A stretch of DNA of 64,000 bases from the NCBI RefSeq assembly GCF_002007205.1, contig NZ_LAZS01000011.1:186001-250000 (forward strand), given 5' to 3'. The notes under the pieces are model-generated. The model was given only the letters and a program-made list of their open reading frames with translations, ran no database searches and was not told the origin of the DNA. How positions within the stretch are numbered: position 1 is the stretch's first letter; every line of letters begins with the position of its first letter. This DNA comes from Ensifer adhaerens (GTDB taxonomy: Bacteria > Pseudomonadota > Alphaproteobacteria > Rhizobiales > Rhizobiaceae). Positions 1-64,000 of this stretch are shown here, piece by piece. The position numbers were made by a program, and so were the translations under genes.

Positions 1-1161
1 GGCAATCCTGTCCCACGCCACGGCGCCTCCGCGCTGATGAGCCTGCGGCTTGCCATGGATGAAGTGCTTTACCACGCCGAAGACTTCGACCATTTCTTCC
101 TGTCGAACGGCGATACGGAAGCGATCCGCCGCGACCTCCTGCGCTTCGTAGGCGACATCAAGCCGGACATCGTTCACTTCCATCATATCCTCGGCTTCGG
201 CCTGGAGGCGCTCTATGCAGTTCGCGACGCCCTGCCCAAGGCGCGTATCGTCGTGACGTTCCATGAGTATCTGTCGATCTGCCACAACCACGGCCAGATG
301 GTGAAACGCCCTTCGGGCCAGCTTTGCAACGGCGCCTCGCCGATCAGCTGCCACACGTGTTTCCCGGAAATCCCGGTGTCGCGGTTCGTTCGCCGCGAGC
401 AGTTCGTGCGCGGCATGCTCAATCTCGCCGACGCCTTCATCGCGCCGAGCGCCTTTCTCGCCAACCGCTATGTCGAGTGGGGGCTGGAGGCCGAAAGGAT
501 CTTCGTCATCGAGAACGGCATCGTCATGGGCGACAAGGCGCCGGCCCGCGAATTGCCGTCGCCGACGTCCCGGCGCAATCGCTTCGCCTATTTCGGACAG
601 ATGACGCCGTTCAAGGGCGTTCACGTGCTGATCGACGCGGTATCGCGCGTGCCCGACGACATCTGGGGGGACGATTCCTCGCTGATGATCTTCGGCGGCA
701 ACCTCGAGCGGCAGCCGAAAGACTATCAGGAGAAGGTGGCGAAACTGATCGAGGACGCCGGTCGCCGCGTCCGCTTCTACGGCGCCTACCAGAACCTGGA
801 CATGCCGCGGCTGATGCGCTCGGTCGACTGGGTGGTGATGCCCTCGGTCTGGTGGGAAAATTCCCCCGTCGTCATCCAGGAGGCATTGCATCACGGCCGG
901 CCGATCCTGTGCTCGGATATCGGCGGCATGGCCGAGAAGGTTCGCGACCGGCTGGATGGCTATCACTTCCGCGCCGGCAGCGCCCAGGATCTGGCCGACC
1001 GCCTGATCGACGTCTTGGCCGCCCCGCGCGCATGGGACAATCTGCGCGCGACGCTCCGGCGGCCGACGAGCCATGTCGATTGCGCGCGGGAGCATGTGGC
1101 GCTCTACCGCAAGATGCTCAAGGGCGCGCAGGAGGCCCTGCCGAGTGCGGCAGTGGCCTGA
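1..1161 (+). CDS. Glycosyltransferase family 4 (5' end outside window)
   Basis: This is a GT-B fold glycosyltransferase that probably adds a sugar to a surface polysaccharide on the cytoplasmic side. The reading frame is open to base 1, so the true start lies upstream; the first internal ATG is at 37. Visible marks are the N-terminal acceptor domain with DIVHFHH, the linker IENGIV, and the C-terminal donor domain opening with FGQMTPFKGVHVLIDAV. The EX7E-type motif follows in WWENSPVVIQEALHHGRPILCSD. That order fits the GT4/glycos_transf_1 family. It ends 27 bases from the convergent thiD gene. Donor and acceptor cannot be read from the sequence. Confidence 0.88.
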   Translation, partial: GNPVPRHGASALMSLRLAMDEVLYHAEDFDHFFLSNGDTEAIRRDLLRFVGDIKPDIVHFHHILGFGLEALYAVRDALPKARIVVTFHEYLSICHNHGQMVKRPSGQLCNGASPISCHTCFPEIPVSRFVRREQFVRGMLNLADAFIAPSAFLANRYVEWGLEAERIFVIENGIVMGDKAPARELPSPTSRRNRFAYFGQMTPFKGVHVLIDAVSRVPDDIWGDDSSLMIFGGNLERQPKDYQEKVAKLIEDAGRRVRFYGAYQNLDMPRLMRSVDWVVMPSVWWENSPVVIQEALHHGRPILCSDIGGMAEKVRDRLDGYHFRAGSAQDLADRLIDVLAAPRAWDNLRATLRRPTSHVDCAREHVALYRKMLKGAQEALPSAAVA

Positions 1162-1188
1162 GGTAGAGCCTAAGCCATGCCAAACTGC

Positions 1189-2064
1189 TCAGCCAGATCG
1201 CGACAACAGGCCAAGACCTTCCGTGGCTTCGACGACGTTCGAAGGCGCTGTGCTCCGGCTAGCGTTACCGCCCCACCAATGATGAAAATGATGCACCGGC
1301 CCGCGTCCATGGCCAACGGCCAGCTCATCGGCGGCCACCAGCGCGGCATGCAAATAGGCCTTGGCCGCGACAACCGCATCCGCGATCGGCTTGCCCTGCG
1401 CAAGACCCGCGGCGATTGCGGCCGAGAGCGTGCACCCGGTGCCGTGATCGTTCCTGGTCTTTATCCGCGGCCGCGACAGGTGCAGGACCGTTTCCCCGCT
1501 ATGGAAAATGTCGGTCGCGTCCTCGCCCTTGGCGTGCCCGCCCTTCATCAGCACCGAACGCGCGCCGAGTTTCAGAAGCATCTCCGCCTGACGCGCGATC
1601 TCGGTTTCGGTTTCGGCGATCGCGCGTCCTGTCAACAGCGCCGCCTCGGGCAGGTTCGGCGTCAGAATGAGCGCGAGCGGCAACAACTCCTCCTTGAGCG
1701 TCGCGATCGCGTCCGGCTGCATCAGATGATCGCCCGAGGTCGCCACCATCACCGGATCGATGACAGCCTGCCGGCCATAGCGCTTCAGACCGGCCGCAAT
1801 CACCCCAATCGTCTCGCGGCGAGACACCATTCCGATCTTCACCGCACCGACGGCGAGATCGGAAAACACAGCATCGATCTGAGCCGTAACGACAGTCCGG
1901 GAGATGTCTTCCACCGCAGAAACCCCACGGGTATTCTGCGCCGTGACTGCGGTGATCACGCTTGCGCCATAGACGCCGAGCGCAGAGAACGTCTTCAGAT
2001 CCGCCTGAATGCCCGCCCCGCCACCGGAATCCGAGCCTGCGATGGTAACGGCAATCGCGGTCAT
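1189..2064 (-). CDS. thiD: Hydroxymethylpyrimidine/phosphomethylpyrimidine kinase
   Basis: ThiD phosphorylates HMP and HMP-P to HMP-PP for thiamine synthesis in the cytosol. The protein opens with MTAIAVTIAGSDSGGGAGIQ, the family's N-terminal signature, contains VMVATSGD, and has the ribokinase-fold anion hole NDHGTGCTLSAAIAAG near the C-terminus. The start at 2064 follows AGGTGG at good spacing and begins exactly at the conserved N-terminus; the open frame upstream runs through the riboswitch and is not coding. It is 291 aa, longer than the usual roughly 266, because about 24 residues follow the HHFHHWW segment where rhizobial homologues normally end. Expression is expected to fall when TPP is plentiful, given the upstream riboswitch. 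Confidence 0.93.
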   Translation of the reverse strand: MTAIAVTIAGSDSGGGAGIQADLKTFSALGVYGASVITAVTAQNTRGVSAVEDISRTVVTAQIDAVFSDLAVGAVKIGMVSRRETIGVIAAGLKRYGRQAVIDPVMVATSGDHLMQPDAIATLKEELLPLALILTPNLPEAALLTGRAIAETETEIARQAEMLLKLGARSVLMKGGHAKGEDATDIFHSGETVLHLSRPRIKTRNDHGTGCTLSAAIAAGLAQGKPIADAVVAAKAYLHAALVAADELAVGHGRGPVHHFHHWWGGNASRSTAPSNVVEATEGLGLLSRSG

Positions 2065-2192
2065 CGGCCCACCTGCACGAGGCTTGAGCCCTTTCGGTTT
2101 GAGGTAAAAACAGACACGAGCAAAGCGACCTCCCGGAAATGGACGGAGATCCGGTCGAAAAGCGCAAAGACGGCTGATGAGCAGAAGGGCCC

Positions 2193-2281
2193 TTGCCGTT
2201 CCTACGCCGGTATGATCCGGATCAGGTTCAAGGGTCTGGCTCACCGCCATCTCAGCGCAGTCACTGCGCGCCCCTCGGCAG
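2193..2281 (-). promoter_or_regulatory. TPP riboswitch (THI element) upstream of thiD
   Basis: Read on the minus strand, this contains the conserved cores CTGAGA and ACCCTTGAACCTGATC, followed by GGATCATACCGGCGTAGG. P1 closes with TGCCG (2280-2276) and CGGCA (2198-2194), and a GCGCAG/CTGCGC P3 stem is visible. About 130 bases separate it from the thiD start. The mechanism is unclear: I see no strong terminator in the leader. GGCCC just 3' of the aptamer could pair with GGGCC beside the thiD ribosome-binding site, which would suit translational control; this pairing is inference. Confidence 0.93.
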
Positions 2282-2519
2282 GACTGATGCTAGGGGAGCG
2301 TGGGCGGGGATGTCAATTGGCGGATGCCGTGGATCGAGGCCGCGCGTTTCGACACAGCCCCCACGGACCAAGACATCACAGGAGAGGCTCGGGAGTAATA
2401 CTTCCGCTTCACGGTCCCATTTTCCCGGGATCGGCAATAATCCCGACGCAACATATCGTTAGACATCCATGCGAGACGTATTATCTCGCAAGCGGACCGC
2501 AGCGATCAAGGAATAGACT
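2282..2519. other. Intergenic region between the thiD riboswitch and rfbC
   Basis: This stretch should hold the thiD promoter on the minus strand and the rfbC promoter on the plus strand. I could not fix either -35/-10 pair with confidence. No coding sequence of its own was seen; open frames crossing it are shadows. Base composition becomes AT-richer toward rfbC, marking the left edge of the polysaccharide island. Confidence 0.5.
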
Positions 2520-3086
2520 ATGAAAATCGAAGAAACGGCTATTCCCTCGGTTTTCTTGATTAAACCCAACCGATTGATCGATGCGCGTGGCTACTTCGCT
2601 GAGACATTTCGGGCTGATCGGTTCGCCGAAATCGTGGGGGGGCCCCACCCTTTTGTTCAGGACAATCAATCGCTGTCCCTTGAAGCTGGCACGGTGCGCG
2701 GGCTGCACTTCCAACTGGCGCCGCGAGCACAGGGAAAGCTGGTTTCCTGTATCGCCGGCGCCCTTTGGGATGTGGCGGTGGACCTTCGACGCGGGTCGCC
2801 GACCTACGGAAAATTCGTAGCCGCAGAGCTTTCTGAAGAGAACGGTCACCAGCTCTGGATTCCGCCGGGTTTCGCCCACGGCTTTTGTACCCTGAAACCC
2901 GCAACCTTGGTCAGCTACAAAGTGACCGACTACTACAGTCCTGAGCATGATCGTGGCCTGCTCTGGAACGACCCGGAGCTCGGGATAAACTGGCCGGTGC
3001 CCCCGAGTAACGCCATCCTGTCGGACAAGGACAGGGATCAGCCAAAACTTTCCGATCTACACACTACACTCGAGCAAGAAGCTTAG
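2520..3086 (+). CDS. rfbC: dTDP-4-dehydrorhamnose 3,5-epimerase
   Basis: RfbC (RmlC) is the third step of dTDP-L-rhamnose synthesis, epimerising dTDP-4-keto-6-deoxyglucose at C3 and C5. The 188-aa cupin has the family's usual length. It shows DARGYFAETF, the catalytic-histidine motif RGLHFQ (His63), QLWIPPGFAHGF and VSYKVTDYYSPEHD carrying the active-site tyrosine (about 133); an acidic partner sits near 169-171. It is the first gene of a four-gene rfbCBDA operon, 35 bases ahead of rfbB. All four enzymes of the pathway are present, so the unit is self-sufficient for activated rhamnose. Confidence 0.95.
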   Translation: MKIEETAIPSVFLIKPNRLIDARGYFAETFRADRFAEIVGGPHPFVQDNQSLSLEAGTVRGLHFQLAPRAQGKLVSCIAGALWDVAVDLRRGSPTYGKFVAAELSEENGHQLWIPPGFAHGFCTLKPATLVSYKVTDYYSPEHDRGLLWNDPELGINWPVPPSNAILSDKDRDQPKLSDLHTTLEQEA

Positions 3087-3121
3087 TCTCGATGTTTATA
3101 ATAAAAGGACTTCGCTGAGAT

Positions 3122-4183
3122 ATGCGCGTACTTGTTACCGGCGGGGCTGGCTTTATTGGTTCAGCGGTTATTCGACACCTTATTATCGACAAGGGATATG
3201 AGGTGTTGAACGTTGATAAATTGACCTACGCGGGAACGCTTAGCTCCCTTCTGCCCGTCGCAAACAACCCCTCCTATCGCTTCCTCAGAGCTGACATCTG
3301 TGATGGACGGGCGATCTCGGAAGCCTTTTCCACGTTCAGGCCCGATCGCGTCATGCATCTCGCGGCCGAGAGTCACGTCGATCGGTCCATCACCGGCGCA
3401 AGGGACTTCATCGAAACGAACGTTCTTGGAACGTTCAACCTGCTGGAATGCGCAAGGGCATATTGGCAGTCCATGAAGGATGAGGCCAAACGCAGGTTTC
3501 GCTTTCTTCACGTTTCAACGGATGAAGTGTACGGCTCGCTCGCGGATGACCAACTGTTTTCCGAGGTGACGCGGTATGATCCGAGTTCTCCCTACTCGGC
3601 GTCGAAGGCCGCTTCCGATCATCTCGCCAAAGCATGGGCACGCACCTATGGCATGCCCATCCTGGTTTCCAACTGCTCCAACAATTATGGTCCCTATCAC
3701 TTCCCCGAAAAGCTGATCCCGCTGACGATCCTGAACGCGCTCGAAGGAAGGCCACTCTCGATCTATGGCGACGGCACGAACATTCGCGACTGGCTCTTCG
3801 TTGAGGACCATGCCCGTGCGCTCGACCTGATCGCGGAGCGCGGTAGAATTGGCGAGACCTACAATGTCGGTGGACGCAACGAGCGGCGGAACGTCGATGT
3901 TGCTCGGCGCATCTGCGCCACACTCGATGAGCTTGTCCCCGCATTCCGCCCTCGGGAAGAACTGATCCAGTTTGTCGAAGACAGGCCGGGGCACGATTTG
4001 CGCTACGCGATTGACGCGACGAAACTGGAGGAGGAACTCGGCTGGGCGGCGGAAGACAGCTTCGAAAGCGGGATAGAGAAGACGATCCGCTGGTATCTGG
4101 ACAACGAATGGTGGTGGGCCCCTCTTCGCAAGGGATATGACGGGATTCGCCTGGGTGCGCTGCATACTGGTGTCGGGCAATGA
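3122..4183 (+). CDS. rfbB: dTDP-glucose 4,6-dehydratase
   Basis: RfbB (RmlB) converts dTDP-glucose to dTDP-4-keto-6-deoxyglucose with NAD+. This extended SDR has the Rossmann motif TGGAGFIG (residues 6-13), the catalytic STDEVYG segment (Thr133, Asp134, Glu135) and the YSASK motif (Tyr158, Lys162), all in family order. [17 protein letters not shown] and the late [11 protein letters not shown] are also diagnostic. At 353 aa it matches the usual length. Its stop overlaps the start of rfbD (ATGA), which indicates translational coupling. Confidence 0.96.
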
Positions 4184-5100
4184 ACCAGATGCCGCGTATC
4201 GTTGTCACAGGACTGACCGGCCAGGTCGTTCAGTCGCTCGTCGAGCAGGGGAAGAGCCGCAGCGACTCGCAAGTGATCCCGCTTGGTCGTCCGCAACTCG
4301 ATCTGGAGGATCCGAGTTGCATAGAAGGGGCCGTAAGAGCAGCGGCTCCTGACGTGATCATTTCGGCTGCCGCTTACACCGCAGTTGACCATGCCGAGGC
4401 CGACGCGGCCAGGGCCTATGCAGTGAACGCAGTTGCGCCCCAAGAATTGGCGCGTGTCGCGAAAGCCCTGAAAATCCCGATCATTCATCTGTCGACGGAC
4501 TATGTCTTCGACGGGACAAAATCCACACCTTACACCGAAGGCGATACGGTGTGCCCGATAAACGTCTACGGCAAAAGCAAGTGGGAGGGCGAGCGAACGG
4601 TCGCCGCCGCCACCGATAATCATGTCATTCTGAGAACCGCTTGGATCTACAGCCCATTCGGCAGAAATTTCGTCCGGACCATCATTCGTAACGCCCAGAG
4701 CCGAACCGAGCTGCCGGTCGTCATGGACCAGACAGGGAACCCGACATCCGCGCTGGACCTGGCGACCGCGATGATCGCCGTCGCGAAAGACCTGTTGGCG
4801 TCAGATGCGCAGGCTCTGCGCGGCACCTTCCATCTGGCCGGAACTGGTGACGCAAGCTGGGCCGATGTGGCGGAAGAAATCCTTGCGCTGTCCCAAGGGC
4901 TGGGGGGGCCGTCCGCCAAGGTTAACCGCATCTTGACCACAGACTACCCGACTGCTGCAGCGCGCCCCTCAAACTCTCGCCTGGACTGCAGCAAAATCGC
5001 GCGACTCCACGGCGTCAACCTGCCTCACTGGAAGAACTCCATCGAAGCCACAGTGCGCCGCGTAATCCGGAACCCAACGGAACTGGAGGTGCCGAAATGA
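4180..5100 (+). CDS. rfbD: dTDP-4-dehydrorhamnose reductase
   Basis: RfbD (RmlD) performs the last step, NAD(P)H reduction to dTDP-L-rhamnose. The N-terminus carries VTGLTGQV, the nucleotide-binding loop with the Gln typical of RmlD. Further on are [20 protein letters not shown] (105-112) and the catalytic Y130GKSK134, followed by [14 protein letters not shown]. The start at 4180 overlaps the rfbB stop; an alternative Met four codons in (4189) would change little. The stop overlaps rfbA by four bases. Confidence 0.95.
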
Positions 5101-5966
5101 GGGGCATTATTCTCGCTGGCGGAAGCGGCACCCGTTTGCATCCGATGACCTTGGCAACCTCAAAACAACTGCTTCCGATCTACGACAAGCCGATGATCTA
5201 CTATCCCCTCTCGACCCTGATGCTCGCGGGGATTCGCGACATCTTGATCATCACCACACCGCGGGACCTTCCCAGCTTTCAACTCTTGCTTGGCGACGGG
5301 TCGAAATGGGGAATCAACCTGAGCTACGCCGAGCAACCATCTCCCGATGGCCTGGCCCAGGCCTATGTCATTGGAGCCGACTTCGTTGCCGGCCATCCCT
5401 CATGCCTCATCCTCGGCGACAACGTGTTTTTCGGACACGGCATCACCGAGCTCTTCATGCGCGCCATGGAACGCAAAGAAGGCGCAACTGTCTTCGCCTA
5501 CCATGTCAGCAATCCGGACCGATACGGCGTCGTCGAATTCGACAGCGAGCTGAAGGCTGTCGCAATCGAGGAAAAGCCTGCCAAACCCCGCTCCAACTGG
5601 GCCGTCACGGGCCTCTATTTCTACGACGAAGAGGTCGTAAACATCGCTGCCAACCTGGCACCGTCCGCGCGAGGCGAATATGAGATTACGGATGTGAACC
5701 GGGCCTATCTCGAGCGCGGCAAGCTCCACGTCGAAAGAATGGGGCGAGGCTATGCCTGGCTCGACACGGGTACGCCCGACAGCCTGCTGGAAGCTTCAGA
5801 GTTTGTCGCAACCCTCGAGCGGCGGCAGGGTTTCAAGGTGGCATGCCCGGAGGAGGTTGCTTATCGCCTGGGTTTCATAGACGAACAACGACTTGAAGCG
5901 CTTGCAGAGCTGTATGGAAATAGTGCCTATGGCCGCTACCTCGCGAGCGTGTTGAACTACGTATGA
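5097..5966 (+). CDS. rfbA: Glucose-1-phosphate thymidylyltransferase
   Basis: RfbA (RmlA) makes dTDP-glucose from glucose-1-phosphate and dTTP, the entry step of the rhamnose pathway. It opens with the nucleotidyltransferase loop [13 protein letters not shown], then [17 protein letters not shown], the metal-binding [10 protein letters not shown], and [20 protein letters not shown]. The 289-aa length is normal for the short RmlA class. It closes the rfbCBDA operon. No strong terminator follows directly, so read-through into the next transferase gene is possible. Confidence 0.96.
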
Positions 5967-6207
5967 GGCGCTCGTATGGGGAACCCGCTGCGGCGACCAC
6001 TTGGCAGGCTTACGGAAAGTGACGGGCGCGCCTGTTGCCTTGAATAGGCCTTCCAGTCACGGGGTTGTGCAACCATGTTAATCTGGCAGTAGTGCCCCGG
6101 CGCCAACATAACTGCATTTTTCCCTGTGCCCATTGGCTTCCGCGACGCCATTCGCTAGGTTCCTCCAAAAATCAGGTCGCCCAGGCAATAGCCCGAACCA
6201 ATTGAGT

Positions 6208-7968
6208 ATGAATTGTATGGAACACGTCGAAATCCAAAAGGGTGTAACTCTTGAAGACTTCTTCCACACATTTATGGATGAAGCTGAATTCAAGGAGTAT
6301 CGCTTCGCTGAACGTGTGGTATCGAATCTAAAGAAACAAGGAAATACGATTTCCGGATCACCTCGCGTCAGGCCTTCGGATTGCGGAAGGGCCGTCTCAG
6401 CACTTTCATCCATACTTGACAGCAACAAATTTCATTTCAGAACTGGGGATCTGCGATATGTCGCCAGGTTCGAACAGTTGATTGCGGATTTGGCTGCATA
6501 CTGTCAGAAGACATATCCCTCTGAGGCATTGGGCGCGCACATTTTACACGCTCGCGTAAGATTGTTTGCAAACAATCCCGATGGCGCCCTAGAAATCGTG
6601 GAACATTACGCCGAACGCCCATACCTAATTGAAGGGAGCTTTGAACACGCGCTCATGATTGCACTCCTTTACGGGCAGTGCCATTTGCAGAAGGGAACAC
6701 TTGGCAGGTCCAAGATCTCATTCATTAGTTGGGGCCGCTGGCTAGCAGGTATTAGCCGCCGCAATAGTTGGCGCGTCGCGGAAACCTTCGCTCCGTTTAT
6801 CGGCAGCAGCACAGCTGACCGGAGCGAGCTTGGCATTATTCCTGCGTTAATGCGCCGCGTCTCTAGCGCATACGCGAAGTTTAGGCGCGGTAGCGGCTCG
6901 TGGGCCACGAACAGCGTCAGCAAGGCAATAACAACTGCGGCCATTGCGCATCTCGCCTTCCTCTTTGCGCTGCTCGGTGCAACTCAGCGCAACCGCGGCC
7001 CACACAACTCGGCCATGGATCTATCCAGCCGTCGCGTACTCGTCACGCGCGCGATGGGTGGCATCGGCGATCTACTCATGATGAGCCCGGGCTTGCGGGC
7101 TCTCGCGTCACGAACAGGCCTGCCCATTGACTTCGCGATACCGAGAAAATTCCACGCTCTTTTTCAGAACAACCCGCACGTTAACCTCCTGGATATCGAC
7201 GGGCCGCCTCTGGATGTAAGCAAGTACCAGACGTGGAAGAACCTATCATTCTGTCCGGCAGGCCGTTACGAAAGCAAGCATCGGCCCAGGGTCAAGAAGG
7301 GGCGTGTGGAACTCTTCTCTTTGGGTATGGGTGTACTGCCACACGAACTTAGGCAGCACGGATCGAAGATTGATTACTTCTTGAGCCAGGACGAAATAGA
7401 ATTTCGTCAACGTTTTAAGGCTGAGAAGGGCCTCGGCGCCAGACCCGTCATTGGTGTGCAACCCTTTTCGCGCGACAGCTACAAAGACTACTCCAGAATA
7501 AGCAACGTCATCGAATCACTAAGTCGGACCTACGATGTGATCATCTTTCATCACGTCAGAGATGGACTGCCGTCTGGCGGCGGGATCCTCTCGACGGCCG
7601 GGATGCCACTGGGAAATTCGCTCGCGTTGGTCTCTCTGCTGGATGCTATGGTTTGCGTCGACTCAGCCTTTCTACATGCGGCAGCAGCTTTCGACGTTCC
7701 TGTCGTAGCAATCTTCGGACCGACAGACGGAACAGCTTTTACAAAACACCACAGCAAGGCCAAGATCCTCTGGAAGCAACAGGAGTTCGCATGCATACCC
7801 TGCTGGCGGAACGAGGACATTCCCTGTCCTCTCACCCAGCAAGCGCCCGGAACACAATTTGAGATCGGGCAATTGCAGGTGATGAGCCCGTGCATCAACA
7901 GTATTGCTGTCGACGAGGTAACGAGCGCCGTTGGCGAAGTGCTGCGCTCCAACGGGGTCGGGAGATAG
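6208..7968 (+). CDS. GT9-type (heptosyltransferase-like) glycosyltransferase with long N-terminal extension
   Basis: The C-terminal half resembles GT9/heptosyltransferases: RVLVTRAMGGIGDLLMMSPGLRAL near the middle, then VCVDSAFLHAAAAFDVPVVAIFGPTDG and a downstream CIPCWR segment. Such enzymes use ADP-heptose or related donors. The first roughly 270 residues form a separate region I do not recognise. ATG 6208 and ATG 6217 are both plausible starts; an upstream TTG at 6133 has no ribosome-binding site. The gene is AT-richer than the rfb operon, with frequent TTA, ATA and AGA codons. It lies seven bases before the GmhB-like gene. The ADP-heptose genes nearby support a heptosyl donor, but that is inference. 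Confidence 0.78.
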   Translation: MNCMEHVEIQKGVTLEDFFHTFMDEAEFKEYRFAERVVSNLKKQGNTISGSPRVRPSDCGRAVSALSSILDSNKFHFRTGDLRYVARFEQLIADLAAYCQKTYPSEALGAHILHARVRLFANNPDGALEIVEHYAERPYLIEGSFEHALMIALLYGQCHLQKGTLGRSKISFISWGRWLAGISRRNSWRVAETFAPFIGSSTADRSELGIIPALMRRVSSAYAKFRRGSGSWATNSVSKAITTAAIAHLAFLFALLGATQRNRGPHNSAMDLSSRRVLVTRAMGGIGDLLMMSPGLRALASRTGLPIDFAIPRKFHALFQNNPHVNLLDIDGPPLDVSKYQTWKNLSFCPAGRYESKHRPRVKKGRVELFSLGMGVLPHELRQHGSKIDYFLSQDEIEFRQRFKAEKGLGARPVIGVQPFSRDSYKDYSRISNVIESLSRTYDVIIFHHVRDGLPSGGGILSTAGMPLGNSLALVSLLDAMVCVDSAFLHAAAAFDVPVVAIFGPTDGTAFTKHHSKAKILWKQQEFACIPCWRNEDIPCPLTQQAPGTQFEIGQLQVMSPCINSIAVDEVTSAVGEVLRSNGVGR

Positions 7969-7974
7969 GCTGCG

Positions 7975-8655
7975 ATGGAACGATTGCAAGCCGCCGCAGA
8001 TCAAACGGAGCCAGATTCGCTCTTGCCGAACTGGAGCTTAATCTATCGTCCATCAGCCAAGGGTACGGGCCGCCAGCCTGCTCTTTTCCTTGATCGGGAT
8101 GGCGTGATTATCGAAGATGTCAACTACATTAGCAACCCGGATGACGTACGGCTGATACCAGGCGTCGGTGAAACGATTCGGCATTTCCGCTCCGCTGGCT
8201 TCACCGTCGTGGTCGTCACCAATCAATCTGGCATCGCGCGCGGCTACTTTGATCGGGCTGCGTATTTACGCGTTGAGTGCCGTATCCGCCAGCTTCTGGC
8301 GTCGGATGAACCGGATGCCGTTTATGCCTGCCCGTTCCACAAGGACGGCCTGCCTCCTTACAACGTCGACCATCCATGGCGAAAGCCGAATGACGGCATG
8401 CTAAGGGCCTCTTCCGCGGCACTTGGTATCGACTTGGAAAAATCACAGATGGTCGGCGACAGCCTTTCCGATATTCAAGCTGGAGTAGCCGCGGGCATAG
8501 CTCGCGCCGTTCACGTGCTCACGGGGCATGGACGCGCCCATCGCCCCAGGGTCGAGCAACTTTCTGAGTTTCTCGACGCATCTGGCCCCTCAGCAACGCA
8601 GATATCTTGCGTGAATTCGATTGCCGACGTTTTGCCCGCCCTCCAGACAAGCTGA
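7975..8655 (+). CDS. gmhB: HAD phosphatase, GmhB/HisB-N type (heptose-bisphosphate phosphatase candidate)
   Basis: This is a HAD-IIIA phosphatase that probably removes the 7-phosphate of heptose-1,7-bisphosphate, an early step of ADP-heptose synthesis. Motif I is FLDRDGVI (Asp40, Asp42), motif II VVTNQSGIARG, then WRKPNDGML (Lys137) and MVGDSLSDIQAG (Asp162). GmhB proteins usually carry a zinc loop with three cysteines and a histidine; here the loop reads ACPFHKDGLPPYNVDHPWRKP, with one Cys, so the canonical zinc site looks lost. About 30 extra residues precede the domain. hldE and hldD on the opposite strand nearby support the assignment. Other D,D-phosphosugar phosphatases remain possible. 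Confidence 0.75.
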   Translation: MERLQAAADQTEPDSLLPNWSLIYRPSAKGTGRQPALFLDRDGVIIEDVNYISNPDDVRLIPGVGETIRHFRSAGFTVVVVTNQSGIARGYFDRAAYLRVECRIRQLLASDEPDAVYACPFHKDGLPPYNVDHPWRKPNDGMLRASSAALGIDLEKSQMVGDSLSDIQAGVAAGIARAVHVLTGHGRAHRPRVEQLSEFLDASGPSATQISCVNSIADVLPALQTS

Positions 8656-8656
8656 T

Positions 8657-9991
8657 ATGCATATTCTCCTCGATATCACCCGCACGCTTGCGCGGCGTTA
8701 CAACTCCACACCAACGGGCATCGATCGCGTTGAGCACGCTCTCGCACGCTGGCTCGTTTATGAAGGCTCGGCGCTTTACCCCGATGCACACTTTGTTATC
8801 ACCGCTCCGTACCTGAGAGCGGCGCTGACACGGGAAGATTTTAGGCCCATCCTGACCGAAATTGAGGGGCGCTGGGCAGCGGCGAACCACATTAACGGGC
8901 CAACGAAACTCTACGAGGAGCTGCGGCGATCCCTTGAGAGTCCCATAGGAGCACCATCCGCTTCCCGAGGATCGCTACGCCTTTCAGGCGAAAGCGCGAA
9001 GCGAACGACCTCCCGCGCATATACTGAGATTGCCCGCCTCTGCCTGCTACACGCTCGCAAGTTTCATCGGATTCTGCGTGATGCGGAGCAGGCTCACACC
9101 CTTTATCTGCACTCCTCACATACGCAGTTGGAGAAACCACAACTCTTCAAATGGACGAAAAAGGCAAACATACATACATCCTTTTTTGTACACGATATCA
9201 TTCCGATCGATTTTCCGGAATTTTGCGGCAACAGATCCGAATTTTTGCACAAACTTAGAATGAAGACTGTTTCTGAGTACGGCTCCTCGATTGTCGCAAA
9301 CTCAAAGTATACGAAAGACAGACTCTCATCATACTTTGAGGAGGAAGGGCTTGCCGCAAAGAGAATCGAAGTTTCCTATTTAGGGAATGTAATTCAAGAA
9401 TACAAAGAGGAGAATCTGAAGTCGCCGAGCGCAGCCGTGCCCTACTTTATTTGCTTAAGCACTATCGAGGGGCGAAAGAACATTCAGCATATACTGAATG
9501 TTTGGCGACAAATAATACAAAGGAATGACTTAAGATCCATCCCACGTCTGATAATTGTGGGCCGGAGGGGATGGAAGAGTGAAAACGTCATCGACGTACT
9601 TGATCGAACCAGAGAACTGGCTCCCTTCCTTATCGAAGTATCGGATCTCAGTGATGTCGAACTCGCCGCGCTAATGACCGGCTCGGCCGGCCTTCTGTCT
9701 CCTTCCCTGGTCGAAGGCTACAGCCTTCCTCCGATCGAGGGGGCCGCACGCCACATCCCCGTTGTTGCATCCGACATCCCTGTTCACCGGGAAATCCTCG
9801 GAGGGGCCGCTATTTTCCTGGATCCAACAGACGGTCCGGGATGGCGTAATGTTATCATGAGGCTCGCAACCGACGATACATTTCGGCGAGACGCTGTAGC
9901 AGCAACCTACAACTTGCGTCGAACGTCATGGGCAGATTTCGCCAGTGACACGCTCTCCAAGGTTGTAGGGACAGCGAAACAAAACCAGTGA
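8657..9991 (+). CDS. Glycosyltransferase family 4
   Basis: This GT-B glycosyltransferase of 444 aa begins MHILLDITRTLARR, followed by TPTGIDRVEHAL, an N-terminus seen in several O-antigen or capsule GT4 enzymes. The donor domain includes YFICLSTIEGRKNIQHIL, IIVGRRGWKSENV and the EX7E-type SLVEGYSLPPIEGAARHIPVVASD. The start at 8657 lies one base after the upstream stop and matches the conserved N-terminus better than an ATG at 8621 inside the previous gene. The middle (about 9150-9550) is markedly AT-rich. It is the last plus-strand gene before the convergent capsule operon. Specificity is unknown. Confidence 0.85.
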   Translation: MHILLDITRTLARRYNSTPTGIDRVEHALARWLVYEGSALYPDAHFVITAPYLRAALTREDFRPILTEIEGRWAAANHINGPTKLYEELRRSLESPIGAPSASRGSLRLSGESAKRTTSRAYTEIARLCLLHARKFHRILRDAEQAHTLYLHSSHTQLEKPQLFKWTKKANIHTSFFVHDIIPIDFPEFCGNRSEFLHKLRMKTVSEYGSSIVANSKYTKDRLSSYFEEEGLAAKRIEVSYLGNVIQEYKEENLKSPSAAVPYFICLSTIEGRKNIQHILNVWRQIIQRNDLRSIPRLIIVGRRGWKSENVIDVLDRTRELAPFLIEVSDLSDVELAALMTGSAGLLSPSLVEGYSLPPIEGAARHIPVVASDIPVHREILGGAAIFLDPTDGPGWRNVIMRLATDDTFRRDAVAATYNLRRTSWADFASDTLSKVVGTAKQNQ

Positions 9992-10178
9992 GTTACCAAC
10001 CGTAAGCAGGAGATTTCGAGACGCGATGTAAGAAGCTTCGGCCTATCGTGCGACAACATAGTTCGCTGTAATATAAAAAATCTCACCAAACGCTCTCTTG
10101 GAATATCTATCCCGAGGCGAGATATGAAAATCGCATGCGGCGCCCACAAAGACGTAAATCGTCTATCGCCCCACAGAT

Positions 10179-10874
10179 CTACAGAGAAGAGTATATATCG
10201 ACCGCGAAATCGATATCGTCAAATACTCTCCCTCTACCCGCCTTCAATATAAGTGCCTTGTCACAATAGGATTTTATTATACCAATGTCGTGACTGATCA
10301 AGATCATTGAACAGTGTTTCCGTTGCACGAACAACGCGTCATGGCACTTTCGGTGAAATCTCTGGTCCCCTACGGATATCACCTCGTCGATTAGCAAGCA
10401 GTCGAACTCAATCGCGAGCGTCAAGGCAAATGCCAATCGCGCTCTCATCCCTGATGAATAAGACTTTACTGGCATGATCAAGTTTCGGCCTAGTTCGGCG
10501 AAATCGTCCACGGCCTCGATCGTTTCTTCGATGGGGCGGCCGTAAAGGCGGGCTAGGAACCTGATGTTGTCGAGGCCGGTCATAGATGGCTCAAAACCAC
10601 CACCAAAAGCCAGCGGCCAGGACATCGACATGCCGCGGTGAATGTGACCCTGCGTCGGTTTCTCCACGCCACCGATCAGCTTTACCAATGTAGACTTACC
10701 CGCGCCATTTCGCCCGAGGACAGCTATCTTCTCTCCTTTGGTGATTTCGAAGGATATCCCGTCGAGGACAGTCTTCGGACCGGCCGGCGTGTGATACCTC
10801 TTTACAATGTTCTGGAGTGCAATGCTCTGGTGCTCCCGCACCGGCTGCGTCGCTATCGGCAAGGGGGCGGCCAA
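10179..10874 (-). CDS. kpsT: Capsular polysaccharide ABC exporter, ATP-binding subunit
   Basis: KpsT/Wzt-type ATPase that powers export of a completed polysaccharide across the inner membrane with KpsM. Walker A is GRNGAGKST (54-62), the signature is SYSSGMRAR (138-146) and Walker B is CLLIDE (159-164), followed by ISVGD, a form typical of polysaccharide exporters. The 231-aa length lacks the carbohydrate-binding C-terminal extension of Wzt O-antigen ATPases, pointing to a capsule-type system. It is the last gene of the operon, one base after the second kpsE-like gene. Confidence 0.93.
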   Translation of the reverse strand: MAAPLPIATQPVREHQSIALQNIVKRYHTPAGPKTVLDGISFEITKGEKIAVLGRNGAGKSTLVKLIGGVEKPTQGHIHRGMSMSWPLAFGGGFEPSMTGLDNIRFLARLYGRPIEETIEAVDDFAELGRNLIMPVKSYSSGMRARLAFALTLAIEFDCLLIDEVISVGDQRFHRKCHDALFVQRKHCSMILISHDIGIIKSYCDKALILKAGRGRVFDDIDFAVDIYSSL

Positions 10875-10875
10875 T

Positions 10876-12081
10876 TCAGACTTCCTCCATCACCAGCTTC
10901 GTCATCGAGTGTGTGATCCAAAAGATGGCAAGTCCGATCGCCAGGACCGCGATGACATTTAGGAAACGTGTGGGTTGTGACGGACGATCGGATAAATTTG
11001 GCTCAACGACCCTGGCCAAGTATATCTTCTTTCCTTGGAAATTTTGTTTCGCCGACGCCAACGACGCCACAGCGCTTAGCAGCGTCCGCTCTGCAAGCTT
11101 GCGCTGCAGAGACACCTGCTCATAGCCCTCCATCTTTTTAGCGAGCGAGTCTCCACCGCCCACCAGCGCTTCCCTTTGCTGAGCCAGTTGGGCCTCTAAC
11201 GCGTCTCTTTTGTTCTGCAATTGCCGAATCGCTGGATTATTCGGCGTCGTTGACATCTGCAGCGAGAGCTGGGCGTCCACTTTAGCGACCTGCTCCATGG
11301 TTCCAGTGATGACCTTGTTTGCCATGGAGACTTCTGCGTCAGGATCGAGAAGCCCCTCGCTATTGCGGAACGCTGTCAGCCGCACCTGGATAGCTTGCAG
11401 TTCCGCAGTTGCTTCGTTCACGGTAGCTTCTGCTTCGCGAATCGAGTCAGCTCGTGCTCTCTGGTTCAATGTGTTTACCAATGCCTCAGCCGCCTGCAAC
11501 AACCGCTCGGTCAAGGCGACTGCATCCTCCGGCGTAAAGGCCTGCACCTCGAGTGTGCTCACTCCGGTCGACTGCTTGAAATCAACGTCGATGTAGTTCT
11601 GGAAATGGTGAAACAGATCGTCTTTGGTTCGCCCCGAGATGTAGGTCGGGAAACGAGAGAAGAGATCGACATTGTCTGCGCCGAAGACACGCTCAAGCGT
11701 ACCATCAGAATTCAGCCAGGTAACCGCGTCGCGCGACTGCAAATACTCCAGGATAGCAAAGCTGTTATCATCCGATCTGCCGATCGTATTTCCAGAAACA
11801 AGTGAAAGAACGCCGCCAGATCTTTGATTTTCTCTGACCATAAAAGCTGCTACTGAAGAAAATCGCGGCGAGGCGATAGCAAAATTATAAATAACCGCCA
11901 GAAAAAAGGGGACAACGACAAGGCCCAAAAAGAAAAACAATCCCAGTCGGCTTCTCTGCGCGCCAATTAGTCCGGCTTTATTCTCCTCTCGTGGCAGCAA
12001 TGGTGCAAGCGTGCCCTCAGCCACTACTGGCATTAGGGTCAACGAGAGCTCATTGGTTTCCTGCTTCGTATCGGTCGTCAT
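10876..12081 (-). CDS. kpsE: Capsule export inner-membrane/periplasmic protein, KpsE/CtrB-like (copy 2)
   Basis: A polysaccharide co-polymerase of the KpsE/BexC/CtrB type that spans from the inner membrane into the periplasm and links KpsMT to the outer-membrane channel. A first membrane segment lies near residues 50-70 (FFFLGLVVVPFFLAVIYNF), a coiled periplasmic region rich in Ala/Glu/Gln fills the middle, and a second membrane segment (FLNVIAVLAIGLAIFWI) lies near the C-terminus. Family-typical segments include FAILEYLQSRDAV and RPSQPTRFLN. The start at 12081 follows AAGGA. It shares architecture with the 392-aa protein at 12920-14098 but is not identical. Confidence 0.88.
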   Translation of the reverse strand: MTTDTKQETNELSLTLMPVVAEGTLAPLLPREENKAGLIGAQRSRLGLFFFLGLVVVPFFLAVIYNFAIASPRFSSVAAFMVRENQRSGGVLSLVSGNTIGRSDDNSFAILEYLQSRDAVTWLNSDGTLERVFGADNVDLFSRFPTYISGRTKDDLFHHFQNYIDVDFKQSTGVSTLEVQAFTPEDAVALTERLLQAAEALVNTLNQRARADSIREAEATVNEATAELQAIQVRLTAFRNSEGLLDPDAEVSMANKVITGTMEQVAKVDAQLSLQMSTTPNNPAIRQLQNKRDALEAQLAQQREALVGGGDSLAKKMEGYEQVSLQRKLAERTLLSAVASLASAKQNFQGKKIYLARVVEPNLSDRPSQPTRFLNVIAVLAIGLAIFWITHSMTKLVMEEV

Positions 12082-12115
12082 TGCAAATCCTTGGGAGTTT
12101 GGCCTGAAGACCAGG

Positions 12116-12907
12116 TCACTCTATTTCTATGTGGTCCTGCGCCTTCCGCACCAGTGACCATCCGACGGCATTCGTCGCCAGAGCCCACAGAGCCAAATAA
12201 CTTACATCCCAATATGTTGGAACCTCAGCACCAAAAAAACCACCTCTGAACATCTCGTTTGCATGCACCATTGGCGACAATAACACGATATGCCGCGCTG
12301 TTTCTGGCAGCCAGCTAACCATGTAGAACGCACCTGTGAGCGGCAGCAACAAATACATGATTGGCTGTACGAACCGCTCGAGCGTGTCCGACAGTTCTGT
12401 CAGGCACGAGATCGTCAGCGCCACGCCGAAAGTCAGAGCGCACATAAGGAACCATGCCGTCAGCAGGACGAGGTAATCATCGATGGGGGTAATATACTCC
12501 AGCAGCCGCAGAGGAACATAGGCGACAAAGAACGCAATCAGGGTGCCAATACACTCCAACAAGCCACGCGCGATCAAAATATCGATCGGCCGCACCGTCC
12601 TATGAAACAGAAGACCCGAGTTGTGGCGGAAGCAATGGGTGAATCTGGCAACCATGTGTCGCCACACGGTGAGCATGCTGTACCCGGTCAATACCAGTGG
12701 TATAACCTTAACACCGTGGTTCTCTTCTCCGTAGATAAAGGACCACGCTATCATCACGCCTAAGGTCAATATAAGAGGCTCGCCGACAAGCCACATAAAG
12801 CCGATATTGCCATGGCCAAATCGCTGCATGAGTTCGCGGATGAGTAGAGCGTTTATCGTGCGCCGCTTCCAGCGGATCTTGGCAATCGCCATATCAAGTT
12901 GAGCCAT
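12116..12907 (-). CDS. kpsM: Capsular polysaccharide ABC exporter, permease subunit
   Basis: KpsM-type ABC-2 permease that, as a dimer with KpsT, translocates polysaccharide through the inner membrane. About six hydrophobic segments are visible, including LILTLGVMIAWSFIY, ECIGTLIAFFVAYVPL and MYLLLPLTGAFYMVSWLP, and the N-terminal RTINALLIRELMQRFG is characteristic. ATG 12907 is preferred, with AGGG upstream, over a TTG two codons earlier. It sits between two KpsE-like genes, six to twelve bases after one and 34 before the other. Confidence 0.92.
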   Translation of the reverse strand: MAQLDMAIAKIRWKRRTINALLIRELMQRFGHGNIGFMWLVGEPLILTLGVMIAWSFIYGEENHGVKVIPLVLTGYSMLTVWRHMVARFTHCFRHNSGLLFHRTVRPIDILIARGLLECIGTLIAFFVAYVPLRLLEYITPIDDYLVLLTAWFLMCALTFGVALTISCLTELSDTLERFVQPIMYLLLPLTGAFYMVSWLPETARHIVLLSPMVHANEMFRGGFFGAEVPTYWDVSYLALWALATNAVGWSLVRKAQDHIEIE

Positions 12908-12919
12908 GTGCAAACGCCC

Positions 12920-14098
12920 TCAGTGAATATTCAAATGCTCGCGGCTCCCGGAAACCAGCAGATAGACCATGACGAAACATGAGAAAGAGAGAAGTGCAAC
13001 GGTGAATATATAGCGTATTCTCTTCGGCTCTTCAGACTTATCGGGCATGTTCGGGCGAACGACAGCCTCAAGATATACTTGCTTTCGGTTAGCCTCTTGA
13101 CGCGCTTGCTCTGTCGAATTGACGGCAGCTTCATATTCTTTTTCTGCAAGCGAGCGCCGCAACGACAGCTCTTCGTATCGCCCCACCTTGTTCGCCAGAG
13201 CCCCATCGGAGCCAGCGACCTTACCTTGCTCCAGCTCAAGTTGCTTCCGCAGCGACTTGACCCTACTTTCAAGCTCAATAATGCTTGGGCTGTCCTTAGC
13301 CGCGTCCTTAGCGAGCCGCAATGCGACTTCCTTCTCGGCCAATTCAGCAGACAAACCCGTTATTACTTCAAAGCTGCCCGTGGCATCCAAAGTCGGGTTG
13401 AGAATAACTTCCGAGTTCCTGAATGCGGTCAATTCACGCTGCGCTGACAACAATTGCGCTTCGGCCAGGCCAATCGTTTCCTTCGCCGACTGCAAAGCAT
13501 CCTGTCGCGCGCGCCTATTCATCGCATTGACCTTCTCCTCACTTAGTTTCAGGAGTTCGTCCGCGATAGTCTTAGCGTCTTCAGGGCGATACGCCGATAC
13601 GTATAAGGTCGTTATCCCAGTCTCAATATCCTCTTCGAGGACTACCTGATCTTGATAATACTTGTAGAACCCCTCAAAGCTATCGCCGTCAAAAAAGGAA
13701 CTGTACCTTGTGAGGAAATCGGCCTCGGGCCTCACATACGCCCCAATCACATCAATTTTTTCCTGCAAGCCTTTTAGAGCATCGCGGGAAACGATGTACG
13801 CCTGGATGGCAAATGCATCTTCGCTGGCTCGCGATATCCCGAACGTTCGCAGCAGCGCGGAAAGTCCACCAACTTGGTTTCCGTTCAGTCCACGGACAAT
13901 GAATTTCGCTTCGGATACGTAACGGTCAGAGGCGATAAGCCCGTAATACGCCAAGGACCACGCAGTAGGGACCGCGAAGATGAAAAAGAAAAGCGTGGCG
14001 GCGTAATGCTCTGACAGCAGACGCCGCCAACCACCGCGAAGCAACGTCTTCCACCAGGGCGAGTTATCTTTATAGGTGATGTAAGCCTGCTCGCGCAC
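12920..14098 (-). CDS. kpsE: Capsule export inner-membrane/periplasmic protein, KpsE/CtrB-like (copy 1)
   Basis: A second KpsE/CtrB-type co-polymerase of 392 aa. It has an N-terminal membrane segment (YAATLFFFIFAVPTAWSLAYY, about 30-50), a periplasmic part with FAIQAYIVSRDAL and coiled coil, the RPNMPDKSEEPKRIRYIF linker and a C-terminal membrane segment (FTVALLSFSCFVMVYLLV). It starts with GTG behind GGAAGG. Having two such proteins in one KpsMT operon is uncommon. They may form a hetero-oligomer, or one may set chain length; neither can be decided from sequence. Confidence 0.87.
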   Translation of the reverse strand: MREQAYITYKDNSPWWKTLLRGGWRRLLSEHYAATLFFFIFAVPTAWSLAYYGLIASDRYVSEAKFIVRGLNGNQVGGLSALLRTFGISRASEDAFAIQAYIVSRDALKGLQEKIDVIGAYVRPEADFLTRYSSFFDGDSFEGFYKYYQDQVVLEEDIETGITTLYVSAYRPEDAKTIADELLKLSEEKVNAMNRRARQDALQSAKETIGLAEAQLLSAQRELTAFRNSEVILNPTLDATGSFEVITGLSAELAEKEVALRLAKDAAKDSPSIIELESRVKSLRKQLELEQGKVAGSDGALANKVGRYEELSLRRSLAEKEYEAAVNSTEQARQEANRKQVYLEAVVRPNMPDKSEEPKRIRYIFTVALLSFSCFVMVYLLVSGSREHLNIH

Positions 14099-14152
14099 GA
14101 TCGAAGTGCCTTCCTTATTTTGCCATTGCGATCGTACTGGGAAGGACCGAGC

Positions 14153-15130
14153 TCAACAGTCTGAGCTTTCGCGTTCCAGGAAGCGATACGTTGCGGCGAC
14201 ACCATCTCTGACAGAGGTAGCCGGTACCGGGCATCCTGCCGCTGCGGCTTTCGTCATCGACGCTTCGGTAAGATATTGATAGCGTCCCTTTAGGGTCTCA
14301 GGCATATCGACAAACTCTATGCTTGGCTCTCGGCCAATCGCAGCAAACATTGCGTGCGCCACGTCCAACCACGTTGCCGCAACGCCGGTTCCAACATTGT
14401 AGATGTCGCTTTTGAAGTCGTTCTCCAACATCCAGAGAATCATGCGAACACAATCGCCAACGTAAACGAAGTCGCGCTTTTGCTCTCCATCCTTGAAATC
14501 AGGCCGCTTCGACTTGAATAACCGTAAGGGCGCACCCCCCAAGAGTTTTTCATAGTTGCTGAATGGAACGGACCGCATGCTCCCTTTGTGCCCCTCTCGG
14601 GGCCCATAAACATTAAAGAACTTCAAGCCAGCCCATTTTGGAGGAGTAGGCTCATTTCGAGCAACGATGCCTAACACTTGCCGGTCAAAGGCTAATTTGC
14701 TCCATCCGTATGGGTTCAGTGGGCGCAGGCTCGCCTGGTAGTCCCAATCGCTACGATCCAGAAAACCGAGTGCTCCATCGCCATAGGTCGCGGCCGAAGA
14801 CGCGTATATGAACGGAATGGCCTTCAGAGTTGCTAAATCCCACAAGAATCGGCTGAGTTTGAGATTGTTCAAGACGATCCGGTCTACGTCTCGTTCCGTG
14901 GTAGCGCTAATTGCTCCCATGTGAACAATTGCCGTTATCGAATCGCCCCGCCGTCTCAACCATTCGGGCAAATCTTCGGGAAACACGAAGTCTTCAACAG
15001 AAGCGTGCCGGATGTTTTTCCATTTGTCATCAGCTCCAAACCAGTCGCAGATCGCAACCGCGCTGCGTCCGCTGAGAGCCTCAACTACATTGGAGCCGAT
15101 GAAACCTGCCCCGCCGGTAACTAGTATCAT
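14153..15130 (-). CDS. hldD: ADP-L-glycero-D-manno-heptose 6-epimerase
   Basis: HldD (RfaD/GmhD) epimerises ADP-D-glycero- to ADP-L-glycero-D-manno-heptose, the last step of heptose activation. It starts [19 protein letters not shown] and carries HMGAISATTERD, the Ser111/Ser112 region YASSAATYGDG and the catalytic Y141GWSK145. FNVYGPREGHKGSM is highly diagnostic of HldD. Length (325 aa) is typical. It lies 27 bases after hldE and 54 before the first kpsE-like gene, so heptose supply and export are in one transcript. Confidence 0.95.
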   Translation of the reverse strand: MILVTGGAGFIGSNVVEALSGRSAVAICDWFGADDKWKNIRHASVEDFVFPEDLPEWLRRRGDSITAIVHMGAISATTERDVDRIVLNNLKLSRFLWDLATLKAIPFIYASSAATYGDGALGFLDRSDWDYQASLRPLNPYGWSKLAFDRQVLGIVARNEPTPPKWAGLKFFNVYGPREGHKGSMRSVPFSNYEKLLGGAPLRLFKSKRPDFKDGEQKRDFVYVGDCVRMILWMLENDFKSDIYNVGTGVAATWLDVAHAMFAAIGREPSIEFVDMPETLKGRYQYLTEASMTKAAAAGCPVPATSVRDGVAATYRFLERESSDC

Positions 15131-15157
15131 TTAGTACAACCTTAGTTCTTCAAGGGT

Positions 15158-16627
15158 TCAGGCTACGCGGTCGGACACACCAAATTTGATTCGCTCGACT
15201 GCGCGGGTCGTTGAGAGGCCCGGCACCAACTCAATTAGATGTACCCGACCGCCGTCGGCTTTCACAACATCACCGCCGACAACCCGGTCTTCCGTATAGT
15301 CGGCCCCCTTGAAGAGGTCCGTGGGTCGTAGCGCTTGGATCAGGCTCAGGGGCGTGTCCTCCTCAAAAATCACGACCATGTCAACATCCTGCATTGCAGC
15401 CAGGACCGCGGCGCGCGATTCTGCGGGTTGAATCGGCCGCTGCGGCCCTTTAAGGCGCGAAACGGAAGCATCGCTGTTCAACCCTACGACCAGCCGGTCG
15501 CATTTCTCCGCCGCTCGTCGCAGCAATTCTATGTGCCCCGCATGGACGATGTCGAAGCAACCATTCGTGAAGCCTACAGATAGGCCTTCCTGCTTCCAAC
15601 TCGCCACTTGCCCTTTGGCCGTTGTGACATCGCACACAGCTTCGATGAGCGGCTCATTGATTCTGTTAAGCTCTCTGTTGAGTTCCTCCGGCGACAAGAC
15701 AGCCGTTCCCAGCTTGCGGACGACAGCGCCAGCTGCGGCATTGGCCAAGAACATTGCCTGCTCCATCGTATAGCGGACCGCTAGCGCAGAACAAAAGACC
15801 GCAAGCGCCGTGTCTCCTGCACCCGACACGTCAAACACCTCCGTCGTCGTTGCATGGGAGTGAACGGCAGGCTTCCCTTTCTCATAGAGAACCATCCCGA
15901 GTTCCGACATCGTCAGCAAGATTTCTGCACCGGTGATTGACGAAACATGCCGAGCTGCGTTCTCCCATTCCTCCATCGTCGCACACTGCGTACTGGTTGC
16001 CGCTGCAAGCTCCGAGCGATTGGGCTTGATGACGGTCACGCCTTCGTAAGCCGAAAAATCCCTCCGCTTCGGATCGACAATAACAGGGATAGAGAGTTCT
16101 CGGCATCGGTCGATGATGTGCCGCAGGACAACATCATGGACAGCACCCTTTGCATAGTCCGACAACGCGACAACCTGGTAATCACCCACGACCCGGTCGA
16201 ACGCGTCGACGATCTGCCTCGTAGTAGACTCGTCAAACGGATGCGAGTCTTCCTCGTCGCATCGCAATAATTGCTGGCTGCCACTAACAAAACGAGTTTT
16301 CGTAGTCGTTCGTCGGGTTGGATCAATTATCAATTCGCCCTTGCAACGCGGAGTCGCTGTAAGCAGCGCCTTGCACTCACCCCCAGCGGTATCGTCACCG
16401 ACGACACTGATAAGGCAGCTCACGCCACCAAGTGCCGCAATATTCGCAACCACATTACCTGCGCCACCGAGCATCGATAACTCGCGTTTTGCTAGCAGAA
16501 CAGGAACCGGCGCCTCGGGTGAGATGCGAGAAACAGATCCGTAGTGAAAGCGATCAAGCATCAAATCGCCAACGACCAGAACTGCGGCACCGCGGAAATC
16601 GGTATGACGCATGTTGCGTGCGAACAT
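15158..16627 (-). CDS. hldE: Bifunctional heptose-7-phosphate kinase / heptose-1-phosphate adenylyltransferase
   Basis: HldE (RfaE) phosphorylates D-glycero-D-manno-heptose-7-phosphate at C1 and later adenylylates the 1-phosphate. Residues 1-320 form a ribokinase-like domain with GGAGNVVANIAALGG and the catalytic GAGDT (269-273). Residues 340-489 form a nucleotidyltransferase domain with FTNGCFDIVHAGH (353-365) and the late LSTTRAVERI. Both domains look intact. AGGA precedes the ATG. Together with hldD and the GmhB-like gene it gives every ADP-heptose step except the GmhA isomerase. Confidence 0.95.
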   Translation of the reverse strand: MFARNMRHTDFRGAAVLVVGDLMLDRFHYGSVSRISPEAPVPVLLAKRELSMLGGAGNVVANIAALGGVSCLISVVGDDTAGGECKALLTATPRCKGELIIDPTRRTTTKTRFVSGSQQLLRCDEEDSHPFDESTTRQIVDAFDRVVGDYQVVALSDYAKGAVHDVVLRHIIDRCRELSIPVIVDPKRRDFSAYEGVTVIKPNRSELAAATSTQCATMEEWENAARHVSSITGAEILLTMSELGMVLYEKGKPAVHSHATTTEVFDVSGAGDTALAVFCSALAVRYTMEQAMFLANAAAGAVVRKLGTAVLSPEELNRELNRINEPLIEAVCDVTTAKGQVASWKQEGLSVGFTNGCFDIVHAGHIELLRRAAEKCDRLVVGLNSDASVSRLKGPQRPIQPAESRAAVLAAMQDVDMVVIFEEDTPLSLIQALRPTDLFKGADYTEDRVVGGDVVKADGGRVHLIELVPGLSTTRAVERIKFGVSDRVA

Positions 16628-16686
16628 AAGTAAATCCTACTTGTCAGCGTTAAGGCCCAAATCTTCAGCTTCGGGCCTGCGAGATC

Positions 16687-17868
16687 TCACCATGGAGCGC
16701 CAGAGAAAATGTGACGCCCAGCGCGATGCCGCGTCACCTCTGTAAACGCAAACGCCAGGTGATAGAAGGTGGATGCTGGAATGTGGTCGACCTTTGCCGA
16801 GAAATCAGCCGCGCAGATGTGATCCAACCAAAGCCCTGGTGGGACAGACACGCCCCTAACGTTGTCCGGGCCGAGGAAGAACGAAAAAATACGTTCTATA
16901 GCCTCGTCAAGTTTATCAGCGGCGAAGCGACTGTCGCTTGGGTACGTTTCACTCATAGCAATCATAGCCTTTACATACTCGAGGTTGGGCCATGAGCGAA
17001 AGTCTGCTTTAAGGCAACGCCCGGATGGATCGACGGCATCGTAGATCAAGCCGCTCGACGTATCGAAGCCGTGTTCTCTTCCGAACCAGAATAGCCTCTC
17101 CGCGACATGCAACGCGGATTTTTCCCCCATCAGTGCCGAGTAACGTGTGAGGAGCCAGCACCATTCGAAATGATGACCAGGTTCCACAACGATCGGATCG
17201 GAGCCAGCGGCACGGCTCCAGTCGTCCCCATAATACTCAGCGAGGGTTTCCGTTTGTGGATCAAAAAAGTCACTCACCGCGAGTTCAAAGATCTCTCTCG
17301 CAAGCGCATAAAATAGCTCCCGCCCGCTGAATGCGGCCAGAAAGATTGCCGCTTCCAATAGATGCATATGGGGATTTTGTTGATATGGGGCGCGAGCGTG
17401 TTCGCGATGGAGAAAACCTCGTCCCGATGGATGGCCAAGTTGACGGCGAACGGAACGCAGCGTGTCCTCAGCAACGGAGAGGGCACTCTCTTCGCCGGTC
17501 AACTTATACCACCAAGCCAGCGCGAAGAGCACGAATGCAAGATCGTAAAGATCAGTTGTCGTGTCCAGCGGATCTCCTCGAGTCGTTAACCGAGAAGCAA
17601 ATTCGCCGGACCCCAATCTAGCCTTCGTCAGGAGGAACTCCATACCGTGTTCGGCAGCTCGAACAGCTTCTTTCGAACCACCAAGACCAAGATGGGAGAA
17701 AGCGTAGATTTGCCGCGCTGTGACCCGCAGGCGCTTAAAGCCCGGATCCAATGGGCGCCCTTCCCAATCCAGCCTCTCTGTAAATCCGCCATTCGACCAG
17801 TCAGTTCCGTCGGCAAGCATGCGCGGAATAGAGTGGTCGGCCAACCAGGTCGAGATTTTTACATGCAT
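16687..17868 (-). CDS. AGE-family sugar epimerase/isomerase
   Basis: This protein belongs to the N-acylglucosamine 2-epimerase/cellobiose epimerase superfamily, an (alpha/alpha)6 barrel acting on hexoses, hexosamines or sugar phosphates. It shows WSNGGFTERLDWEGRP near the start, RQIYAFSHLG, GGFLHRE-like GRGFLHREHA, NPHMHLLEAAI, VEPGHHFEWCWLL and a late HIPASTFYHLAFAF, the histidines expected in the active site. ATG 17868 with GGTGGG upstream is preferred over GTG 17904. It is the first gene of the capsule/heptose operon, 59 bases ahead of hldE. It may supply a mannose-type precursor; a role in place of GmhA is only a guess. Confidence 0.82.
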   Translation of the reverse strand: MHVKISTWLADHSIPRMLADGTDWSNGGFTERLDWEGRPLDPGFKRLRVTARQIYAFSHLGLGGSKEAVRAAEHGMEFLLTKARLGSGEFASRLTTRGDPLDTTTDLYDLAFVLFALAWWYKLTGEESALSVAEDTLRSVRRQLGHPSGRGFLHREHARAPYQQNPHMHLLEAAIFLAAFSGRELFYALAREIFELAVSDFFDPQTETLAEYYGDDWSRAAGSDPIVVEPGHHFEWCWLLTRYSALMGEKSALHVAERLFWFGREHGFDTSSGLIYDAVDPSGRCLKADFRSWPNLEYVKAMIAMSETYPSDSRFAADKLDEAIERIFSFFLGPDNVRGVSVPPGLWLDHICAADFSAKVDHIPASTFYHLAFAFTEVTRHRAGRHIFSGAPW

Positions 17869-18492
17869 CCTGAACCCACCGGGAAATCTGATCACAAACT
17901 GCACTCAACAGCCGGGAGTTGCTCGCAACTTCGCTAGGCACGGCACGCAAGCCTCACCAGATGAAAAGAGACAACGGCCTTTAGTTGTCAAATTCCTGAG
18001 CGCCGTCAAGCGTTCAAAGCTGGAATTTCGTCGAGAGAATGGCGCTGCAAGCATCTATCCTGCGTGGTCGTCGCGTGTCATCCTTGCATCCGCCACGCAA
18101 GATAAAGTCTCGAAATGATGTTGCGCGCCATTTCCCCAGCGGCAAAAAAGCCGTCCAGCGACTAATTTCAAGCCATTTCGGTCGTACCAAACGAACTCCA
18201 GATTTTGGTGGGCTCGTGTATCGAACTCATCCACGAGTACAATGCGCAAAAGTATGCGCTGCCTTGGGCTGCGCGGCCGACGATCTAGGAGACGGATTAG
18301 GACGCGGCGGCCCGCAAACACACGTCCCTAGGGGTACTTGAACTGTTCGTGCGAACGTCCAGCCATCGCGCATAATCCTCCGCCAGCCAGACCCGGCTCG
18401 CCTTTCGCAGCTCTATAGTAAGCGCAGAAGTAACGCGCAGAAAATTGGCAACCAGTCGACGCGGCACCAGTACCTACCTCGCACGCATCTCT
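17869..18492. other. Long intergenic region upstream of the capsule operon
   Basis: About 620 bases without a gene I can support. It should contain the promoter of the minus-strand capsule operon and the 3' end of the sterol-desaturase-like gene's transcript. A minus-strand open frame of 88 codons (18055-18321) exists but has no ribosome-binding site or recognisable domain; it could be a decayed gene. The region is also the boundary between the polysaccharide island and the moc locus. Confidence 0.4.
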
Positions 18493-19371
18493 TCAATCAG
18501 CCGCCGACTGCTCCGCCACACCCGCGACTCCGCCCACCTTTCGCAGCTTCACCCCCTTCACCTCCCCCTCAAACGTCTCCACGCGCCGATCATAGTTCGG
18601 CGCGACCGTGCCCATCACGCGATCCCAGAACGAGAAATAGTTCGCGTAGTTGTATTTGAACTCGGCGTGGTGCTGGTCGTGATAGGTGGTGCAGAGGAGC
18701 GGCGACGGATAGCGCGCGGTGCGCGAGGCGAAATATTCGAAGCCGGCGTGGCCGAAGGTGCCGTTGATCTGGTCGAACAGCCGGTGCGCCAGGAGGATGA
18801 TCGGCGGGAACGGCACGAGAAAAGTGATGACGGCGTAGTAGCCCTGGCACATGGCCGTATCCACCAGGCCGATCGAATCGTTGCTCCAGACTGTCGGCGC
18901 GACGCTGCGGTGGTGCAGCAGATGGTATTTGTAGAAGAACTTGGTGTGCAGCAGCCGATGGGCGAAGTAGAACCAGGCGTCGAACAGCACCATGCAGAGT
19001 AAGAAGAGCGGCACGGCCGTCCACCAGCTGAAGTTCCAGGGCGAGAACAGGGTCCACCCCTTGTACTGAACAAAGAGACCGATTGCGACCGCGGTGCAGG
19101 TGACGAGGATCGAGGCCATGCTCTGGCGGATCTCGATGGCCTTGCGCTTCTCGCCGCGCCGGCCCTTCTGAATGCGGCGCTCGGGATTGCGGTCGTTGAG
19201 CCAGGTGATGCCGTAGCCCAGGATGAAGTACAGCGCCACCGTCGACGCATAAATCGCGGCCAGCAAGCCGACAAAGGTGAGACTGTCCTGAAGAAGGGCG
19301 CTCAAATCGTGATCCGTCGCGGAGAGAAAAGTTGAATTGCCGCGTGGACTATACCAACCGCCCTCTCCCAC
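18493..19371 (-). CDS. Sterol desaturase / fatty acid hydroxylase family membrane protein
   Basis: An integral membrane di-iron oxygenase of the ERG3/C-4 sterol methyl oxidase superfamily. Histidine boxes are HRLLH (138-142), HLLHH (150-154) and, near the C-terminus, HDQHH; hydrophobic segments lie at about 30-55, 85-105 and 115-137. The substrate is unknown. GTG 19371 begins the open frame but lacks a clear ribosome-binding site; a TTG at 19305 is an alternative. It lies 15 bases after the PanB-like gene, so it is probably the last gene of the moc operon, unless a promoter lies inside its 5' end. Confidence 0.8.
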   Translation of the reverse strand: MGEGGWYSPRGNSTFLSATDHDLSALLQDSLTFVGLLAAIYASTVALYFILGYGITWLNDRNPERRIQKGRRGEKRKAIEIRQSMASILVTCTAVAIGLFVQYKGWTLFSPWNFSWWTAVPLFLLCMVLFDAWFYFAHRLLHTKFFYKYHLLHHRSVAPTVWSNDSIGLVDTAMCQGYYAVITFLVPFPPIILLAHRLFDQINGTFGHAGFEYFASRTARYPSPLLCTTYHDQHHAEFKYNYANYFSFWDRVMGTVAPNYDRRVETFEGEVKGVKLRKVGGVAGVAEQSAAD

Positions 19372-19386
19372 GCAAGTCGTCCCGCC

Positions 19387-20184
19387 CTAGGCGCGCTCAA
19401 GCTCGGTCAGAAATGCGCTCAGTTCCGTTTCATCGATACCGACAAGATGCCGCTGCTGAGGATAGGCGCCAGACCGGACATCCGCTGCAAACTCCGAAAA
19501 CGCGGCGGTCCGCTCGCGCTGAAGCCTGTCATGTTCGGCGGCAAAGTTTCGATAGATCTTGGCATGGCGCGGCACGTGACCGCGATTGCTGCCGAGCACG
19601 TCAGCTGCGAACAGATATTGGGCGTCGCAGCCTGCCCCCGCCCCCATCGAGAGCATCAGCATTGATGTTCTGGCGCTGATCGCCGCTGCGACGTCGCCGG
19701 GCACGACCTCGATCTCGGCCGCAAAGGCGCCGGCCTCCTCCAGCGCCTTGACCTGCCGCCAGATCTCGAACGCACTTTGCGCGGTCTTGCCGACCGCGCG
19801 AAAACCGCCGGTCCAGGTGGCCTTTGAGGGGATGAGGCCGACATGACCGCAGACGGGAATGCCCTCCTCCCGCATCCGCCGGACGGTGGAAAGCCCGGCG
19901 GCGCAATAGACCGCGTCGCCGCCGGCCTTCAGCGCCTTGAAGGCCGCGCGCATATACTCCTCGGCGGTGACGTAGTCGCCATATTCGAGACCAGGAAAGG
20001 CAAAGCAGGTCGGCGCCACCTCGCGAAACTCAGGCCCCAGGAGCGCCGGCGGAACGGAAACGAGATCGATGCCGGCTGTTTCCGCCGCTTCGGCTTCATC
20101 GAGCGTCTCGACCCGCAGCATGGTGAGCTGGCGCTTGCCCTTCATCGACAAGAGGTCGGCAACGGTCGGGCGGTGGCTTTTCAT
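19387..20184 (-). CDS. PanB-like protein (ketopantoate hydroxymethyltransferase family) with altered active site
   Basis: The 265-aa protein aligns along its length with PanB, which transfers a hydroxymethyl group from methylene-tetrahydrofolate to ketoisovalerate. Kept features are CGHVGLIPS (His114, equivalent to E. coli His136), EIEVVPGDV (Glu159, E. coli Glu181) and GHVPRHAKIYRNF. By my alignment the magnesium ligands Asp45 and Asp84 are replaced by Pro/Val (LVSVPPALLG) and Gly65, and Lys112/Glu114 by Tyr93 and Ala95. It is therefore unlikely to be an ordinary PanB. GGAG precedes the ATG. It follows mocF by 48 bases, suggesting a role in rhizopine or one-carbon metabolism; this is inference. 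Confidence 0.8.
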   Translation of the reverse strand: MKSHRPTVADLLSMKGKRQLTMLRVETLDEAEAAETAGIDLVSVPPALLGPEFREVAPTCFAFPGLEYGDYVTAEEYMRAAFKALKAGGDAVYCAAGLSTVRRMREEGIPVCGHVGLIPSKATWTGGFRAVGKTAQSAFEIWRQVKALEEAGAFAAEIEVVPGDVAAAISARTSMLMLSMGAGAGCDAQYLFAADVLGSNRGHVPRHAKIYRNFAAEHDRLQRERTAAFSEFAADVRSGAYPQQRHLVGIDETELSAFLTELERA

Positions 20185-20232
20185 GAGAAGGCTCCGAAGA
20201 TCATGGAAACAGGATGGAGATTGCCTCTCGCG

Positions 20233-21459
20233 CTAGGCCGCGAGAAGCGCCTTGAGCTTGGTTTCGGGCGAGACAAGCGCCTGCGGATCCGGTCGCTTGC
20301 CGGCGGCAATCAACATTTCGGCGAGGCGAATGTCGCGCGCCACGGCGTTGCCCGGGCCGATGCCTGACGCAGACAGCAGGCGGCCGCTATCGTCGAGATG
20401 GAAGAGGATGAACGCGCCGTCGGAAAGATCGCGCCGCACCGTCGTCGAAGCACCGTCGGCGAGCCCGGCGATCTGCAGCGTCAGGTCATACTGATCGGAC
20501 CAGAACCACGGCACGCTCGTGATCGCTTCGCCAGCGCCGAGCAGATTGCCGGCGACGAGCGTTCCCTGATCCTGCGCGTTGCGCCACGCCTCCAGCCGTA
20601 TCCGGCGATCGCCATAGTGACAGAGCGGGAATGAGCAGCAATCGCCGGCGGCATAGATATCCGGGTCGCTCGTTTGCAGCGTGGCGTCGACGGCGATGCC
20701 GTTCTCGATCGAAAGGCCGGCGGCTGCCGCCAGTTCGGTGTTCGGGACCGCGCCGATGCCAACGACGACGAGGTCGGCTTCTACGGTCTCATCGCCGGCA
20801 AGGGCGATACGTGCGCTTCGGTCGTCTGCGTCGATGCGGTCGATCTTCGCGCTGCAACGGATGTCGACGCCTTCCGCACGGTGCCGCTCGGCAACGACTG
20901 CGGCAATGTCCTCAGGCACACCGCGCGAAAGGATGCGTGTGAGCCCCTCGATCAGGATAACGGTCGCACCGAGCCGGCGCGCCGTTGCGGCGAGCTCGAG
21001 ACCGATGAATCCCCCACCGATGATTGCCAGCTTGCGCTCCGGTGCGAGTTCGCGGCGAATCTCTTCAGCGTCGGCATGTGTTCTGAGCGTGCGAATGCGC
21101 CGCGGCGCGTCGCCGGTCCCCGCGATCGTTCGGGCCCGGGCGCCGGTCGTCAGCAACAGCCGGTCATAGGCGATGGCGCTTCCGTCTGCGAGCGTCACGC
21201 GCTTTTCGGCGCGATCGATAGACGTGACCGGCGCATCCGTCAGCACCTCGATCCCAGCGGCCGCATAGCGCTCGGCATCGGCGACGTGTTTCGGCGGAAG
21301 CTGCGCCTTGAGGCCATCCTTCGAAAGGGGCGGCCGCTCGTATGGCAGATGCGGTTCCGCGCCAATCAGCTTGATCCTGCCGTCATATCCCTTTTCCCTG
21401 AGAGCAAATGCGGCCCTTGCACCACATTCGCCAGCGCCCACGATGACGATGCACCCCAT
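20233..21459 (-). CDS. mocF: Ferredoxin reductase (rhizopine catabolism)
   Basis: An FAD/NAD(P)H-dependent ferredoxin reductase that passes electrons to the Rieske ferredoxin MocE for the oxygenase MocD. It begins MGCIVIVGAGECGARAAFAL (FAD loop at 7-12), then PYERPPLSK, LLLTTGARAR, a second nucleotide loop IIGGGFIGLELAATARRLGA, and IYAAGDCCSFP. C-terminal WFWSDQYDLTLQIAG is typical of oxygenase-coupled reductases. ATG 21459 is chosen for its strong GGAGG; 19 further codons open upstream are not needed. Gene order mocD-mocE-mocF matches the rhizopine demethylation genes described in Rhizobium leguminosarum. Confidence 0.88.
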   Translation of the reverse strand: MGCIVIVGAGECGARAAFALREKGYDGRIKLIGAEPHLPYERPPLSKDGLKAQLPPKHVADAERYAAAGIEVLTDAPVTSIDRAEKRVTLADGSAIAYDRLLLTTGARARTIAGTGDAPRRIRTLRTHADAEEIRRELAPERKLAIIGGGFIGLELAATARRLGATVILIEGLTRILSRGVPEDIAAVVAERHRAEGVDIRCSAKIDRIDADDRSARIALAGDETVEADLVVVGIGAVPNTELAAAAGLSIENGIAVDATLQTSDPDIYAAGDCCSFPLCHYGDRRIRLEAWRNAQDQGTLVAGNLLGAGEAITSVPWFWSDQYDLTLQIAGLADGASTTVRRDLSDGAFILFHLDDSGRLLSASGIGPGNAVARDIRLAEMLIAAGKRPDPQALVSPETKLKALLAA

Positions 21460-21508
21460 CTCAACCTCCTTGCCCGCCGCGGCGAGCCCAATCCTATCGA
21501 AAACGGCT

Positions 21509-21826
21509 TCAGCCAAGGGCGATGAACACGCTTCCGGCCTCGACCTTCACCGGATAGGTCTTCAGGTTGACGCAGACGGGAGCGCCCTTGGCCTGGCCAG
21601 TCTTGTAGTTGAAGCGGCCGTTGTGCTTCGGACATTCGATGATGTCGTCCATCACGAGGCCATCGGCGAGATGAATGTGCTCGTGCGTGCAGAGCCCGTC
21701 GGTCGCGAAATATTCGTCGTCGGGGCTGCGGTAGACCGCGAAAGTGCGTCCGCCATGATCAAAACGGATGACGTCTTCCTCATCGATTTCGTCCGCGGCG
21801 CAGACTTCGATCCAGTTTCCGCTCAT
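21509..21826 (-). CDS. mocE: Rieske-type [2Fe-2S] ferredoxin (rhizopine catabolism)
   Basis: A 105-aa soluble Rieske ferredoxin carrying electrons from MocF to MocD. The cluster motifs are C46-T-H48 and C65-P-K-H68, that is CXH-X16-CXXH, in TDGLCTHEHIHLADG and IIECPKHNGRFNYKTG. GGAGGA lies before ATG 21826. The gene is in a different position from a long spurious frame that covers it. It starts 29 bases after mocD ends and stops 49 before mocF begins. Confidence 0.92.
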   Translation of the reverse strand: MSGNWIEVCAADEIDEEDVIRFDHGGRTFAVYRSPDDEYFATDGLCTHEHIHLADGLVMDDIIECPKHNGRFNYKTGQAKGAPVCVNLKTYPVKVEAGSVFIALG

Positions 21827-21855
21827 GACTTCCTCCCATTCGTTGCGTTTGTCGG

Positions 21856-22947
21856 TTACTCGGCCGCGTGCACGATCGCATCGCTGTGAAATTCTTCCCG
21901 GTAGGGCTTTGCCGTCGCCGGCAGCTCGCGTCTCAGGAAATAGTCTTCGTTGCGCAGCTGCCGCAGAAAGGCCGGGATCATTTCGCGATAGCCGTGCAGC
22001 ATCGACGGGTTCGGCGCCGGCAGGTCGTGTTTGATCATGGCGTGCAGCTTCGGCAGCGCGTGGTAGGGCACCATCGGGAACATGTGATGCTCCACATGGT
22101 AGTTCATGTTCCAGTAGACGAAGCGGCTGACCGGGTTCATGTAGACCGTGCGGCTGTTCAGCCGATGGTCCGTCACGTTGTCGGCAAGACCGCCATGCTG
22201 CAGCAGCCCGGTCAGTACATGATGCCAGGCACCATAGAGCCGGGGCAGGCCGATCAGCATCAATGGCAGGATCGAGCCGAGATAGAAGCAGGCGGCAATG
22301 GTCGCCGCATAGATCGCAAACCAGATGCGGGCGACGAGGATCGCCTTCGGCTGCTCCATTTCGGGGATGAAGGTCGCCTCCTCGGCGCTGATGATGCCGA
22401 ACGTATTGCGCACCATGTCGATCATCGCGTGCCAGACATCGAGCACGCCGAAGAAATTGAGAACGAGGCGCAGAAGATCCGGCGGCCGCATGACGGCGAT
22501 CTCGGGATCCCGACCGACGATCACCGTATCCGTATGGTGGCGGGTGTGGCTCCAGCGCCAGGTGACGGGATTGCGCATGATCATGAAGCAGGCGATCTGG
22601 TAGACGGCGTCGTTCATCCACATCGTCTTGAACGCCGTGCCGTGGCCGCATTCGTGCCAGCGGCTGTCGGAGGCCGAACCGTAGAGAACGCCATAGGCGA
22701 GGAAGAACGGAACCGCCCACCAGGTGCCCCAGAACGTGATGCCGAGTGCGCCGAACAGAACGAGACAGCCGAGCCAGATCGCGGTGTCGCGGATAGCCGG
22801 TCCATCCTCGCGCTTCATCAGTTCCTTCATCTGCTTGCGCGGAATGTCGGTGTGATACCACTCCGCAGCCGAGAGGCCGTTGGCGACGGCCGCCTGCGCA
22901 TCTCGGCCAAGCAGGCTGTAGTCTCGCTTCGTCGGCGTCATCGTCAT
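21856..22947 (-). CDS. mocD: Membrane di-iron oxygenase, fatty-acid-desaturase family (rhizopine demethylation)
   Basis: MocD-type hydrocarbon oxygenase/desaturase in the inner membrane. In rhizobia mocDEF are needed to convert 3-O-methyl-scyllo-inosamine to scyllo-inosamine, presumably by O-demethylation. Three histidine boxes are intact: HECGH (98-102), HTRHH (134-138) and HVEHH (284-288). Hydrophobic segments lie at about 55-90 and 210-245. ATG 22947 has GGGGAGGAG upstream; codons before it to 23004 lack support. First gene of the operon, divergent from the LacI regulator across a 164-base shared promoter region. Confidence 0.88.
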   Translation of the reverse strand: MTMTPTKRDYSLLGRDAQAAVANGLSAAEWYHTDIPRKQMKELMKREDGPAIRDTAIWLGCLVLFGALGITFWGTWWAVPFFLAYGVLYGSASDSRWHECGHGTAFKTMWMNDAVYQIACFMIMRNPVTWRWSHTRHHTDTVIVGRDPEIAVMRPPDLLRLVLNFFGVLDVWHAMIDMVRNTFGIISAEEATFIPEMEQPKAILVARIWFAIYAATIAACFYLGSILPLMLIGLPRLYGAWHHVLTGLLQHGGLADNVTDHRLNSRTVYMNPVSRFVYWNMNYHVEHHMFPMVPYHALPKLHAMIKHDLPAPNPSMLHGYREMIPAFLRQLRNEDYFLRRELPATAKPYREEFHSDAIVHAAE

Positions 22948-23111
22948 TTGCGCTCCTCCCCACGGTCCGACCCGATCTGGCCGGCGACGTCTCATCTCGT
23001 GCAATGACGATAGGTTGACTTTTGCCAGGTCTCAATGCAGCAATGATATATTCTCTCAAATGATATCATCCAGCGCATTTCATCTGTGATGCAAACCTAT
23101 CAGGAGACGCG
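22948..23111. promoter_or_regulatory. Divergent mocD / lacI-type regulator promoter region
   Basis: The region separates two divergent genes and is AT-rich at 23040-23070. It contains the 10-bp palindrome ATGATATCAT at 23060-23069 and a related ATGATAT copy at 23043. The TGGAAT-N5-TTCC element found before mocC and mocB is absent here, so regulation of mocDEF may use a different site. Exact -10/-35 boxes were not assigned. Confidence 0.5.
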
Positions 23112-24143
23112 ATGAGCAACCGCCCGACCATTGCCGACCTTGCGCGCACCGCCGGCGTCAGCGTCGCGACCGTCGATCGCGTGCTGAACGGCCGCCATCC
23201 CGTGCGGGAGGAAACCGCGCGCCGGGTCTATGAGGCGGCCAAGGCGATCGGCTATCACGCCGTCGGCCTGATCCGGCAGCGCGTCTTCGAGGACCTGCCG
23301 CAATACAGGCTTGGGTTCGTGCTGCAGAAGCCGGAGCAGGCCTTCTATCAAACGGTCGCGAAGGAAATCGACAACGCCGCGCTGTCGCTGTCGCATGCCC
23401 GCGTCTTCGCCCAGGTCGACTTCGTCGCAAACTCCACTCCATCGGCGATCACGGAAAAGCTTCGAGCCGCCGCAGCACGCAACCAGGCCATCGCGCTCGT
23501 CGCTCCCGATTATCCGGCAGTGACCACCGCGATCGAAGAACTCAAGGAACGCGGCATCCCCGTCTTCTCGCTGCTTTCGGACTTTGCTGCGGGGGTCCGC
23601 GAAGGCTATGTCGGCCTCAACAACCACAAGGTCGGCCGCACGGCGGCGTGGATGATCACGAAAGCGGCCAAGCGCCCCGGCAAGGTCGCGGCCTTCGTCG
23701 GCAGCCATCGCTTTCTCGGCCACGAGCTTCGAGAGATCGGCTTCCGTTCCTATTTTCGCGAGCATGCGCCCGATTTCGAAGTGCTGGACACCATGGTCAA
23801 CCTCGACACGGCCGAGATTACCCATGAAGCGACACTCAACCTGCTGCAGCGCCATCCGGATCTGATCGGCTTCTACGTCTGCGGCGGCGGCATGGAAGGT
23901 GCGATCTCGGCAATCCGGGAAGAAAAGCTCGAAGGCAAGCTCATCGCCGTCGTCAACGAGTTGACGGCGGATTCCCGGGCGGCCCTTGGCGACGACGTCG
24001 TGACCCTGGCGATATCGACGCCGACCGCCGCGCTCGCGCGCGAAACGATCAACCTGATGATCCAGGCGATCGACAAGGGTCCGACCGGCGCCCCGGGGCA
24101 AACCTTCCTTCCGTTCGACCTCTTCACGCCGGAAAATATCTAG
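23112..24143 (+). CDS. LacI-family transcriptional regulator
   Basis: A 343-aa LacI/PurR-type regulator with an N-terminal helix-turn-helix (PTIADLARTAGVSVATVDRVLNG, residues 4-27 in part), the hinge region and a periplasmic-binding-protein-like ligand domain. That domain shows GLNNHKVGRTAAWMI, FVGSHRFLGHELREIGFRSYF and GFYVCGGGMEGA, like sugar- and inositol-sensing relatives. AGGAG precedes ATG 23112. Placed between mocD and mocC, it probably senses rhizopine or a product of it and binds the palindromes at 24253-24288 and 25202-25217. Classical rhizopine loci use a GntR-type MocR, so this is a different arrangement. Confidence 0.9.
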   Translation: MSNRPTIADLARTAGVSVATVDRVLNGRHPVREETARRVYEAAKAIGYHAVGLIRQRVFEDLPQYRLGFVLQKPEQAFYQTVAKEIDNAALSLSHARVFAQVDFVANSTPSAITEKLRAAAARNQAIALVAPDYPAVTTAIEELKERGIPVFSLLSDFAAGVREGYVGLNNHKVGRTAAWMITKAAKRPGKVAAFVGSHRFLGHELREIGFRSYFREHAPDFEVLDTMVNLDTAEITHEATLNLLQRHPDLIGFYVCGGGMEGAISAIREEKLEGKLIAVVNELTADSRAALGDDVVTLAISTPTAALARETINLMIQAIDKGPTGAPGQTFLPFDLFTPENI

Positions 24144-24149
24144 CGGAGC

Positions 24150-24167
24150 ATGATGGAATTCCATCAT
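24150..24167. repeat. 18-bp perfect palindrome after the LacI gene
   Basis: ATGATGGAATTCCATCAT is a perfect 9+9 palindrome, six bases after the regulator's stop codon. It resembles the start of common rhizobial intergenic sequences and could also be an operator half-site pair (GGAATTCC), but its spacing differs from the moc operators. Its function is unknown. Confidence 0.5.
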
Positions 24168-24252
24168 TGACGAAAGGCGATCTTGCAGAAATGCAAGGCG
24201 TTTGAGCACCGCGCTCTTTGACTATCCTCAAGCAGTTGGCGATTTGGCCGCG

Positions 24253-24288
24253 ACGTTATAAATGGAATGAACGTTCCATTTATAACGT
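24253..24288. promoter_or_regulatory. Candidate LacI-family operator upstream of mocC
   Basis: The arms ACGTTATAAATGGAA and TTCCATTTATAACGT are perfect 15-base inverted repeats around TGAACG. The core TGGAATGAACGTTCCA (24263-24278) matches the TGGAATACATATTCCG core at 25202-25217. It lies 16 bases before the mocC ribosome-binding site, a position suited to repression by the adjacent LacI-type protein. Confidence 0.75.
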
Positions 24289-24318
24289 TTGACCCATCCC
24301 ACTGGAGGAGACATTCCC

Positions 24319-25131
24319 GTGACCGCCCTGCCCTTCGCTCTCAACCACATGACGACGCCAAGCCTGCCGCTTGGCGCTTTTTTCGAACTCGCCAGATCGC
24401 TCGGCATGTCCTCCGTCGAAATTCGCAACGATCTTGATAACAACGCGATTCTCGATGGCACGCCGGCAATGGATGTCGCCGCGCTCGCCGGCCGTTACGA
24501 CATCACGATCATCTCGATCAATGCCTTGCAACGTTTCAACGAATGGAACGAGCGCCGGCAGGCCGAAGCCGAAGAACTGATCGCCTATGCACGCGACTGC
24601 GGCGCCATGGCCCTTGTCCTCGTTCCCGTCAATGACAGCTCGGGCCAGGCCGATGGCGAACGCCAGGCAAATCTTCGCAAGGCTCTGACGGCACTGAAAC
24701 CGATGCTCGAAAAGGCCGGAATCATCGGCCTCGTCGAACCGCTCGGCTTCGAGATCTGCTCGCTGCGCTCGAAGACGGAAGCCGTTGACGCAATCAAGGC
24801 AGTCGACGGCGAAAAGACCTTCCGCCTGGTGCACGACACGTTCCACCACCACCTCGCCGGCGAACTCGAAATCTATCCTGAGATGACCGGCCTCATCCAC
24901 ATTTCCGGCGTCACCGATGAACGCGTTGCCGTGACGGACCTGCGCGATTCGCACCGCGTGCTTGTCGATCAGGCCGATCTGCTCGACAACGTCGGACAGA
25001 TCCGGCGCCTGCGTGCAGCGGGCTATGCAGGCCCGCTTTCCTTCGAGCCATTCGCCGCCGAAGTTCACGAATTGGCGGATCCCGCCACCGCCGTCAGGCA
25101 GAGCGTGGACTACATTCAAATCCACATCTGA
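24319..25131 (+). CDS. mocC: Sugar phosphate isomerase/epimerase family, MocC-like (rhizopine catabolism)
   Basis: A TIM-barrel protein of the AP-endonuclease-2/xylose isomerase superfamily related to MocC and IolH. Segments such as FALNHMTTPSLPLGAFFELAR, ITIISINALQRFNEW, GLVEPLGFEICSLRSK, FRLVHDTFHHHLAGE and SFEPFAAEV supply the Glu/Asp/His metal ligands expected of the fold. In rhizopine pathways MocC acts on the inosamine or inosose intermediate; the exact reaction is not settled. GTG 24319 behind GGAGGAG is the start; the open frame from TTG 24289 begins inside the operator's edge. Confidence 0.82.
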   Translation: MTALPFALNHMTTPSLPLGAFFELARSLGMSSVEIRNDLDNNAILDGTPAMDVAALAGRYDITIISINALQRFNEWNERRQAEAEELIAYARDCGAMALVLVPVNDSSGQADGERQANLRKALTALKPMLEKAGIIGLVEPLGFEICSLRSKTEAVDAIKAVDGEKTFRLVHDTFHHHLAGELEIYPEMTGLIHISGVTDERVAVTDLRDSHRVLVDQADLLDNVGQIRRLRAAGYAGPLSFEPFAAEVHELADPATAVRQSVDYIQIHI

Positions 25132-25164
25132 ACATCTCCGGCGTGAGCCCGGCAAATCAACAAC

Positions 25165-25193
25165 GGGCGCCGTATCAGGTCTTGACGGCGCCC
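25165..25193 (+). terminator. Hairpin between mocC and mocB
   Basis: GGGCGCCGT and ACGGCGCCC form a perfect 9-bp stem with an 11-base loop, 33 bases after mocC. No T-run follows, so it may be a weak or Rho-dependent terminator or an mRNA-end stabiliser separating mocC from mocB. Confidence 0.5.
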
Positions 25194-25201
25194 GCATAAA
25201 A

Positions 25202-25217
25202 TGGAATACATATTCCG
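25202..25217. promoter_or_regulatory. Candidate LacI-family operator upstream of mocB
   Basis: TGGAATACATATTCCG contains the perfect GGAATA/TATTCC inverted repeat. It shares TGGAAT-N5-TTCC with the element before mocC. A further half-site TATTCCGT recurs at 25241-25248, exactly 30 bases from the copy at 25211-25218, about three helical turns. A second promoter with its own control probably lies here. Confidence 0.65.
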
Positions 25218-25360
25218 TAATCGCAATTTACTGGTTCGTTTATTCCGTTTTATTCGAGGGCGCAGCGGGAGTGCCGCTTTCGAGATGAGTGAGCGCAATC
25301 CGGCATTGCGTCCCCGGCAGGAGAAGGTGTCGCCGGGCACCATTGTGGAGGAGAAAGACA

Positions 25361-26290
25361 ATGAAGAAATTCGTGCTCAGCACAGCGCTGGCGATGATGA
25401 TGTCGACGGCGGCCCATGCCGAGACCATCGGCGTATCCATGGCCCTTTTCGACGACAACTTCCTGACGGTCTTGCGCAACGGCATGTCCGACTACGCCAA
25501 GACGCTCGACGGCGTCGAACTGCAGATCGAAGACGCGCAGAACGACGTTTCGAAGCAGCAGAGCCAGATCCAGAACTTCATCGCCGCCGGTGTAACCGCC
25601 ATTATCGTCAACCCGGTCGATACCGATGCGACGGCAGCCATGTCGAAGATCGCCGCAGACGCCGGCATACCGCTTGTCTACGTCAACCGCGAGCCGGTCA
25701 ACGTCGACACGCTGCCGGAAAAGCAGGCTTTCGTCGCGTCGAACGAGCAGGAATCCGGCACGCTGCAGACGCAGGAAATCTGCAAGATGCTCGGTGGCAA
25801 GGGCAAGGCCGTCGTCATGATGGGCGAACTCTCCAACCAGGCCGCCCGCATGCGCACCAAGGATATCCACGACGTGCTTGCGACCGACCAGTGCAAAGGC
25901 ATCGAGATCGTCGAGGAGCAGACCGCCAATTGGTCGCGCACGCAAGGCTCGGACCTGCTGACGAACTGGCTATCGGCCGGTCTTGAGTTCGATGCCGTCA
26001 TCTCCAACAACGACGAAATGGCGATCGGCGCCATCCAGGCGCTGAAGGCCGCGGGCCGTTCGATGGACTCCGTCGTCATCGGCGGTATCGACGCGACGCA
26101 GGACGCGCTTGCGGCCATGGCTGCGGGCGACCTCGACGTGACCGTGTTCCAGAACGCCGCCGGCCAGGGCAAGGGCTCGGTCGATGCAGCACTCAAGCTC
26201 GCCAAGGGCGAACCGGTCGACAAGAAGGTCTATATTCCCTTCGAACTGGTGACCAAAGACAACCTCGACAAGTACCAGGCGAAGAACTGA
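25361..26290 (+). CDS. mocB: Rhizopine/inositol-type periplasmic binding protein
   Basis: A type I periplasmic sugar-binding protein of 309 aa delivering substrate to the ABC importer encoded downstream. A Sec signal peptide (MKKFVLSTALAMMMSTAAHA) is followed by ETIGVSMALFDDNFLT. NPVDTDATAAMSKIAADAGIPLVYVNREPV, AVISNNDEMAIGAIQALKAAG and VIGGIDATQDAL are standard family segments. ATG 25361 has GGAGGAG upstream and is the only start giving a signal peptide. MocB of S. meliloti binds rhizopine; the neighbours here make the same ligand likely, though inositol is an alternative. Confidence 0.88.
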   Translation: MKKFVLSTALAMMMSTAAHAETIGVSMALFDDNFLTVLRNGMSDYAKTLDGVELQIEDAQNDVSKQQSQIQNFIAAGVTAIIVNPVDTDATAAMSKIAADAGIPLVYVNREPVNVDTLPEKQAFVASNEQESGTLQTQEICKMLGGKGKAVVMMGELSNQAARMRTKDIHDVLATDQCKGIEIVEEQTANWSRTQGSDLLTNWLSAGLEFDAVISNNDEMAIGAIQALKAAGRSMDSVVIGGIDATQDALAAMAAGDLDVTVFQNAAGQGKGSVDAALKLAKGEPVDKKVYIPFELVTKDNLDKYQAKN

Positions 26291-26300
26291 TCGCCTCAGT

Positions 26301-26328
26301 CGGGAGCGCGGGAAGACCCGCGCTCCCG
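26301..26328 (+). terminator. Strong hairpin after mocB
   Basis: CGGGAGCGCGGG and CCCGCGCTCCCG form a perfect 12-bp stem with AAGA loop, ten bases after the mocB stop. With no T-run but very high stability it probably protects mocB mRNA and lowers read-through to the ATPase gene, giving the excess of binding protein common in such operons. Confidence 0.6.
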
Positions 26329-26455
26329 CTCAAAACTGCAGGTCCGACCGCAAATGTCTGCGTCCAATGGATGCCGCAGGCGGTAGAATAGGCTGGTCAC
26401 CCGCCAGCGATGAGGACTTTCCGCGACAGCCGGAAACGACGGGGAGGCAAGGAAC

Positions 26456-27997
<1,542 letters not shown>

Positions 27998-28031
27998 GCG
28001 AAGAGCCACCCGACGAAAGGGAGGAATGAAA

Positions 28032-29057
28032 ATGGACACCAATATCGCTGCACAGGGAGCGGGCACGCAGCTTTCCGGCGCCAAGCGCCGCCTGCCCCCC
28101 GAATTCAACATCTTCCTGGTGCTGATCGGCATCGCGCTTGTCTATGAGGTGCTGGGCTGGATCTTCGTCGGCCAGAGCTTTTTGATGAACCCGCAGCGCC
28201 TGACGATCATGATCCTGCAGGTTTCGGTGATCGGCATCATCGCCGTCGGCGTCACCCAGGTCATCATCACCGGCGGCATCGACCTCTCCTCGGGCTCCGT
28301 CGTCGGCATGACGGCGATGATCTCGGCGAGCGTCGCCCAGGCCTCCACCTGGCCGCGCGCACTCTATCCGTCACTCACCGACATGCCGGCGATCGTCCCG
28401 ATCGGGCTTGGTATCGGCATCGGCCTGCTCGCCGGCTTCATCAACGGCCAATTGATCGCCCGCACGAAGATCCCGCCCTTCATCGCCACGCTCGGCATGA
28501 TGGTGTCGGCGCGCGGCATCTCCAAGTGGTACACCAAGGGGCAGCCGGTTTCCGGTCTTACCGACCAATTCAACTTCATCGGTACCGGCATCTGGCCCGT
28601 GGTCGTCTTCCTGGTGGTCGCGCTGATATTCCACATCGCGCTGCGCTACACCCGCTATGGCAAGTTCACCTATGCGATCGGCGCCAACGTCCAGGCCGCC
28701 CGCGTCTCAGGTATCAACGTCGAAGCGCACCTGATCAAGGTCTACGCGATCGCCGGCATGCTCGCTGGCCTTGCCGGCGTCGTCACGGCCGCCCGCGCCC
28801 AGACCGCACAGGCTGGCATGGGCGTGATGTACGAACTGGACGCGATCGCCGCGACCGTCATCGGCGGAACCTCGCTGACGGGTGGCGTCGGCCGGGTCAC
28901 CGGCACGGTCATCGGCACCATTATCCTCGGCGTGATGACCTCGGGCTTCACCTTCCTTCGGGTCGACGCCTACTACCAGGAAATCGTCAAGGGCCTGATC
29001 ATCGTCGCTGCCGTCGTCATCGACGTCTATCGACAGAAGAACCGCAAGAAGGCCTGA
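28032..29057 (+). CDS. Sugar ABC importer permease (RbsC family)
   Basis: An inner-membrane permease of the ribose/inositol type with about eight to ten hydrophobic segments. VGVTQVIITGGIDLSSGSVVG, ARTKIPPFIATLGMM and TVIGGTSLTGGVGRVTGTVIG are hallmark segments of RbsC-like proteins. ATG 28032 is seven bases after GGAGG and is preferred to ATG 28026, which is too close. It is the last gene of the moc uptake unit and is followed by a strong terminator. Confidence 0.92.
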   Translation: MDTNIAAQGAGTQLSGAKRRLPPEFNIFLVLIGIALVYEVLGWIFVGQSFLMNPQRLTIMILQVSVIGIIAVGVTQVIITGGIDLSSGSVVGMTAMISASVAQASTWPRALYPSLTDMPAIVPIGLGIGIGLLAGFINGQLIARTKIPPFIATLGMMVSARGISKWYTKGQPVSGLTDQFNFIGTGIWPVVVFLVVALIFHIALRYTRYGKFTYAIGANVQAARVSGINVEAHLIKVYAIAGMLAGLAGVVTAARAQTAQAGMGVMYELDAIAATVIGGTSLTGGVGRVTGTVIGTIILGVMTSGFTFLRVDAYYQEIVKGLIIVAAVVIDVYRQKNRKKA

Positions 29058-29097
29058 TCCTTAACAAGAAATACTCTCCTCCCAGTGAAGCCAACTG

Positions 29098-29133
29098 GCC
29101 GGGATGACGAAAGTCATCCCGGCATTTTATTTT
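29098..29133 (+). terminator. Rho-independent terminator of the moc transport operon
   Basis: GCCGGGATGAC, GAAA loop and GTCATCCCGGC form a perfect 11-bp stem followed by ATTTTATTTT. This is a textbook intrinsic terminator 40 bases after the permease stop. Confidence 0.9.
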
Positions 29134-29272
29134 GCTGCGAAGGCTATTCTTATGCGCCCAAGGCGTTTTTCCACATATGCTTGGCGCGCAGGGCTGCCCC
29201 AGCGCACGCGCTCTGGCAAAATCCTTGGCGATGCACTATATGGCAGGCGTTCAAAACTATTGGAGACTTCCC

Positions 29273-29395
29273 ATGTTGTCGCAGCGCAAGCTTGCGAGCC
29301 AGTTTCAGCCGCGTTTCGTTCTTCAGCTTTGGAACGCGATGCTGCGGGTACAGACCCGCGAGACAGCTTCCCTCTTCGGCCAGCGCGGCCGCTAA
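29273..29395 (+). CDS. Possible 40-residue small protein
   Basis: A short frame beginning MLSQRKLASQFQPRFVLQLW and ending SLFGQRGR lies alone in a 350-base gap. GGAG stands eight bases before ATG 29273. The peptide is basic, with no membrane segment or domain I recognise. Composition looks more protein-like than the overlapping frames, but conservation cannot be checked here, so it is a tentative gene. Apart from this frame and the terminator, 29058-29487 shows nothing. Confidence 0.3.
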   Translation: MLSQRKLASQFQPRFVLQLWNAMLRVQTRETASLFGQRGR

Positions 29396-29487
29396 AGACA
29401 CGCCTGCTCACCCCGTCCACAGAGGCAAGGCAACACCTTGCCGGACGAGGTTTGCAGCGGCTCTTGTCGCCTCCTCTGCGATCGTAC

Positions 29488-29934
29488 TCAAGACATTTTG
29501 GTATACACGTCGAGATGGTCGCTGGAGACGAATCCGTTGCGACGGTAGAACTCGGAAACCTTGCCAACCCGCTGTGAGACCAACCAAATCCTTTCACAGC
29601 CTGCTTTTCTTGCGACGTCCGTGATTGCGGCGAGCAGGGCGGTCCCGACCCCTGCCCCTTGAGCTTCCGGCAAGACCGCAATCTCCTCGACGTAGAGCAA
29701 CCGGCCCTTATGGTGGCGGCGCCATGTGCCGATCGCAAATCCGACAGGTTGCGCCGCATCCCACGCAGCGGCCGCAATACGCCGTGGGGCTGCCAAAAGC
29801 TGCGAAACACGTTCCGTGGCTGCCTCGACTGACCAGTCTTCGTTCCACGGGGGCGCGGAGTAGGCTCGAGAGAGAATATTCGCGGCCGCCTCGAGATTTG
29901 CCTCACCCAGGGGCACGATCGGAATTGACTGCAC
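29488..29934 (-). CDS. GNAT-family N-acetyltransferase
   Basis: A 148-aa acyl-CoA-dependent acetyltransferase of unknown substrate. The acetyl-CoA site is VEEIAVLPEAQGAGVGTALLAA (motif A, QGAGVG), preceded by VGFAIGTWRR and followed by IWLVSQRVGKVSEFYRRNGF (motif B). The GTG start at 29934 is supported by GGAAGGGG at good spacing. It stands alone between the moc terminator and the SARP-type regulator, transcribed on the opposite strand. Confidence 0.85.
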   Translation of the reverse strand: MQSIPIVPLGEANLEAAANILSRAYSAPPWNEDWSVEAATERVSQLLAAPRRIAAAAWDAAQPVGFAIGTWRRHHKGRLLYVEEIAVLPEAQGAGVGTALLAAITDVARKAGCERIWLVSQRVGKVSEFYRRNGFVSSDHLDVYTKMS

Positions 29935-30264
29935 TCAAACCCCTTCCAACACCTGCCCAACGCACAGCCGGCTGCACACGGTCACTGCGTTCATTGGGCT
30001 CACCACGACACTAACCACAAGATGCATATTCGCACTGGGCCTGCATATCCTACGGCGCATCGCGATCAATTTGCAACCAATCTACTTCAATCAAGGCCAT
30101 GAAAACTGGGGTGTTCGAGCCAGGCCATGAAATCCCAACCCGAATTTGATATGACCTTCTAGTTGAGTTTCAACCAAATCTGGCACAAACTGACAGGACC
30201 TTGATACGGTTGCGTTCTCTTCACCGGAGTGCCTTCCGTTTGCGTTTGCGACATAAGGGGCGGC
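29935..30264. other. Divergent promoter region, GNAT / SARP-type regulator
   Basis: No gene seen. The stretch contains two copies of AGGCCATGAAA about 24 bases apart (near 30096 and 30120), which could be a protein-binding repeat. Promoters for both divergent genes must lie here; none was assigned. Confidence 0.4.
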
Positions 30265-32214
30265 ATGGGTTTCAGTTTGCACACATTCGGCGGATTGAAA
30301 CTTCTCGACCCGAGCGGGAGCCAGGTTGCGTTTCCCGAGAAGGGCATGTTGATCCTTGCCTACTTGCTGACCTGCCAAAACTATGGCGCCGATCGCCAGA
30401 CGCTGGCCAGGTTCTTGTGGGGCGACGATGACGATGCGGTTTCGCTCTCGACCTTGCGGAAGACCGTGTCCCGAATTCGGCAGCGTCAGGAAGAACTTGG
30501 CGCCCAGTTCCTTTCCTTCTCGAAGCACCTGATCTACGTGGATCCGGCGTCTCTGTCGCTTGATGACCTATCGTTCGAGAAGGACGAACCGACAGAGCCA
30601 TTCTTGAGACTGATACACCTCTGCGAACTGCTGAGCAGGCCATTCCTGGGAGCGGTGACCTGCGAGAGCCGACGCTACTACGAATGGCTTGCAAATCGGC
30701 AAGGTTTGCACACGGCCCTTCTCAGGGATGCCATGGAGACAGCGTTTCGGATCGCTCGCACGGCCAGCGAATACGAGATCGTGAAGGATGCAGCTTTGCT
30801 GCTCTTCCGCGCGGAGCCTTACGACCCTGACACCCTTCAGCTGCTCCTGAAGGTCTTCAATGCGGAAAGGGAAGTGGAGGATTTCAGGCAGCTTATCGAG
30901 CAAAGGCGCGCCGCGATCTCGCGTGGTATCGACGCGCTGAACCTGGCGGTAGACAAGCGTCATGAAGACGCCACCGCGCGCGTAGCGGCAGGCACAACCG
31001 TTCAGGGCGTTGACGATGCCCATCTTGCCGTCGAGCCTGCTGTCGCGCCGAAGACGAGGTTCCCCAAGCTGGTGCTGCTTCCTCCGCGAAATCAATCCAG
31101 CAGTCCGGAAGCGGGTGTAATGGCCGCCTCCCTGATAGAGGACATTACGATCGGCTTTTGCGCCTTCAACAGCCTGCAGGTCATCGCGCCGCATTCAGCC
31201 ATTCGAATTGGGCGCTACCAGGAAGACAAGGTCTCCTTCTTCGAAAACAATTCCGTCACCTATGTGCTTGATACCCGCATCAGTACCATTGGCGGCGAGG
31301 TAACGTTGTTCGCACAACTCGTCTTCGTTCCCGACAATGAGATCACCTGGGCCGCGAGATTTGGACTTGGCCAGATTGATCTGGTTCGCGATAGGCGCAC
31401 ACTTTCACGTCGCATCGCCCTATCCGTCTCAAACGAAATTGAACGACATGAAACGACGCGGGCTTTTCTTGAGCTGAACCCGGTTGCATACCACCGATAT
31501 CTTGTCGGCAAACAACACCTCAGCCGGCTGACGCTGCCGAATTTGCGCCTGGCGCGCGAACAAATGAAAGCCGTCCTGGAATCAAGTCCCGATTTCGCGC
31601 CGGCGCTGAGCGCAGTTGCCCGCACCTATTCGAAAGAGTGGCTGTTGACCGCGCGTGGCAACATCGATCTCCTGAAGGCGGCCGAGGCGTCTGCGGCCCA
31701 TGCCATGAAGGCAAGCGGGGATCTGGCGGACGGCTATCGCGAGTTCGGCGTCGCCAAACTGCTGCAGGGCGCTTTTGACGAGAGTGCCGGCGCCATGGAA
31801 CTGGCGGAAATCCTGGGGCCGCACTATGCCGACGTCATAGCAGACCACGCCGATACGATGGTTCATTGTTCTCGCCCTGCCGTGGCCCTGGAGAAGATCG
31901 AGCGCGCAATCGAGCTTAATCCCATAAGTCCGGACGCCTATCTTTGGACCGCAGCTGGGGCCAACTATGCACTCAGCAAGTTCGAGGACTCGCTGGATTA
32001 CATCAGCAAGATGGCGGACCCGAGCCTGGCCGACAGACTTTCGGCTGCGAACTGGGCCATGCTCGACCAGCTCGACCGGGCGCAGTTTTTTGTGCGCAGG
32101 GTTCGCGAATCGAACCCGGCTTTCGATGTCGATCAATGGTTGGCCGCGGTTCCATCAAAGGAGCAGTGGCACAAAGATCTCTACCGAGAGGGATTGAAGA
32201 AAGCAGGCTTTTAG
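30265..32214 (+). CDS. SARP/BTAD-type transcriptional regulator with TPR region
   Basis: A 649-aa cytoplasmic regulator. Residues 1-95 resemble the OmpR-like winged helix of SARP activators (LHTFGGLKLLDPSGS, KGMLILAYLL, TLRKTVSRIRQRQ). Residues 105-240 look like a bacterial transcriptional activation domain. Around 270-400 is a TolB-like segment (LVLLPPRNQSSSPEAG, LIEDITIGFCAFNSLQVIA) as in several adenylate-cyclase-like regulators, and the remainder is TPR-like helices. ATG 30265 with AAGGGG is chosen over GTG 30229. The signal is unknown; the small gene just downstream is a natural candidate target. Confidence 0.75.
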   Translation: MGFSLHTFGGLKLLDPSGSQVAFPEKGMLILAYLLTCQNYGADRQTLARFLWGDDDDAVSLSTLRKTVSRIRQRQEELGAQFLSFSKHLIYVDPASLSLDDLSFEKDEPTEPFLRLIHLCELLSRPFLGAVTCESRRYYEWLANRQGLHTALLRDAMETAFRIARTASEYEIVKDAALLLFRAEPYDPDTLQLLLKVFNAEREVEDFRQLIEQRRAAISRGIDALNLAVDKRHEDATARVAAGTTVQGVDDAHLAVEPAVAPKTRFPKLVLLPPRNQSSSPEAGVMAASLIEDITIGFCAFNSLQVIAPHSAIRIGRYQEDKVSFFENNSVTYVLDTRISTIGGEVTLFAQLVFVPDNEITWAARFGLGQIDLVRDRRTLSRRIALSVSNEIERHETTRAFLELNPVAYHRYLVGKQHLSRLTLPNLRLAREQMKAVLESSPDFAPALSAVARTYSKEWLLTARGNIDLLKAAEASAAHAMKASGDLADGYREFGVAKLLQGAFDESAGAMELAEILGPHYADVIADHADTMVHCSRPAVALEKIERAIELNPISPDAYLWTAAGANYALSKFEDSLDYISKMADPSLADRLSAANWAMLDQLDRAQFFVRRVRESNPAFDVDQWLAAVPSKEQWHKDLYREGLKKAGF

Positions 32215-32339
32215 TACGCCTTGGACCGAACTCCTAAAGACCGCCTAAGGCTTTGAATCAATGACATCTTTCTGTTTCACGTGGCCTCGCACGGAACCGG
32301 AATATTCTCGTCTGCAATCGTAAAGGGGGAAGTAAACCA

Positions 32340-32558
32340 ATGGCTACAGTTGTGGTTATCAGCATAGCAGGTGAAGAAGGGCTCTGGGTCGCCGACTTGG
32401 ATGCCCGCAGCGTTGTTCCTCTCGACCCGCCTCAAACGGGAGCGCTCAAGACCGTGACGGATCTTCGCGCAAGCGGCGCGATCGTGACGAAAGGGGTGAA
32501 CGTGGCGGTGGTCGTGAAGTCCGCGGCGGCTGCGTCCTCAGGCCACTACGACGGCTAA
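32340..32558 (+). CDS. Small hypothetical protein, 72 residues
   Basis: A short protein beginning MATVVVISIAGEEGLWVADL and ending SSGHYDG. AGGGGG lies nine bases before ATG 32340, and the amino-acid composition is natural (Val/Ala-rich with charged turns). No domain, signal peptide or membrane helix is evident. It follows the SARP-type regulator by 125 bases on the same strand. No function can be assigned. Confidence 0.55.
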   Translation: MATVVVISIAGEEGLWVADLDARSVVPLDPPQTGALKTVTDLRASGAIVTKGVNVAVVVKSAAAASSGHYDG

Positions 32559-32748
32559 CCAGTACGACTTGCTCGCCTAAAGGCGGACCTGATGCGCGGC
32601 GCTGTCGTATCCAGACAGCCTCGCGCATCGACTGCGGTCCCCGCTAACCAAGTCTTGACCTGCGGACTGGCGCCAATCCTTGGAAACGACAGCCCGATTG
32701 CCAAATGCGCGGGCTGTTGGGCCGTTGAGGAAAAACGTCCACGGCTCG

Positions 32749-34128
32749 TTATGCCGCCGGGAACAGGATGGTTACCTTGAGGCCACAGCCATCTGCACCC
32801 TCGCTGAGGCTGGTCGTCGCGCCGTAAAGCTCGGCAATCTCCTCGACGATCGGCAGGCCGAGCCCTGAGCCCGGCGCTTCGCTGCCGCCACGCTCGAAAC
32901 GCCTGAGCACCGTCTCGCGCAATTCTGGCCGGATGCCCGGCCCGTTGTCCTCCACTTCCAGCGACACCGAACCGTCCCGCGCAAAGACGCGGCTCGTCAC
33001 CTCCGCGCCTCGGCCGGCATAAATCAGCGCATTGCCGATCAGGTTCTTGAGCATCTCACCGACAAGCAGCGGCTCTGCGCGGATGAAGGCCTCGCCCTCG
33101 CCGTCAAAGCCGAGATCGATATCCGCGTCCCCGGCCGCGGGCACGTGTTCGGCCGTAATCTCCCGCACGAGTTCGACCAGATCGACGCGCTCCAGCGAAC
33201 GGGTCTCGTCCTTGCCGGCCGCGTCGATCTTCGCCATCAGCAGCAGTTGTCCCAGGATACGCTCGGCATTGGCAACCGCCTCGTCGGCCTTCTTTACCGC
33301 GCTTCGCGTCTCCTCGATCGAGCCGGCGCGTTGCGCCAGGGCGAGTTGCGTGCGGATGATGGCGAGCGGCGTGCGCAACTGGTGGCTGGCATTGCCGGTG
33401 AAGTTGCGAAGCGCATCGAGCGCCGACTGCAGGCGCCCCATGAAGGAATTGACCGTGTCGACGAGGCCCTGGACCTCGTTCGGAACCCGCTCGCCGATCG
33501 GATGCAGGTCGTCCGGACTGCGCTCCGAGATCGCGTCGCCCAGCCTGTAGAGCGGACGCAACGAAAACGTGACAGCGATCCAGACGATCACGGCCGCACC
33601 GGCGATCATCATGCCGAGGCGCAGCGCCGAGCGCACGAGAATGGTCTGCGCCAGGTGCCGGCGCGCGATCGTCGTTTCGGCAACCGTGACCACGAAGGGC
33701 ACCGAATTGATGCCGGTCGAGGCAGAGCGGCGAAGGGCGGCGATGCGGATCGGCTCGCCGCGGAAGACCGAATCCGCAAAGGTGGTCGATGCTCCCGGTT
33801 CCTCCGCCAGTGACGGCAGCGTCTGGTAGCCGGTGATGAACTGGCCGGGCGGCCCGTCGACGCGATAGAACACCCGGTCCTGCGCGGCCGAGGTCAGCAT
33901 TTCCAGGGCGACATAGGGGATATCGACTTCGAGCGATCCGTCCTCCGCCACGACCACGCGCTCGGCGATCGCCAGCGCCGAGCCGGCAAGCACGCGGTCG
34001 GAGACGACGTTGGCGGTCGTCACCGCCTCGCGGTAGGTATCCGTCAGCGCGATGACCCCGATGACCACCGTTGAGATCAGCAGCCAGCCGAGCAGGCGCC
34101 GGCGGAGGGAGTAGACCGTCGCCCTCAT
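32749..34128 (-). CDS. tctE: Sensor histidine kinase, TctE-like
   Basis: The membrane sensor of a tricarboxylate-responsive two-component system. A transmembrane segment at about 13-29 and another at 170-190 flank a 140-residue periplasmic domain of the TctE N-terminal type. HAMP follows, then HisKA with NASHQLRTPLAIIRTQ (His249), and the ATPase domain with NLIGNALIYAG, DNGPGI and GSGLGLPIVEEIAELYGA. Length 459 aa is typical. Its start overlaps the stop of the response-regulator gene (ATGA). The tctCBA transporter 2.7 kb away is the likely target. Confidence 0.9.
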   Translation of the reverse strand: MRATVYSLRRRLLGWLLISTVVIGVIALTDTYREAVTTANVVSDRVLAGSALAIAERVVVAEDGSLEVDIPYVALEMLTSAAQDRVFYRVDGPPGQFITGYQTLPSLAEEPGASTTFADSVFRGEPIRIAALRRSASTGINSVPFVVTVAETTIARRHLAQTILVRSALRLGMMIAGAAVIVWIAVTFSLRPLYRLGDAISERSPDDLHPIGERVPNEVQGLVDTVNSFMGRLQSALDALRNFTGNASHQLRTPLAIIRTQLALAQRAGSIEETRSAVKKADEAVANAERILGQLLLMAKIDAAGKDETRSLERVDLVELVREITAEHVPAAGDADIDLGFDGEGEAFIRAEPLLVGEMLKNLIGNALIYAGRGAEVTSRVFARDGSVSLEVEDNGPGIRPELRETVLRRFERGGSEAPGSGLGLPIVEEIAELYGATTSLSEGADGCGLKVTILFPAA

Positions 34129-34802
34129 TCCGGCCCGGCCGCCTTGTCGAGATAGTAGCCGATGCCGCGGGCGGTGCGCACGGTCAGTCCGTGCGGCGCG
34201 AGCCGCTTGCGCAGCCGGCTGACATATTGCTCGATCGCATTCGGGCTCAGGTCGTCGTCGAAACCGGTCAGCGACTGCATGATCGCATCCTTGGCGACCA
34301 CCTTGCCGGCGCGCATGAACAGGAGTTCAAGAAGACCGAGCTCGCGCGCCGGGATCTCGATCGGCGCACCGCCGGACGAGAAGCTGCGGGTATTGAGATC
34401 GAGAGAAACGCTGCCATAGCTGACCGTCGAGGCCCTGAGGCCCGCCTGTCGGCGCAAAAGCACGCGCACGCGGGCTTCGAGTTCGCCGACGTCAAAAGGC
34501 TTGATCATGTAGTCGTCGGCGCCGAGATCGAGCCCCTTGATGCGCTCTTCAGGCGCACCCCTTGCCGTCAGGATCAGCACCGCTGCGCGGTTCTGCCGCG
34601 CGCGCATCGCCCTCAGCACATCGAGGCCATCCATCTCCGGCAGGTTAAGATCGAGAATGACGAGGTCGAACGTCTCGGTTGCCGCCACCGCATGCGCAGA
34701 CGCGCCGTCGCTGACGACATCGACGGCGTAGCCCGCGCCACGCAAGATGGCCGACAGGCCCTCAGCTAGGTCCTGGTTGTCCTCAACAAGCAAGATACGC
34801 AA
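34125..34802 (-). CDS. tctD: Response regulator, OmpR/TctD-like
   Basis: A 225-aa OmpR-class regulator. The receiver domain has the acidic pair in LLVEDNQDLAEG, phosphoacceptor Asp51 in VILDLNLPEMDG, Thr in LILTARGA and Lys in DYMIKPFDVGELEARV. The winged-helix output domain (about 125-220) has ARELGLLELLFMRAGKVV and IEQYVSRLRKRLAPHGL. It is first in a two-gene operon with tctE. It probably binds the ATGTCAGCT tandem repeat before tctC; that link is inferred from repeat geometry. Confidence 0.92.
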   Translation of the reverse strand: MRILLVEDNQDLAEGLSAILRGAGYAVDVVSDGASAHAVAATETFDLVILDLNLPEMDGLDVLRAMRARQNRAAVLILTARGAPEERIKGLDLGADDYMIKPFDVGELEARVRVLLRRQAGLRASTVSYGSVSLDLNTRSFSSGGAPIEIPARELGLLELLFMRAGKVVAKDAIMQSLTGFDDDLSPNAIEQYVSRLRKRLAPHGLTVRTARGIGYYLDKAAGPE

Positions 34803-34879
34803 TTATCATCACTCCCCCGACCACCTTATCCGCCGATGCCTTGCTTGTGAACGGTGCGCCACTGAGGCATTGTGGATTC

Positions 34880-35947
34880 ATGCAGTTCTTGATTTCTTTT
34901 CTTTTTTTCGCCCTTTGTCCCCAGTTGCTCCTGGCGGCCCCAATCATATTCCCGTCTCTTTCTGGCAAACCGGATGCGCGCACCCTGGTCGTCTATTCCT
35001 CGCTCGACGAGCCCCTGGCAAAACCGATGATCATCGGTTTCCAGCGGGCCAATCCGGATGTCGCCGTGCGTTATGAGGACATGCTGACCGGAGAAATCTA
35101 CGATCGCATCATCAAGGAGACCGACGCCGGAATGAAGACGGCAGACTTTGCCTTTTCTTCCGCCATGGACCTGCAAGTCAAGCTCAGCAACGACGGATAC
35201 GCCCAGCGCAGCGATCTGCCGATGAGCGACCGTTGGCCGGCCTGGGCCAACTGGCGCAACACGGCTTATGCGCTCACCTTCGAGCCCGCGGTCTTTGTCT
35301 ACCACAAGCCAAGCTTCGCCAAGGAAAAGCCGCCATCGACGCGCGCCGAATTTGTCGATTATCTGAAGCGCCAGGGGGCGGCCGTCTTCGGCAGGATCGG
35401 CACCTACGACATCGAGCGGTCCGGCGTCGGCTTCCTCTTCATGTCGCGCGACCAGGAACAGTTCGGCGATATCTGGGACGTCATTCAGGCCATGGGCGCG
35501 GCCGGCGTCAAACTCTACTCGACGAGCGAAGCAATCCTCGAGCGCGTCGCCGACGGACGCTTCGTGCTCGGCTATAACATCCTCGGATCCTATGCGGCCG
35601 ACTGGGCGGCACGTCATCCGGATGTGGGCATCGTTCTGCCGAAGGACTACACCGTGGTGATGTCCCGCATCGGTCTGGTTCCGCAGGCCGCTGCCTCGCC
35701 CGACCTCGGCCGACGCTACCTCGAATTCTTCATGTCCAAGGAAGGCCAGACGATCATGGCGCGGGAGTTGCAGATCCCGGCCGTCAGCCCCGAGGTCGCC
35801 GGCGAGAACACCGCCAACACCATGCAGGAGATGCTTGGCGGCCAATTGCGCCCAGTCCCGGTGAGCCCGGGCCTGATGGTCTATCTCGATCAGGTCAAGC
35901 GCTCACGGCTCATCGCGAAATGGAACGAGGTGCTGCGGCTCCATTGA
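34880..35947 (+). CDS. Extracellular solute-binding protein adjacent to TctDE
   Basis: A secreted binding protein of the iron(III)/spermidine-type ABC family. MQFLISFLFFALCPQLLLAA is a Sec signal peptide. The mature part shows LVVYSSLDEPLAKPMIIGFQ, VRYEDMLTGEIYDRII, FVYHKPSFAKEKPPSTRAEF and SPDLGRRYLEFFMSKEGQ. ATG 34880 gives the signal peptide; upstream codons from 34841 add only a hydrophilic stretch. No ABC permease or ATPase accompanies it. It is divergent from tctDE across 77 bases, an arrangement suggesting it supports ligand sensing by TctE rather than transport. Confidence 0.82.
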   Translation: MQFLISFLFFALCPQLLLAAPIIFPSLSGKPDARTLVVYSSLDEPLAKPMIIGFQRANPDVAVRYEDMLTGEIYDRIIKETDAGMKTADFAFSSAMDLQVKLSNDGYAQRSDLPMSDRWPAWANWRNTAYALTFEPAVFVYHKPSFAKEKPPSTRAEFVDYLKRQGAAVFGRIGTYDIERSGVGFLFMSRDQEQFGDIWDVIQAMGAAGVKLYSTSEAILERVADGRFVLGYNILGSYAADWAARHPDVGIVLPKDYTVVMSRIGLVPQAAASPDLGRRYLEFFMSKEGQTIMARELQIPAVSPEVAGENTANTMQEMLGGQLRPVPVSPGLMVYLDQVKRSRLIAKWNEVLRLH

Positions 35948-35972
35948 CGACGGTGGGGCAGAGGGCGCGGCG

Positions 35973-36422
35973 TCAGGCCTTCTTCCGGGAGCGCCCGGAA
36001 CGTGAGGCCTGCGCGGAAAGGTTCAGCTCCACAGCGGCAAGAACCAGCGCCTTCAGCGCCTCTTCATCGATCGCCTCGCCTTCACGAATATCGATGGCGC
36101 GCCGGACATTGCCTTCGAGACTGGAATTGAAAAGACCGGCCGGATCTTCCAGCGCGGCTCCTTTGGCAAAGGTCATCTTTACAACCGCCTTGTAGGTTTC
36201 GCCGGTACAGATGATGCCGGCATGTTCCCAGACTGGAACGCCCCGCCATTTCCACTCCTCGACGACGTCAGGATCGGCTTCCCTGATCAGCTTGCGGATC
36301 CGCGCGAGCGTCTCTCCGCGCCAGTCTCCGAGTTCCGCGATCCTCGCATCGATCTGCCCGGAGGCGGAAGAGGCGTCCTTCGCCGCATCGTTGTTCTTAG
36401 CCTTGGTCGTCGCTTTCGCCAT
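35973..36422 (-). CDS. DUF1801 domain protein
   Basis: A small cytosolic protein with a Lys/Ala-rich N-terminal tail (MAKATTKAKNNDAAKDASS) and a DUF1801/YdhG-like domain: IRKLIREADPDVVEEWKWRGVPVW, GIICTGETYKAVVKMTF and LEDPAGLFNSSLEGNVRRAID. Function of the family is not established. ATG 36422 with GGGAG upstream is preferred to 36479. The C-terminus SRSGRSRKKA is strongly basic, so nucleic-acid contact is conceivable. Single gene, convergent with the solute-binding protein. Confidence 0.82.
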   Translation of the reverse strand: MAKATTKAKNNDAAKDASSASGQIDARIAELGDWRGETLARIRKLIREADPDVVEEWKWRGVPVWEHAGIICTGETYKAVVKMTFAKGAALEDPAGLFNSSLEGNVRRAIDIREGEAIDEEALKALVLAAVELNLSAQASRSGRSRKKA

Positions 36423-36883
36423 CGTCTTCACTCTCCCGTCATCCTTCTCCGAGCTCGCCTTCAGGTCGAGCCGGCGCAAACCTGTCTTCGCCGTGTCGGC
36501 GCCACTTCATCTACCTAGGCCCGACCCGGCTGGCGGCAATATCGGAATCGCGATTCGTGGTTCCGCCGTGAAATCCGGTTGCCGGGCTCGCTCACTTTGG
36601 GCGCAGCGGACAGGCAACATTGCCGGTCACCGCATGCGAGAACCTAAGATTCCGTAAACGGTGCGGCAGGTTTTTCGCATTCGGGGCTTGATGTCAGCTA
36701 AATGTCAGCTTTCTATGGTGGCTTAAGGTCACTGGCACCCGTGGAGGCGGGACGCCGGTTGCGTACTGGGAGGAAGCCACCAATCCGGTCAAGCGATAAG
36801 GGTCGAAAGAGCCCGTCGCCGTCTTCCCGTTCGCACACAGCAACAACGTGCGCGGTGAAAACGCGCCTCACGGAGGACTGACC
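36423..36883. other. Intergenic region upstream of tctC
   Basis: About 460 bases with no gene supported. It carries the tandem ATGTCAGCT repeat annotated separately and must include the tctCBA promoter downstream of it. The left half may contain the DUF1801 gene's promoter. No further structure stood out. Confidence 0.45.
36691..36710 (+). promoter_or_regulatory. Tandem ATGTCAGCT repeat, candidate TctD binding site
   Basis: Two identical nonamers, ATGTCAGCT at 36691-36699 and 36702-36710, repeat with an 11-base period. That spacing is the classic arrangement for OmpR/PhoB-class response regulators, which bind tandem sites head to tail. It lies 174 bases before the tctC start. Confidence 0.65.
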
Positions 36884-37828
36884 TTGAAACATATTTTCCT
36901 CGCAACGATTCTCGCCGGCGCCATGTCGCTCCCGGCGGTTGCCGCTGACTACACAATCATCGCTCCGGCAAACCCGGGCGGCGGCTGGGACCAGACGGCC
37001 CGTTCGCTGCAGACGGTCATGCAGCAGGAAGGCATCTCCGGCAACGTTCAGGTTCAGAACGTACCGGGCGCCGGCGGCACCATCGGTCTCGCCCAGTTCG
37101 CAAGCCAGCAGAAGGGCAACCCGAACGCCCTGATCGTCGGCGGCTACGTCATGGTCGGTGCGATCCTCACCAACAAGTCCCCGGTCACCCTCAAGGACGT
37201 CACGCCGATCGCTCGCCTGACCGGCGAATACGAAGCCGTCGTCGTTCCGGCCTCGTCCGAGATCAAGACCATGGGCGACCTCGTCGAAGCCCTGAAGAAG
37301 GATCCGGGCGCCGTGTCCTGGGCAGGCGGCTCGGCCGGCGGTACCGACCACATTGCCGTTGGCCTGATCGCCAAGGCTGCCGGTGTCGACCCGACCAAGA
37401 TCAACTACATCGCCTATTCCGGCGGCGGTGAAGCGCTTGCCGCTATCCTCGGCAGCCAGGTTACCGCAGGCGTCTCGGGCTACGGCGAATTCGAATCGCA
37501 GGTCAAGGCCGGCACGCTTCGCCTGATCGCCGTCTCCAGCGCCGAGCGCATCGCCGGCGTCGATGCTCCGACGCTGAAGGAATCCGGTCTCGACGTGGTC
37601 GTTGAAAACTGGCGCATGGTTGCAGCTGCTCCTGGTCTCTCGGACGAGCAGAAGGCCGCCGTTTCGGCCGACATCGAGAAACTCGCCAAGTCCGCTGGCT
37701 GGCAGGAAGTGCTGAAGACCAAGGGTTGGCAGGACAGCTATCTCGCCGGTGACGCCTTCAACACCCAGCTCGACAAGGATGTTGCGGCAACCGAAGGCGT
37801 TCTCAAGGACATTGGACTGGTGAAATGA
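36884..37828 (+). CDS. tctC: Tripartite tricarboxylate transporter, substrate-binding protein
   Basis: TctC captures citrate or another tricarboxylate in the periplasm for the TctAB permease. A signal peptide (KHIFLATILAGAMSLPAVAA) precedes DYTIIAPANPGGGWDQTAR, the family's N-terminal signature. AGGTDHIAVGLIAKAAG, INYIAYSGGGEALAAILG and GVSGYGEFESQVKAG are equally typical. GGAGG supports a TTG start at 36884; an ATG-type start at 36848 would spoil the signal peptide. 314 aa, first gene of tctCBA, overlapping tctB by four bases. Confidence 0.92.
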   Translation: MKHIFLATILAGAMSLPAVAADYTIIAPANPGGGWDQTARSLQTVMQQEGISGNVQVQNVPGAGGTIGLAQFASQQKGNPNALIVGGYVMVGAILTNKSPVTLKDVTPIARLTGEYEAVVVPASSEIKTMGDLVEALKKDPGAVSWAGGSAGGTDHIAVGLIAKAAGVDPTKINYIAYSGGGEALAAILGSQVTAGVSGYGEFESQVKAGTLRLIAVSSAERIAGVDAPTLKESGLDVVVENWRMVAAAPGLSDEQKAAVSADIEKLAKSAGWQEVLKTKGWQDSYLAGDAFNTQLDKDVAATEGVLKDIGLVK

Positions 37829-38316
37829 CCAAGGGGCATCACCCTTCAAGTGCAACGCGTCGCCCGGATCGGGCGGCGCTCTTCATCGCGGCGGTTCTCG
37901 CCGCTATCGCTGGACTCATTTTCTGGGATGTGTCGCGCCTGACCGGCGCTGCCGGCTACTCCCAGGTCGGACCGACGACGGTCCCCTATGCGATCGCCTG
38001 CTGTCTTTTGGGCCTTGCGGTCTGGACCGCGATCGAAGCGTTTCGCGGCGATTTTCCCGAGCGCGAGCGCCAGGAAGTCGCGCCGGTCATCTGGATCGTC
38101 GGTGGCCTTGCCGCCCAGATGCTGCTGCTCAACATCGCAGGCTTCTCGATCGCCACCGGCATTCTGTTCGCGTTGACCGCACGTGGTTTCGGCAAGCGTA
38201 AGCTCTGGTTCTCTCTCCCTCTCGGCATCGTTCTCTGTTTCGCCGTGTGGGTGATCTTCGCCAAGCTCTTGCAACTGTCGCTGCCCGCCGGGCCGCTTGA
38301 ACGCCTGTTCTTCTAA
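37825..38316 (+). CDS. tctB: Tripartite tricarboxylate transporter, small membrane subunit
   Basis: TctB is the small four-helix membrane subunit. Hydrophobic stretches [60 protein letters not shown] and [19 protein letters not shown] are visible, and the C-terminus [13 protein letters not shown] is typical of the family. Length 163 aa. Its ATG overlaps the tctC stop, and tctA follows after 14 bases. Confidence 0.92.
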
Positions 38317-38330
38317 GAGGGCCGACGACC

Positions 38331-39848
38331 ATGGCTACTTTTGAATTCCTGATGCAGGGATTGCTGGTTGCTGCGCAACCGATGAACCTGCTCTACGCGC
38401 TGATCGGCGTGACGCTGGGCACAGCCGTCGGCGTGCTGCCCGGCATCGGCCCGGCGCTGACCGTGGCGCTCCTGCTGCCGGTCACCTATCGCCTCGATCC
38501 CGGTGGTTCGCTGATCATGTTCGCCGGTATCTATTACGGTGGAATGTACGGCGGTTCGACCACCTCGATCCTCCTGAATACGCCTGGCGAAAGCGCCTCG
38601 ATCGTGACCGCACTCGAGGGCAACAAGATGGCGCGTGCCGGCCGCGGCGGCCCCGCCTTGGCGACGGCTGCGATCGGTTCCTTCGTCGCCGGCCTGATTG
38701 CCACGCTCGGTCTCGCCTTCATCGCGCCCTATATCGTCAAGCTGGCCCTGGTCTTCGGCCCGCGCGAATACTTCGCGCTGATGGTTCTCGCTTTTGTCAC
38801 CGTTTCCTCCGCTTTCGGCGATTCCACCCTTCGCGGCCTGACGTCGCTGTTCATCGGCCTGGCGCTTTCGGTCGTCGGCATCGACCAGTTGACCGGCCAG
38901 GCGCGCCTTTCCTTCGGCGTTCCGGAACTGCTTGACGGCATCGAGGTAACGACACTGGCCGTTGCCATGTTCGCCATCGGCGAGACGCTCTACATCGCCG
39001 CTCAGGGCGACAAAGGCCCCGACAAGGTCGAGGCAGTGCGTGGTTCGGTCTGGATGAGTGCGGCGGACTGGGCGCGCTCCTGGAAGGCGTGGCTGCGCGG
39101 CACCTTCATCGGCTTCCCGATCGGCGCAATGCCGGCCGGCGGCGCCGAGATCGGCACCTTCCTGTCCTACGCCGCGGAAAAGCGCCTGACCAAGCATCCG
39201 GAAGAGTTCGGCAATGGCGCGATCGAAGGTGTTGCTGGTCCGGAAGCGGCCAACAACGCCTCGGCCGCCGGTACGCTCGTCCCCTTGCTGACGCTTGGCC
39301 TGCCGACCACGGCGACAGCGGCAATCATGCTTGCCGGCTTCCAGCAATACGGTCTCCAACCCGGCCCGCTGCTTTTTGCGACCAATCCGCAGCTCGTCTG
39401 GGGCCTGATCGCCAGCCTGCTGATCGCTAACTTCATGCTGCTGGTCCTGAACCTGCCGCTGATCGGTCTTTGGGTGAAGCTGCTGACCGTTCCGAAGCCG
39501 TGGCTCTATGCTGGCATCCTGCTGTTCGCCACCCTCGGCACCATCGGCGCCAACCCGTCGGTCTACGAACTCGGCATGCTGCTCGCCTTCGGCCTGCTCG
39601 GCTACGCCATGCGCATCTTCGGATATCCGATCGCCCCTGTGGTCGTCGGCCTGATCCTCGGTCCGCTCGCCGAACAGCAGCTGCGCCGTGCGCTCGCGAT
39701 CAGCCAGGGGGACTACTCGGTCCTGTTCACCTCGCCGATCGCAGCCGTGCTGTTGCTCATCGCCGCCGCTGCGCTGATCGTGCCGCTGATCCTGCGGGCG
39801 CGCGGTCGTGGCGAGGTTCTTTCGCAGCTCGCAGCGAACGAAGACTAA
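38331..39848 (+). CDS. tctA: Tripartite tricarboxylate transporter, large permease subunit
   Basis: TctA is the main transmembrane subunit, using ion gradients to import the tricarboxylate. It has about 11-12 hydrophobic segments and the conserved [21 protein letters not shown] near the N-terminus, [21 protein letters not shown], and [17 protein letters not shown] in the middle with [19 protein letters not shown] after it. 505 aa is standard. It ends the operon just before a perfect 15-bp hairpin. Confidence 0.95.
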
Positions 39849-39873
39849 TAGCGCCTCCTCCCAAGGCCTATCC

Positions 39874-39909
39874 GCAGGCCCGGCCGGTTTGATCACCGGC
39901 CGGGCCTGC
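39874..39909 (+). terminator. Hairpin terminator after tctA
   Basis: GCAGGCCCGGCCGGT and ACCGGCCGGGCCTGC form a perfect 15-bp stem with TTGATC loop, 25 bases after the tctA stop. A T-run is lacking, but stem stability makes it a likely transcript end. Confidence 0.75.
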
Positions 39910-39914
39910 TTCCG

Positions 39915-40231
39915 TTGCATGGCTGGGGTGTCCAATTGTGCATTGCAATATGACCGACGAACCCCCATCTTTTGCTCATCGAATAGAAAACGAAAGCGAG
40001 CAAGACGATGGCTACCACAACTTACCACAAGGGTTTCATCGGCCGCGCCTTCGCAGTTCTCGGCGCTGCTAGCGCTGCCGCCGCCGCTGTCGAAGGTCAC
40101 CGCCGTCCGAAGGCAAGCGATCTGCGTACGCTGGGCATTGACCCGGCGAACTTCCCGGACACGCGCCGCGGCTAACGAATTCCAGCGCCCCAGGGGCGCC
40201 TTATCCTCCCAAGGATGAAAAACGGCTCGGG
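39915..40231 (+). repeat. Direct repeat copy 1 (317 bp, carries a 55-residue gene)
   Basis: This block and 40372-40687 are near-identical tandem copies offset by 457 bases. Identity covers the promoter region (TTGTGCATTGCAATATGACC), the whole coding sequence and the GGGGCGCCTTATCC trailer. Only scattered substitutions and one single-base length difference separate them, so the duplication looks recent or is kept uniform by conversion. Confidence 0.9.
40008..40175 (+). CDS. Small DUF1127-like protein, copy 1
   Basis: A 55-aa basic protein starting MATTTYHKGFIGRAFAVLG, then an alanine run, and ending ASDLRTLGIDPANFPDTRRG. The LRTLGID pattern recalls the DUF1127 motif of small alphaproteobacterial proteins, some linked to RNA turnover and phosphate or stress responses; membership is likely but unproven. 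Its own promoter region and a strong terminator bracket it. The paralogue at 40465 differs at residue 3 (Thr to Ile) only, by my reading. Confidence 0.75.
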   Translation: MATTTYHKGFIGRAFAVLGAASAAAAAVEGHRRPKASDLRTLGIDPANFPDTRRG

Positions 40232-40263
40232 GTCGAAAGACCGCCGAGCCGCGCTTTTTTTTT
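40223..40263 (+). terminator. Rho-independent terminator after small gene copy 1
   Basis: CGGCTCGG pairs with CCGAGCCG across an inner GGTC-GAAA-GACC hairpin, followed by GCGC and nine T. Copy 2 lacks this clean T-run, so the two copies end differently. Confidence 0.88.
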
Positions 40264-40371
40264 CTGGTACCCGGCAATATCCGGGCACCGCGCCCGTCCT
40301 GTTAGCAGCCCGAACCAAAAGAGTGGAGGCCCGGCGCTTGCCCGCATCAAAGTCTGCAGGGCTTGCTCGGT

Positions 40372-40687
40372 TTGCATGGCTGACGTGCTTGATTGTGCAT
40401 TGCAATATGACCGGCGAACCCCCATCTTTTGCTCATCGAATAGAAAATGAAAGCGAGCAAGACGATGGCTATCACAACTTACCACAAGGGTTTCATCGGC
40501 CGCGCCTTCGCAGTTCTCGGCGCTGCCAGCGCTGCCGCCGCCGCTGTCGAAGGTCACCGCCGCCCGAAGGCAAGCGACCTGCGTACGCTAGGGATCGACC
40601 CGGCAAACTTCCCGGATACGCGCCGCGGCTAACGAATTCTAGCGCCCCAAGGGGCGCCTTATCCTCCCAAGGATGAAAACGGCTCGG
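40372..40687 (+). repeat. Direct repeat copy 2
   Basis: Second copy of the block at 39915-40231, including promoter region, small gene and trailer. Divergence increases after ACGGCTCGGG, where copy 1 has its terminator. Confidence 0.9.
40465..40632 (+). CDS. Small DUF1127-like protein, copy 2
   Basis: A 55-aa protein nearly identical to that at 40008-40175, beginning MAITTYHKGFIGRAFAVLG. ATG 40465 matches the start of copy 1; an ATG six codons earlier (40447) exists only here because of one substitution in the leader. Several synonymous changes (for example GACCTGCGTACGCTAGGG) show both copies are under coding constraint. Function unknown. Confidence 0.75.
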   Translation: MAITTYHKGFIGRAFAVLGAASAAAAAVEGHRRPKASDLRTLGIDPANFPDTRRG

Positions 40688-41110
40688 GATCCCAGAGATC
40701 ACCGGGCCGTTTGCGCATTCGGCGCTAGCGCCCCTTGCCGAAGGAAAATCTCGAGACCGCGTTGCAGGGACGCGGGACCAGGATACCTCGGCATCGATGG
40801 CCGCGTAGCCTCCACGCGTCAGCAAGAAGACGACGCGGCAGCACTGTTCCTTCCTGCACGACATGCACTTGAGGGCGCTGAAGACCACCGTAGCAGGCCC
40901 GGCGACCAATTGATTTCCGCGGTCAGCAGACGATGGGCACGCGTCCTTTAAAGCTCATCGAGCAGGTTCTTCAGATCGCCCACCAGCCTTCGGACTTTAT
41001 CCCGTGCGTCAAGCCGTTTGGCAATTCGAGGCGGTTAATGCCGGCCCAACGAAAAACGGCCCGGCGTTTCCGCCGGGCCGTTTCCGATTTGATGGGGTAT
41101 ACGCCGCCGC
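40633..41110. other. Intergenic region with no supported gene
   Basis: About 480 bases between the repeated small gene and the DUF475 gene. Short frames exist on both strands but none has a ribosome-binding site or recognisable product. Apart from the repeat's tail and the terminator at 41051-41085 I see nothing. Confidence 0.45.
41051..41085 (-). terminator. Intrinsic terminator of the DUF475 gene
   Basis: On the minus strand AACGGCCCGGCG, loop GGAAA and CGCCGGGCCGTT form a 12-bp stem ending in TTTTTCG. It lies 26 bases past the stop of the minus-strand gene. Confidence 0.85.
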
Positions 41111-42214
41111 TTAGGCTTCGACCCGGGCCTGCTCTTCCTGGTGCGCGCCGGCAAGCTCTTCTTCGCGTTCCCGCTTGTTGTAGCGGATCGACGACCAGAG
41201 CGAGATGCCGATGAGGGCCGCGCCACCAAGGCCGGTGATGACTTCCGGAATGTGGACCAGGGTCTGGAAGTACATGACGACCGAGAGGATCAGGATCGCG
41301 TAGAACGCGCCGTGTTCCAGGTAGCGGTATTCGTTGAGCGTTCCCTTTTCCACCAGCATGATCGTCATCGAGCGCACATACATGGCGCCGATGCCGAGGC
41401 CGATCGCGATGATGAAGAGGTTCTGCGTCAGCGCGAAGGCGCCGATGACGCCGTCGAACGAGAAGCTGGCGTCGAGCACTTCGAGATAAAGGAAGGCGCC
41501 GAAGCCGCCCTTTGCCGCCGCACTCATGGTTTCCTGCTGCGCATCGAGCAGGCCACCGACCACCTCAACCACGAGGAACGTCAGCAGACCATAGATCCCC
41601 GAATAGACGAAGGTGTGCACGTCAGCCGGATCGAGCAGGGTGGAGAAGCCGAGGATGAGAGCCAGCACGAAGGCGATCTCGATGCCCTTGATGGTCGCAA
41701 AGCGCGCCATCTTGGTCTCGACCCACTTGATCCAGTGCACATCCTTCTCATGGTCGAAGAAGTAGGTGAGACCGACCATCATCAAGAAGGTGCCGCCGAA
41801 GGCCGCGATCGGTAGGTGCGCGTCGTTCATGATGCGCGCATATTCTTCGGGCTTGCTTGCCGCCAGAACGATCGCTTCGATCGGGCCGATCTTCGCTGCG
41901 ATAACGACGATCAGAAGCGGGAAGACGATACGCATGCCGAAAACGGCGATGATGATGCCCCAGGTCAGGAAGCGATGCTGCCACTCGGGCGTCATGTCCT
42001 TGAGCTTGTTGGCATTGACGATGGCGTTGTCGAAGGACAGCGAGATTTCCAGCACCGCAAGCACGGTGCAGATGAAGAAGACCGAGGCCATGCCACCGAT
42101 CGTGCCGGTCGACTGCCAGCCGAGCCAGGCGCCGAGCACAAGGCCGACCGCAGTGACAATGAAGGCCCAGGTGAAATAGCCGAGCGCGCTCGAATGCGAT
42201 TGAGGCTGGTTCAT
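41111..42214 (-). CDS. DUF475/TerC-like integral membrane protein
   Basis: A polytopic inner-membrane protein related to the TerC superfamily. Conserved acidic residues within membrane segments are visible in LEISLSFDNAIVNANKL and VLDASFSFDGVIGAFALT, the two FDN/FDG motifs that mark TerC-like proteins, and AIGLGIGAMYVRSMTIMLV follows. The family is associated with tellurite resistance and metal (manganese, calcium) handling. ATG 42214 follows AGAGG and starts MNQPQSHSSALGYFTW; codons to 42301 are unsupported. 367 aa. A manganese riboswitch of the yybP-ykoY type was looked for upstream and not found. Confidence 0.86.
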   Translation of the reverse strand: MNQPQSHSSALGYFTWAFIVTAVGLVLGAWLGWQSTGTIGGMASVFFICTVLAVLEISLSFDNAIVNANKLKDMTPEWQHRFLTWGIIIAVFGMRIVFPLLIVVIAAKIGPIEAIVLAASKPEEYARIMNDAHLPIAAFGGTFLMMVGLTYFFDHEKDVHWIKWVETKMARFATIKGIEIAFVLALILGFSTLLDPADVHTFVYSGIYGLLTFLVVEVVGGLLDAQQETMSAAAKGGFGAFLYLEVLDASFSFDGVIGAFALTQNLFIIAIGLGIGAMYVRSMTIMLVEKGTLNEYRYLEHGAFYAILILSVVMYFQTLVHIPEVITGLGGAALIGISLWSSIRYNKREREEELAGAHQEEQARVEA

Positions 42215-42666
42215 CGACGGGCCTCTTTCGCTCTGACGACACCGGATTCGGTGAAGAAATGGGGTTTCAAAACGGAAATGCGCACGGCCGAAGGGGCACA
42301 TGCGTAAGGCATGAGATCAGTTTTCATGGGAGCTAATCCGCCGGCTAATTTGCTGGCGGTACCGACATCACGAGAGCGCCGTAAAAACTCTCGCCAGAGG
42401 GGCCCGGCACCAGTGTTCCCCGCGATCCGATGTCTGGAGGGCGGGACGACTGTCTAATTAGCAGCGCCGGGCGGAACGTCAAGAGGGCCACTCTTCGCTT
42501 TGTCCGATGATCACCAAGCGGTTGTTACGGCGTTCTGTCTTGCTACGGCTCCGTCGCGCGCGCCGGCGTCGATTCATTCGCAAAACTTATGGTTCCATTT
42601 GCAGACAGCAATGGATCGGCGGCACCGAATGTGGCATGGCCTGCGCAACTCATCGAAGGCCCTGAT
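42215..42666. other. Divergent promoter region, DUF475 / DMT transporter
   Basis: About 450 bases, no gene supported. The inverted segments CCGCCGGC and GCTGGCGG near 42340-42360 could form a leader hairpin for the DUF475 transcript, but I cannot match it to a known riboswitch class. The plus-strand transporter promoter also lies here. Confidence 0.4.
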
Positions 42667-43575
42667 ATGACCGTGATCACCGCCCCCGTAACCGCCCCGA
42701 ATGCCGCCCGGACAGGCGTTCTCATCATGCTCTTGGGCATGCTGATGTTTTCGCTGAACGACGTCATGGGCAAATGGCTGGTGGCGACCTACTCCGTCAG
42801 CCAGCTGATGGTGATCCGGAGCGTTGCGGCGCTGTTGTTCCTGTCGCCCTTCATTCTCAGGCGCGGCCTGCGTTCGATGTTCCGGGTCGAACGTCCCGGC
42901 CTTCAGGCCTTGCGCTCGCTGCTCTTTGCCATCGACGCCTCCGCTTTCTATTTCGCGGTCGCCTACATGCCGCTTGCCGATACCATGACCTACTGGCTGG
43001 CCGCGCCGATCTACGTCGCTGCAGCCTCGCCGTTCTTGCTTGGCGAGAAGGTCGGCTGGCGGCGCTGGACGGCGATCCTCATCGGCTTTGCCGGCGTATT
43101 GATCGCGCTCGAACCGTCCAAGGAGAGCCTCGGCCTACCGGCGCTGATCGCGCTTGCCGGCAGCACGGCCTTTGCCTTTGCCCTCATGCTCGGCCGCACG
43201 CTTCGCTCCACACCCGACACGACGCTGGTTTTCTGGCAGATCGTCGGCGCGCTGATCTTCTCGCTCGTCGGCGTTGCCGCCAATCCCTCCGGCTGGGCGC
43301 CGGTCGATGGCGAGGCGCTGTTGCAGCTAGGCATGCTCGGCATCGTCGCGATGCTCGCGCATATCCTCGTCAACCGCTCGCTCAAGCTCGCCGATGCGGC
43401 CACCGTCGTTCCGCTGCAATACACGCTGCTCTTCTGGGCCGTCGTCTTCGGCTGGTTCTTCTTCGGGGATACGCCCCGTCCAACCGTGCTCATCGGCGCG
43501 GCGTTGATCGTCGCCTCCGGCCTTTTCATCTTCTTCCGCGAACAGCAGTTGAAGAACCGGAGCGCAAGAGCCTAA
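42667..43575 (+). CDS. DMT-superfamily transporter (EamA family)
   Basis: An inner-membrane exporter or carrier with two EamA repeats and about ten hydrophobic segments, 302 aa. ARTGVLIMLLGMLMFSLNDV, FYFAVAYMPLADTMTYWLAAPIYVAA and LKLADAATVVPLQYTLLFWAVVFGWFFFGD are family-like. GAAGG seven bases before ATG 42667 supports this start over ATG 42589. The substrate is unknown; related proteins export amino acids or metabolites. Confidence 0.86.
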   Translation: MTVITAPVTAPNAARTGVLIMLLGMLMFSLNDVMGKWLVATYSVSQLMVIRSVAALLFLSPFILRRGLRSMFRVERPGLQALRSLLFAIDASAFYFAVAYMPLADTMTYWLAAPIYVAAASPFLLGEKVGWRRWTAILIGFAGVLIALEPSKESLGLPALIALAGSTAFAFALMLGRTLRSTPDTTLVFWQIVGALIFSLVGVAANPSGWAPVDGEALLQLGMLGIVAMLAHILVNRSLKLADAATVVPLQYTLLFWAVVFGWFFFGDTPRPTVLIGAALIVASGLFIFFREQQLKNRSARA

Positions 43576-43657
43576 TCCTCCTCGGTCGCCGGGCGGGGGT
43601 TCCATCATCGGCGACACTCTGCTACGCCGCCGACGTCCAAGGTTGAAGGAGATTGAG

Positions 43658-44053
43658 GTGGCCAAGGCGATTCATTCGATGATCCGCGTTCTCGACGAGA
43701 AACGATCGGTCGATTTCTATCGTGCAGCCTTTGGGCTCGAGATCGCGGAGCGGCTGGACTTCGAAACCTTCGTGCTCATCTACCTCAGCAACGCGGAAAG
43801 CGAATTCGAGCTCGAGCTGACGGTCAACAAGGACCGCAGCGAGCCCTATGCGCTCGGTGATGGCTATGGGCATCTGGCGCTGTCGGTCGACGACCTCGAC
43901 GCCGAGCACCAGCGGCTCACGGACGCTGGCCTTAATCCGGGAAAGATCGTCGCGTTCAATCGCGATGGTGCTCTGCTTGCACGCTTCTTCTTTCTAGTCG
44001 ATCCCGACGGCTACAAGGTCGAGGTGCTGCAGCGCCATGGTCGCTACAAGTGA
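43658..44053 (+). CDS. VOC/glyoxalase-family protein
   Basis: A 131-aa vicinal-oxygen-chelate protein resembling lactoylglutathione lyases: AIHSMIRVLDEKRSVDFYRAAFGLEI opens the first beta-alpha-beta-beta-beta unit, and YGHLALSVDDLDAEHQRLTDAG with FFLVDPDGYKVEVLQR forms the second. Metal-ligand candidates are His in IHSMIRV, Glu in LELTV, His in GHLAL and Glu in KVEVL, matching glyoxalase I. AAGGAG precedes GTG 43658. It might detoxify methylglyoxal, though other VOC reactions are possible. Confidence 0.85.
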   Translation: MAKAIHSMIRVLDEKRSVDFYRAAFGLEIAERLDFETFVLIYLSNAESEFELELTVNKDRSEPYALGDGYGHLALSVDDLDAEHQRLTDAGLNPGKIVAFNRDGALLARFFFLVDPDGYKVEVLQRHGRYK

Positions 44054-44181
44054 CACTGCGCTGACCAGGCCAATCAACCAAAACAATACCGATTATCGCG
44101 TCTATCTATTTCGCTTATAGGCAAGCGCGACTTAGTCTTCCCTGGAAGCATCAAGAATGATGCACAACAAGGGGAACGCGA

Positions 44182-44961
44182 ATGAAGAAACATATCGCAG
44201 CAGCAGTGTTCGCCATGATGGCGACAGCCGCCGTGTCGGCCCAGGCCGCCGAAAAGATCAAGATCGGCACGGAAGGCGCCTACCCGCCCTTCAATTTTAT
44301 CGATCCCGCCGGCAAGATCGGCGGCTTCGACGTGGATATCGGACTTGCGCTTTGCGAGCGCATGAAGGTCGAATGCGAAGTGGTCGCCCAGGACTGGGAC
44401 GGCATCATTCCAGGCCTGATCGCCAAGAAATACGACCTGATCATCGCCTCCATGTTCATCACGGAGGAACGCAAGAAGCAGGTCGCCTTCACCAATCCCT
44501 ACTATCTTGCAGCCATGACCCATGCCGCCCCGAAGGGAGCCGGCTTTACCGCGTTCACCAATGAGGCGCTTAAGGGCAAGGTGATCGGCGCCCAATCTGG
44601 CACCACCCAGGCCGACTACATCACCGCCAGCTATCCCGACGCGGAAATCAAGCTTTACCCGACCCAGGACGAGGCAAACCTCGACATGGTCAACGGACGC
44701 CTCGACCTTCAGGTGGGCGATATGCTGCCGCTGCTTGACTGGGTGACGAAAAATGCCGACGGCAAGAGCTGCTGCGAACTGATCGGCGAACCGATCACCG
44801 ACAAGAAGTTCGTCGGCGAAGGCGTCGGCATTGCGGTGCGCCAGGAGGACAACGACCTGCGCGAGCGGCTGAACAAGGCGCTCGATGAAATCCGCGCCGA
44901 CGGCACCTACAAGAAGATCAACGACAAGTACTTCACCATCGACGTCTATACGATGAAGTGA
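44182..44961 (+). CDS. Amino-acid ABC transporter periplasmic binding protein
   Basis: A polar amino-acid binding protein (lysine/arginine/ornithine/histidine group). Signal peptide MKKHIAAAVFAMMATAAVSA, then IGTEGAYPPFNFIDPAGKIGGFDVDIG, ECEVVAQDWDGIIPGLIAKKYD, GAQSGTTQADYI and GIAVRQEDNDLRERLNKALDE follow in family order. 259 aa. No permease or ATPase genes are adjacent, so it is an orphan that must share a transporter encoded elsewhere. Confidence 0.92.
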   Translation: MKKHIAAAVFAMMATAAVSAQAAEKIKIGTEGAYPPFNFIDPAGKIGGFDVDIGLALCERMKVECEVVAQDWDGIIPGLIAKKYDLIIASMFITEERKKQVAFTNPYYLAAMTHAAPKGAGFTAFTNEALKGKVIGAQSGTTQADYITASYPDAEIKLYPTQDEANLDMVNGRLDLQVGDMLPLLDWVTKNADGKSCCELIGEPITDKKFVGEGVGIAVRQEDNDLRERLNKALDEIRADGTYKKINDKYFTIDVYTMK

Positions 44962-44998
44962 CGCCTGGATGGCCGGGCGACACGGCCCCTTCGGAAGA

Positions 44999-45033
44999 CC
45001 GGCCGCGCCCCATGGGCGCGGCCGGCTTGTTTT
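44999..45033 (+). terminator. Intrinsic terminator after the amino-acid binding protein
   Basis: CCGGCCGCGCCC, loop CAT and GGGCGCGGCCGG form a perfect 12-bp stem followed by CTTGTTTT. It probably also serves the convergent GNAT gene, whose stop is at 45037. Confidence 0.85.
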
Positions 45034-45036
45034 GGG

Positions 45037-46095
45037 CTAGGCTTCCTTCATGGCGCGCTGCTGCGCCACGATCGCCTTGAATTCGGGATCGTCGACGAGC
45101 GATTGAACGGCCCAGTAGCCTTCGAGCCACTCGGCCTCGCCTTCCCAGCCGCCGTCAACGAGCTGGCGGAGATTGACGAGCGCCCGCGTGCGGTCGCCGG
45201 CCAGGGTCCAGGCCCCGGTCGCATGAAAGCGATACCAGCTGATGTGATCGCTCGCCCGCTCCAGATGCAGCCCCCATTCGCGGCAGGTGGCAGGATCGAG
45301 ATCGCCGATGTTCTCCGCCGGCAGGTTGCCGCTAAAGGCGACATGTCTGTCGAGTTCGGTGAGGCCGCAGCTCTTGGCGATCGCGATCGAACCCTTGTTC
45401 GAGGCGTGCGTATGCCATTCGATATCCGGCCGTCCGCGCTTGGTGCATTCCGCAATCGTCGCCATGGCTGCTACCTTGGCAAGCCCGAGGCGCCGATAGC
45501 CGTGTTCCGTTCCGACGCCCAGTTCGCAACGCGAGCCGCTGACGCTGTCGGTTGCGCAATGGCTGACGATGGACCCGTCGTAAAGCACACAAAAGCCGAT
45601 GGCGTTTTCCAGGAAGAGCTCGGCCGAAGCCCACCCTTCCATGAGGTCCGTCACCGTCTCGATATTGCCGGGATCGAGATCGAGCAGGCGTTGATCAATG
45701 GGCGCGAGACGAAAGCCTTCAGGCAATGCCGTCGCCGCAGGGCGATGACTTGCGCCTGACAAGCCCAGCCGCACGCGCGGATGCGGGAGCGCAAAGGCAT
45801 TGGACCAGATGTCGCCGAGGCGATCGGACCAACGGTCCTCGACGAAGAGATACGCCCAGGCAGGGATCAGTTCCTTCAAGTCGGCAAAGCTATCGGTAGC
45901 CTGGTCGGGCAACCCCGCCAGATAATAGGCATCGCCATTTGCCAGCAGCGCGACGCGTGTATCCACCGGACGGTCGATCCAGACTTCGCCGTCGATCGTG
46001 CCGTCGAGCACGGCGGCGATGGCCACATGCGTGGAGGAAAGGTCCTTTAGGAGGGCTTGAGCAGCCGGATAGGCCGCCTGTTCGAGTAGAAACAT
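45037..46095 (-). CDS. GNAT acetyltransferase with C-terminal TPR-like extension
   Basis: A 352-aa protein whose middle resembles the GNAT acetyltransferase type found in larger proteins: FCVLYDGSIVSHCATDSVSGSRCELGVGTEHGYRRLGLAKVAAMATIAEC carries the CoA-binding GYRRLGLA loop in place of the usual Q/RXXGXG/A. A separate N-terminal region (about 1-120) and a C-terminal helical region (LRQLVDGGWEGEAEWLEGYW) flank it. The ATG at 46095 has a weak AGGA. Substrate unknown. Confidence 0.75.
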   Translation of the reverse strand: MFLLEQAAYPAAQALLKDLSSTHVAIAAVLDGTIDGEVWIDRPVDTRVALLANGDAYYLAGLPDQATDSFADLKELIPAWAYLFVEDRWSDRLGDIWSNAFALPHPRVRLGLSGASHRPAATALPEGFRLAPIDQRLLDLDPGNIETVTDLMEGWASAELFLENAIGFCVLYDGSIVSHCATDSVSGSRCELGVGTEHGYRRLGLAKVAAMATIAECTKRGRPDIEWHTHASNKGSIAIAKSCGLTELDRHVAFSGNLPAENIGDLDPATCREWGLHLERASDHISWYRFHATGAWTLAGDRTRALVNLRQLVDGGWEGEAEWLEGYWAVQSLVDDPEFKAIVAQQRAMKEA

Positions 46096-46445
46096 GAAAA
46101 TGCAATCCTGTTGCGGCGGGATATCCCATCCCTGCCGCCAGAAGAAAGAGAAGAGACGAGCAGGTCGTCCCGTTTCAGACCGGCTTCAACCGACCGGCGC
46201 GCGGTGTTGGACACTGTCATCTTGCTACCTCTCTCTTCCCATGCACCCCGGATCTGGCGCGATTGCACTCGACGGACTAGACAGCCGGGCCGTGCAGCAC
46301 AAGCGCTTTACGGTAACTGCATCAGGATGGCCCGCGGTCCGGTACGCTTGCGCCATTGGCGGCTGCAACGACAGGCGCTAAAGCTCTCCTGCTAGGATTT
46401 GGTGTAGCGTCAGCCCGGAATCGGCGGAAAGCATCGGAGACCGAT
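46096..46445. other. Divergent intergenic region, GNAT / SDR
   Basis: About 350 bases. A minus-strand frame (46047-46220, 57 codons) has GAGAGG before its ATG and overlaps the GNAT start, so it may be a leader peptide; coding support is otherwise thin. Nothing else was recognised. Confidence 0.35.
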
Positions 46446-47195
46446 ATGTTCGACCTTAGCGGAATGACGGCGTTGGTGACGGGCGGCGGCCGCGGGCTTG
46501 GCCTTGAGATGGCAAAGGCGCTCGCACGGGCCGGGGCTGCCGTCGCGATCAATGGGCGCAATCCGGCGGCACTGGAAACAGCGCGGCATCAGGCCGCCTC
46601 CGACGGCGTCGCACTCGACATCGTGCCCGGCGATGTTTCAACCGAAGCGGAAAAGATCGTCGCTGCCGCTGCAGGCAGGACTGGCCGGCTCGACATCCTT
46701 CTTCACGCGGTCGGCGAGCGGGACCGGCGCGGCACCGACGTCATGGACCCCGCTTCCTTTGCTGCCCTCGTCAACACGGACCTGACGGCCGCCTATGCCA
46801 TGGCACGGGCGGCACTGCCCTATCTCCGCCGTTCCTCTGCCGGCCGGCTGATCTTCGTCACCTCGATCGCCGCCTCGGTCGCGCGGCCCGGCGATCCCGC
46901 CTATACCGCGGCCAAGGGTGGGCTTGATGCCCTCACCCGTTCGCTGGCGGTAGAGCTTGGATCGGCGACGCTGACGGTCAATGCGATCGCGCCCGGCTGG
47001 TTTGCGACCGAGACCAATGCGGCACTCGCCGCCGATCCGGCACTGCAGGCCTTCGTTGATGTCCGGATTCCCTTGAAGCGCTGGGGCCGGCCGGAGGAGA
47101 TCGCACCCGCCGCCTTGTTCCTGGCATCGCCGGCCGCGAGCTTCGTCAATGGCATCACCGTGACGGTAGACGGCGGCATGACCGCGCAGATGTAG
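46446..47195 (+). CDS. Short-chain dehydrogenase/reductase
   Basis: A 249-aa classical SDR using NAD(P)[21 protein letters not shown] is the cofactor loop, [20 protein letters not shown] holds the catalytic Ser-Tyr-Lys, and [14 protein letters not shown] with [14 protein letters not shown] closes the family pattern. It most resembles gluconate 5-dehydrogenase-type enzymes, but the substrate cannot be told. ATG 46446 begins the conserved N-terminus [14 protein letters not shown]; earlier codons from 46356 lack support. Confidence 0.88.
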
Positions 47196-47329
47196 GCATC
47201 CTTAGCGGCAGACTCGCTCTGCGCTTTTGGGGCGCTTTCGGAATATCCCCGGCGCGAGGTGCGGTCGGAGGCGGAACATCGACGAAACAGATCGACGCGA
47301 CCGCGGCGCAGTCTTTGGGCGTCTCGTCA

Positions 47330-48193
47330 TCACCGCCGTTCGGAACCGGCAGGCAACCCCTCGGCAAGCAGCGTCGCCAGGCTCGACGCCGGCTTGTCGG
47401 CTTTTGCCTTCAGCCGCAGGCAGAATTCCGCATTCGGCAATGCCGGCAGCGACAGCGCCCGCGGCGCGACCGCCACCCCCTCTCCAAGGAAACGTGCTGT
47501 GCGCGCAGTGACGGCAATACCGCTTCGCACCGCCGCACGCAGACCGGAAAGGCTTGGGCTTGTCGCCGCGATGCGATAGCGACGCCCCGCCTCGTCAAGT
47601 GCTGCCGTCGCGGCCGCGCGAAAGCCGCAAGGCGGGTCCAGTACCGCAATCGGCAGTTCGCCGTCCGCCATCGATGAAGCATCCGCTGCCGATAGCCAGA
47701 GCATGGGTTCGCGCAAAATGGCGAGCTCGTCAGGCGTCGGTCCCTCCCGCATGACGATCAGCACCTCGATCAGTCCCCGATCGTAAGCGGACGTCAGTTC
47801 GCGGGACCGGCCGACCCTGAGATCCAACCGCACCCGCGGATGGGTACGGCCGAAGTGACGCAAGAGATCCGGCAGGTTGCTGTCGGCAAAATCCTGGGTG
47901 CAGCCAAGTGCCAGGCGGCCGTCGGTGCTGGCGCCCTTGAGGCTCAGCCACGCATCCCTGTGGACCTCGAGAATTCGCCGCGCGTGAATGACCAGCTCCT
48001 CGCCGGCCGGCGTCAGAATTCGCCCCCTGCCCGAAGGCGCGAGAAGCGGTTCACCGATCATCGTCTCCAGGCGCTGCATCTGGGCGGTGACCGCCGAAGG
48101 GGTCCGCCCCACGGTCGCGGCCGCGTTCGCAAGAGAGCCACTCTCGGCAAAGGCGAGAAAAGTACGAAGCAGGTCGGGGTCGAAGGATTGCAT
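47330..48193 (-). CDS. LysR-family transcriptional regulator
   Basis: A 287-aa LTTR. The N-terminal winged helix includes LLRTFLAFAESGSLANAAATVGRTPSAVTAQMQRLE, followed by the linker helix and an effector-binding domain (RLALGCTQDFADSNLPDLLRHF onward). It is divergent from the tautomerase gene over a 109-base gap with an inverted repeat, the usual LTTR layout, so the tautomerase is its probable target. The effector is unknown. Confidence 0.92.
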   Translation of the reverse strand: MQSFDPDLLRTFLAFAESGSLANAAATVGRTPSAVTAQMQRLETMIGEPLLAPSGRGRILTPAGEELVIHARRILEVHRDAWLSLKGASTDGRLALGCTQDFADSNLPDLLRHFGRTHPRVRLDLRVGRSRELTSAYDRGLIEVLIVMREGPTPDELAILREPMLWLSAADASSMADGELPIAVLDPPCGFRAAATAALDEAGRRYRIAATSPSLSGLRAAVRSGIAVTARTARFLGEGVAVAPRALSLPALPNAEFCLRLKAKADKPASSLATLLAEGLPAGSERR

Positions 48194-48207
48194 AACTTCA
48201 TTTTAAT

Positions 48208-48232
48208 CGAATTATAAATGCAAAACAATTCG
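48208..48232. promoter_or_regulatory. Inverted repeat in the LysR/tautomerase intergenic region
   Basis: CGAATT (48208-48213) and AATTCG (48227-48232) form an inverted repeat with a 13-base AT-rich spacer, near the T-N11-A geometry of LysR sites. It is centred between the two divergent starts. Confidence 0.5.
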
Positions 48233-48302
48233 TTTTTATCTAATCTTAACGGGTGGCAGATTGGGCTCACACAACAAACAGGAAACCCGAAAGGAACCAC
48301 CA

Positions 48303-48713
48303 ATGCCCATCATCAACGTCACCGTCAGCGGCAAGCCGGACCCAGCCCTCTCGTCGCGGATCGCCGCCGCGGTCAGCGAACTGACGGCAGCTCATCTGCG
48401 CAAGGACCCGACGATCACGGCGATCGTCGTCACCTACGCGGATCCCGAGCATTGGTTCGCCGGTGGAACGTCACTTGCCGAACAGAATGCCAACAGCTTC
48501 TGGCTCGACATCAAGGTCGTCGACGGGACCAACACCAAGCAGGAAATGGCCGCCTATCTCGAAGCCATCTTCGGCCGCTTTGAACAGTTGCTCGGAAAGT
48601 TGCACCACGAGAGCTATGTCCTCGTCCACGAGGTTTCGGCCGCTGCCTATGGTTATGGCGGCAAGACGCAGGAGTTCCGCTACATCAGCAGCAAGCTCAA
48701 ATCCGGCACCTGA
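48303..48713 (+). CDS. 4-oxalocrotonate tautomerase-family protein
   Basis: A 136-aa tautomerase-superfamily protein. After Met removal the N-terminal residue is Pro (PIINVTVSGKPD), the catalytic base of the family. The length is twice that of 4-OT (about 62 aa), as in fused or trimeric superfamily members. ATG 48303 gives the N-terminal Pro; codons from 48261 do not. Substrate unknown; control by the divergent LysR protein is likely. Confidence 0.85.
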   Translation: MPIINVTVSGKPDPALSSRIAAAVSELTAAHLRKDPTITAIVVTYADPEHWFAGGTSLAEQNANSFWLDIKVVDGTNTKQEMAAYLEAIFGRFEQLLGKLHHESYVLVHEVSAAAYGYGGKTQEFRYISSKLKSGT

Positions 48714-49040
48714 AACCTTCGGGCGCCACGTCACGCCGCTTGCCCTCGGCGCGATCGGGGAGCGTTCGAAGACATGGCGGGGCCGCTTCCTTCCTCCACC
48801 CGTCGGCTCAGCGCGCTATGTCGTCGAGCCGCTGAGTGCTCCGGCGGGAGGCGGCCCCGATGGGCGCATCCGTTGACAATTCCCGCCTGGGCCGGCGTCC
48901 CTTCGTGGAAGTTGAGCGCAAAGGCCTTCGCAAACGAAAGTGGCCGCGCTGGTCCGCCGGCAATCGGTTGCCAGCGGCGTCATCGCCCCCTCTCGGCAGC
49001 CGGCAAACGTCGTCACCCGGAGGCCGCTTCGCCGTCGAGC
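48714..49040. other. Intergenic region with no supported gene
   Basis: About 330 bases between the convergent tautomerase and epimerase genes. GC-rich, with overlapping frames on both strands that lack ribosome-binding sites and recognisable products. Confidence 0.4.
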
Positions 49041-49952
49041 TTACCGCAACAGTCGCGCAAGCCCGGCTCGAAGGTCGGTTGCGCAGCGATAGTCGAGTTT
49101 TGCATGGAGTGCCTGCACGCAACCCCGCGAGCGCCTGACTTCACCAAGCAGGCCGGCCACATGGGTGATATCCGAGCGGCTGCCGGTTTCCTCGATCATG
49201 ATCCGGGCGAGATCGCTGATCGATGTTTCGACCCCGCTGCAAACGTTGACGATGCGCGCGCCGGTATCCCAGCGGCCGATCGCGTGGAGCAGTGCTTCCA
49301 CAACGTCGTCAACATGCACGAAATCGCGGGTCTGGCCACCATCTCCATGGATCGTGATGTTTTCGCCGCGCTCCAGGCGTTCGGCAAACTTCGCGATCAC
49401 GCCGGAATAGGGAGATGATGGATCCTGTCCCGGCCCGTACACGTTGAAAAAACGCAGGCCCAGGCTCGATATGCCGTAGACTTCGTAGGCTGTGCGCGCG
49501 TGGAGTTCGCAGGAAAGCTTGTCCGCACCGTAAGGCGAGAGCGGAGTACAGCGGCCGGCCTCCGAGAGCGGCAACTCCTGGCTCGCCCCGTAGACCGCCG
49601 CCGACGAGGCGTAGACAAGCGGAAGGTCCGCTCGGGAATGGGCAAGCTCCTCGATGATCGTGAGGAACCCCGTTATGTTGACTGCGTGCGACGACGTCAG
49701 TTGCCGCTTGCACCGCTCCACCGAGGAGACCGCCGCCAGATGTATGCACGCGTCGACATCGGCGAGCGCGCGACGTACGGCATCGCGGTCGAGCACCGAC
49801 CCCTCGATGAAGGTCGCAGTCTCCGGCACGTTTTCGCGTGTCCCGGAACTCAGGTCATCGAGGATGGTCACTTCATGGCCGGCCTGCACCAGCCGGCGGG
49901 CCAGGTGCGCGCCAATGAATCCGGCTCCGCCGGTAACCAGTATCCGTTTCAA
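49041..49952 (-). CDS. NAD-dependent nucleotide-sugar epimerase (GalE-like)
   Basis: An extended SDR that probably epimerises a UDP-sugar for glycan synthesis. [21 protein letters not shown] binds NAD, YASSAAVYG holds the catalytic Ser, and Y141GADK145 the catalytic Tyr and Lys. RFFNVYGPGQDPSSPYSGVI and DGGQTRDFVHVDDVV are typical of GalE/WbpP-like proteins. 303 aa. It is the last gene of a minus-strand polysaccharide cluster, 258 bases after the methyltransferase. Confidence 0.9.
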   Translation of the reverse strand: MKRILVTGGAGFIGAHLARRLVQAGHEVTILDDLSSGTRENVPETATFIEGSVLDRDAVRRALADVDACIHLAAVSSVERCKRQLTSSHAVNITGFLTIIEELAHSRADLPLVYASSAAVYGASQELPLSEAGRCTPLSPYGADKLSCELHARTAYEVYGISSLGLRFFNVYGPGQDPSSPYSGVIAKFAERLERGENITIHGDGGQTRDFVHVDDVVEALLHAIGRWDTGARIVNVCSGVETSISDLARIMIEETGSRSDITHVAGLLGEVRRSRGCVQALHAKLDYRCATDLRAGLARLLR

Positions 49953-50210
49953 GCCGTTTTCCCTCGCAACACCTCATCGCGAGCGGAGGCGCCTGGATCT
50001 ATGTGGAATGGATTCCCGAGCCGCCGGCCGTGGAGCGCAGCCGGCATCAGCCAAGCGCATCCGTGACCGGGCCATCCGTCTGGGTCGCAATCTTCCCTGT
50101 CGCCCGGACGGCGTCAAGGCTCCGGCGACCGGGTTTACCGTTTCGCAAAGGCCTTGCCGTTTGGAAGAAGAAGGCTGAGACAGGCAAGACCGATCGAGCC
50201 GCCGCTCGCC

Positions 50211-51062
50211 TCAAGGCGCCGGACAAGCAAGGATCAGGTCTTCGACTTCGGATCCGGATCCGACGCGCATCAGCACCGTGAACGTCCCGTCGGCGCCCAC
50301 CTCGAAAAGGGTGCCCCCATTTTCGCCCTTCTCGTTCGTCCGGGTGACAATCAGAAGACTGCCGGGGCCGTTGAGGTAGGCGCGAATATTGGACACGGCC
50401 ACCCGGATTTGCGCGTTGGAAAAATAGCTCTTGTTGAGAATGTTCGCGGCTCGGACGAGATCGAAACGACCGGCGAAGCCTGGCGCACGCCGCATGATGT
50501 CATCCTCCACAAACGCGATGGAATCACCACTCGACAACGACCGGGTGATCATCTGCACCGGCTCGCTTCTTCCGCTGCGTATCCGCGCGCGCAGGCACGG
50601 CTGCAGCATGGCTTTCGCGAATTTTCGCGGGATGAAGGCAAGCGACACATAGTCCAGCCGCCGGATCCAGGGCCGGATCGCAAGACCGGCAACGTCGTAC
50701 TGCAACGGCCAGCCTTCCGGATCCGCAAGAACGCGAACGCCCGGCGCCATGTCGACGATATGCGCGTCGATGAAGAGGTCGGTGGCCGTGATCTTCGGCT
50801 TCGACCCGCAGGTTTCCAGGTACCGGAGAAGCTCCACCGTGGTGACGCCGGTCGAAACACCGACATCGAGCACCTCCCGCAACTGTGTAGCCCGCTGCGA
50901 AAGCACGGGCCGGAATGCGGTTTCCAGTTCGCGAAAGCGCGACGGCTGCGTGAGTTTGAAGGTGCCGTTTCGCATCTTCAGCTTTGCAAAGAACTCCGAC
51001 TCCCGGACGCAATCCGTCGAGCCGTCACTTCCTGAATAAAACTGCCGGGCGCTCATCACCAT
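50211..51062 (-). CDS. SAM-dependent methyltransferase-like protein
   Basis: A class I methyltransferase-like protein. VLDVGVSTGVTTVELLRYLE is motif I, ITATDLFID motif II, and FDLVRAANILNKSYFSNAQI resembles the post-I region of CheR-like enzymes. RAYLNGPGSLLIVTRTNE is the later strand. Substrate is unknown; position among glycosyltransferases suggests glycan methylation. Starts at 51062 or 51056 are nearly equivalent; the ribosome-binding site is weak. Confidence 0.68.
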   Translation of the reverse strand: MVMSARQFYSGSDGSTDCVRESEFFAKLKMRNGTFKLTQPSRFRELETAFRPVLSQRATQLREVLDVGVSTGVTTVELLRYLETCGSKPKITATDLFIDAHIVDMAPGVRVLADPEGWPLQYDVAGLAIRPWIRRLDYVSLAFIPRKFAKAMLQPCLRARIRSGRSEPVQMITRSLSSGDSIAFVEDDIMRRAPGFAGRFDLVRAANILNKSYFSNAQIRVAVSNIRAYLNGPGSLLIVTRTNEKGENGGTLFEVGADGTFTVLMRVGSGSEVEDLILACPAP

Positions 51063-51416
51063 GGTCTGACAACCTGTAAAATTTTGCCTGCGGCCCGCGT
51101 ACCAAGGTTCGTGCGGCAACGGTCATACAGCCTTCCGCCTATCTTTCCAGACAGGGGTTCAGTGCCCGCTACAGTAATCCCGAGGTAAAACTGGCCGCCA
51201 TCGGCTCCCAAAATCTGAAAACGACAACAGTTAATTTCAATATATTCGAAAATAATGCAGGAATAATACCAACTCCCTCGAAGATTCCAAGTTCATTTCA
51301 GCAGTTTCTGTCGAATGAGCCGAAACGTCGTGCCATGCCTCCTCGCCCGGCGGCAGCCGGACCTGAACCTCGCTCCCTCCCATCGGCCACAGGCCAGGAA
51401 AATGGCCGCTTGCGGC
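51063..51416. other. AT-rich intergenic region upstream of the methyltransferase
   Basis: About 350 bases with no gene. The part 51220-51300 is strongly AT-rich (TTAATTTCAATATATTCG) and is the likely promoter of the minus-strand methyltransferase, which therefore may be transcribed separately from the GT4 gene upstream. Confidence 0.45.
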
Positions 51417-52535
51417 CTATGAAGGATGCGAGGGACTACGGAAGCGAGACGCGCTGGGGTCTGCGCCGGCCGGCGTCAACGCCGGCGGACCCGGCTTGAT
51501 GAGGTCATAAAGGTCCTCATAGGACGAAACGGTCCGGTCGATCGAGAAGCCCTGCGCACGACGTCGCGCATAGGCCGTTGCATTGCGGTACTTCTCGTCG
51601 TCGCCCGCAAGTTCGCGAACGCGGTCGGCAAGCCGCCCGTGGTTCTTTGGCGGAAACCGATAGTCGTCGTTGTCGACAACGACGGCCAGTCCCCCGACAT
51701 CGCTGACCAAGACCGGCAGGTCCGCCGCCATGGCCTCGACCACAGCCACGCCGAAACCCTCCCAATGGGAGGATTGTACATAGAGATCTAGGCGGCTCAG
51801 GAAGCCCGGGATATCGCGAACCAGCCCCGAAAAATGCGCGCGCTCGCGCACACCCAGTGCCACGGCCAGGTCTTCAACGAGCGGTCGGCGATCACCGATG
51901 CCGGCAAAGACCGCATGGACGTTGTCCGGGAGCCCTTGCAGGGCCCGCACGATGGTTTCCTGGTCCTTCTTCTCCGTGAAGCTTCCGACCATGCCTATAT
52001 AGAAGCGGCCATCCTCTCTTGGCCTGCGATCGCGGGCCGGCGCAAAACGGTCCAGGCAAACGCCGTTTTCGACAATGTGGATCTTTGCGACCATGGGCGC
52101 CAGCCATTCGGAAAGGTGGTCACGGACAGGCGCGCTGATCGCTGCGACGCAATCGTAACGGCCGTAGACCCACCGTTCGATGCCGCGTAGCCATCGCCTT
52201 GCCCTTCTGCGGTTCCAGGTGTTGTGCTCGGTGTAAATTTTGCGGAACGGCAAAAGCGCGCAAAAATAGAGTGAGGGAAACAGATGGACGTGCACCAGGT
52301 CCGCCGCGCGCATCGCGCGCCAAGCCCTGGCGATCGAGCGGGGACTCGACGGCTTGACCGCAATGATCGTCACGGCGGCAAACGCCGCGTCTTCCAGAAG
52401 CTGGTTGTTGGCTCCCTTCCACACGATCACGGTTGCGGAAAACCGGGTCTGCCGCTGCGCCATTTCCACGACCATGCGCTCGGCGCCGCCGTTTCCGTTG
52501 AGGTCGTTGATGATGTGAACGACGCTGCCTGCCAT
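51417..52535 (-). CDS. Glycosyltransferase family 4
   Basis: A 372-aa GT-B transferase. The N-terminal VVHIINDLNGNGGAERMVVEM is typical of GT4 enzymes acting on lipid-linked glycans; IYTEHNTWNRRRARR and VENGVCLDRFAP follow; the donor domain has IGMVGSFTEKKDQETIVRAL and the EX7E region HWEGFGVAVVEAMAADLPVLVSD. The last 25 residues are Pro/Ser-rich and disordered. 213 bases separate it from the next upstream GT4. Confidence 0.9.
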   Translation of the reverse strand: MAGSVVHIINDLNGNGGAERMVVEMAQRQTRFSATVIVWKGANNQLLEDAAFAAVTIIAVKPSSPRSIARAWRAMRAADLVHVHLFPSLYFCALLPFRKIYTEHNTWNRRRARRWLRGIERWVYGRYDCVAAISAPVRDHLSEWLAPMVAKIHIVENGVCLDRFAPARDRRPREDGRFYIGMVGSFTEKKDQETIVRALQGLPDNVHAVFAGIGDRRPLVEDLAVALGVRERAHFSGLVRDIPGFLSRLDLYVQSSHWEGFGVAVVEAMAADLPVLVSDVGGLAVVVDNDDYRFPPKNHGRLADRVRELAGDDEKYRNATAYARRRAQGFSIDRTVSSYEDLYDLIKPGPPALTPAGADPSASRFRSPSHPS

Positions 52536-52748
52536 CCTAAGACAACCGCCTCGAATATTCTTCGAAATCGATTATGCATAGCAACGATCAATTCAACAAC
52601 GATTAGTAATGCACACACTTAAAATTTAAGTTTCCCGTTGGGGAAACTGGATACACACGATCGTCAAGCTCACCGACAAAGCATAGCCGCGGTTGTTCTT
52701 TGGCCTACGCATGCTCGCGAGTGTTTCGGTACCGGAGATATGTGCTTT

Positions 52749-53972
52749 TCAGATCAATGCCATGCGCTCAAGAAGCAAATTGTTCACGACATGCACATCG
52801 AATTTCGACTGGGCCAGTTCACGGGACCTCAGCCCCATGTCCGTAACGAGCGAAGGCGCTCTCAGGAAGCGGCACATCACTTCTGCCAGTTGCTTGGCAT
52901 TGCGCGGTTCGACGAGGTAGCCGTTGAGCCCGTCGACCACCGTCTCGTCGCAGCCCGGCAGGTCGGTTGTGACGATCGCGCGGCCTGTCGACATCGCCTC
53001 GAGAATGCTGCGCGGAATGCCCTCGCGATAGTAGGACGGCAGGACGAAGACGCTGCAGTCTCTAAGATGCGGGCGCACGTCCGTGGTTTCTCCGAGATAG
53101 ATCAGGCTGCCGTCGCTGACCCATCCCTCGATGGTCTCGGCGGAGATCGCAGCCGGGCTTGGATCGAACTGCCCTAAAAGGCGAAACTCGGCCTCAGGGA
53201 ACTGCTGGCGAACCAGGCGAGCGGCCTCGACATATTCGCCGATCCCCTTGTCCTTCAACAGACGGGCAACAAGCAGGAAGATCGGGCGCCCGGCGGGCGG
53301 GCGCGAAAAGTCATAGTGATCGAGGTCGACGCCGGAGCCCGGCACCAGCGTCAGGTCCCGTTGATCGGACATCAGCCTGCAATCGGCGATGTCGGCCTGA
53401 TCCGCCCGGTTATAGGCAAAGACCCCGCCTGCCCCCTTGAGCGCCAGCCGGTAGAGCAGCACGCTGAGTTGTTTGATGCGGCGCCCGACCCATCGCTTGT
53501 TCGCCGCATCCGAATAGACGTGGCCAAGCCCGGTCACGAGAAAATATCGCCGCTTGACGCCGGCAAGGCGGGCGGCAATGCCGCCATAGACAATCGGCTT
53601 CATCGTATAGGGGATCACGACATCGACCTGCCGCGAACGAAACAGCCGCCAGTAGGACCACAGAGTCGCCAGGTCGGTCAGGGGATTGAGGCCGGTGCGC
53701 GCCATGGGCAAGCGAACGAACTCGACGCCGATCGCGCCGAGCTGGCGGACGACGTCGTCGTCCTGCTCCGGCCCAACGGCCACGACCGAATGCCCGGCCT
53801 CCACCAGGCGCCGCAACAGCTCCAGGCGGAAATTGGTCAGCGAGCGGCTGTAACTTGAAAGCACGGCGATGCGCTGCTTCGCCACCGTGCCTGCAACCGC
53901 CGCCCCCGCGGCGGCGGCCGCCCGCTGTGGCGGCAGCCTGACCGGAGAATAGTCGCTCGCGTCAATCAACAT
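52749..53972 (-). CDS. Glycosyltransferase family 4
   Basis: A 407-aa GT-B transferase. RIAVLSSYSRSLTNFRLELLRRL, then VVIPYTMKPIVYGGIAARLAGVKRRYFLVTGLGHVY resembles PglA/WbaZ-like galactosyl- and N-acetylgalactosaminyl-transferases. The donor domain includes FLLVARLLKDKGIGEYVEAA and VFVLPSYYREGIPRSILEAMSTGRAIVTTDLPG (EX7E). An Ala-rich 30-residue leader precedes the fold. GGAG supports ATG 53972. It follows the CapD/WbpM-type gene by 39 bases, so the two are probably co-transcribed. Confidence 0.9.
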   Translation of the reverse strand: MLIDASDYSPVRLPPQRAAAAAGAAVAGTVAKQRIAVLSSYSRSLTNFRLELLRRLVEAGHSVVAVGPEQDDDVVRQLGAIGVEFVRLPMARTGLNPLTDLATLWSYWRLFRSRQVDVVIPYTMKPIVYGGIAARLAGVKRRYFLVTGLGHVYSDAANKRWVGRRIKQLSVLLYRLALKGAGGVFAYNRADQADIADCRLMSDQRDLTLVPGSGVDLDHYDFSRPPAGRPIFLLVARLLKDKGIGEYVEAARLVRQQFPEAEFRLLGQFDPSPAAISAETIEGWVSDGSLIYLGETTDVRPHLRDCSVFVLPSYYREGIPRSILEAMSTGRAIVTTDLPGCDETVVDGLNGYLVEPRNAKQLAEVMCRFLRAPSLVTDMGLRSRELAQSKFDVHVVNNLLLERMALI

Positions 53973-54011
53973 GCGGGGAACTCCATACGCGCGTTCGAAC
54001 GATCGCGCTGA

Positions 54012-56225
54012 TCACATCGGCATCGGCGTCGAGGGCGGCCCGCGCCTGTGACCCGTCAGCGCTGCCTGCAGGATATCGTCGGAGAGATGCGCGACATCGG
54101 CGTCGGTGGCACCATCCTCCCCGTCGTCCGACGACAGTCCGCCGGCCGCACCTTCGGCCGGGTGCTTGTCGAAGCCGGGAATGAGGCTGTTCATGATCGC
54201 AAAGACCATCGCCTGGTCGCCGAGCTCGGCAAAAAGCTTCAGCCGCGCGAACATCTCCTTGAGCGTCGCCAGGGGCACGGCGTTCGGGATCGCACCGAGC
54301 ACGCCCGGAATGGGTGAGCTTATGCGTTGCTCACCGCTGTCGAACAGCTCCTCGTAGAGCTTCTCGCCGGGTCTGAGACCGATGATTTCGATATCGATGT
54401 CCTTGCCCGGGGTAAGTCCGGCAAGCCGGATCATGCGCTTGGCGATATCGATGATCTTGATCGGCTCATTCATGTCCAGAACGAAAATCTCGCCTTTGCC
54501 GATTTCGCCTTCCAAGCCGTAGGCCGACGCCTGCAGCGTCAGTTCGACAGCTTCGCGAATGGTCATGAAGAAGCGCGTCATGCGGGGATCGGTAACGGTG
54601 AGCGGCCCGCCCTTGGCAATTTGCCGCTTGAAGAGCGGGATCAGCGAGCCGCTGGACCCGAGCACGTTGCCGAACCGAACGGTCATGAACCGCGGGCCGG
54701 CGCCCTTCTTGAGGCAATGAAGGTCGAGCGCCTGGCAATAGAGCTCGGCCAGCCGCTTGGTCCCGCCCATCACGCTGGTCGGATTGACGACCTTGTCGGT
54801 CGAGACCTGCACCATTGCCTGCACCTTGTACCGACGCGCTGCGTTGGCGACGTTCATCGTGCCGATCACGTTGGTAAGCACGCCCTCGCATGGGTTGAGC
54901 TCCACCATCGGCACATGCTTGAGCGCGGCGGCATGGAAGACAAGTTCCGGCCGATAGCGCGCAAAGACGTCGTTGACCCGATTGGCCCGGCGCACATTGC
55001 ACAAGTTCGCGGTCCGCTTGACGCCCGGATAGCGTTCGCCGAGCTCCATGTCGATCGCGTAGAGATTGTATTCGCAATTCTCGACCAGAATGAGCTCGGC
55101 CGGTTCGCGCGCGGCCACCTGCAAGGTCAGCTCGCTGCCGATCGAACCGCCAGCGCCGGTGATCAAGACGCGCCGGCCGCGGATCAGGCGAAGAATCGCC
55201 TCGTTGTCGAGGGCAGCCTGCGGACGCTCCAGAAGATCCGTCAGTTCGATCGAGCGCAGCTCGAAACGGCTTTCCTGCTTGGCGCTCTTGAGTTCCGTGA
55301 TCTGCGTCAGGCGCGATACGGTCATGCCGCGCGCTTCAGCGCGCCGCACCACATCCTCCGCTCCGTCGCCGAACGCCGAAAGCGCTTCGGTGAAGACGAG
55401 ATGACGCGGCATCTGTCCGCTCTCGGCAAGCTCGCAGACCACACGGTCGAAATCGCTGAGCGCACCGAGGATCGGAATCCCGCGCAGCGTCATGTCCGTA
55501 TGCTCGGGCGTCGCCTCCAAGCAGCCGACCGGCTTATGGTTGCAATGCGGATCGCGACGGAGTGCTCGGAGATAGAGATCGGCCGCATGGCCACTGCCGA
55601 CGAGCAAGGTCGGAATCTGGTCGACATTGCCCTCGGCGACCGGCTGCCGCCGTGTCGGCCGCAGCACCAGTTCGTCGAGCCGGAAGCTCAGCCTCGAGGC
55701 GGAAAGAAACGCGGTCAGGAGAAGCGCCTCGAGCGGCACGACGCTGCGCGGCATATCCTGAAGGCGATTGGCGAAGAAGGACATCAACACCAGGGCCGCC
55801 GAGCTGATCAATACGGCCTGGAGGATCGAACGCAGATCCGAGACGGAACAATACCGCCAGTCGCGGGCGTACAGTCCCGCAATCGGAAAGGCGATCGCAC
55901 AGGCCAGAAGGTATCGCGGCCCGGTGGCGGCCAGCGCCCAGAAGAGCTCCGGCCGCGACGACATGCCGTCGAAGCCATAGCGCAGGAAAAAGGCGGCCAC
56001 GAGCGCCAGGCCAGCCGACGCCAGGTCCATGGCGTAGAGCGTGCGCGAACGACGAACCTGCTTGACCGAGGATACGGCCGTTTTGGCCGCGAGGCGCAAA
56101 AGCGCGCGTCCGACGGCGGCAAACCAGGTGAAGATGGTGAGGAACCTTGCCCAATATCTCGCCATTGACGGCGGAGATGGGGCGACGGCTTGCGTGGGCT
56201 GGGCAGCGGCCTCGTTGCGATGCAT
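54012..56225 (-). CDS. Membrane-bound nucleotide-sugar dehydratase/epimerase (WbpM/CapD type)
   Basis: A 737-aa inner-membrane enzyme of the large FlaA1/WbpM class, typically a UDP-GlcNAc 4,6-dehydratase or C-6 dehydratase starting synthesis of rare amino sugars. Four to five hydrophobic segments fill about 85-210; a domain at 220-360 follows. The SDR domain opens with VLITGAGGSIGSELTLQVA and has VQVSTDKVVNPTSVMGGTKR, where Met replaces the usual catalytic Tyr, as is normal for this class. ATG 56225 follows AAGGGT and is preferred to 56306. It heads the cluster of two GT4 genes. Confidence 0.9.
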   Translation of the reverse strand: MHRNEAAAQPTQAVAPSPPSMARYWARFLTIFTWFAAVGRALLRLAAKTAVSSVKQVRRSRTLYAMDLASAGLALVAAFFLRYGFDGMSSRPELFWALAATGPRYLLACAIAFPIAGLYARDWRYCSVSDLRSILQAVLISSAALVLMSFFANRLQDMPRSVVPLEALLLTAFLSASRLSFRLDELVLRPTRRQPVAEGNVDQIPTLLVGSGHAADLYLRALRRDPHCNHKPVGCLEATPEHTDMTLRGIPILGALSDFDRVVCELAESGQMPRHLVFTEALSAFGDGAEDVVRRAEARGMTVSRLTQITELKSAKQESRFELRSIELTDLLERPQAALDNEAILRLIRGRRVLITGAGGSIGSELTLQVAAREPAELILVENCEYNLYAIDMELGERYPGVKRTANLCNVRRANRVNDVFARYRPELVFHAAALKHVPMVELNPCEGVLTNVIGTMNVANAARRYKVQAMVQVSTDKVVNPTSVMGGTKRLAELYCQALDLHCLKKGAGPRFMTVRFGNVLGSSGSLIPLFKRQIAKGGPLTVTDPRMTRFFMTIREAVELTLQASAYGLEGEIGKGEIFVLDMNEPIKIIDIAKRMIRLAGLTPGKDIDIEIIGLRPGEKLYEELFDSGEQRISSPIPGVLGAIPNAVPLATLKEMFARLKLFAELGDQAMVFAIMNSLIPGFDKHPAEGAAGGLSSDDGEDGATDADVAHLSDDILQAALTGHRRGPPSTPMPM

Positions 56226-56827
56226 GCGACACCCTTCGATCCATAGAGCGCCATTCAACCGCCGCGCCGAAAACGGACGGACGAATGATGCTCTTTGAGA
56301 CGTCATGTCTCGTTGAAATTTTTTGGAATAAACTTCTGATACCCGTCAGATCATACAAAGTTACCTGAAATTTATTTCATCTATGCACTGATATACGCTT
56401 TGGTCTTTGCAATGAAATACGCCAATTTCCCCGAAACTCTCGCATGTCAAAAACCGCGTGTAAATTATCTTTTCGTTTTATCGGGAGCAATTTACCTAAT
56501 TAACTTAGAACTCAATAGTATTACTGCTTATTTATCTATAGCCCATAAGGATTAATTACGAGAATCGGACGGCTTCCGTAGATGGGCAGAGATCTTCAGA
56601 AAATCTAGGAATACCACAATTTCTCATAGTATAAACTGAAACATCCTCAGTTTATCTATGCGTACCTTTAATAAACGTGAATGCCGCTTGGAATAATAGA
56701 AATAAATACTCTCTCGAATACATCGGTAAAATCTTGGCCGCCTTGCCAGGTACGCCGATGTCCGCGGCCCTCAACCTTGCCGTCGGCCCTGTGCCATTGC
56801 ACGTTTCGCAGACAGATTTCCCGCCGA
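56226..56827. other. AT-rich intergenic region between the dehydratase and type I secretion genes
   Basis: About 600 bases without a gene. Bases 56330-56690 are exceptionally AT-rich for this genome (for example TTTACCTAATTAACTTAG) and include the dehydratase promoter on the minus strand. Such tracts are favoured sites for H-NS-like silencing proteins (MucR/Ros in rhizobia). Nothing coding was recognised, and the 3' end of the HlyD-type gene shows no clear terminator. Confidence 0.5.
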
Positions 56828-58150
56828 TCATTCCCCGGCGAAGGCGCGTCGATAGGAATCGGAGATCGGGCGCACCAGGTACTCAAGGAAAGTACGGTCG
56901 CCGAGTTCGATGAACGCATCGATCGGCATGCCCGGATGCAACTGCTCCATGCGCACGCCCGCCGGCAGGGGCATATCCAGGCGCAACACCGCGCGATAGT
57001 AGGGCTCCCGGGTCGCGGGATCGGTCAGGCGGTCGGCCGAGACGTGCGCAACCGTCGCCGAAACTTCCGGCGTCAGGCTGGCGTTGAGCGCCGAGAGGCG
57101 AACCCTGGCCGCCTGCCCGACATGAACGACGTCGATGTCGCGCGGGTTCAGACGGGCATCGACGACCAGATCCCCTGTGGGCAGGATCTCCATGATCTTC
57201 TCGCCGGGGCCGACGACGCTGCCGACGGCGTTGTAGACCGAGGCGACGACAACCCCATCGACCGGTGCCTTGACGACGGTGCGCTCGAGTACCCGGCGTG
57301 CCGCCTCTACCTGTTCTTCCACGTCCGCAAGCCCCGTCTTCACCTCGTTCATCGCGGTCACAGCCTGCTCGACGCGCTGGGTCTTCAGCCGTTCGATCTG
57401 TTCACGCGCCTCTGCGACTTGCGTACGGCTCGACGAGGATTCCGCCTGCAGCATGCCGACCTGGCCGAGCAGGTCCGCTTCGACCCGCAGGAGCTGGGTA
57501 TATTCCGTGCGGTTCGTCAGCCCCTTTTCGAGCAGGGCGAACTTCCGTTCCGCTTCGCTGCGCACGATCTGCGTCTGCTTTTCGACCGCCGCCTTCTGGG
57601 CCGCCAAACCGTCGAGCGCATCGTTCAGGCTTTCGACCCGCTGTTGCAGGATGACGGTCTCGGAGGTGAAGCGGGCAAGCCGGCTTTGAAACTCCTTGAC
57701 CTGCTCTTCGGTCAGGTCGCGGCTGGCCGCCGACATCGTCGCCGGCGCATTGCCGATCGCGATCGTCAGATCCCGCCGTCCGTCCCGTTCGGCGGCAAGG
57801 CGCGCCTCCCGCGCCTTGAGCGCAACCCATTGCTTGGCGAGACGGTTGAGCTGGGTGCGCGCCACGGTGTCGTCGAGAACGACGAGCGTCTGGCCTCTTG
57901 CGACGGCATCACCCTCGCGAACCGCAATCTCGCTGACGATCCCGCCTTCGAGATGCTGCACCAGGACGTTTCGGCCCGAGGCGGTAATGGTGCCGGCAGC
58001 GACCGAGGCCCCGGAAAGCGGCGCCGTTGCCGCCCAATAGCCGAAACCAGCCAGGATCAAGGCAAGCGTCCCATAGCCGAGCCGGGCAATGAACCCGGTA
58101 TCGGTCGCAATCGACTCCCGCCATGATCGCCGCGCGTCCGACGTCCTCAT
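56828..58150 (-). CDS. prsE: Type I secretion membrane-fusion protein (HlyD family)
   Basis: The periplasmic adaptor of a type I secretion system, linking the ABC exporter to a TolC-like outer-membrane channel. A single membrane segment (YGTLALILAGFGYWAATAPL, about 25-44) is followed by ASGRNVLVQHLEGGIVSEIAV (lipoyl-like half), a long coiled coil (about 110-280) and VVKAPVDGVVVASVYNAVGSVV with the C-terminal beta domain. 440 aa is typical of PrsE/PrtE. It overlaps the ABC gene by four bases. No outer-membrane component is encoded in the window. Confidence 0.92.
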   Translation of the reverse strand: MRTSDARRSWRESIATDTGFIARLGYGTLALILAGFGYWAATAPLSGASVAAGTITASGRNVLVQHLEGGIVSEIAVREGDAVARGQTLVVLDDTVARTQLNRLAKQWVALKAREARLAAERDGRRDLTIAIGNAPATMSAASRDLTEEQVKEFQSRLARFTSETVILQQRVESLNDALDGLAAQKAAVEKQTQIVRSEAERKFALLEKGLTNRTEYTQLLRVEADLLGQVGMLQAESSSSRTQVAEAREQIERLKTQRVEQAVTAMNEVKTGLADVEEQVEAARRVLERTVVKAPVDGVVVASVYNAVGSVVGPGEKIMEILPTGDLVVDARLNPRDIDVVHVGQAARVRLSALNASLTPEVSATVAHVSADRLTDPATREPYYRAVLRLDMPLPAGVRMEQLHPGMPIDAFIELGDRTFLEYLVRPISDSYRRAFAGE

Positions 58151-59928
58151 GGCCGCTCACCGGTTCTGCCGGGCAGGAACGTGGAGATGCTCGCGGGCGG
58201 CAAGTTCGACGGCCGCTTGGGGGCAGCGGCCTTCGTCGCCCGGTTCGCCCGATCGGACTGCGCGCGGCGCGCCACCTCCTCCGTCGGGCCGAAATCCTCG
58301 ATCCTGCCATTCTTCATCACCAGGATCCGGTCGCAGGTTGTTGCGATCGAAATGCGGTGCGTGATGATGACGACCGTAACGCCGCGTGCCTTTGCATCTT
58401 GCAGCGCCCGCCCGAGTGCCGCCTCCCCCTCGCTGTCGAGGTTGGCGTTCGGCTCGTCGAGAACAAGAAGGCGCGGGGCACCGTAGAAGGCACGTGCAAG
58501 CCCGATGCGCTGCCGCTCGCCGCCCGAGAGGTTGTTGGAACCAGGCCCGATCAGGGTCTGATAGCCCTTCGGCTGCGACAAGATCAGATCATTGGCATGA
58601 GCCGCGCGCGCCGCTGCGACCACCGCCGCGTCGGCCGCGTCCGGCTCGAAGCGGGAAATATTGGCGGCGATCGTGCCCGGCAGCAGCTGCACGTCCTGCG
58701 CCAGGTAGCCGATGAGGCTGCCGAGCTGCGCCGTGTCCCAGGTTCTCAGATCGGCGCCGTCGATGCTGATCGTGCCTGCGGTCGGCGCAACCGCTCCGGT
58801 GAGAAGCCTTGCAAGCGTCGACTTGCCCGCCCGGCTCGGCCCGACCACCGCGATGCTCTCACCCGCGGCGATGGTGAAATTCAGCCGCTTCAGGATCGGC
58901 TCGGGATCGGCCCCGGCGTCCGGCGAGACGTAAAGGAGGTCACGCACGGCAATATCGCCGGCGGGGTCAGGAAGGAGGAGCTTGCGGCCATCGGCATTGC
59001 TAGTCTCGGTCGCCTTTTCGAGCCGCTCCCAGGCGCTGCGCGCCTCCATCGCCTGCTTCCAGATCCCGACCAGTTGATCGAGCGGTTGCAGAGCCCGGCC
59101 CGACAGGATCGACGACGCGAAGATCATGCCGGCGGTCATCTGCCCCTTCAGGACAAGGGCCGCACCAACGGCGAGGATCGCCATCTGCAGGATCATTCTG
59201 ACCGACCGCGATATGCCGCCGAAGATGGCGTTGACGACGAGGCTTCCGTCTGCGGCCGCGGTCGCGGCGGCAAACTGGCGGCCCCAGACCTCACCGACAT
59301 TGCCGGTCATGCCCATGGCGCGCACCGTCTCGGCATTGCGACTGAACATCTGGGCCGTGAGATTGGCGCTGGTGATCCGCTCCTGCGCGAACTGCGACGA
59401 CTTCTTGTTCATGGACTGATTGAGGAAAACCAGCGACAGGATCACGATGGCGCCGATCGTGGTCATCAGAAACAGCAGCGGATGCAGGAGATAGAGTAGC
59501 GCTGCGAACACCGGCGAGAACGGCAGGTCGAAGAGGGTCGGCGTGCCGCGTGAAGCGACGAAGCCCCTGACGGTCGCAAGATCACGCAGCGGCTGGGTGT
59601 CCCCCGGCTCTCGTCCGGTTGCCGCGACCACCTTTGCGAAGGCCGTCGCCCCAAGTTCGCAGTCGAGCTTGGCCGCCATCCGGACCGCATAGATCGCCCT
59701 GATCACATCGACCAGGCCGAGGAATGCGAAGGCAAGGAACGCGATAATCGTGAGATAGACGAGCGTTTCGATGCTCGAAGAGGGCAAAACGCGGTCATAA
59801 ACCTGGATCAGGAACAGGGGCGAGGTCAGCGCCAGGACGTTGACGACCGTCGAGAACAAGCCGAGATCGATTACGCTGCGCCGGAACGCAGAGCGTAGAC
59901 TGCCGCTTCTGATTCTCTTGTCTGCCAT
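58147..59928 (-). CDS. prsD: Type I secretion ABC permease/ATPase
   Basis: A 593-aa fused membrane and ATPase exporter of the PrtD/PrsD type that secretes RTX proteins from the cytoplasm. The N-terminal half contains about five hydrophobic segments (20-280) and LPFSPVFAALLYLLHPLLFLMT. The ATPase has Walker A GPSRAGKST (363-371), signature LSGGERQR (467-474) and Walker B LLVLDEP (487-493). There is no C39 peptidase domain, in agreement with a C-terminally signalled substrate. Divergent from the RTX gene at 60180, its evident substrate. Confidence 0.93.
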   Translation of the reverse strand: MADKRIRSGSLRSAFRRSVIDLGLFSTVVNVLALTSPLFLIQVYDRVLPSSSIETLVYLTIIAFLAFAFLGLVDVIRAIYAVRMAAKLDCELGATAFAKVVAATGREPGDTQPLRDLATVRGFVASRGTPTLFDLPFSPVFAALLYLLHPLLFLMTTIGAIVILSLVFLNQSMNKKSSQFAQERITSANLTAQMFSRNAETVRAMGMTGNVGEVWGRQFAAATAAADGSLVVNAIFGGISRSVRMILQMAILAVGAALVLKGQMTAGMIFASSILSGRALQPLDQLVGIWKQAMEARSAWERLEKATETSNADGRKLLLPDPAGDIAVRDLLYVSPDAGADPEPILKRLNFTIAAGESIAVVGPSRAGKSTLARLLTGAVAPTAGTISIDGADLRTWDTAQLGSLIGYLAQDVQLLPGTIAANISRFEPDAADAAVVAAARAAHANDLILSQPKGYQTLIGPGSNNLSGGERQRIGLARAFYGAPRLLVLDEPNANLDSEGEAALGRALQDAKARGVTVVIITHRISIATTCDRILVMKNGRIEDFGPTEEVARRAQSDRANRATKAAAPKRPSNLPPASISTFLPGRTGERP

Positions 59929-60179
59929 ACTGCAACGACACCGGTTCCAGGAACTTGAGTGGGGCCGTATCGATGGAATTGTTCCCCGCTGTCAACCTGC
60001 CGAGGGTTGAGTGGATACTATATACCTGTTGTAGCGGTTGCTTATAGATGCTATTTTAGACCCCCACCATACAACGCGATAGATCACAGTTTTCACACGC
60101 TCCGGTCGCTTGCCGTTCTTGCGCGGCGGTCGGTAAAAGCAACGGCGCGTATTCTGCCCCACTAATAAAGGATGGAAAC

Positions 60180-61370
60180 ATGATCGTTAAGGGAAGACCC
60201 GTAGCTGACACGCTTTATGGCACGAACGTAGCTGACAACATTTATGGATATGGCGGCGACGATAGCCTTTGGGGCTATGCCGGTGACGACTATCTCGACG
60301 GTGGAGATGGAAACGACCGGATGTACGGTGGCGACGGCAACGACTTCTTCAAGGCCGGTCCAGGCGACGATTATGCTGAAGGCGGGGTCGGCAACGACTC
60401 CTTCGACGGTGGCATCGGCAACGACCACTTCGTAGGTGGCCTCGGCAACGACATATTCGACGGCGAAGACGGTGACGACACCCTCGACGGCGGCGATGGT
60501 CACGACACCATGCTCGGCGGTACCGGCAACGATACCTTCTACGGCGGCGCCGGCGAGGAATATATCGACGCCGGCGCGGGTAACGACATCATCTATGCCG
60601 GCGACGGCAATGACGGCTTCGTCAACCGTATCAATCCGGCGACCGGCAAGGTGACGCAGCAGGCCGTCGGCGGTGGTGCCGGCGACGACTACATCTACGG
60701 CGAGGGCGGCAACGACGCGCTCAAGGGCCAGTCCGGCAACGACCACGTCTATGGCGGCATCGGCGATGACCGGGTCGACGGCGGCGACGGCGACAATTAT
60801 CTCGACGGCGGCGACGGCAACGACATCCTCGATTCCGAAAATGGCATCGACGAGGCCCACGGCGGTGCCGGCGCCGACAGGATCAGCGTCGGCGCGGGCA
60901 ACGACCTCGTCTATGGCGACGGCGGCAACGACTACATCAGCGGCGAAGACGGTGTCGATACGCTGAATGGAGGCGATGGCGATGACCAGTTCTATGGCGG
61001 CTCGGGCAACGACACGATCCGCGGCGATGCCGGCAGAGACACGCTCATCGGTGACGCGGGCTCGGACCTCCTATGGGGCGGCGCCGACGCCGACCGCTTC
61101 GTGCTCAAGGGCGCAGGCGCACTCGACGGCCAGGACACGATCATGGACTACCAGGATGGTCTCGATCGCATCGTTCTGGAGAAACTCGGCGTCACCCGCT
61201 ACGCCAACACCGGAGGCCCCGGCACGGTGTTTGCCTATGACGACCCGAACGGCGACGTGATCCTGAAGGCACAGGATTCGGCCGGCCACGCCTTCTCGAT
61301 CGTCGTCGACGATCCGAACGGGACGCTGTCTGCCGCCAACTTCAGCGCAACAGACTTCGTCTTCGCATAA
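60180..61370 (+). CDS. RTX calcium-binding repeat protein, type I secreted
   Basis: A 396-aa extracellular protein made almost wholly of about 30 glycine/aspartate nonapeptides (GGXGNDXXX, for example GGDGNDRMYGGDGND) from residue about 15 to 300, which bind calcium in parallel beta-rolls after secretion. One interruption (about 144-158, NRINPATGKVTQQ) divides the repeats. The last 90 residues form the secretion region, ending DFVFA, an acidic-hydrophobic tail typical of ABC-exported proteins. There is no signal peptide and no enzyme or adhesion domain. AAGGATGG precedes the ATG. It resembles NodO- or Rap-like proteins in design. Confidence 0.92.
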   Translation: MIVKGRPVADTLYGTNVADNIYGYGGDDSLWGYAGDDYLDGGDGNDRMYGGDGNDFFKAGPGDDYAEGGVGNDSFDGGIGNDHFVGGLGNDIFDGEDGDDTLDGGDGHDTMLGGTGNDTFYGGAGEEYIDAGAGNDIIYAGDGNDGFVNRINPATGKVTQQAVGGGAGDDYIYGEGGNDALKGQSGNDHVYGGIGDDRVDGGDGDNYLDGGDGNDILDSENGIDEAHGGAGADRISVGAGNDLVYGDGGNDYISGEDGVDTLNGGDGDDQFYGGSGNDTIRGDAGRDTLIGDAGSDLLWGGADADRFVLKGAGALDGQDTIMDYQDGLDRIVLEKLGVTRYANTGGPGTVFAYDDPNGDVILKAQDSAGHAFSIVVDDPNGTLSAANFSATDFVFA

Positions 61371-61376
61371 GAACCT

Positions 61377-61409
61377 TGGCCGCGGACGCGTTCAGGCGCT
61401 CCGCGGCCA
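61377..61409 (+). terminator. Hairpin terminator after the RTX gene
   Basis: TGGCCGCGGA and TCCGCGGCCA form a perfect 10-bp stem around a 13-base loop, seven bases after the RTX stop. A T-rich tract follows only after about 12 bases, so it may be a weak intrinsic or Rho-dependent end. Confidence 0.6.
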
Positions 61410-61456
61410 CTACACCGTTTGGTTTTGCTTCCATATGCAGGCAACCCGCCGGAACC

Positions 61457-62155
61457 TTATCCGGAAAATGCCCTGCCGGCGTGGAACGATCGCAGCGCAT
61501 CATCCAACTCTCCGAAATCGGTGATCCGTGCCGCGGCCTGGTGGGCCGTATCCGGTGCCGGCATATCGTGGACCCGCGCCTCGCGCGCCACCATCACGGT
61601 GTGCCACCCGCGCCGGCGTGGCGTCACGAAATCCTTCACCGGATTATCGGCGATATAGACCAGGTTTTCCGGACCGACCTCAGCCCAGGCCTCGATCGTT
61701 TCGAAGGCCCTGGCATGCGGCTTCCAAAATTCTCGTCCCCAGCTATCGGTGAAGATCACGAGATCGACCAAAGCTTCGAGCCCTAGCGCTTGAACCTTGG
61801 CTCGTTGCGTTGCCGCCGGCCCGTCGGTGATGATCGCTCGTCGACTGGTCCGGGGCCGCTCCAGATAAGACCGGGCATCGGCCGCGAGCGCAATTGTCGG
61901 CGCGTGGCCGCGATAGACGGCGACCAGTTTTGCGACCAGCTTCGGATCGTACCCGAAGCCCATTGCAGCCAGCGCCTCGTCGAAGACCCGCCCGCGGTGC
62001 CCGGCGGCGAACGCCGCCTCGCAATGAGCGGCGAACGCCTTAACTCCAGCATGCCTGGACAGCCAGGCGTCGACGGCCCTGAAGCCGCTTGCCGCAAAAT
62101 CTCGCTCCAGATAGAGCGTGTCGTCGAGATCGAAGACAAGCACCTGCTCGCCCAT
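61457..62155 (-). CDS. HAD-family hydrolase
   Basis: A 232-aa HAD phosphatase. Motif I is VFDLDDTLYLERD (Asp9, Asp11), motif II AIITDGPAATQRAK, Lys in EFWKPHARAF and motif IV VYIADNPVKDFVTPRRRGW. The cap region (about 18-85) marks a C1-type small-molecule phosphatase such as those acting on sugar phosphates. ATG 62155 with AGAGGAT is preferred; it lies four bases after the ATP-grasp stop, so the two are translated together. Substrate unknown. Confidence 0.85.
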   Translation of the reverse strand: MGEQVLVFDLDDTLYLERDFAASGFRAVDAWLSRHAGVKAFAAHCEAAFAAGHRGRVFDEALAAMGFGYDPKLVAKLVAVYRGHAPTIALAADARSYLERPRTSRRAIITDGPAATQRAKVQALGLEALVDLVIFTDSWGREFWKPHARAFETIEAWAEVGPENLVYIADNPVKDFVTPRRRGWHTVMVAREARVHDMPAPDTAHQAAARITDFGELDDALRSFHAGRAFSG

Positions 62156-62159
62156 CCGC

Positions 62160-63131
62160 CTATCCTCTGAAGATCGCCGCATCGTATCGCAGCATCAGCA
62201 CGCCTTCACGCCAGTTGTCGTGCGCCGTTCTCGGCAACTCCGCCACTTCCTCCAGGAGCCATTGCGCAAACGTGGCGCCGGCATGGTCTGCAAGCGGATA
62301 ACCTCCGCCGAAGCGGGCGTTGATTTCGATCACCCGCGGGCCGGTCAGCCGATCGTCCATGACCTGAAAACAGAACGCGCCGCGCAGGGCCGGCAACGCC
62401 CGCAAGATGCCCTCGGCCATGGCACGGTGGGCCGGATGGCGCTCGGTTATACCTTTTTCGACCTCCCCTGCCCGAATGCGCAAACGCCGATGCGAAATGA
62501 CCGAGAGCAGTTCGCCACGGTCATCGACGAAAGCGTTGACCGTATGTTCCGGGCCATCGAGGTATTGCTGCAGGATCATCGGCTCCGATGTCGTCTCGGG
62601 CAGATCGGCGGTTGAGCGCACCATGCTGATCAAGCGGCTCGCGCTTCCGGCGTTGGGCTTGAGAAACAGCGGCCAGTCCCAACGGGAGAGCTCGCCGCGA
62701 ACCTCCTCCAGCCGTCCGGTGCGTGGGACCGGGACCCCCACCGCATCGAGCACGCGCATGGTTTCGAGCTTGTCGCGCACGACGTCGATGACAGGCGGCG
62801 GACTGACATGCACCCGGCAATCAAAGCGCACGAAATCATCCGCTGCTGCCGCCAGCGGCACCAGTTCCGGATCGATCGTCGGGACGAGCAGGCGCGCACC
62901 ATGCGTCCGTGCAATCTCGGCCAGGCGGGCCGTGAACTCCGGGTCGTTGTAGGCCGGCACCGCAAAGGCCCGGTCGGCCACGGCACAGGCCGCACTCAAG
63001 TCCGGATCGAGGTCGCAAGCCAAGACCTGGAGGTCGATGTCCAACGCCCGAGCGGCGCGACGAAAGCACTCGATCAGGCCGACGCGTCTTCCCGCGGAAG
63101 AGACCAGGATCTTGAACGACCGGTACGCCAT
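62160..63131 (-). CDS. ATP-grasp domain protein (carbamoyl-phosphate-synthase-like)
   Basis: A 323-aa ATP-grasp ligase. The N-terminal Rossmann-like part KILVSSAGRRVGLIECFRRAA is followed by LVPTIDPELVPLA, the ATP-grasp core (DWPLFLKPNAGSASRLISMV, MILQQYLDGPEHTVNAFVDD) and FCFQVMDDRLTGPRVIEINARFGGGYPL with metal-binding Glu and Asn. Such proteins join a carboxylate to an amine or activate carbamoyl groups, often in glycan or antibiotic pathways. Neighbours (formyltransferase upstream, HAD downstream) suggest modification of an amino sugar; the substrate is not known. Confidence 0.85.
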   Translation of the reverse strand: MAYRSFKILVSSAGRRVGLIECFRRAARALDIDLQVLACDLDPDLSAACAVADRAFAVPAYNDPEFTARLAEIARTHGARLLVPTIDPELVPLAAAADDFVRFDCRVHVSPPPVIDVVRDKLETMRVLDAVGVPVPRTGRLEEVRGELSRWDWPLFLKPNAGSASRLISMVRSTADLPETTSEPMILQQYLDGPEHTVNAFVDDRGELLSVISHRRLRIRAGEVEKGITERHPAHRAMAEGILRALPALRGAFCFQVMDDRLTGPRVIEINARFGGGYPLADHAGATFAQWLLEEVAELPRTAHDNWREGVLMLRYDAAIFRG

Positions 63132-63217
63132 ACACGCCTTCTCCTTGATGTGACGAGGGAACGGGATCGTTCCTGGTCTCGTCTGATCGAACCCAGCAAT
63201 ATCGACTTGCCCCGTCT

Positions 63218-64000
63218 TTACGCCCCCAACCTGCTGTGGACGGAGGGGCGCCGCTCATCCGCCGTGCGCCAGGCGATCACTTCAATGCACTGACCGTCGC
63301 CGCACATGACGGTAAACCCGTCAGGCGTATGCGTCTGGATCTGCGCCGGCAGACCGACATAGCGAAAGGAATCGGCAAAGCTCCGCGCCTGATCGATGTG
63401 GACGACCTTTCCGTCCTGGCGCGAAAAGGCGCCTGGATAGGGCTCACCGACCGCCCTGATCAGTCGCAGGATCTCCGCCGCCGGGCGCTGCCAATCGATC
63501 AGGCCGTCCTCGGCGACGCGTTTTGCGCAATAGCTCGCCAGGCCGTGATCCTGCTCGATCCTCGGCGCCTTCCCCACAGCCGCCAGTTCGACGGCCTCGG
63601 GCACCATTTCCGCCAGATTGCGCACGTGTTTGCCGTAAAGGCTGCGTGCCGTCTCATCCGGGGCGACGGGGAACAGACGCTGCAGGATGACAGGGCCGGA
63701 ATCCGTTCCCTCGTCGATCCAGAAGAGCGACGAGCCCGTTGTCTTTTCGTCGAGCAGAATGGTCCAGGGGATGACCCCTCTACCCCGCAGGCGTGGCAGC
63801 GCCGACGGGTGAAAGCCGATCACGCCCAGCCGCGGGATGGCACGAAACGGCTGGCGGCAGATCTGCGACCAGCCGAGGACCAGGACGAGGTCCGGGTCAC
63901 TGGCGCGAATGGCTGCAAGCGTATCCTCGCCATTCACATTGGTCGTATGGCAGACCGCGCTGCCCGTCGCCCGCGCCGGCGTTGTCAAGTCCGCGAAGTC
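63218..64000 (-). CDS. Formyltransferase family protein (5' end outside window)
   Basis: A 10-formyl-tetrahydrofolate-type formyltransferase related to methionyl-tRNA and sugar N-formyltransferases. The core motif is VIGFHPSALPRLRGRGVIPW, and IDEGTDSGPVILQ carries the conserved Asp. The catalytic Asn two residues before His in Fmt (NXH) is Gly here (GFH), a feature I associate with a separate subfamily. Its frame is open to base 64000, so the N-terminus is missing. First of three minus-strand genes (formyltransferase, ATP-grasp, HAD), 86 bases before the ATP-grasp gene. Confidence 0.82.
   Translation of the reverse strand, partial: DFADLTTPARATGSAVCHTTNVNGEDTLAAIRASDPDLVLVLGWSQICRQPFRAIPRLGVIGFHPSALPRLRGRGVIPWTILLDEKTTGSSLFWIDEGTDSGPVILQRLFPVAPDETARSLYGKHVRNLAEMVPEAVELAAVGKAPRIEQDHGLASYCAKRVAEDGLIDWQRPAAEILRLIRAVGEPYPGAFSRQDGKVVHIDQARSFADSFRYVGLPAQIQTHTPDGFTVMCGDGQCIEVIAWRTADERRPSVHSRLGA

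Follow-up and report, generated by a model that had tools for sequence, protein, structure and literature searches.

A PanB-like clade with an exchanged active site keeps company with oxygenases in Ensifer adhaerens and its relatives and may pass one-carbon units to tetrahydrofolate

What does a second PanB-like protein do directly behind a set of mocDEF-like oxygenase genes? The question is raised by a gene of Ensifer adhaerens that lies in a stretch of 64,000 nucleotides of contig NZ_LAZS01000011.1, here called the window, and whose product is here called PanB2. As a sequence-only reading of this DNA had pointed out, the gene follows the mocDEF-like genes on the same strand; the distance of 48 bases from the stop of the mocF-like gene to the PanB2 start, both on the minus strand, is exact in the list of open reading frames. 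The genes around it are collected in Table 1. Their mocDEF-like identity was assigned by Pfam, motif and orthologue annotation, the R. etli orthologue of the MocE-like gene being annotated 'MocE family 2Fe-2S type ferredoxin'. In S. meliloti, LacI, mocD, mocE and mocF are a co-expressed neighbour group (PMC11387232). The FA_hydroxylase gene is directly downstream of PanB2, an arrangement found in only 10 of 112 loci, those of the Ensifer group (L033-L042). Still farther downstream, past the PanB2 cluster, positions 10876-17904 of the minus strand hold genes that by eye resemble those of polysaccharide export and of heptose-type sugars: KpsE/KpsM-like, HldD/HldE-like and epimerase-like. A palindrome-like stretch, AAATGATATCATCC, with the core TGATATCA, was seen in the gap between the MocD and LacI genes (22948-23111). 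The guess that this core is a LacI operator was rejected, as it is missing from all 85 divergent regions tested in relatives.

Table 1. Features of the window around the PanB2 gene
Feature	Position in the window	Strand	Basis and remarks
FA_hydroxylase (sterol-desaturase superfamily)	18493..19371, start uncertain	-	Pfam PF04116; His boxes HRLLH, HLLHH, HDQHH
PanB2 (PanB-like, without Mg-binding aspartates)	19387..20184	-	265 aa, ATG start
MocF-like ferredoxin reductase	20233..21465, start approximate	-	Pfam Pyr_redox_2 and Reductase_C
MocE-like Rieske [2Fe-2S] ferredoxin	21509..21826, start approximate	-	CTH...CPKH motif, by sequence
MocD-like membrane diiron oxygenase	21856..22947, start approximate	-	Pfam PF00487 (FA_desaturase); His boxes HECGH, HTRHH, HVEHH
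LacI-family regulator, divergent	23112..24143	+	Pfam; conserved beside MocD
Xylose-isomerase-like TIM-barrel protein	24289..25131	+	Pfam AP_endonuc_2
Sugar-type ABC substrate-binding protein, not of the rhizopine-binding family	25361..26290	+	Pfam, NCBIfam
Sugar-type ABC ATPase, RbsA/MglA-like	26456..27997	+	Pfam, NCBIfam
Sugar-type ABC permease, RbsC-like by position and by eye	28026..29057	+	Open reading frame; synteny conserved

The window protein passed Pfam PF02548 (140.8 bits, gathering score 28.7), with a match limited to residues 66-243, and failed the NCBIfam panB equivalog TIGR00222 (107.4 bits, cut-off 207.55). A canonical panB is present on another contig of the same genome (343.6 bits versus 133.7 for the window gene). 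Since dN/dS is low against three Ensifer-group orthologues (about 0.04/0.39, 0.04/0.69 and 0.07/1.27, a ratio of about 0.06 to 0.11), the gene is not decaying, and a pseudogene was ruled out. The best of five AlphaFold models had a pLDDT of 81.4 and a pTM of 0.81, with low confidence at residues 117-127 and 202-211; the five models spanned pLDDT 45.8 to 81.4. When the model was searched with Foldseek, the top 28 PDB matches were all PanB chains. The predicted structure and these matches support a retained TIM-barrel PanB fold and back the earlier proposal that it is preserved over the full length. Methylisocitrate lyase and oxaloacetate decarboxylase were among the weaker matches and, as such chemistry occurs in the superfamily, would suit a folate-free, substrate-specific lyase or isomerase with a PEP-mutase/isocitrate-lyase-like fold, acting on an oxygenated sugar or cyclitol. 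Both of these enzymes also require a metal, which counts against this alternative; the genes nearby, taken up below, bear on it as well.

The columns of the active site were assigned by MAFFT (126 PanB2 sequences, loci fetched later being left out) and by profile-profile hhalign (probability 100, residues 4-249), with E. coli PanB as the reference. The two methods concur that the window protein has P46, G65, Y93 and A95 in place of Asp45, Asp84, Lys112 and Glu114, that its H114 and E159 correspond to His136 and Glu181, and hence that neither metal-binding aspartate (Asp45, Asp84) is present. What had been claimed by eye, the absence of the former four residues and the retention of the latter two, is thus confirmed column by column. 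About 20 residues behind the Asp45 position are deleted relative to E. coli PanB. In the AlphaFold model Tyr93 lies in strand 92-95, His114 in strand 111-115 and Glu159 directly behind strand 155-158.

A wider count covered 73 PanB2 and 14 canonical sequences, with the loci fetched later included and rows of 320 aa or more excluded. PanB2 has in common with PanB (EC 2.1.2.11; PF02548, TIGR00222) the fold and the residues His136, Glu181 and Asp209, which were found in 73/73 PanB2 and 14/14 canonical sequences (the first two also in 126/126 PanB2 of the MAFFT set). Unlike PanB, it lacks Asp84, Lys112 and Glu114 (0/73 versus 14/14) and Asp45 (D in 2/73, in a column adjoining a gappy loop, versus 14/14), carries the deletion behind the Asp45 position and has a longer C-terminus. 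Glu157, Phe192 and His207 are invariant in PanB2 (73/73) and Trp124 nearly so (72/73), all four being absent from the 14 canonical sequences; Arg225 is present in 72/73 PanB2. With the canonical set absent and other invariants present, one set of residues has therefore been swapped for another throughout the clade. To our knowledge no folate-contact residues of PanB have been described, so the use of folate is unreadable from the PanB2 sequence.

PanB2 is a real, widespread, neofunctionalised PanB clade. In a tree of 86 rows, which took in 15 of the 80 close loci, 73 PanB2 split from 13 canonical sequences with support of 100/100, the program warning of long branches. Eleven of twelve genomes tested had a canonical match of at least 255 bits alongside PanB2 matches of 101-137 bits, and the twelfth, a fragmented assembly, had PanB2 only. 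Of 385 alphaproteobacterial genomes sampled, own genome counted, 26 gave matches at E <= 1e-28, the weakest of which may be canonical PanB. Among these 26 are some of 1.4 Mb, in which PanB2 directly adjoins a MocD-like gene and the stretches concerned have 30-32% G+C; by their size and base composition these may be Pelagibacter-like bacteria. One alphaproteobacterial genome of 1.6 Mb (G458; L206, L207, L208) carries four PanB2, two of them in tandem, with MocD, FA_hydroxylase and PhyH as partners. At 80% or more, PanB2 was matched by 207 of 649 plasmid records.

A second panB of R. etli has been the subject of a paper said to be by Villasenor and colleagues. This gene, RHE_PE00443 on plasmid p42e, keeps 5 of 12 active-site residues and its metal domain was not detectable; an R. 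etli panB mutant stayed auxotrophic despite it, and constitutive expression of RHE_PE00443 did not complement the mutant, data not shown in the paper (PMC3082293). At positions 488817-489632 of p42e there is a hydroxymethyltransferase gene whose product shares 80.6% identity with the window protein and which sits in the same LacI-MocD-MocE-MocF-PanB2 cluster. Because plasmid, product, length (270 versus 271 aa) and place agree, this gene is very probably RHE_PE00443 and hence the orthologue of the window gene. That the site is dismantled and that the gene cannot stand in for panB had therefore been published before (PMC3082293). The passages of that paper on RHE_PE00443 offer no function or gene-neighbourhood explanation (PMC3082293), and a search of the open-licence PubMed Central literature found no function for PanB2; besides that paper, searches aimed at this gene turned up only a co-expression list (PMC11387232) and PMC7770189.

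Could PanB2 nevertheless be a redundant pantothenate enzyme, as the databases name it? That name is on 58 of the 60 rows listed, among 135 matching records, and a vitamin-synthesis gene name is on 66 of 100 rows listed, the remaining 34 carrying no gene name. Against it stand the missing metal ligands, the score below the TIGR00222 cut-off, the canonical panB that co-occurs in 11 of the 12 genomes tested and in the own genome, and the very probable orthologue that does not complement (PMC3082293). The redundant enzyme was rejected on the equivalog score, the co-existing canonical panB and this non-complementation; we give it next to no credence, and the name is almost certainly wrong. Canonical residues lost throughout the clade, other invariants that have arisen and the non-complementing probable orthologue argue instead for a reaction other than ketopantoate synthesis, in agreement with the new reaction that had been suggested from the window alone.

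The same reading had placed the gene in a rhizopine operon, and the role of mocDEF is reportedly the O-demethylation of rhizopine, as Bahar is said to have described in 1998. The published moc genes are mocDEF, mocR, mocBA and mocC (PMC10107442). With these the window shares the mocDEF-like oxygenase, ferredoxin and reductase; it differs in that a LacI regulator replaces MocR and the binding protein is of another family. The sugar-binding protein of the window scored 45.5 bits against the rhizopine-binding family NF052284 (cut-off 420), and the best score in the whole genome was 315.4. A Pfam scan of PanB2 and seven neighbours found the LacI regulator, no GFO/IDH/MocA dehydrogenase and one AP_endonuc_2 protein, which could be MocC-like. 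The cut-off was exceeded in 7 of 297 Rhizobiaceae genomes, and the 12-18 kb around these seven loci contained neither PanB2 nor any MocD or MocE match scoring over 60 bits. One of the seven had a MocF match, 34% identical, and one of the seven genomes (G155) had MocD 36 kb off on the same contig without an adjoining PanB2. R. pisi DSM 30132, tried as a true rhizopine source, had no locus above the cut-off, and of 415 plasmid records a single one contained a match of at least 80% to a rhizopine-type binding protein. The score of the binding protein, the LacI-type regulator and the seven true loci without PanB2 argue against a rhizopine locus, and this part of the earlier reading is not supported.

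The neighbourhoods of 139 PanB2 loci (81 close, 58 distant; one contig was entered twice, as L200 and L252, so that 138 are distinct) and of 13 canonical panB loci were surveyed by tblastn at 1e-6 within 5 kb. MocD, FA_hydroxylase, PhyH or TauD was found near 118/139 PanB2, that is 80/81 close and 38/58 distant loci, and near 1/13 canonical panB (a weak PhyH match), rates that are descriptive and not a blind test because the queries were picked once the neighbourhoods had been seen. For the distant set versus the canonical one, Fisher p = 0.0003. TauD occurred only alongside one of the other three (2 loci). L120 was scored as oxygenase-bearing on a weak FA_hydroxylase match (59 bits), and four loci with an oxygenase beyond 5 kb were scored as having none (PhyH at 6.0 kb in L121, L134 and L136; FA_hydroxylase at 5.1 kb in L128). 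The idea that PanB2 always neighbours mocDEF very nearly held for close relatives, with MocD within 5 kb in 80/81, and failed for distant ones (28/58), where another oxygenase family or none was found. Along the tree, partner type switched a minimum of 8 times with rows lacking an oxygenase omitted and 14 times with those rows, L121, L134, L136 and L128 being labelled by their more distant oxygenase and mixed loci as MocD.

These changes bear on a non-catalytic PanB2, a structural or regulatory subunit of the oxygenase. The loss of the canonical metal and lysine residues and the presence of MocD near 80 of the 81 close relatives are what such a subunit might show, but PanB2 accompanies different oxygenase families, keeps His136 and Glu181 in 73/73 sequences and has new polar invariants (Glu157 and His207 in 73/73, Arg225 in 72/73). 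We consider this reading very improbable.

PurU, the formyl-THF deformylase, was within 5 kb of PanB2 in 24/139 loci, mostly directly downstream, and in 0/13 canonical loci, its presence or absence switching at least 9 times along the tree. In the distant set it was present in 5 of 58 loci versus about 0.2 (0.19) expected by chance if the loci are taken as independent and each genome as having two PurU, the own genome's number; the corresponding probability of 1.6e-6 is too strong because the loci are related, and against the 13 canonical controls the excess was not significant (Fisher p = 0.58). The identity of PurU was confirmed on one copy (L128; TIGR00655, 331.8 versus 285.95 bits). FolD was found behind PurU in 4/139 PanB2 and 0/13 canonical loci, and the order MocD-E-F-PanB2-PurU-FolD recurs in L277. 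Beside the window PanB2 there is neither PurU nor FolD, and two PurU lie elsewhere in the genome. In 24 Rhizobium loci NAD-synthesis genes (named from the R. etli annotation) are downstream of PanB2 instead. No match to E. coli frmA (345 aa part) or frmB at 40% identity or more was found near PanB2 loci. YcaO and TfuA lie a few kb from PanB2 in L163 (3814-6302) and about 7-9 kb off in R. etli p42e (L257, 9869-11871), a nearness that is probably coincidence.

GFO/IDH/MocA dehydrogenases and TIM-barrel isomerase-like proteins neighbour PanB2 in several loci, as the folate-free lyase or isomerase introduced above might be expected to. That enzyme would leave the recurrent company of PurU unexplained, and a single active site is conserved despite varying partner oxygenases; we regard it as improbable.

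PanB2 and the oxygenase also occur apart. No oxygenase was found within 5 kb of 20 of the 58 distant PanB2 loci. In one PanB2 clade, 6 of 7 rows (L209, L211-L215) have no recognised oxygenase nearby and the seventh, L216, has PhyH; the PanB2 of the six have Met, Gln and Ser in the former Lys112, Glu114 and Asp84 columns. Two neighbours of L209 were scanned, with no Pfam matches. Conversely, 20 MocD loci were fetched as having no known PanB2: it proved absent from the 10-15 kb retrieved in 18 of them and present in 2. At E <= 1e-28, PanB2 was absent from 10 of these 20 genomes, elsewhere in 8 (one partial) and beside MocD in 2. Within a single genus, L264, L265 and L266 are closely syntenic, and of these only L265 carries PanB2, placed between the MocD gene and one for a dehydrogenase. 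PanB2 is dispensable to MocD, and since syntenic oxygenase operons exist with and without it we read it as an accessory handler of a by-product, not as an obligatory step on the substrate. No C1 gene substituting for PanB2 behind MocD was found in the 18 PanB2-less loci (10-15 kb each). In six of these 18, which come from other classes of the phylum (L270-L272, L274-L276), mocDEF is followed by a conserved TIM-barrel isomerase-like gene of about 280 aa, whose product gave a weak Pfam match or none in three scanned; it is perhaps the 'xylA2' reported beside P. syringae mocDEF (PMC5132102).

What by-product, then, might PanB2 handle? We tentatively propose, at a little short of an even chance, that PanB2 is a neofunctionalised clade that hands the one-carbon unit of the nearby oxygenase to tetrahydrofolate (THF). 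The sugar/cyclitol-type ABC transporter would import an O-methylated substrate, our favoured guess being an O-methyl inositol (pinitol or ononitol). MocF and MocE would feed electrons to the diiron oxygenase MocD, which would hydroxylate the O-methyl group, and the resulting hemiacetal would break down, releasing formaldehyde and leaving the free polyol. PanB2, with the His136/Glu181 half of the site and without the Mg-keto-acid site, might then join formaldehyde (or a hydroxymethyl group) and THF to 5,10-methylene-THF, which could be assimilated, or oxidised to formate by FolD and PurU where present. The demethylation, the substrate, the use of folate and the reaction we infer from sequence and gene company. 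By its gene context (oxygenases in 118/139 loci, PurU in 24, FolD in 4) the one-carbon role is the best-supported reading of PanB2; of the earlier idea that PanB2 handles the one-carbon unit of MocD demethylation, it is this role that stands, and the rhizopine setting that lacks support.

A retro-aldol reaction would stay nearest to PanB chemistry: the oxygenase would make a CH2OH next to a carbonyl from a C-methyl (or other) group, and PanB2 would run the PanB reaction in reverse on the substrate, releasing formaldehyde or methylene-THF. His136, Glu181 and Asp209 in all 73 PanB2 and the PurU/FolD neighbours fit this C-demethylation. The Mg site that activates the keto acid is gone (Asp84, Lys112 and Glu114 in 0/73), however, syntenic operons without PanB2 would be odd for an obligatory substrate step, and the role of mocDEF is, reportedly, O-demethylation of rhizopine. 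We think it unlikely.

Published observations bear on the proposed transfer to THF. Left to itself, the condensation of formaldehyde with THF proceeds too slowly in vivo, and PanB has been considered as a possible promiscuous catalyst of it (PMC7073904). As deletion of panB and ltaE in E. coli left formaldehyde-dependent growth unchanged (PMC7073904), canonical PanB shows no sign of such an activity. E. coli PanB accepts free formaldehyde as an aldol acceptor (PMC10127515). As for the substrate, mocDEF-like genes of R. mesoamericanum were induced 1.5- to 2.1-fold by Mimosa root exudate, of which pinitol was the most concentrated component; the authors considered rhizopine (PMC5789663). Pinitol and ononitol are present in legume nodules (PMC8730688).

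The proposal can be taken further, to a version that we hold to be possible and rather doubtful: PanB2 may be the folate counterpart of Fae, a dedicated catalyst for formaldehyde and THF that arose by removal of the keto-acid/Mg site of PanB, and may serve throughout Alphaproteobacteria, those with small (1.4-1.6 Mb), A+T-rich genomes among them, as an all-purpose plug-in behind several non-haem iron oxygenase families. The folds of Fae and of THF-linked demethylation enzymes, of which sarcosine oxidase is an example, are unrelated to that of PanB2. The likeness to Fae, the H4MPT-linked formaldehyde-activating enzyme (PMC7073904), and to those demethylation enzymes is one of proposed logic, the fixing of formaldehyde onto a pterin carrier; PanB2 would use THF, Fae H4MPT. 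Should PanB2 load formaldehyde onto folate, it would fill a published gap, at the point where an uncharacterised enzyme was not excluded (PMC7073904), and would be a new part for synthetic methylotrophy. The 'rhizopine' mocDEF-like genes would then be a module of broad use that demethylates methylated cyclitols or sugars, compounds that are plentiful in legumes.
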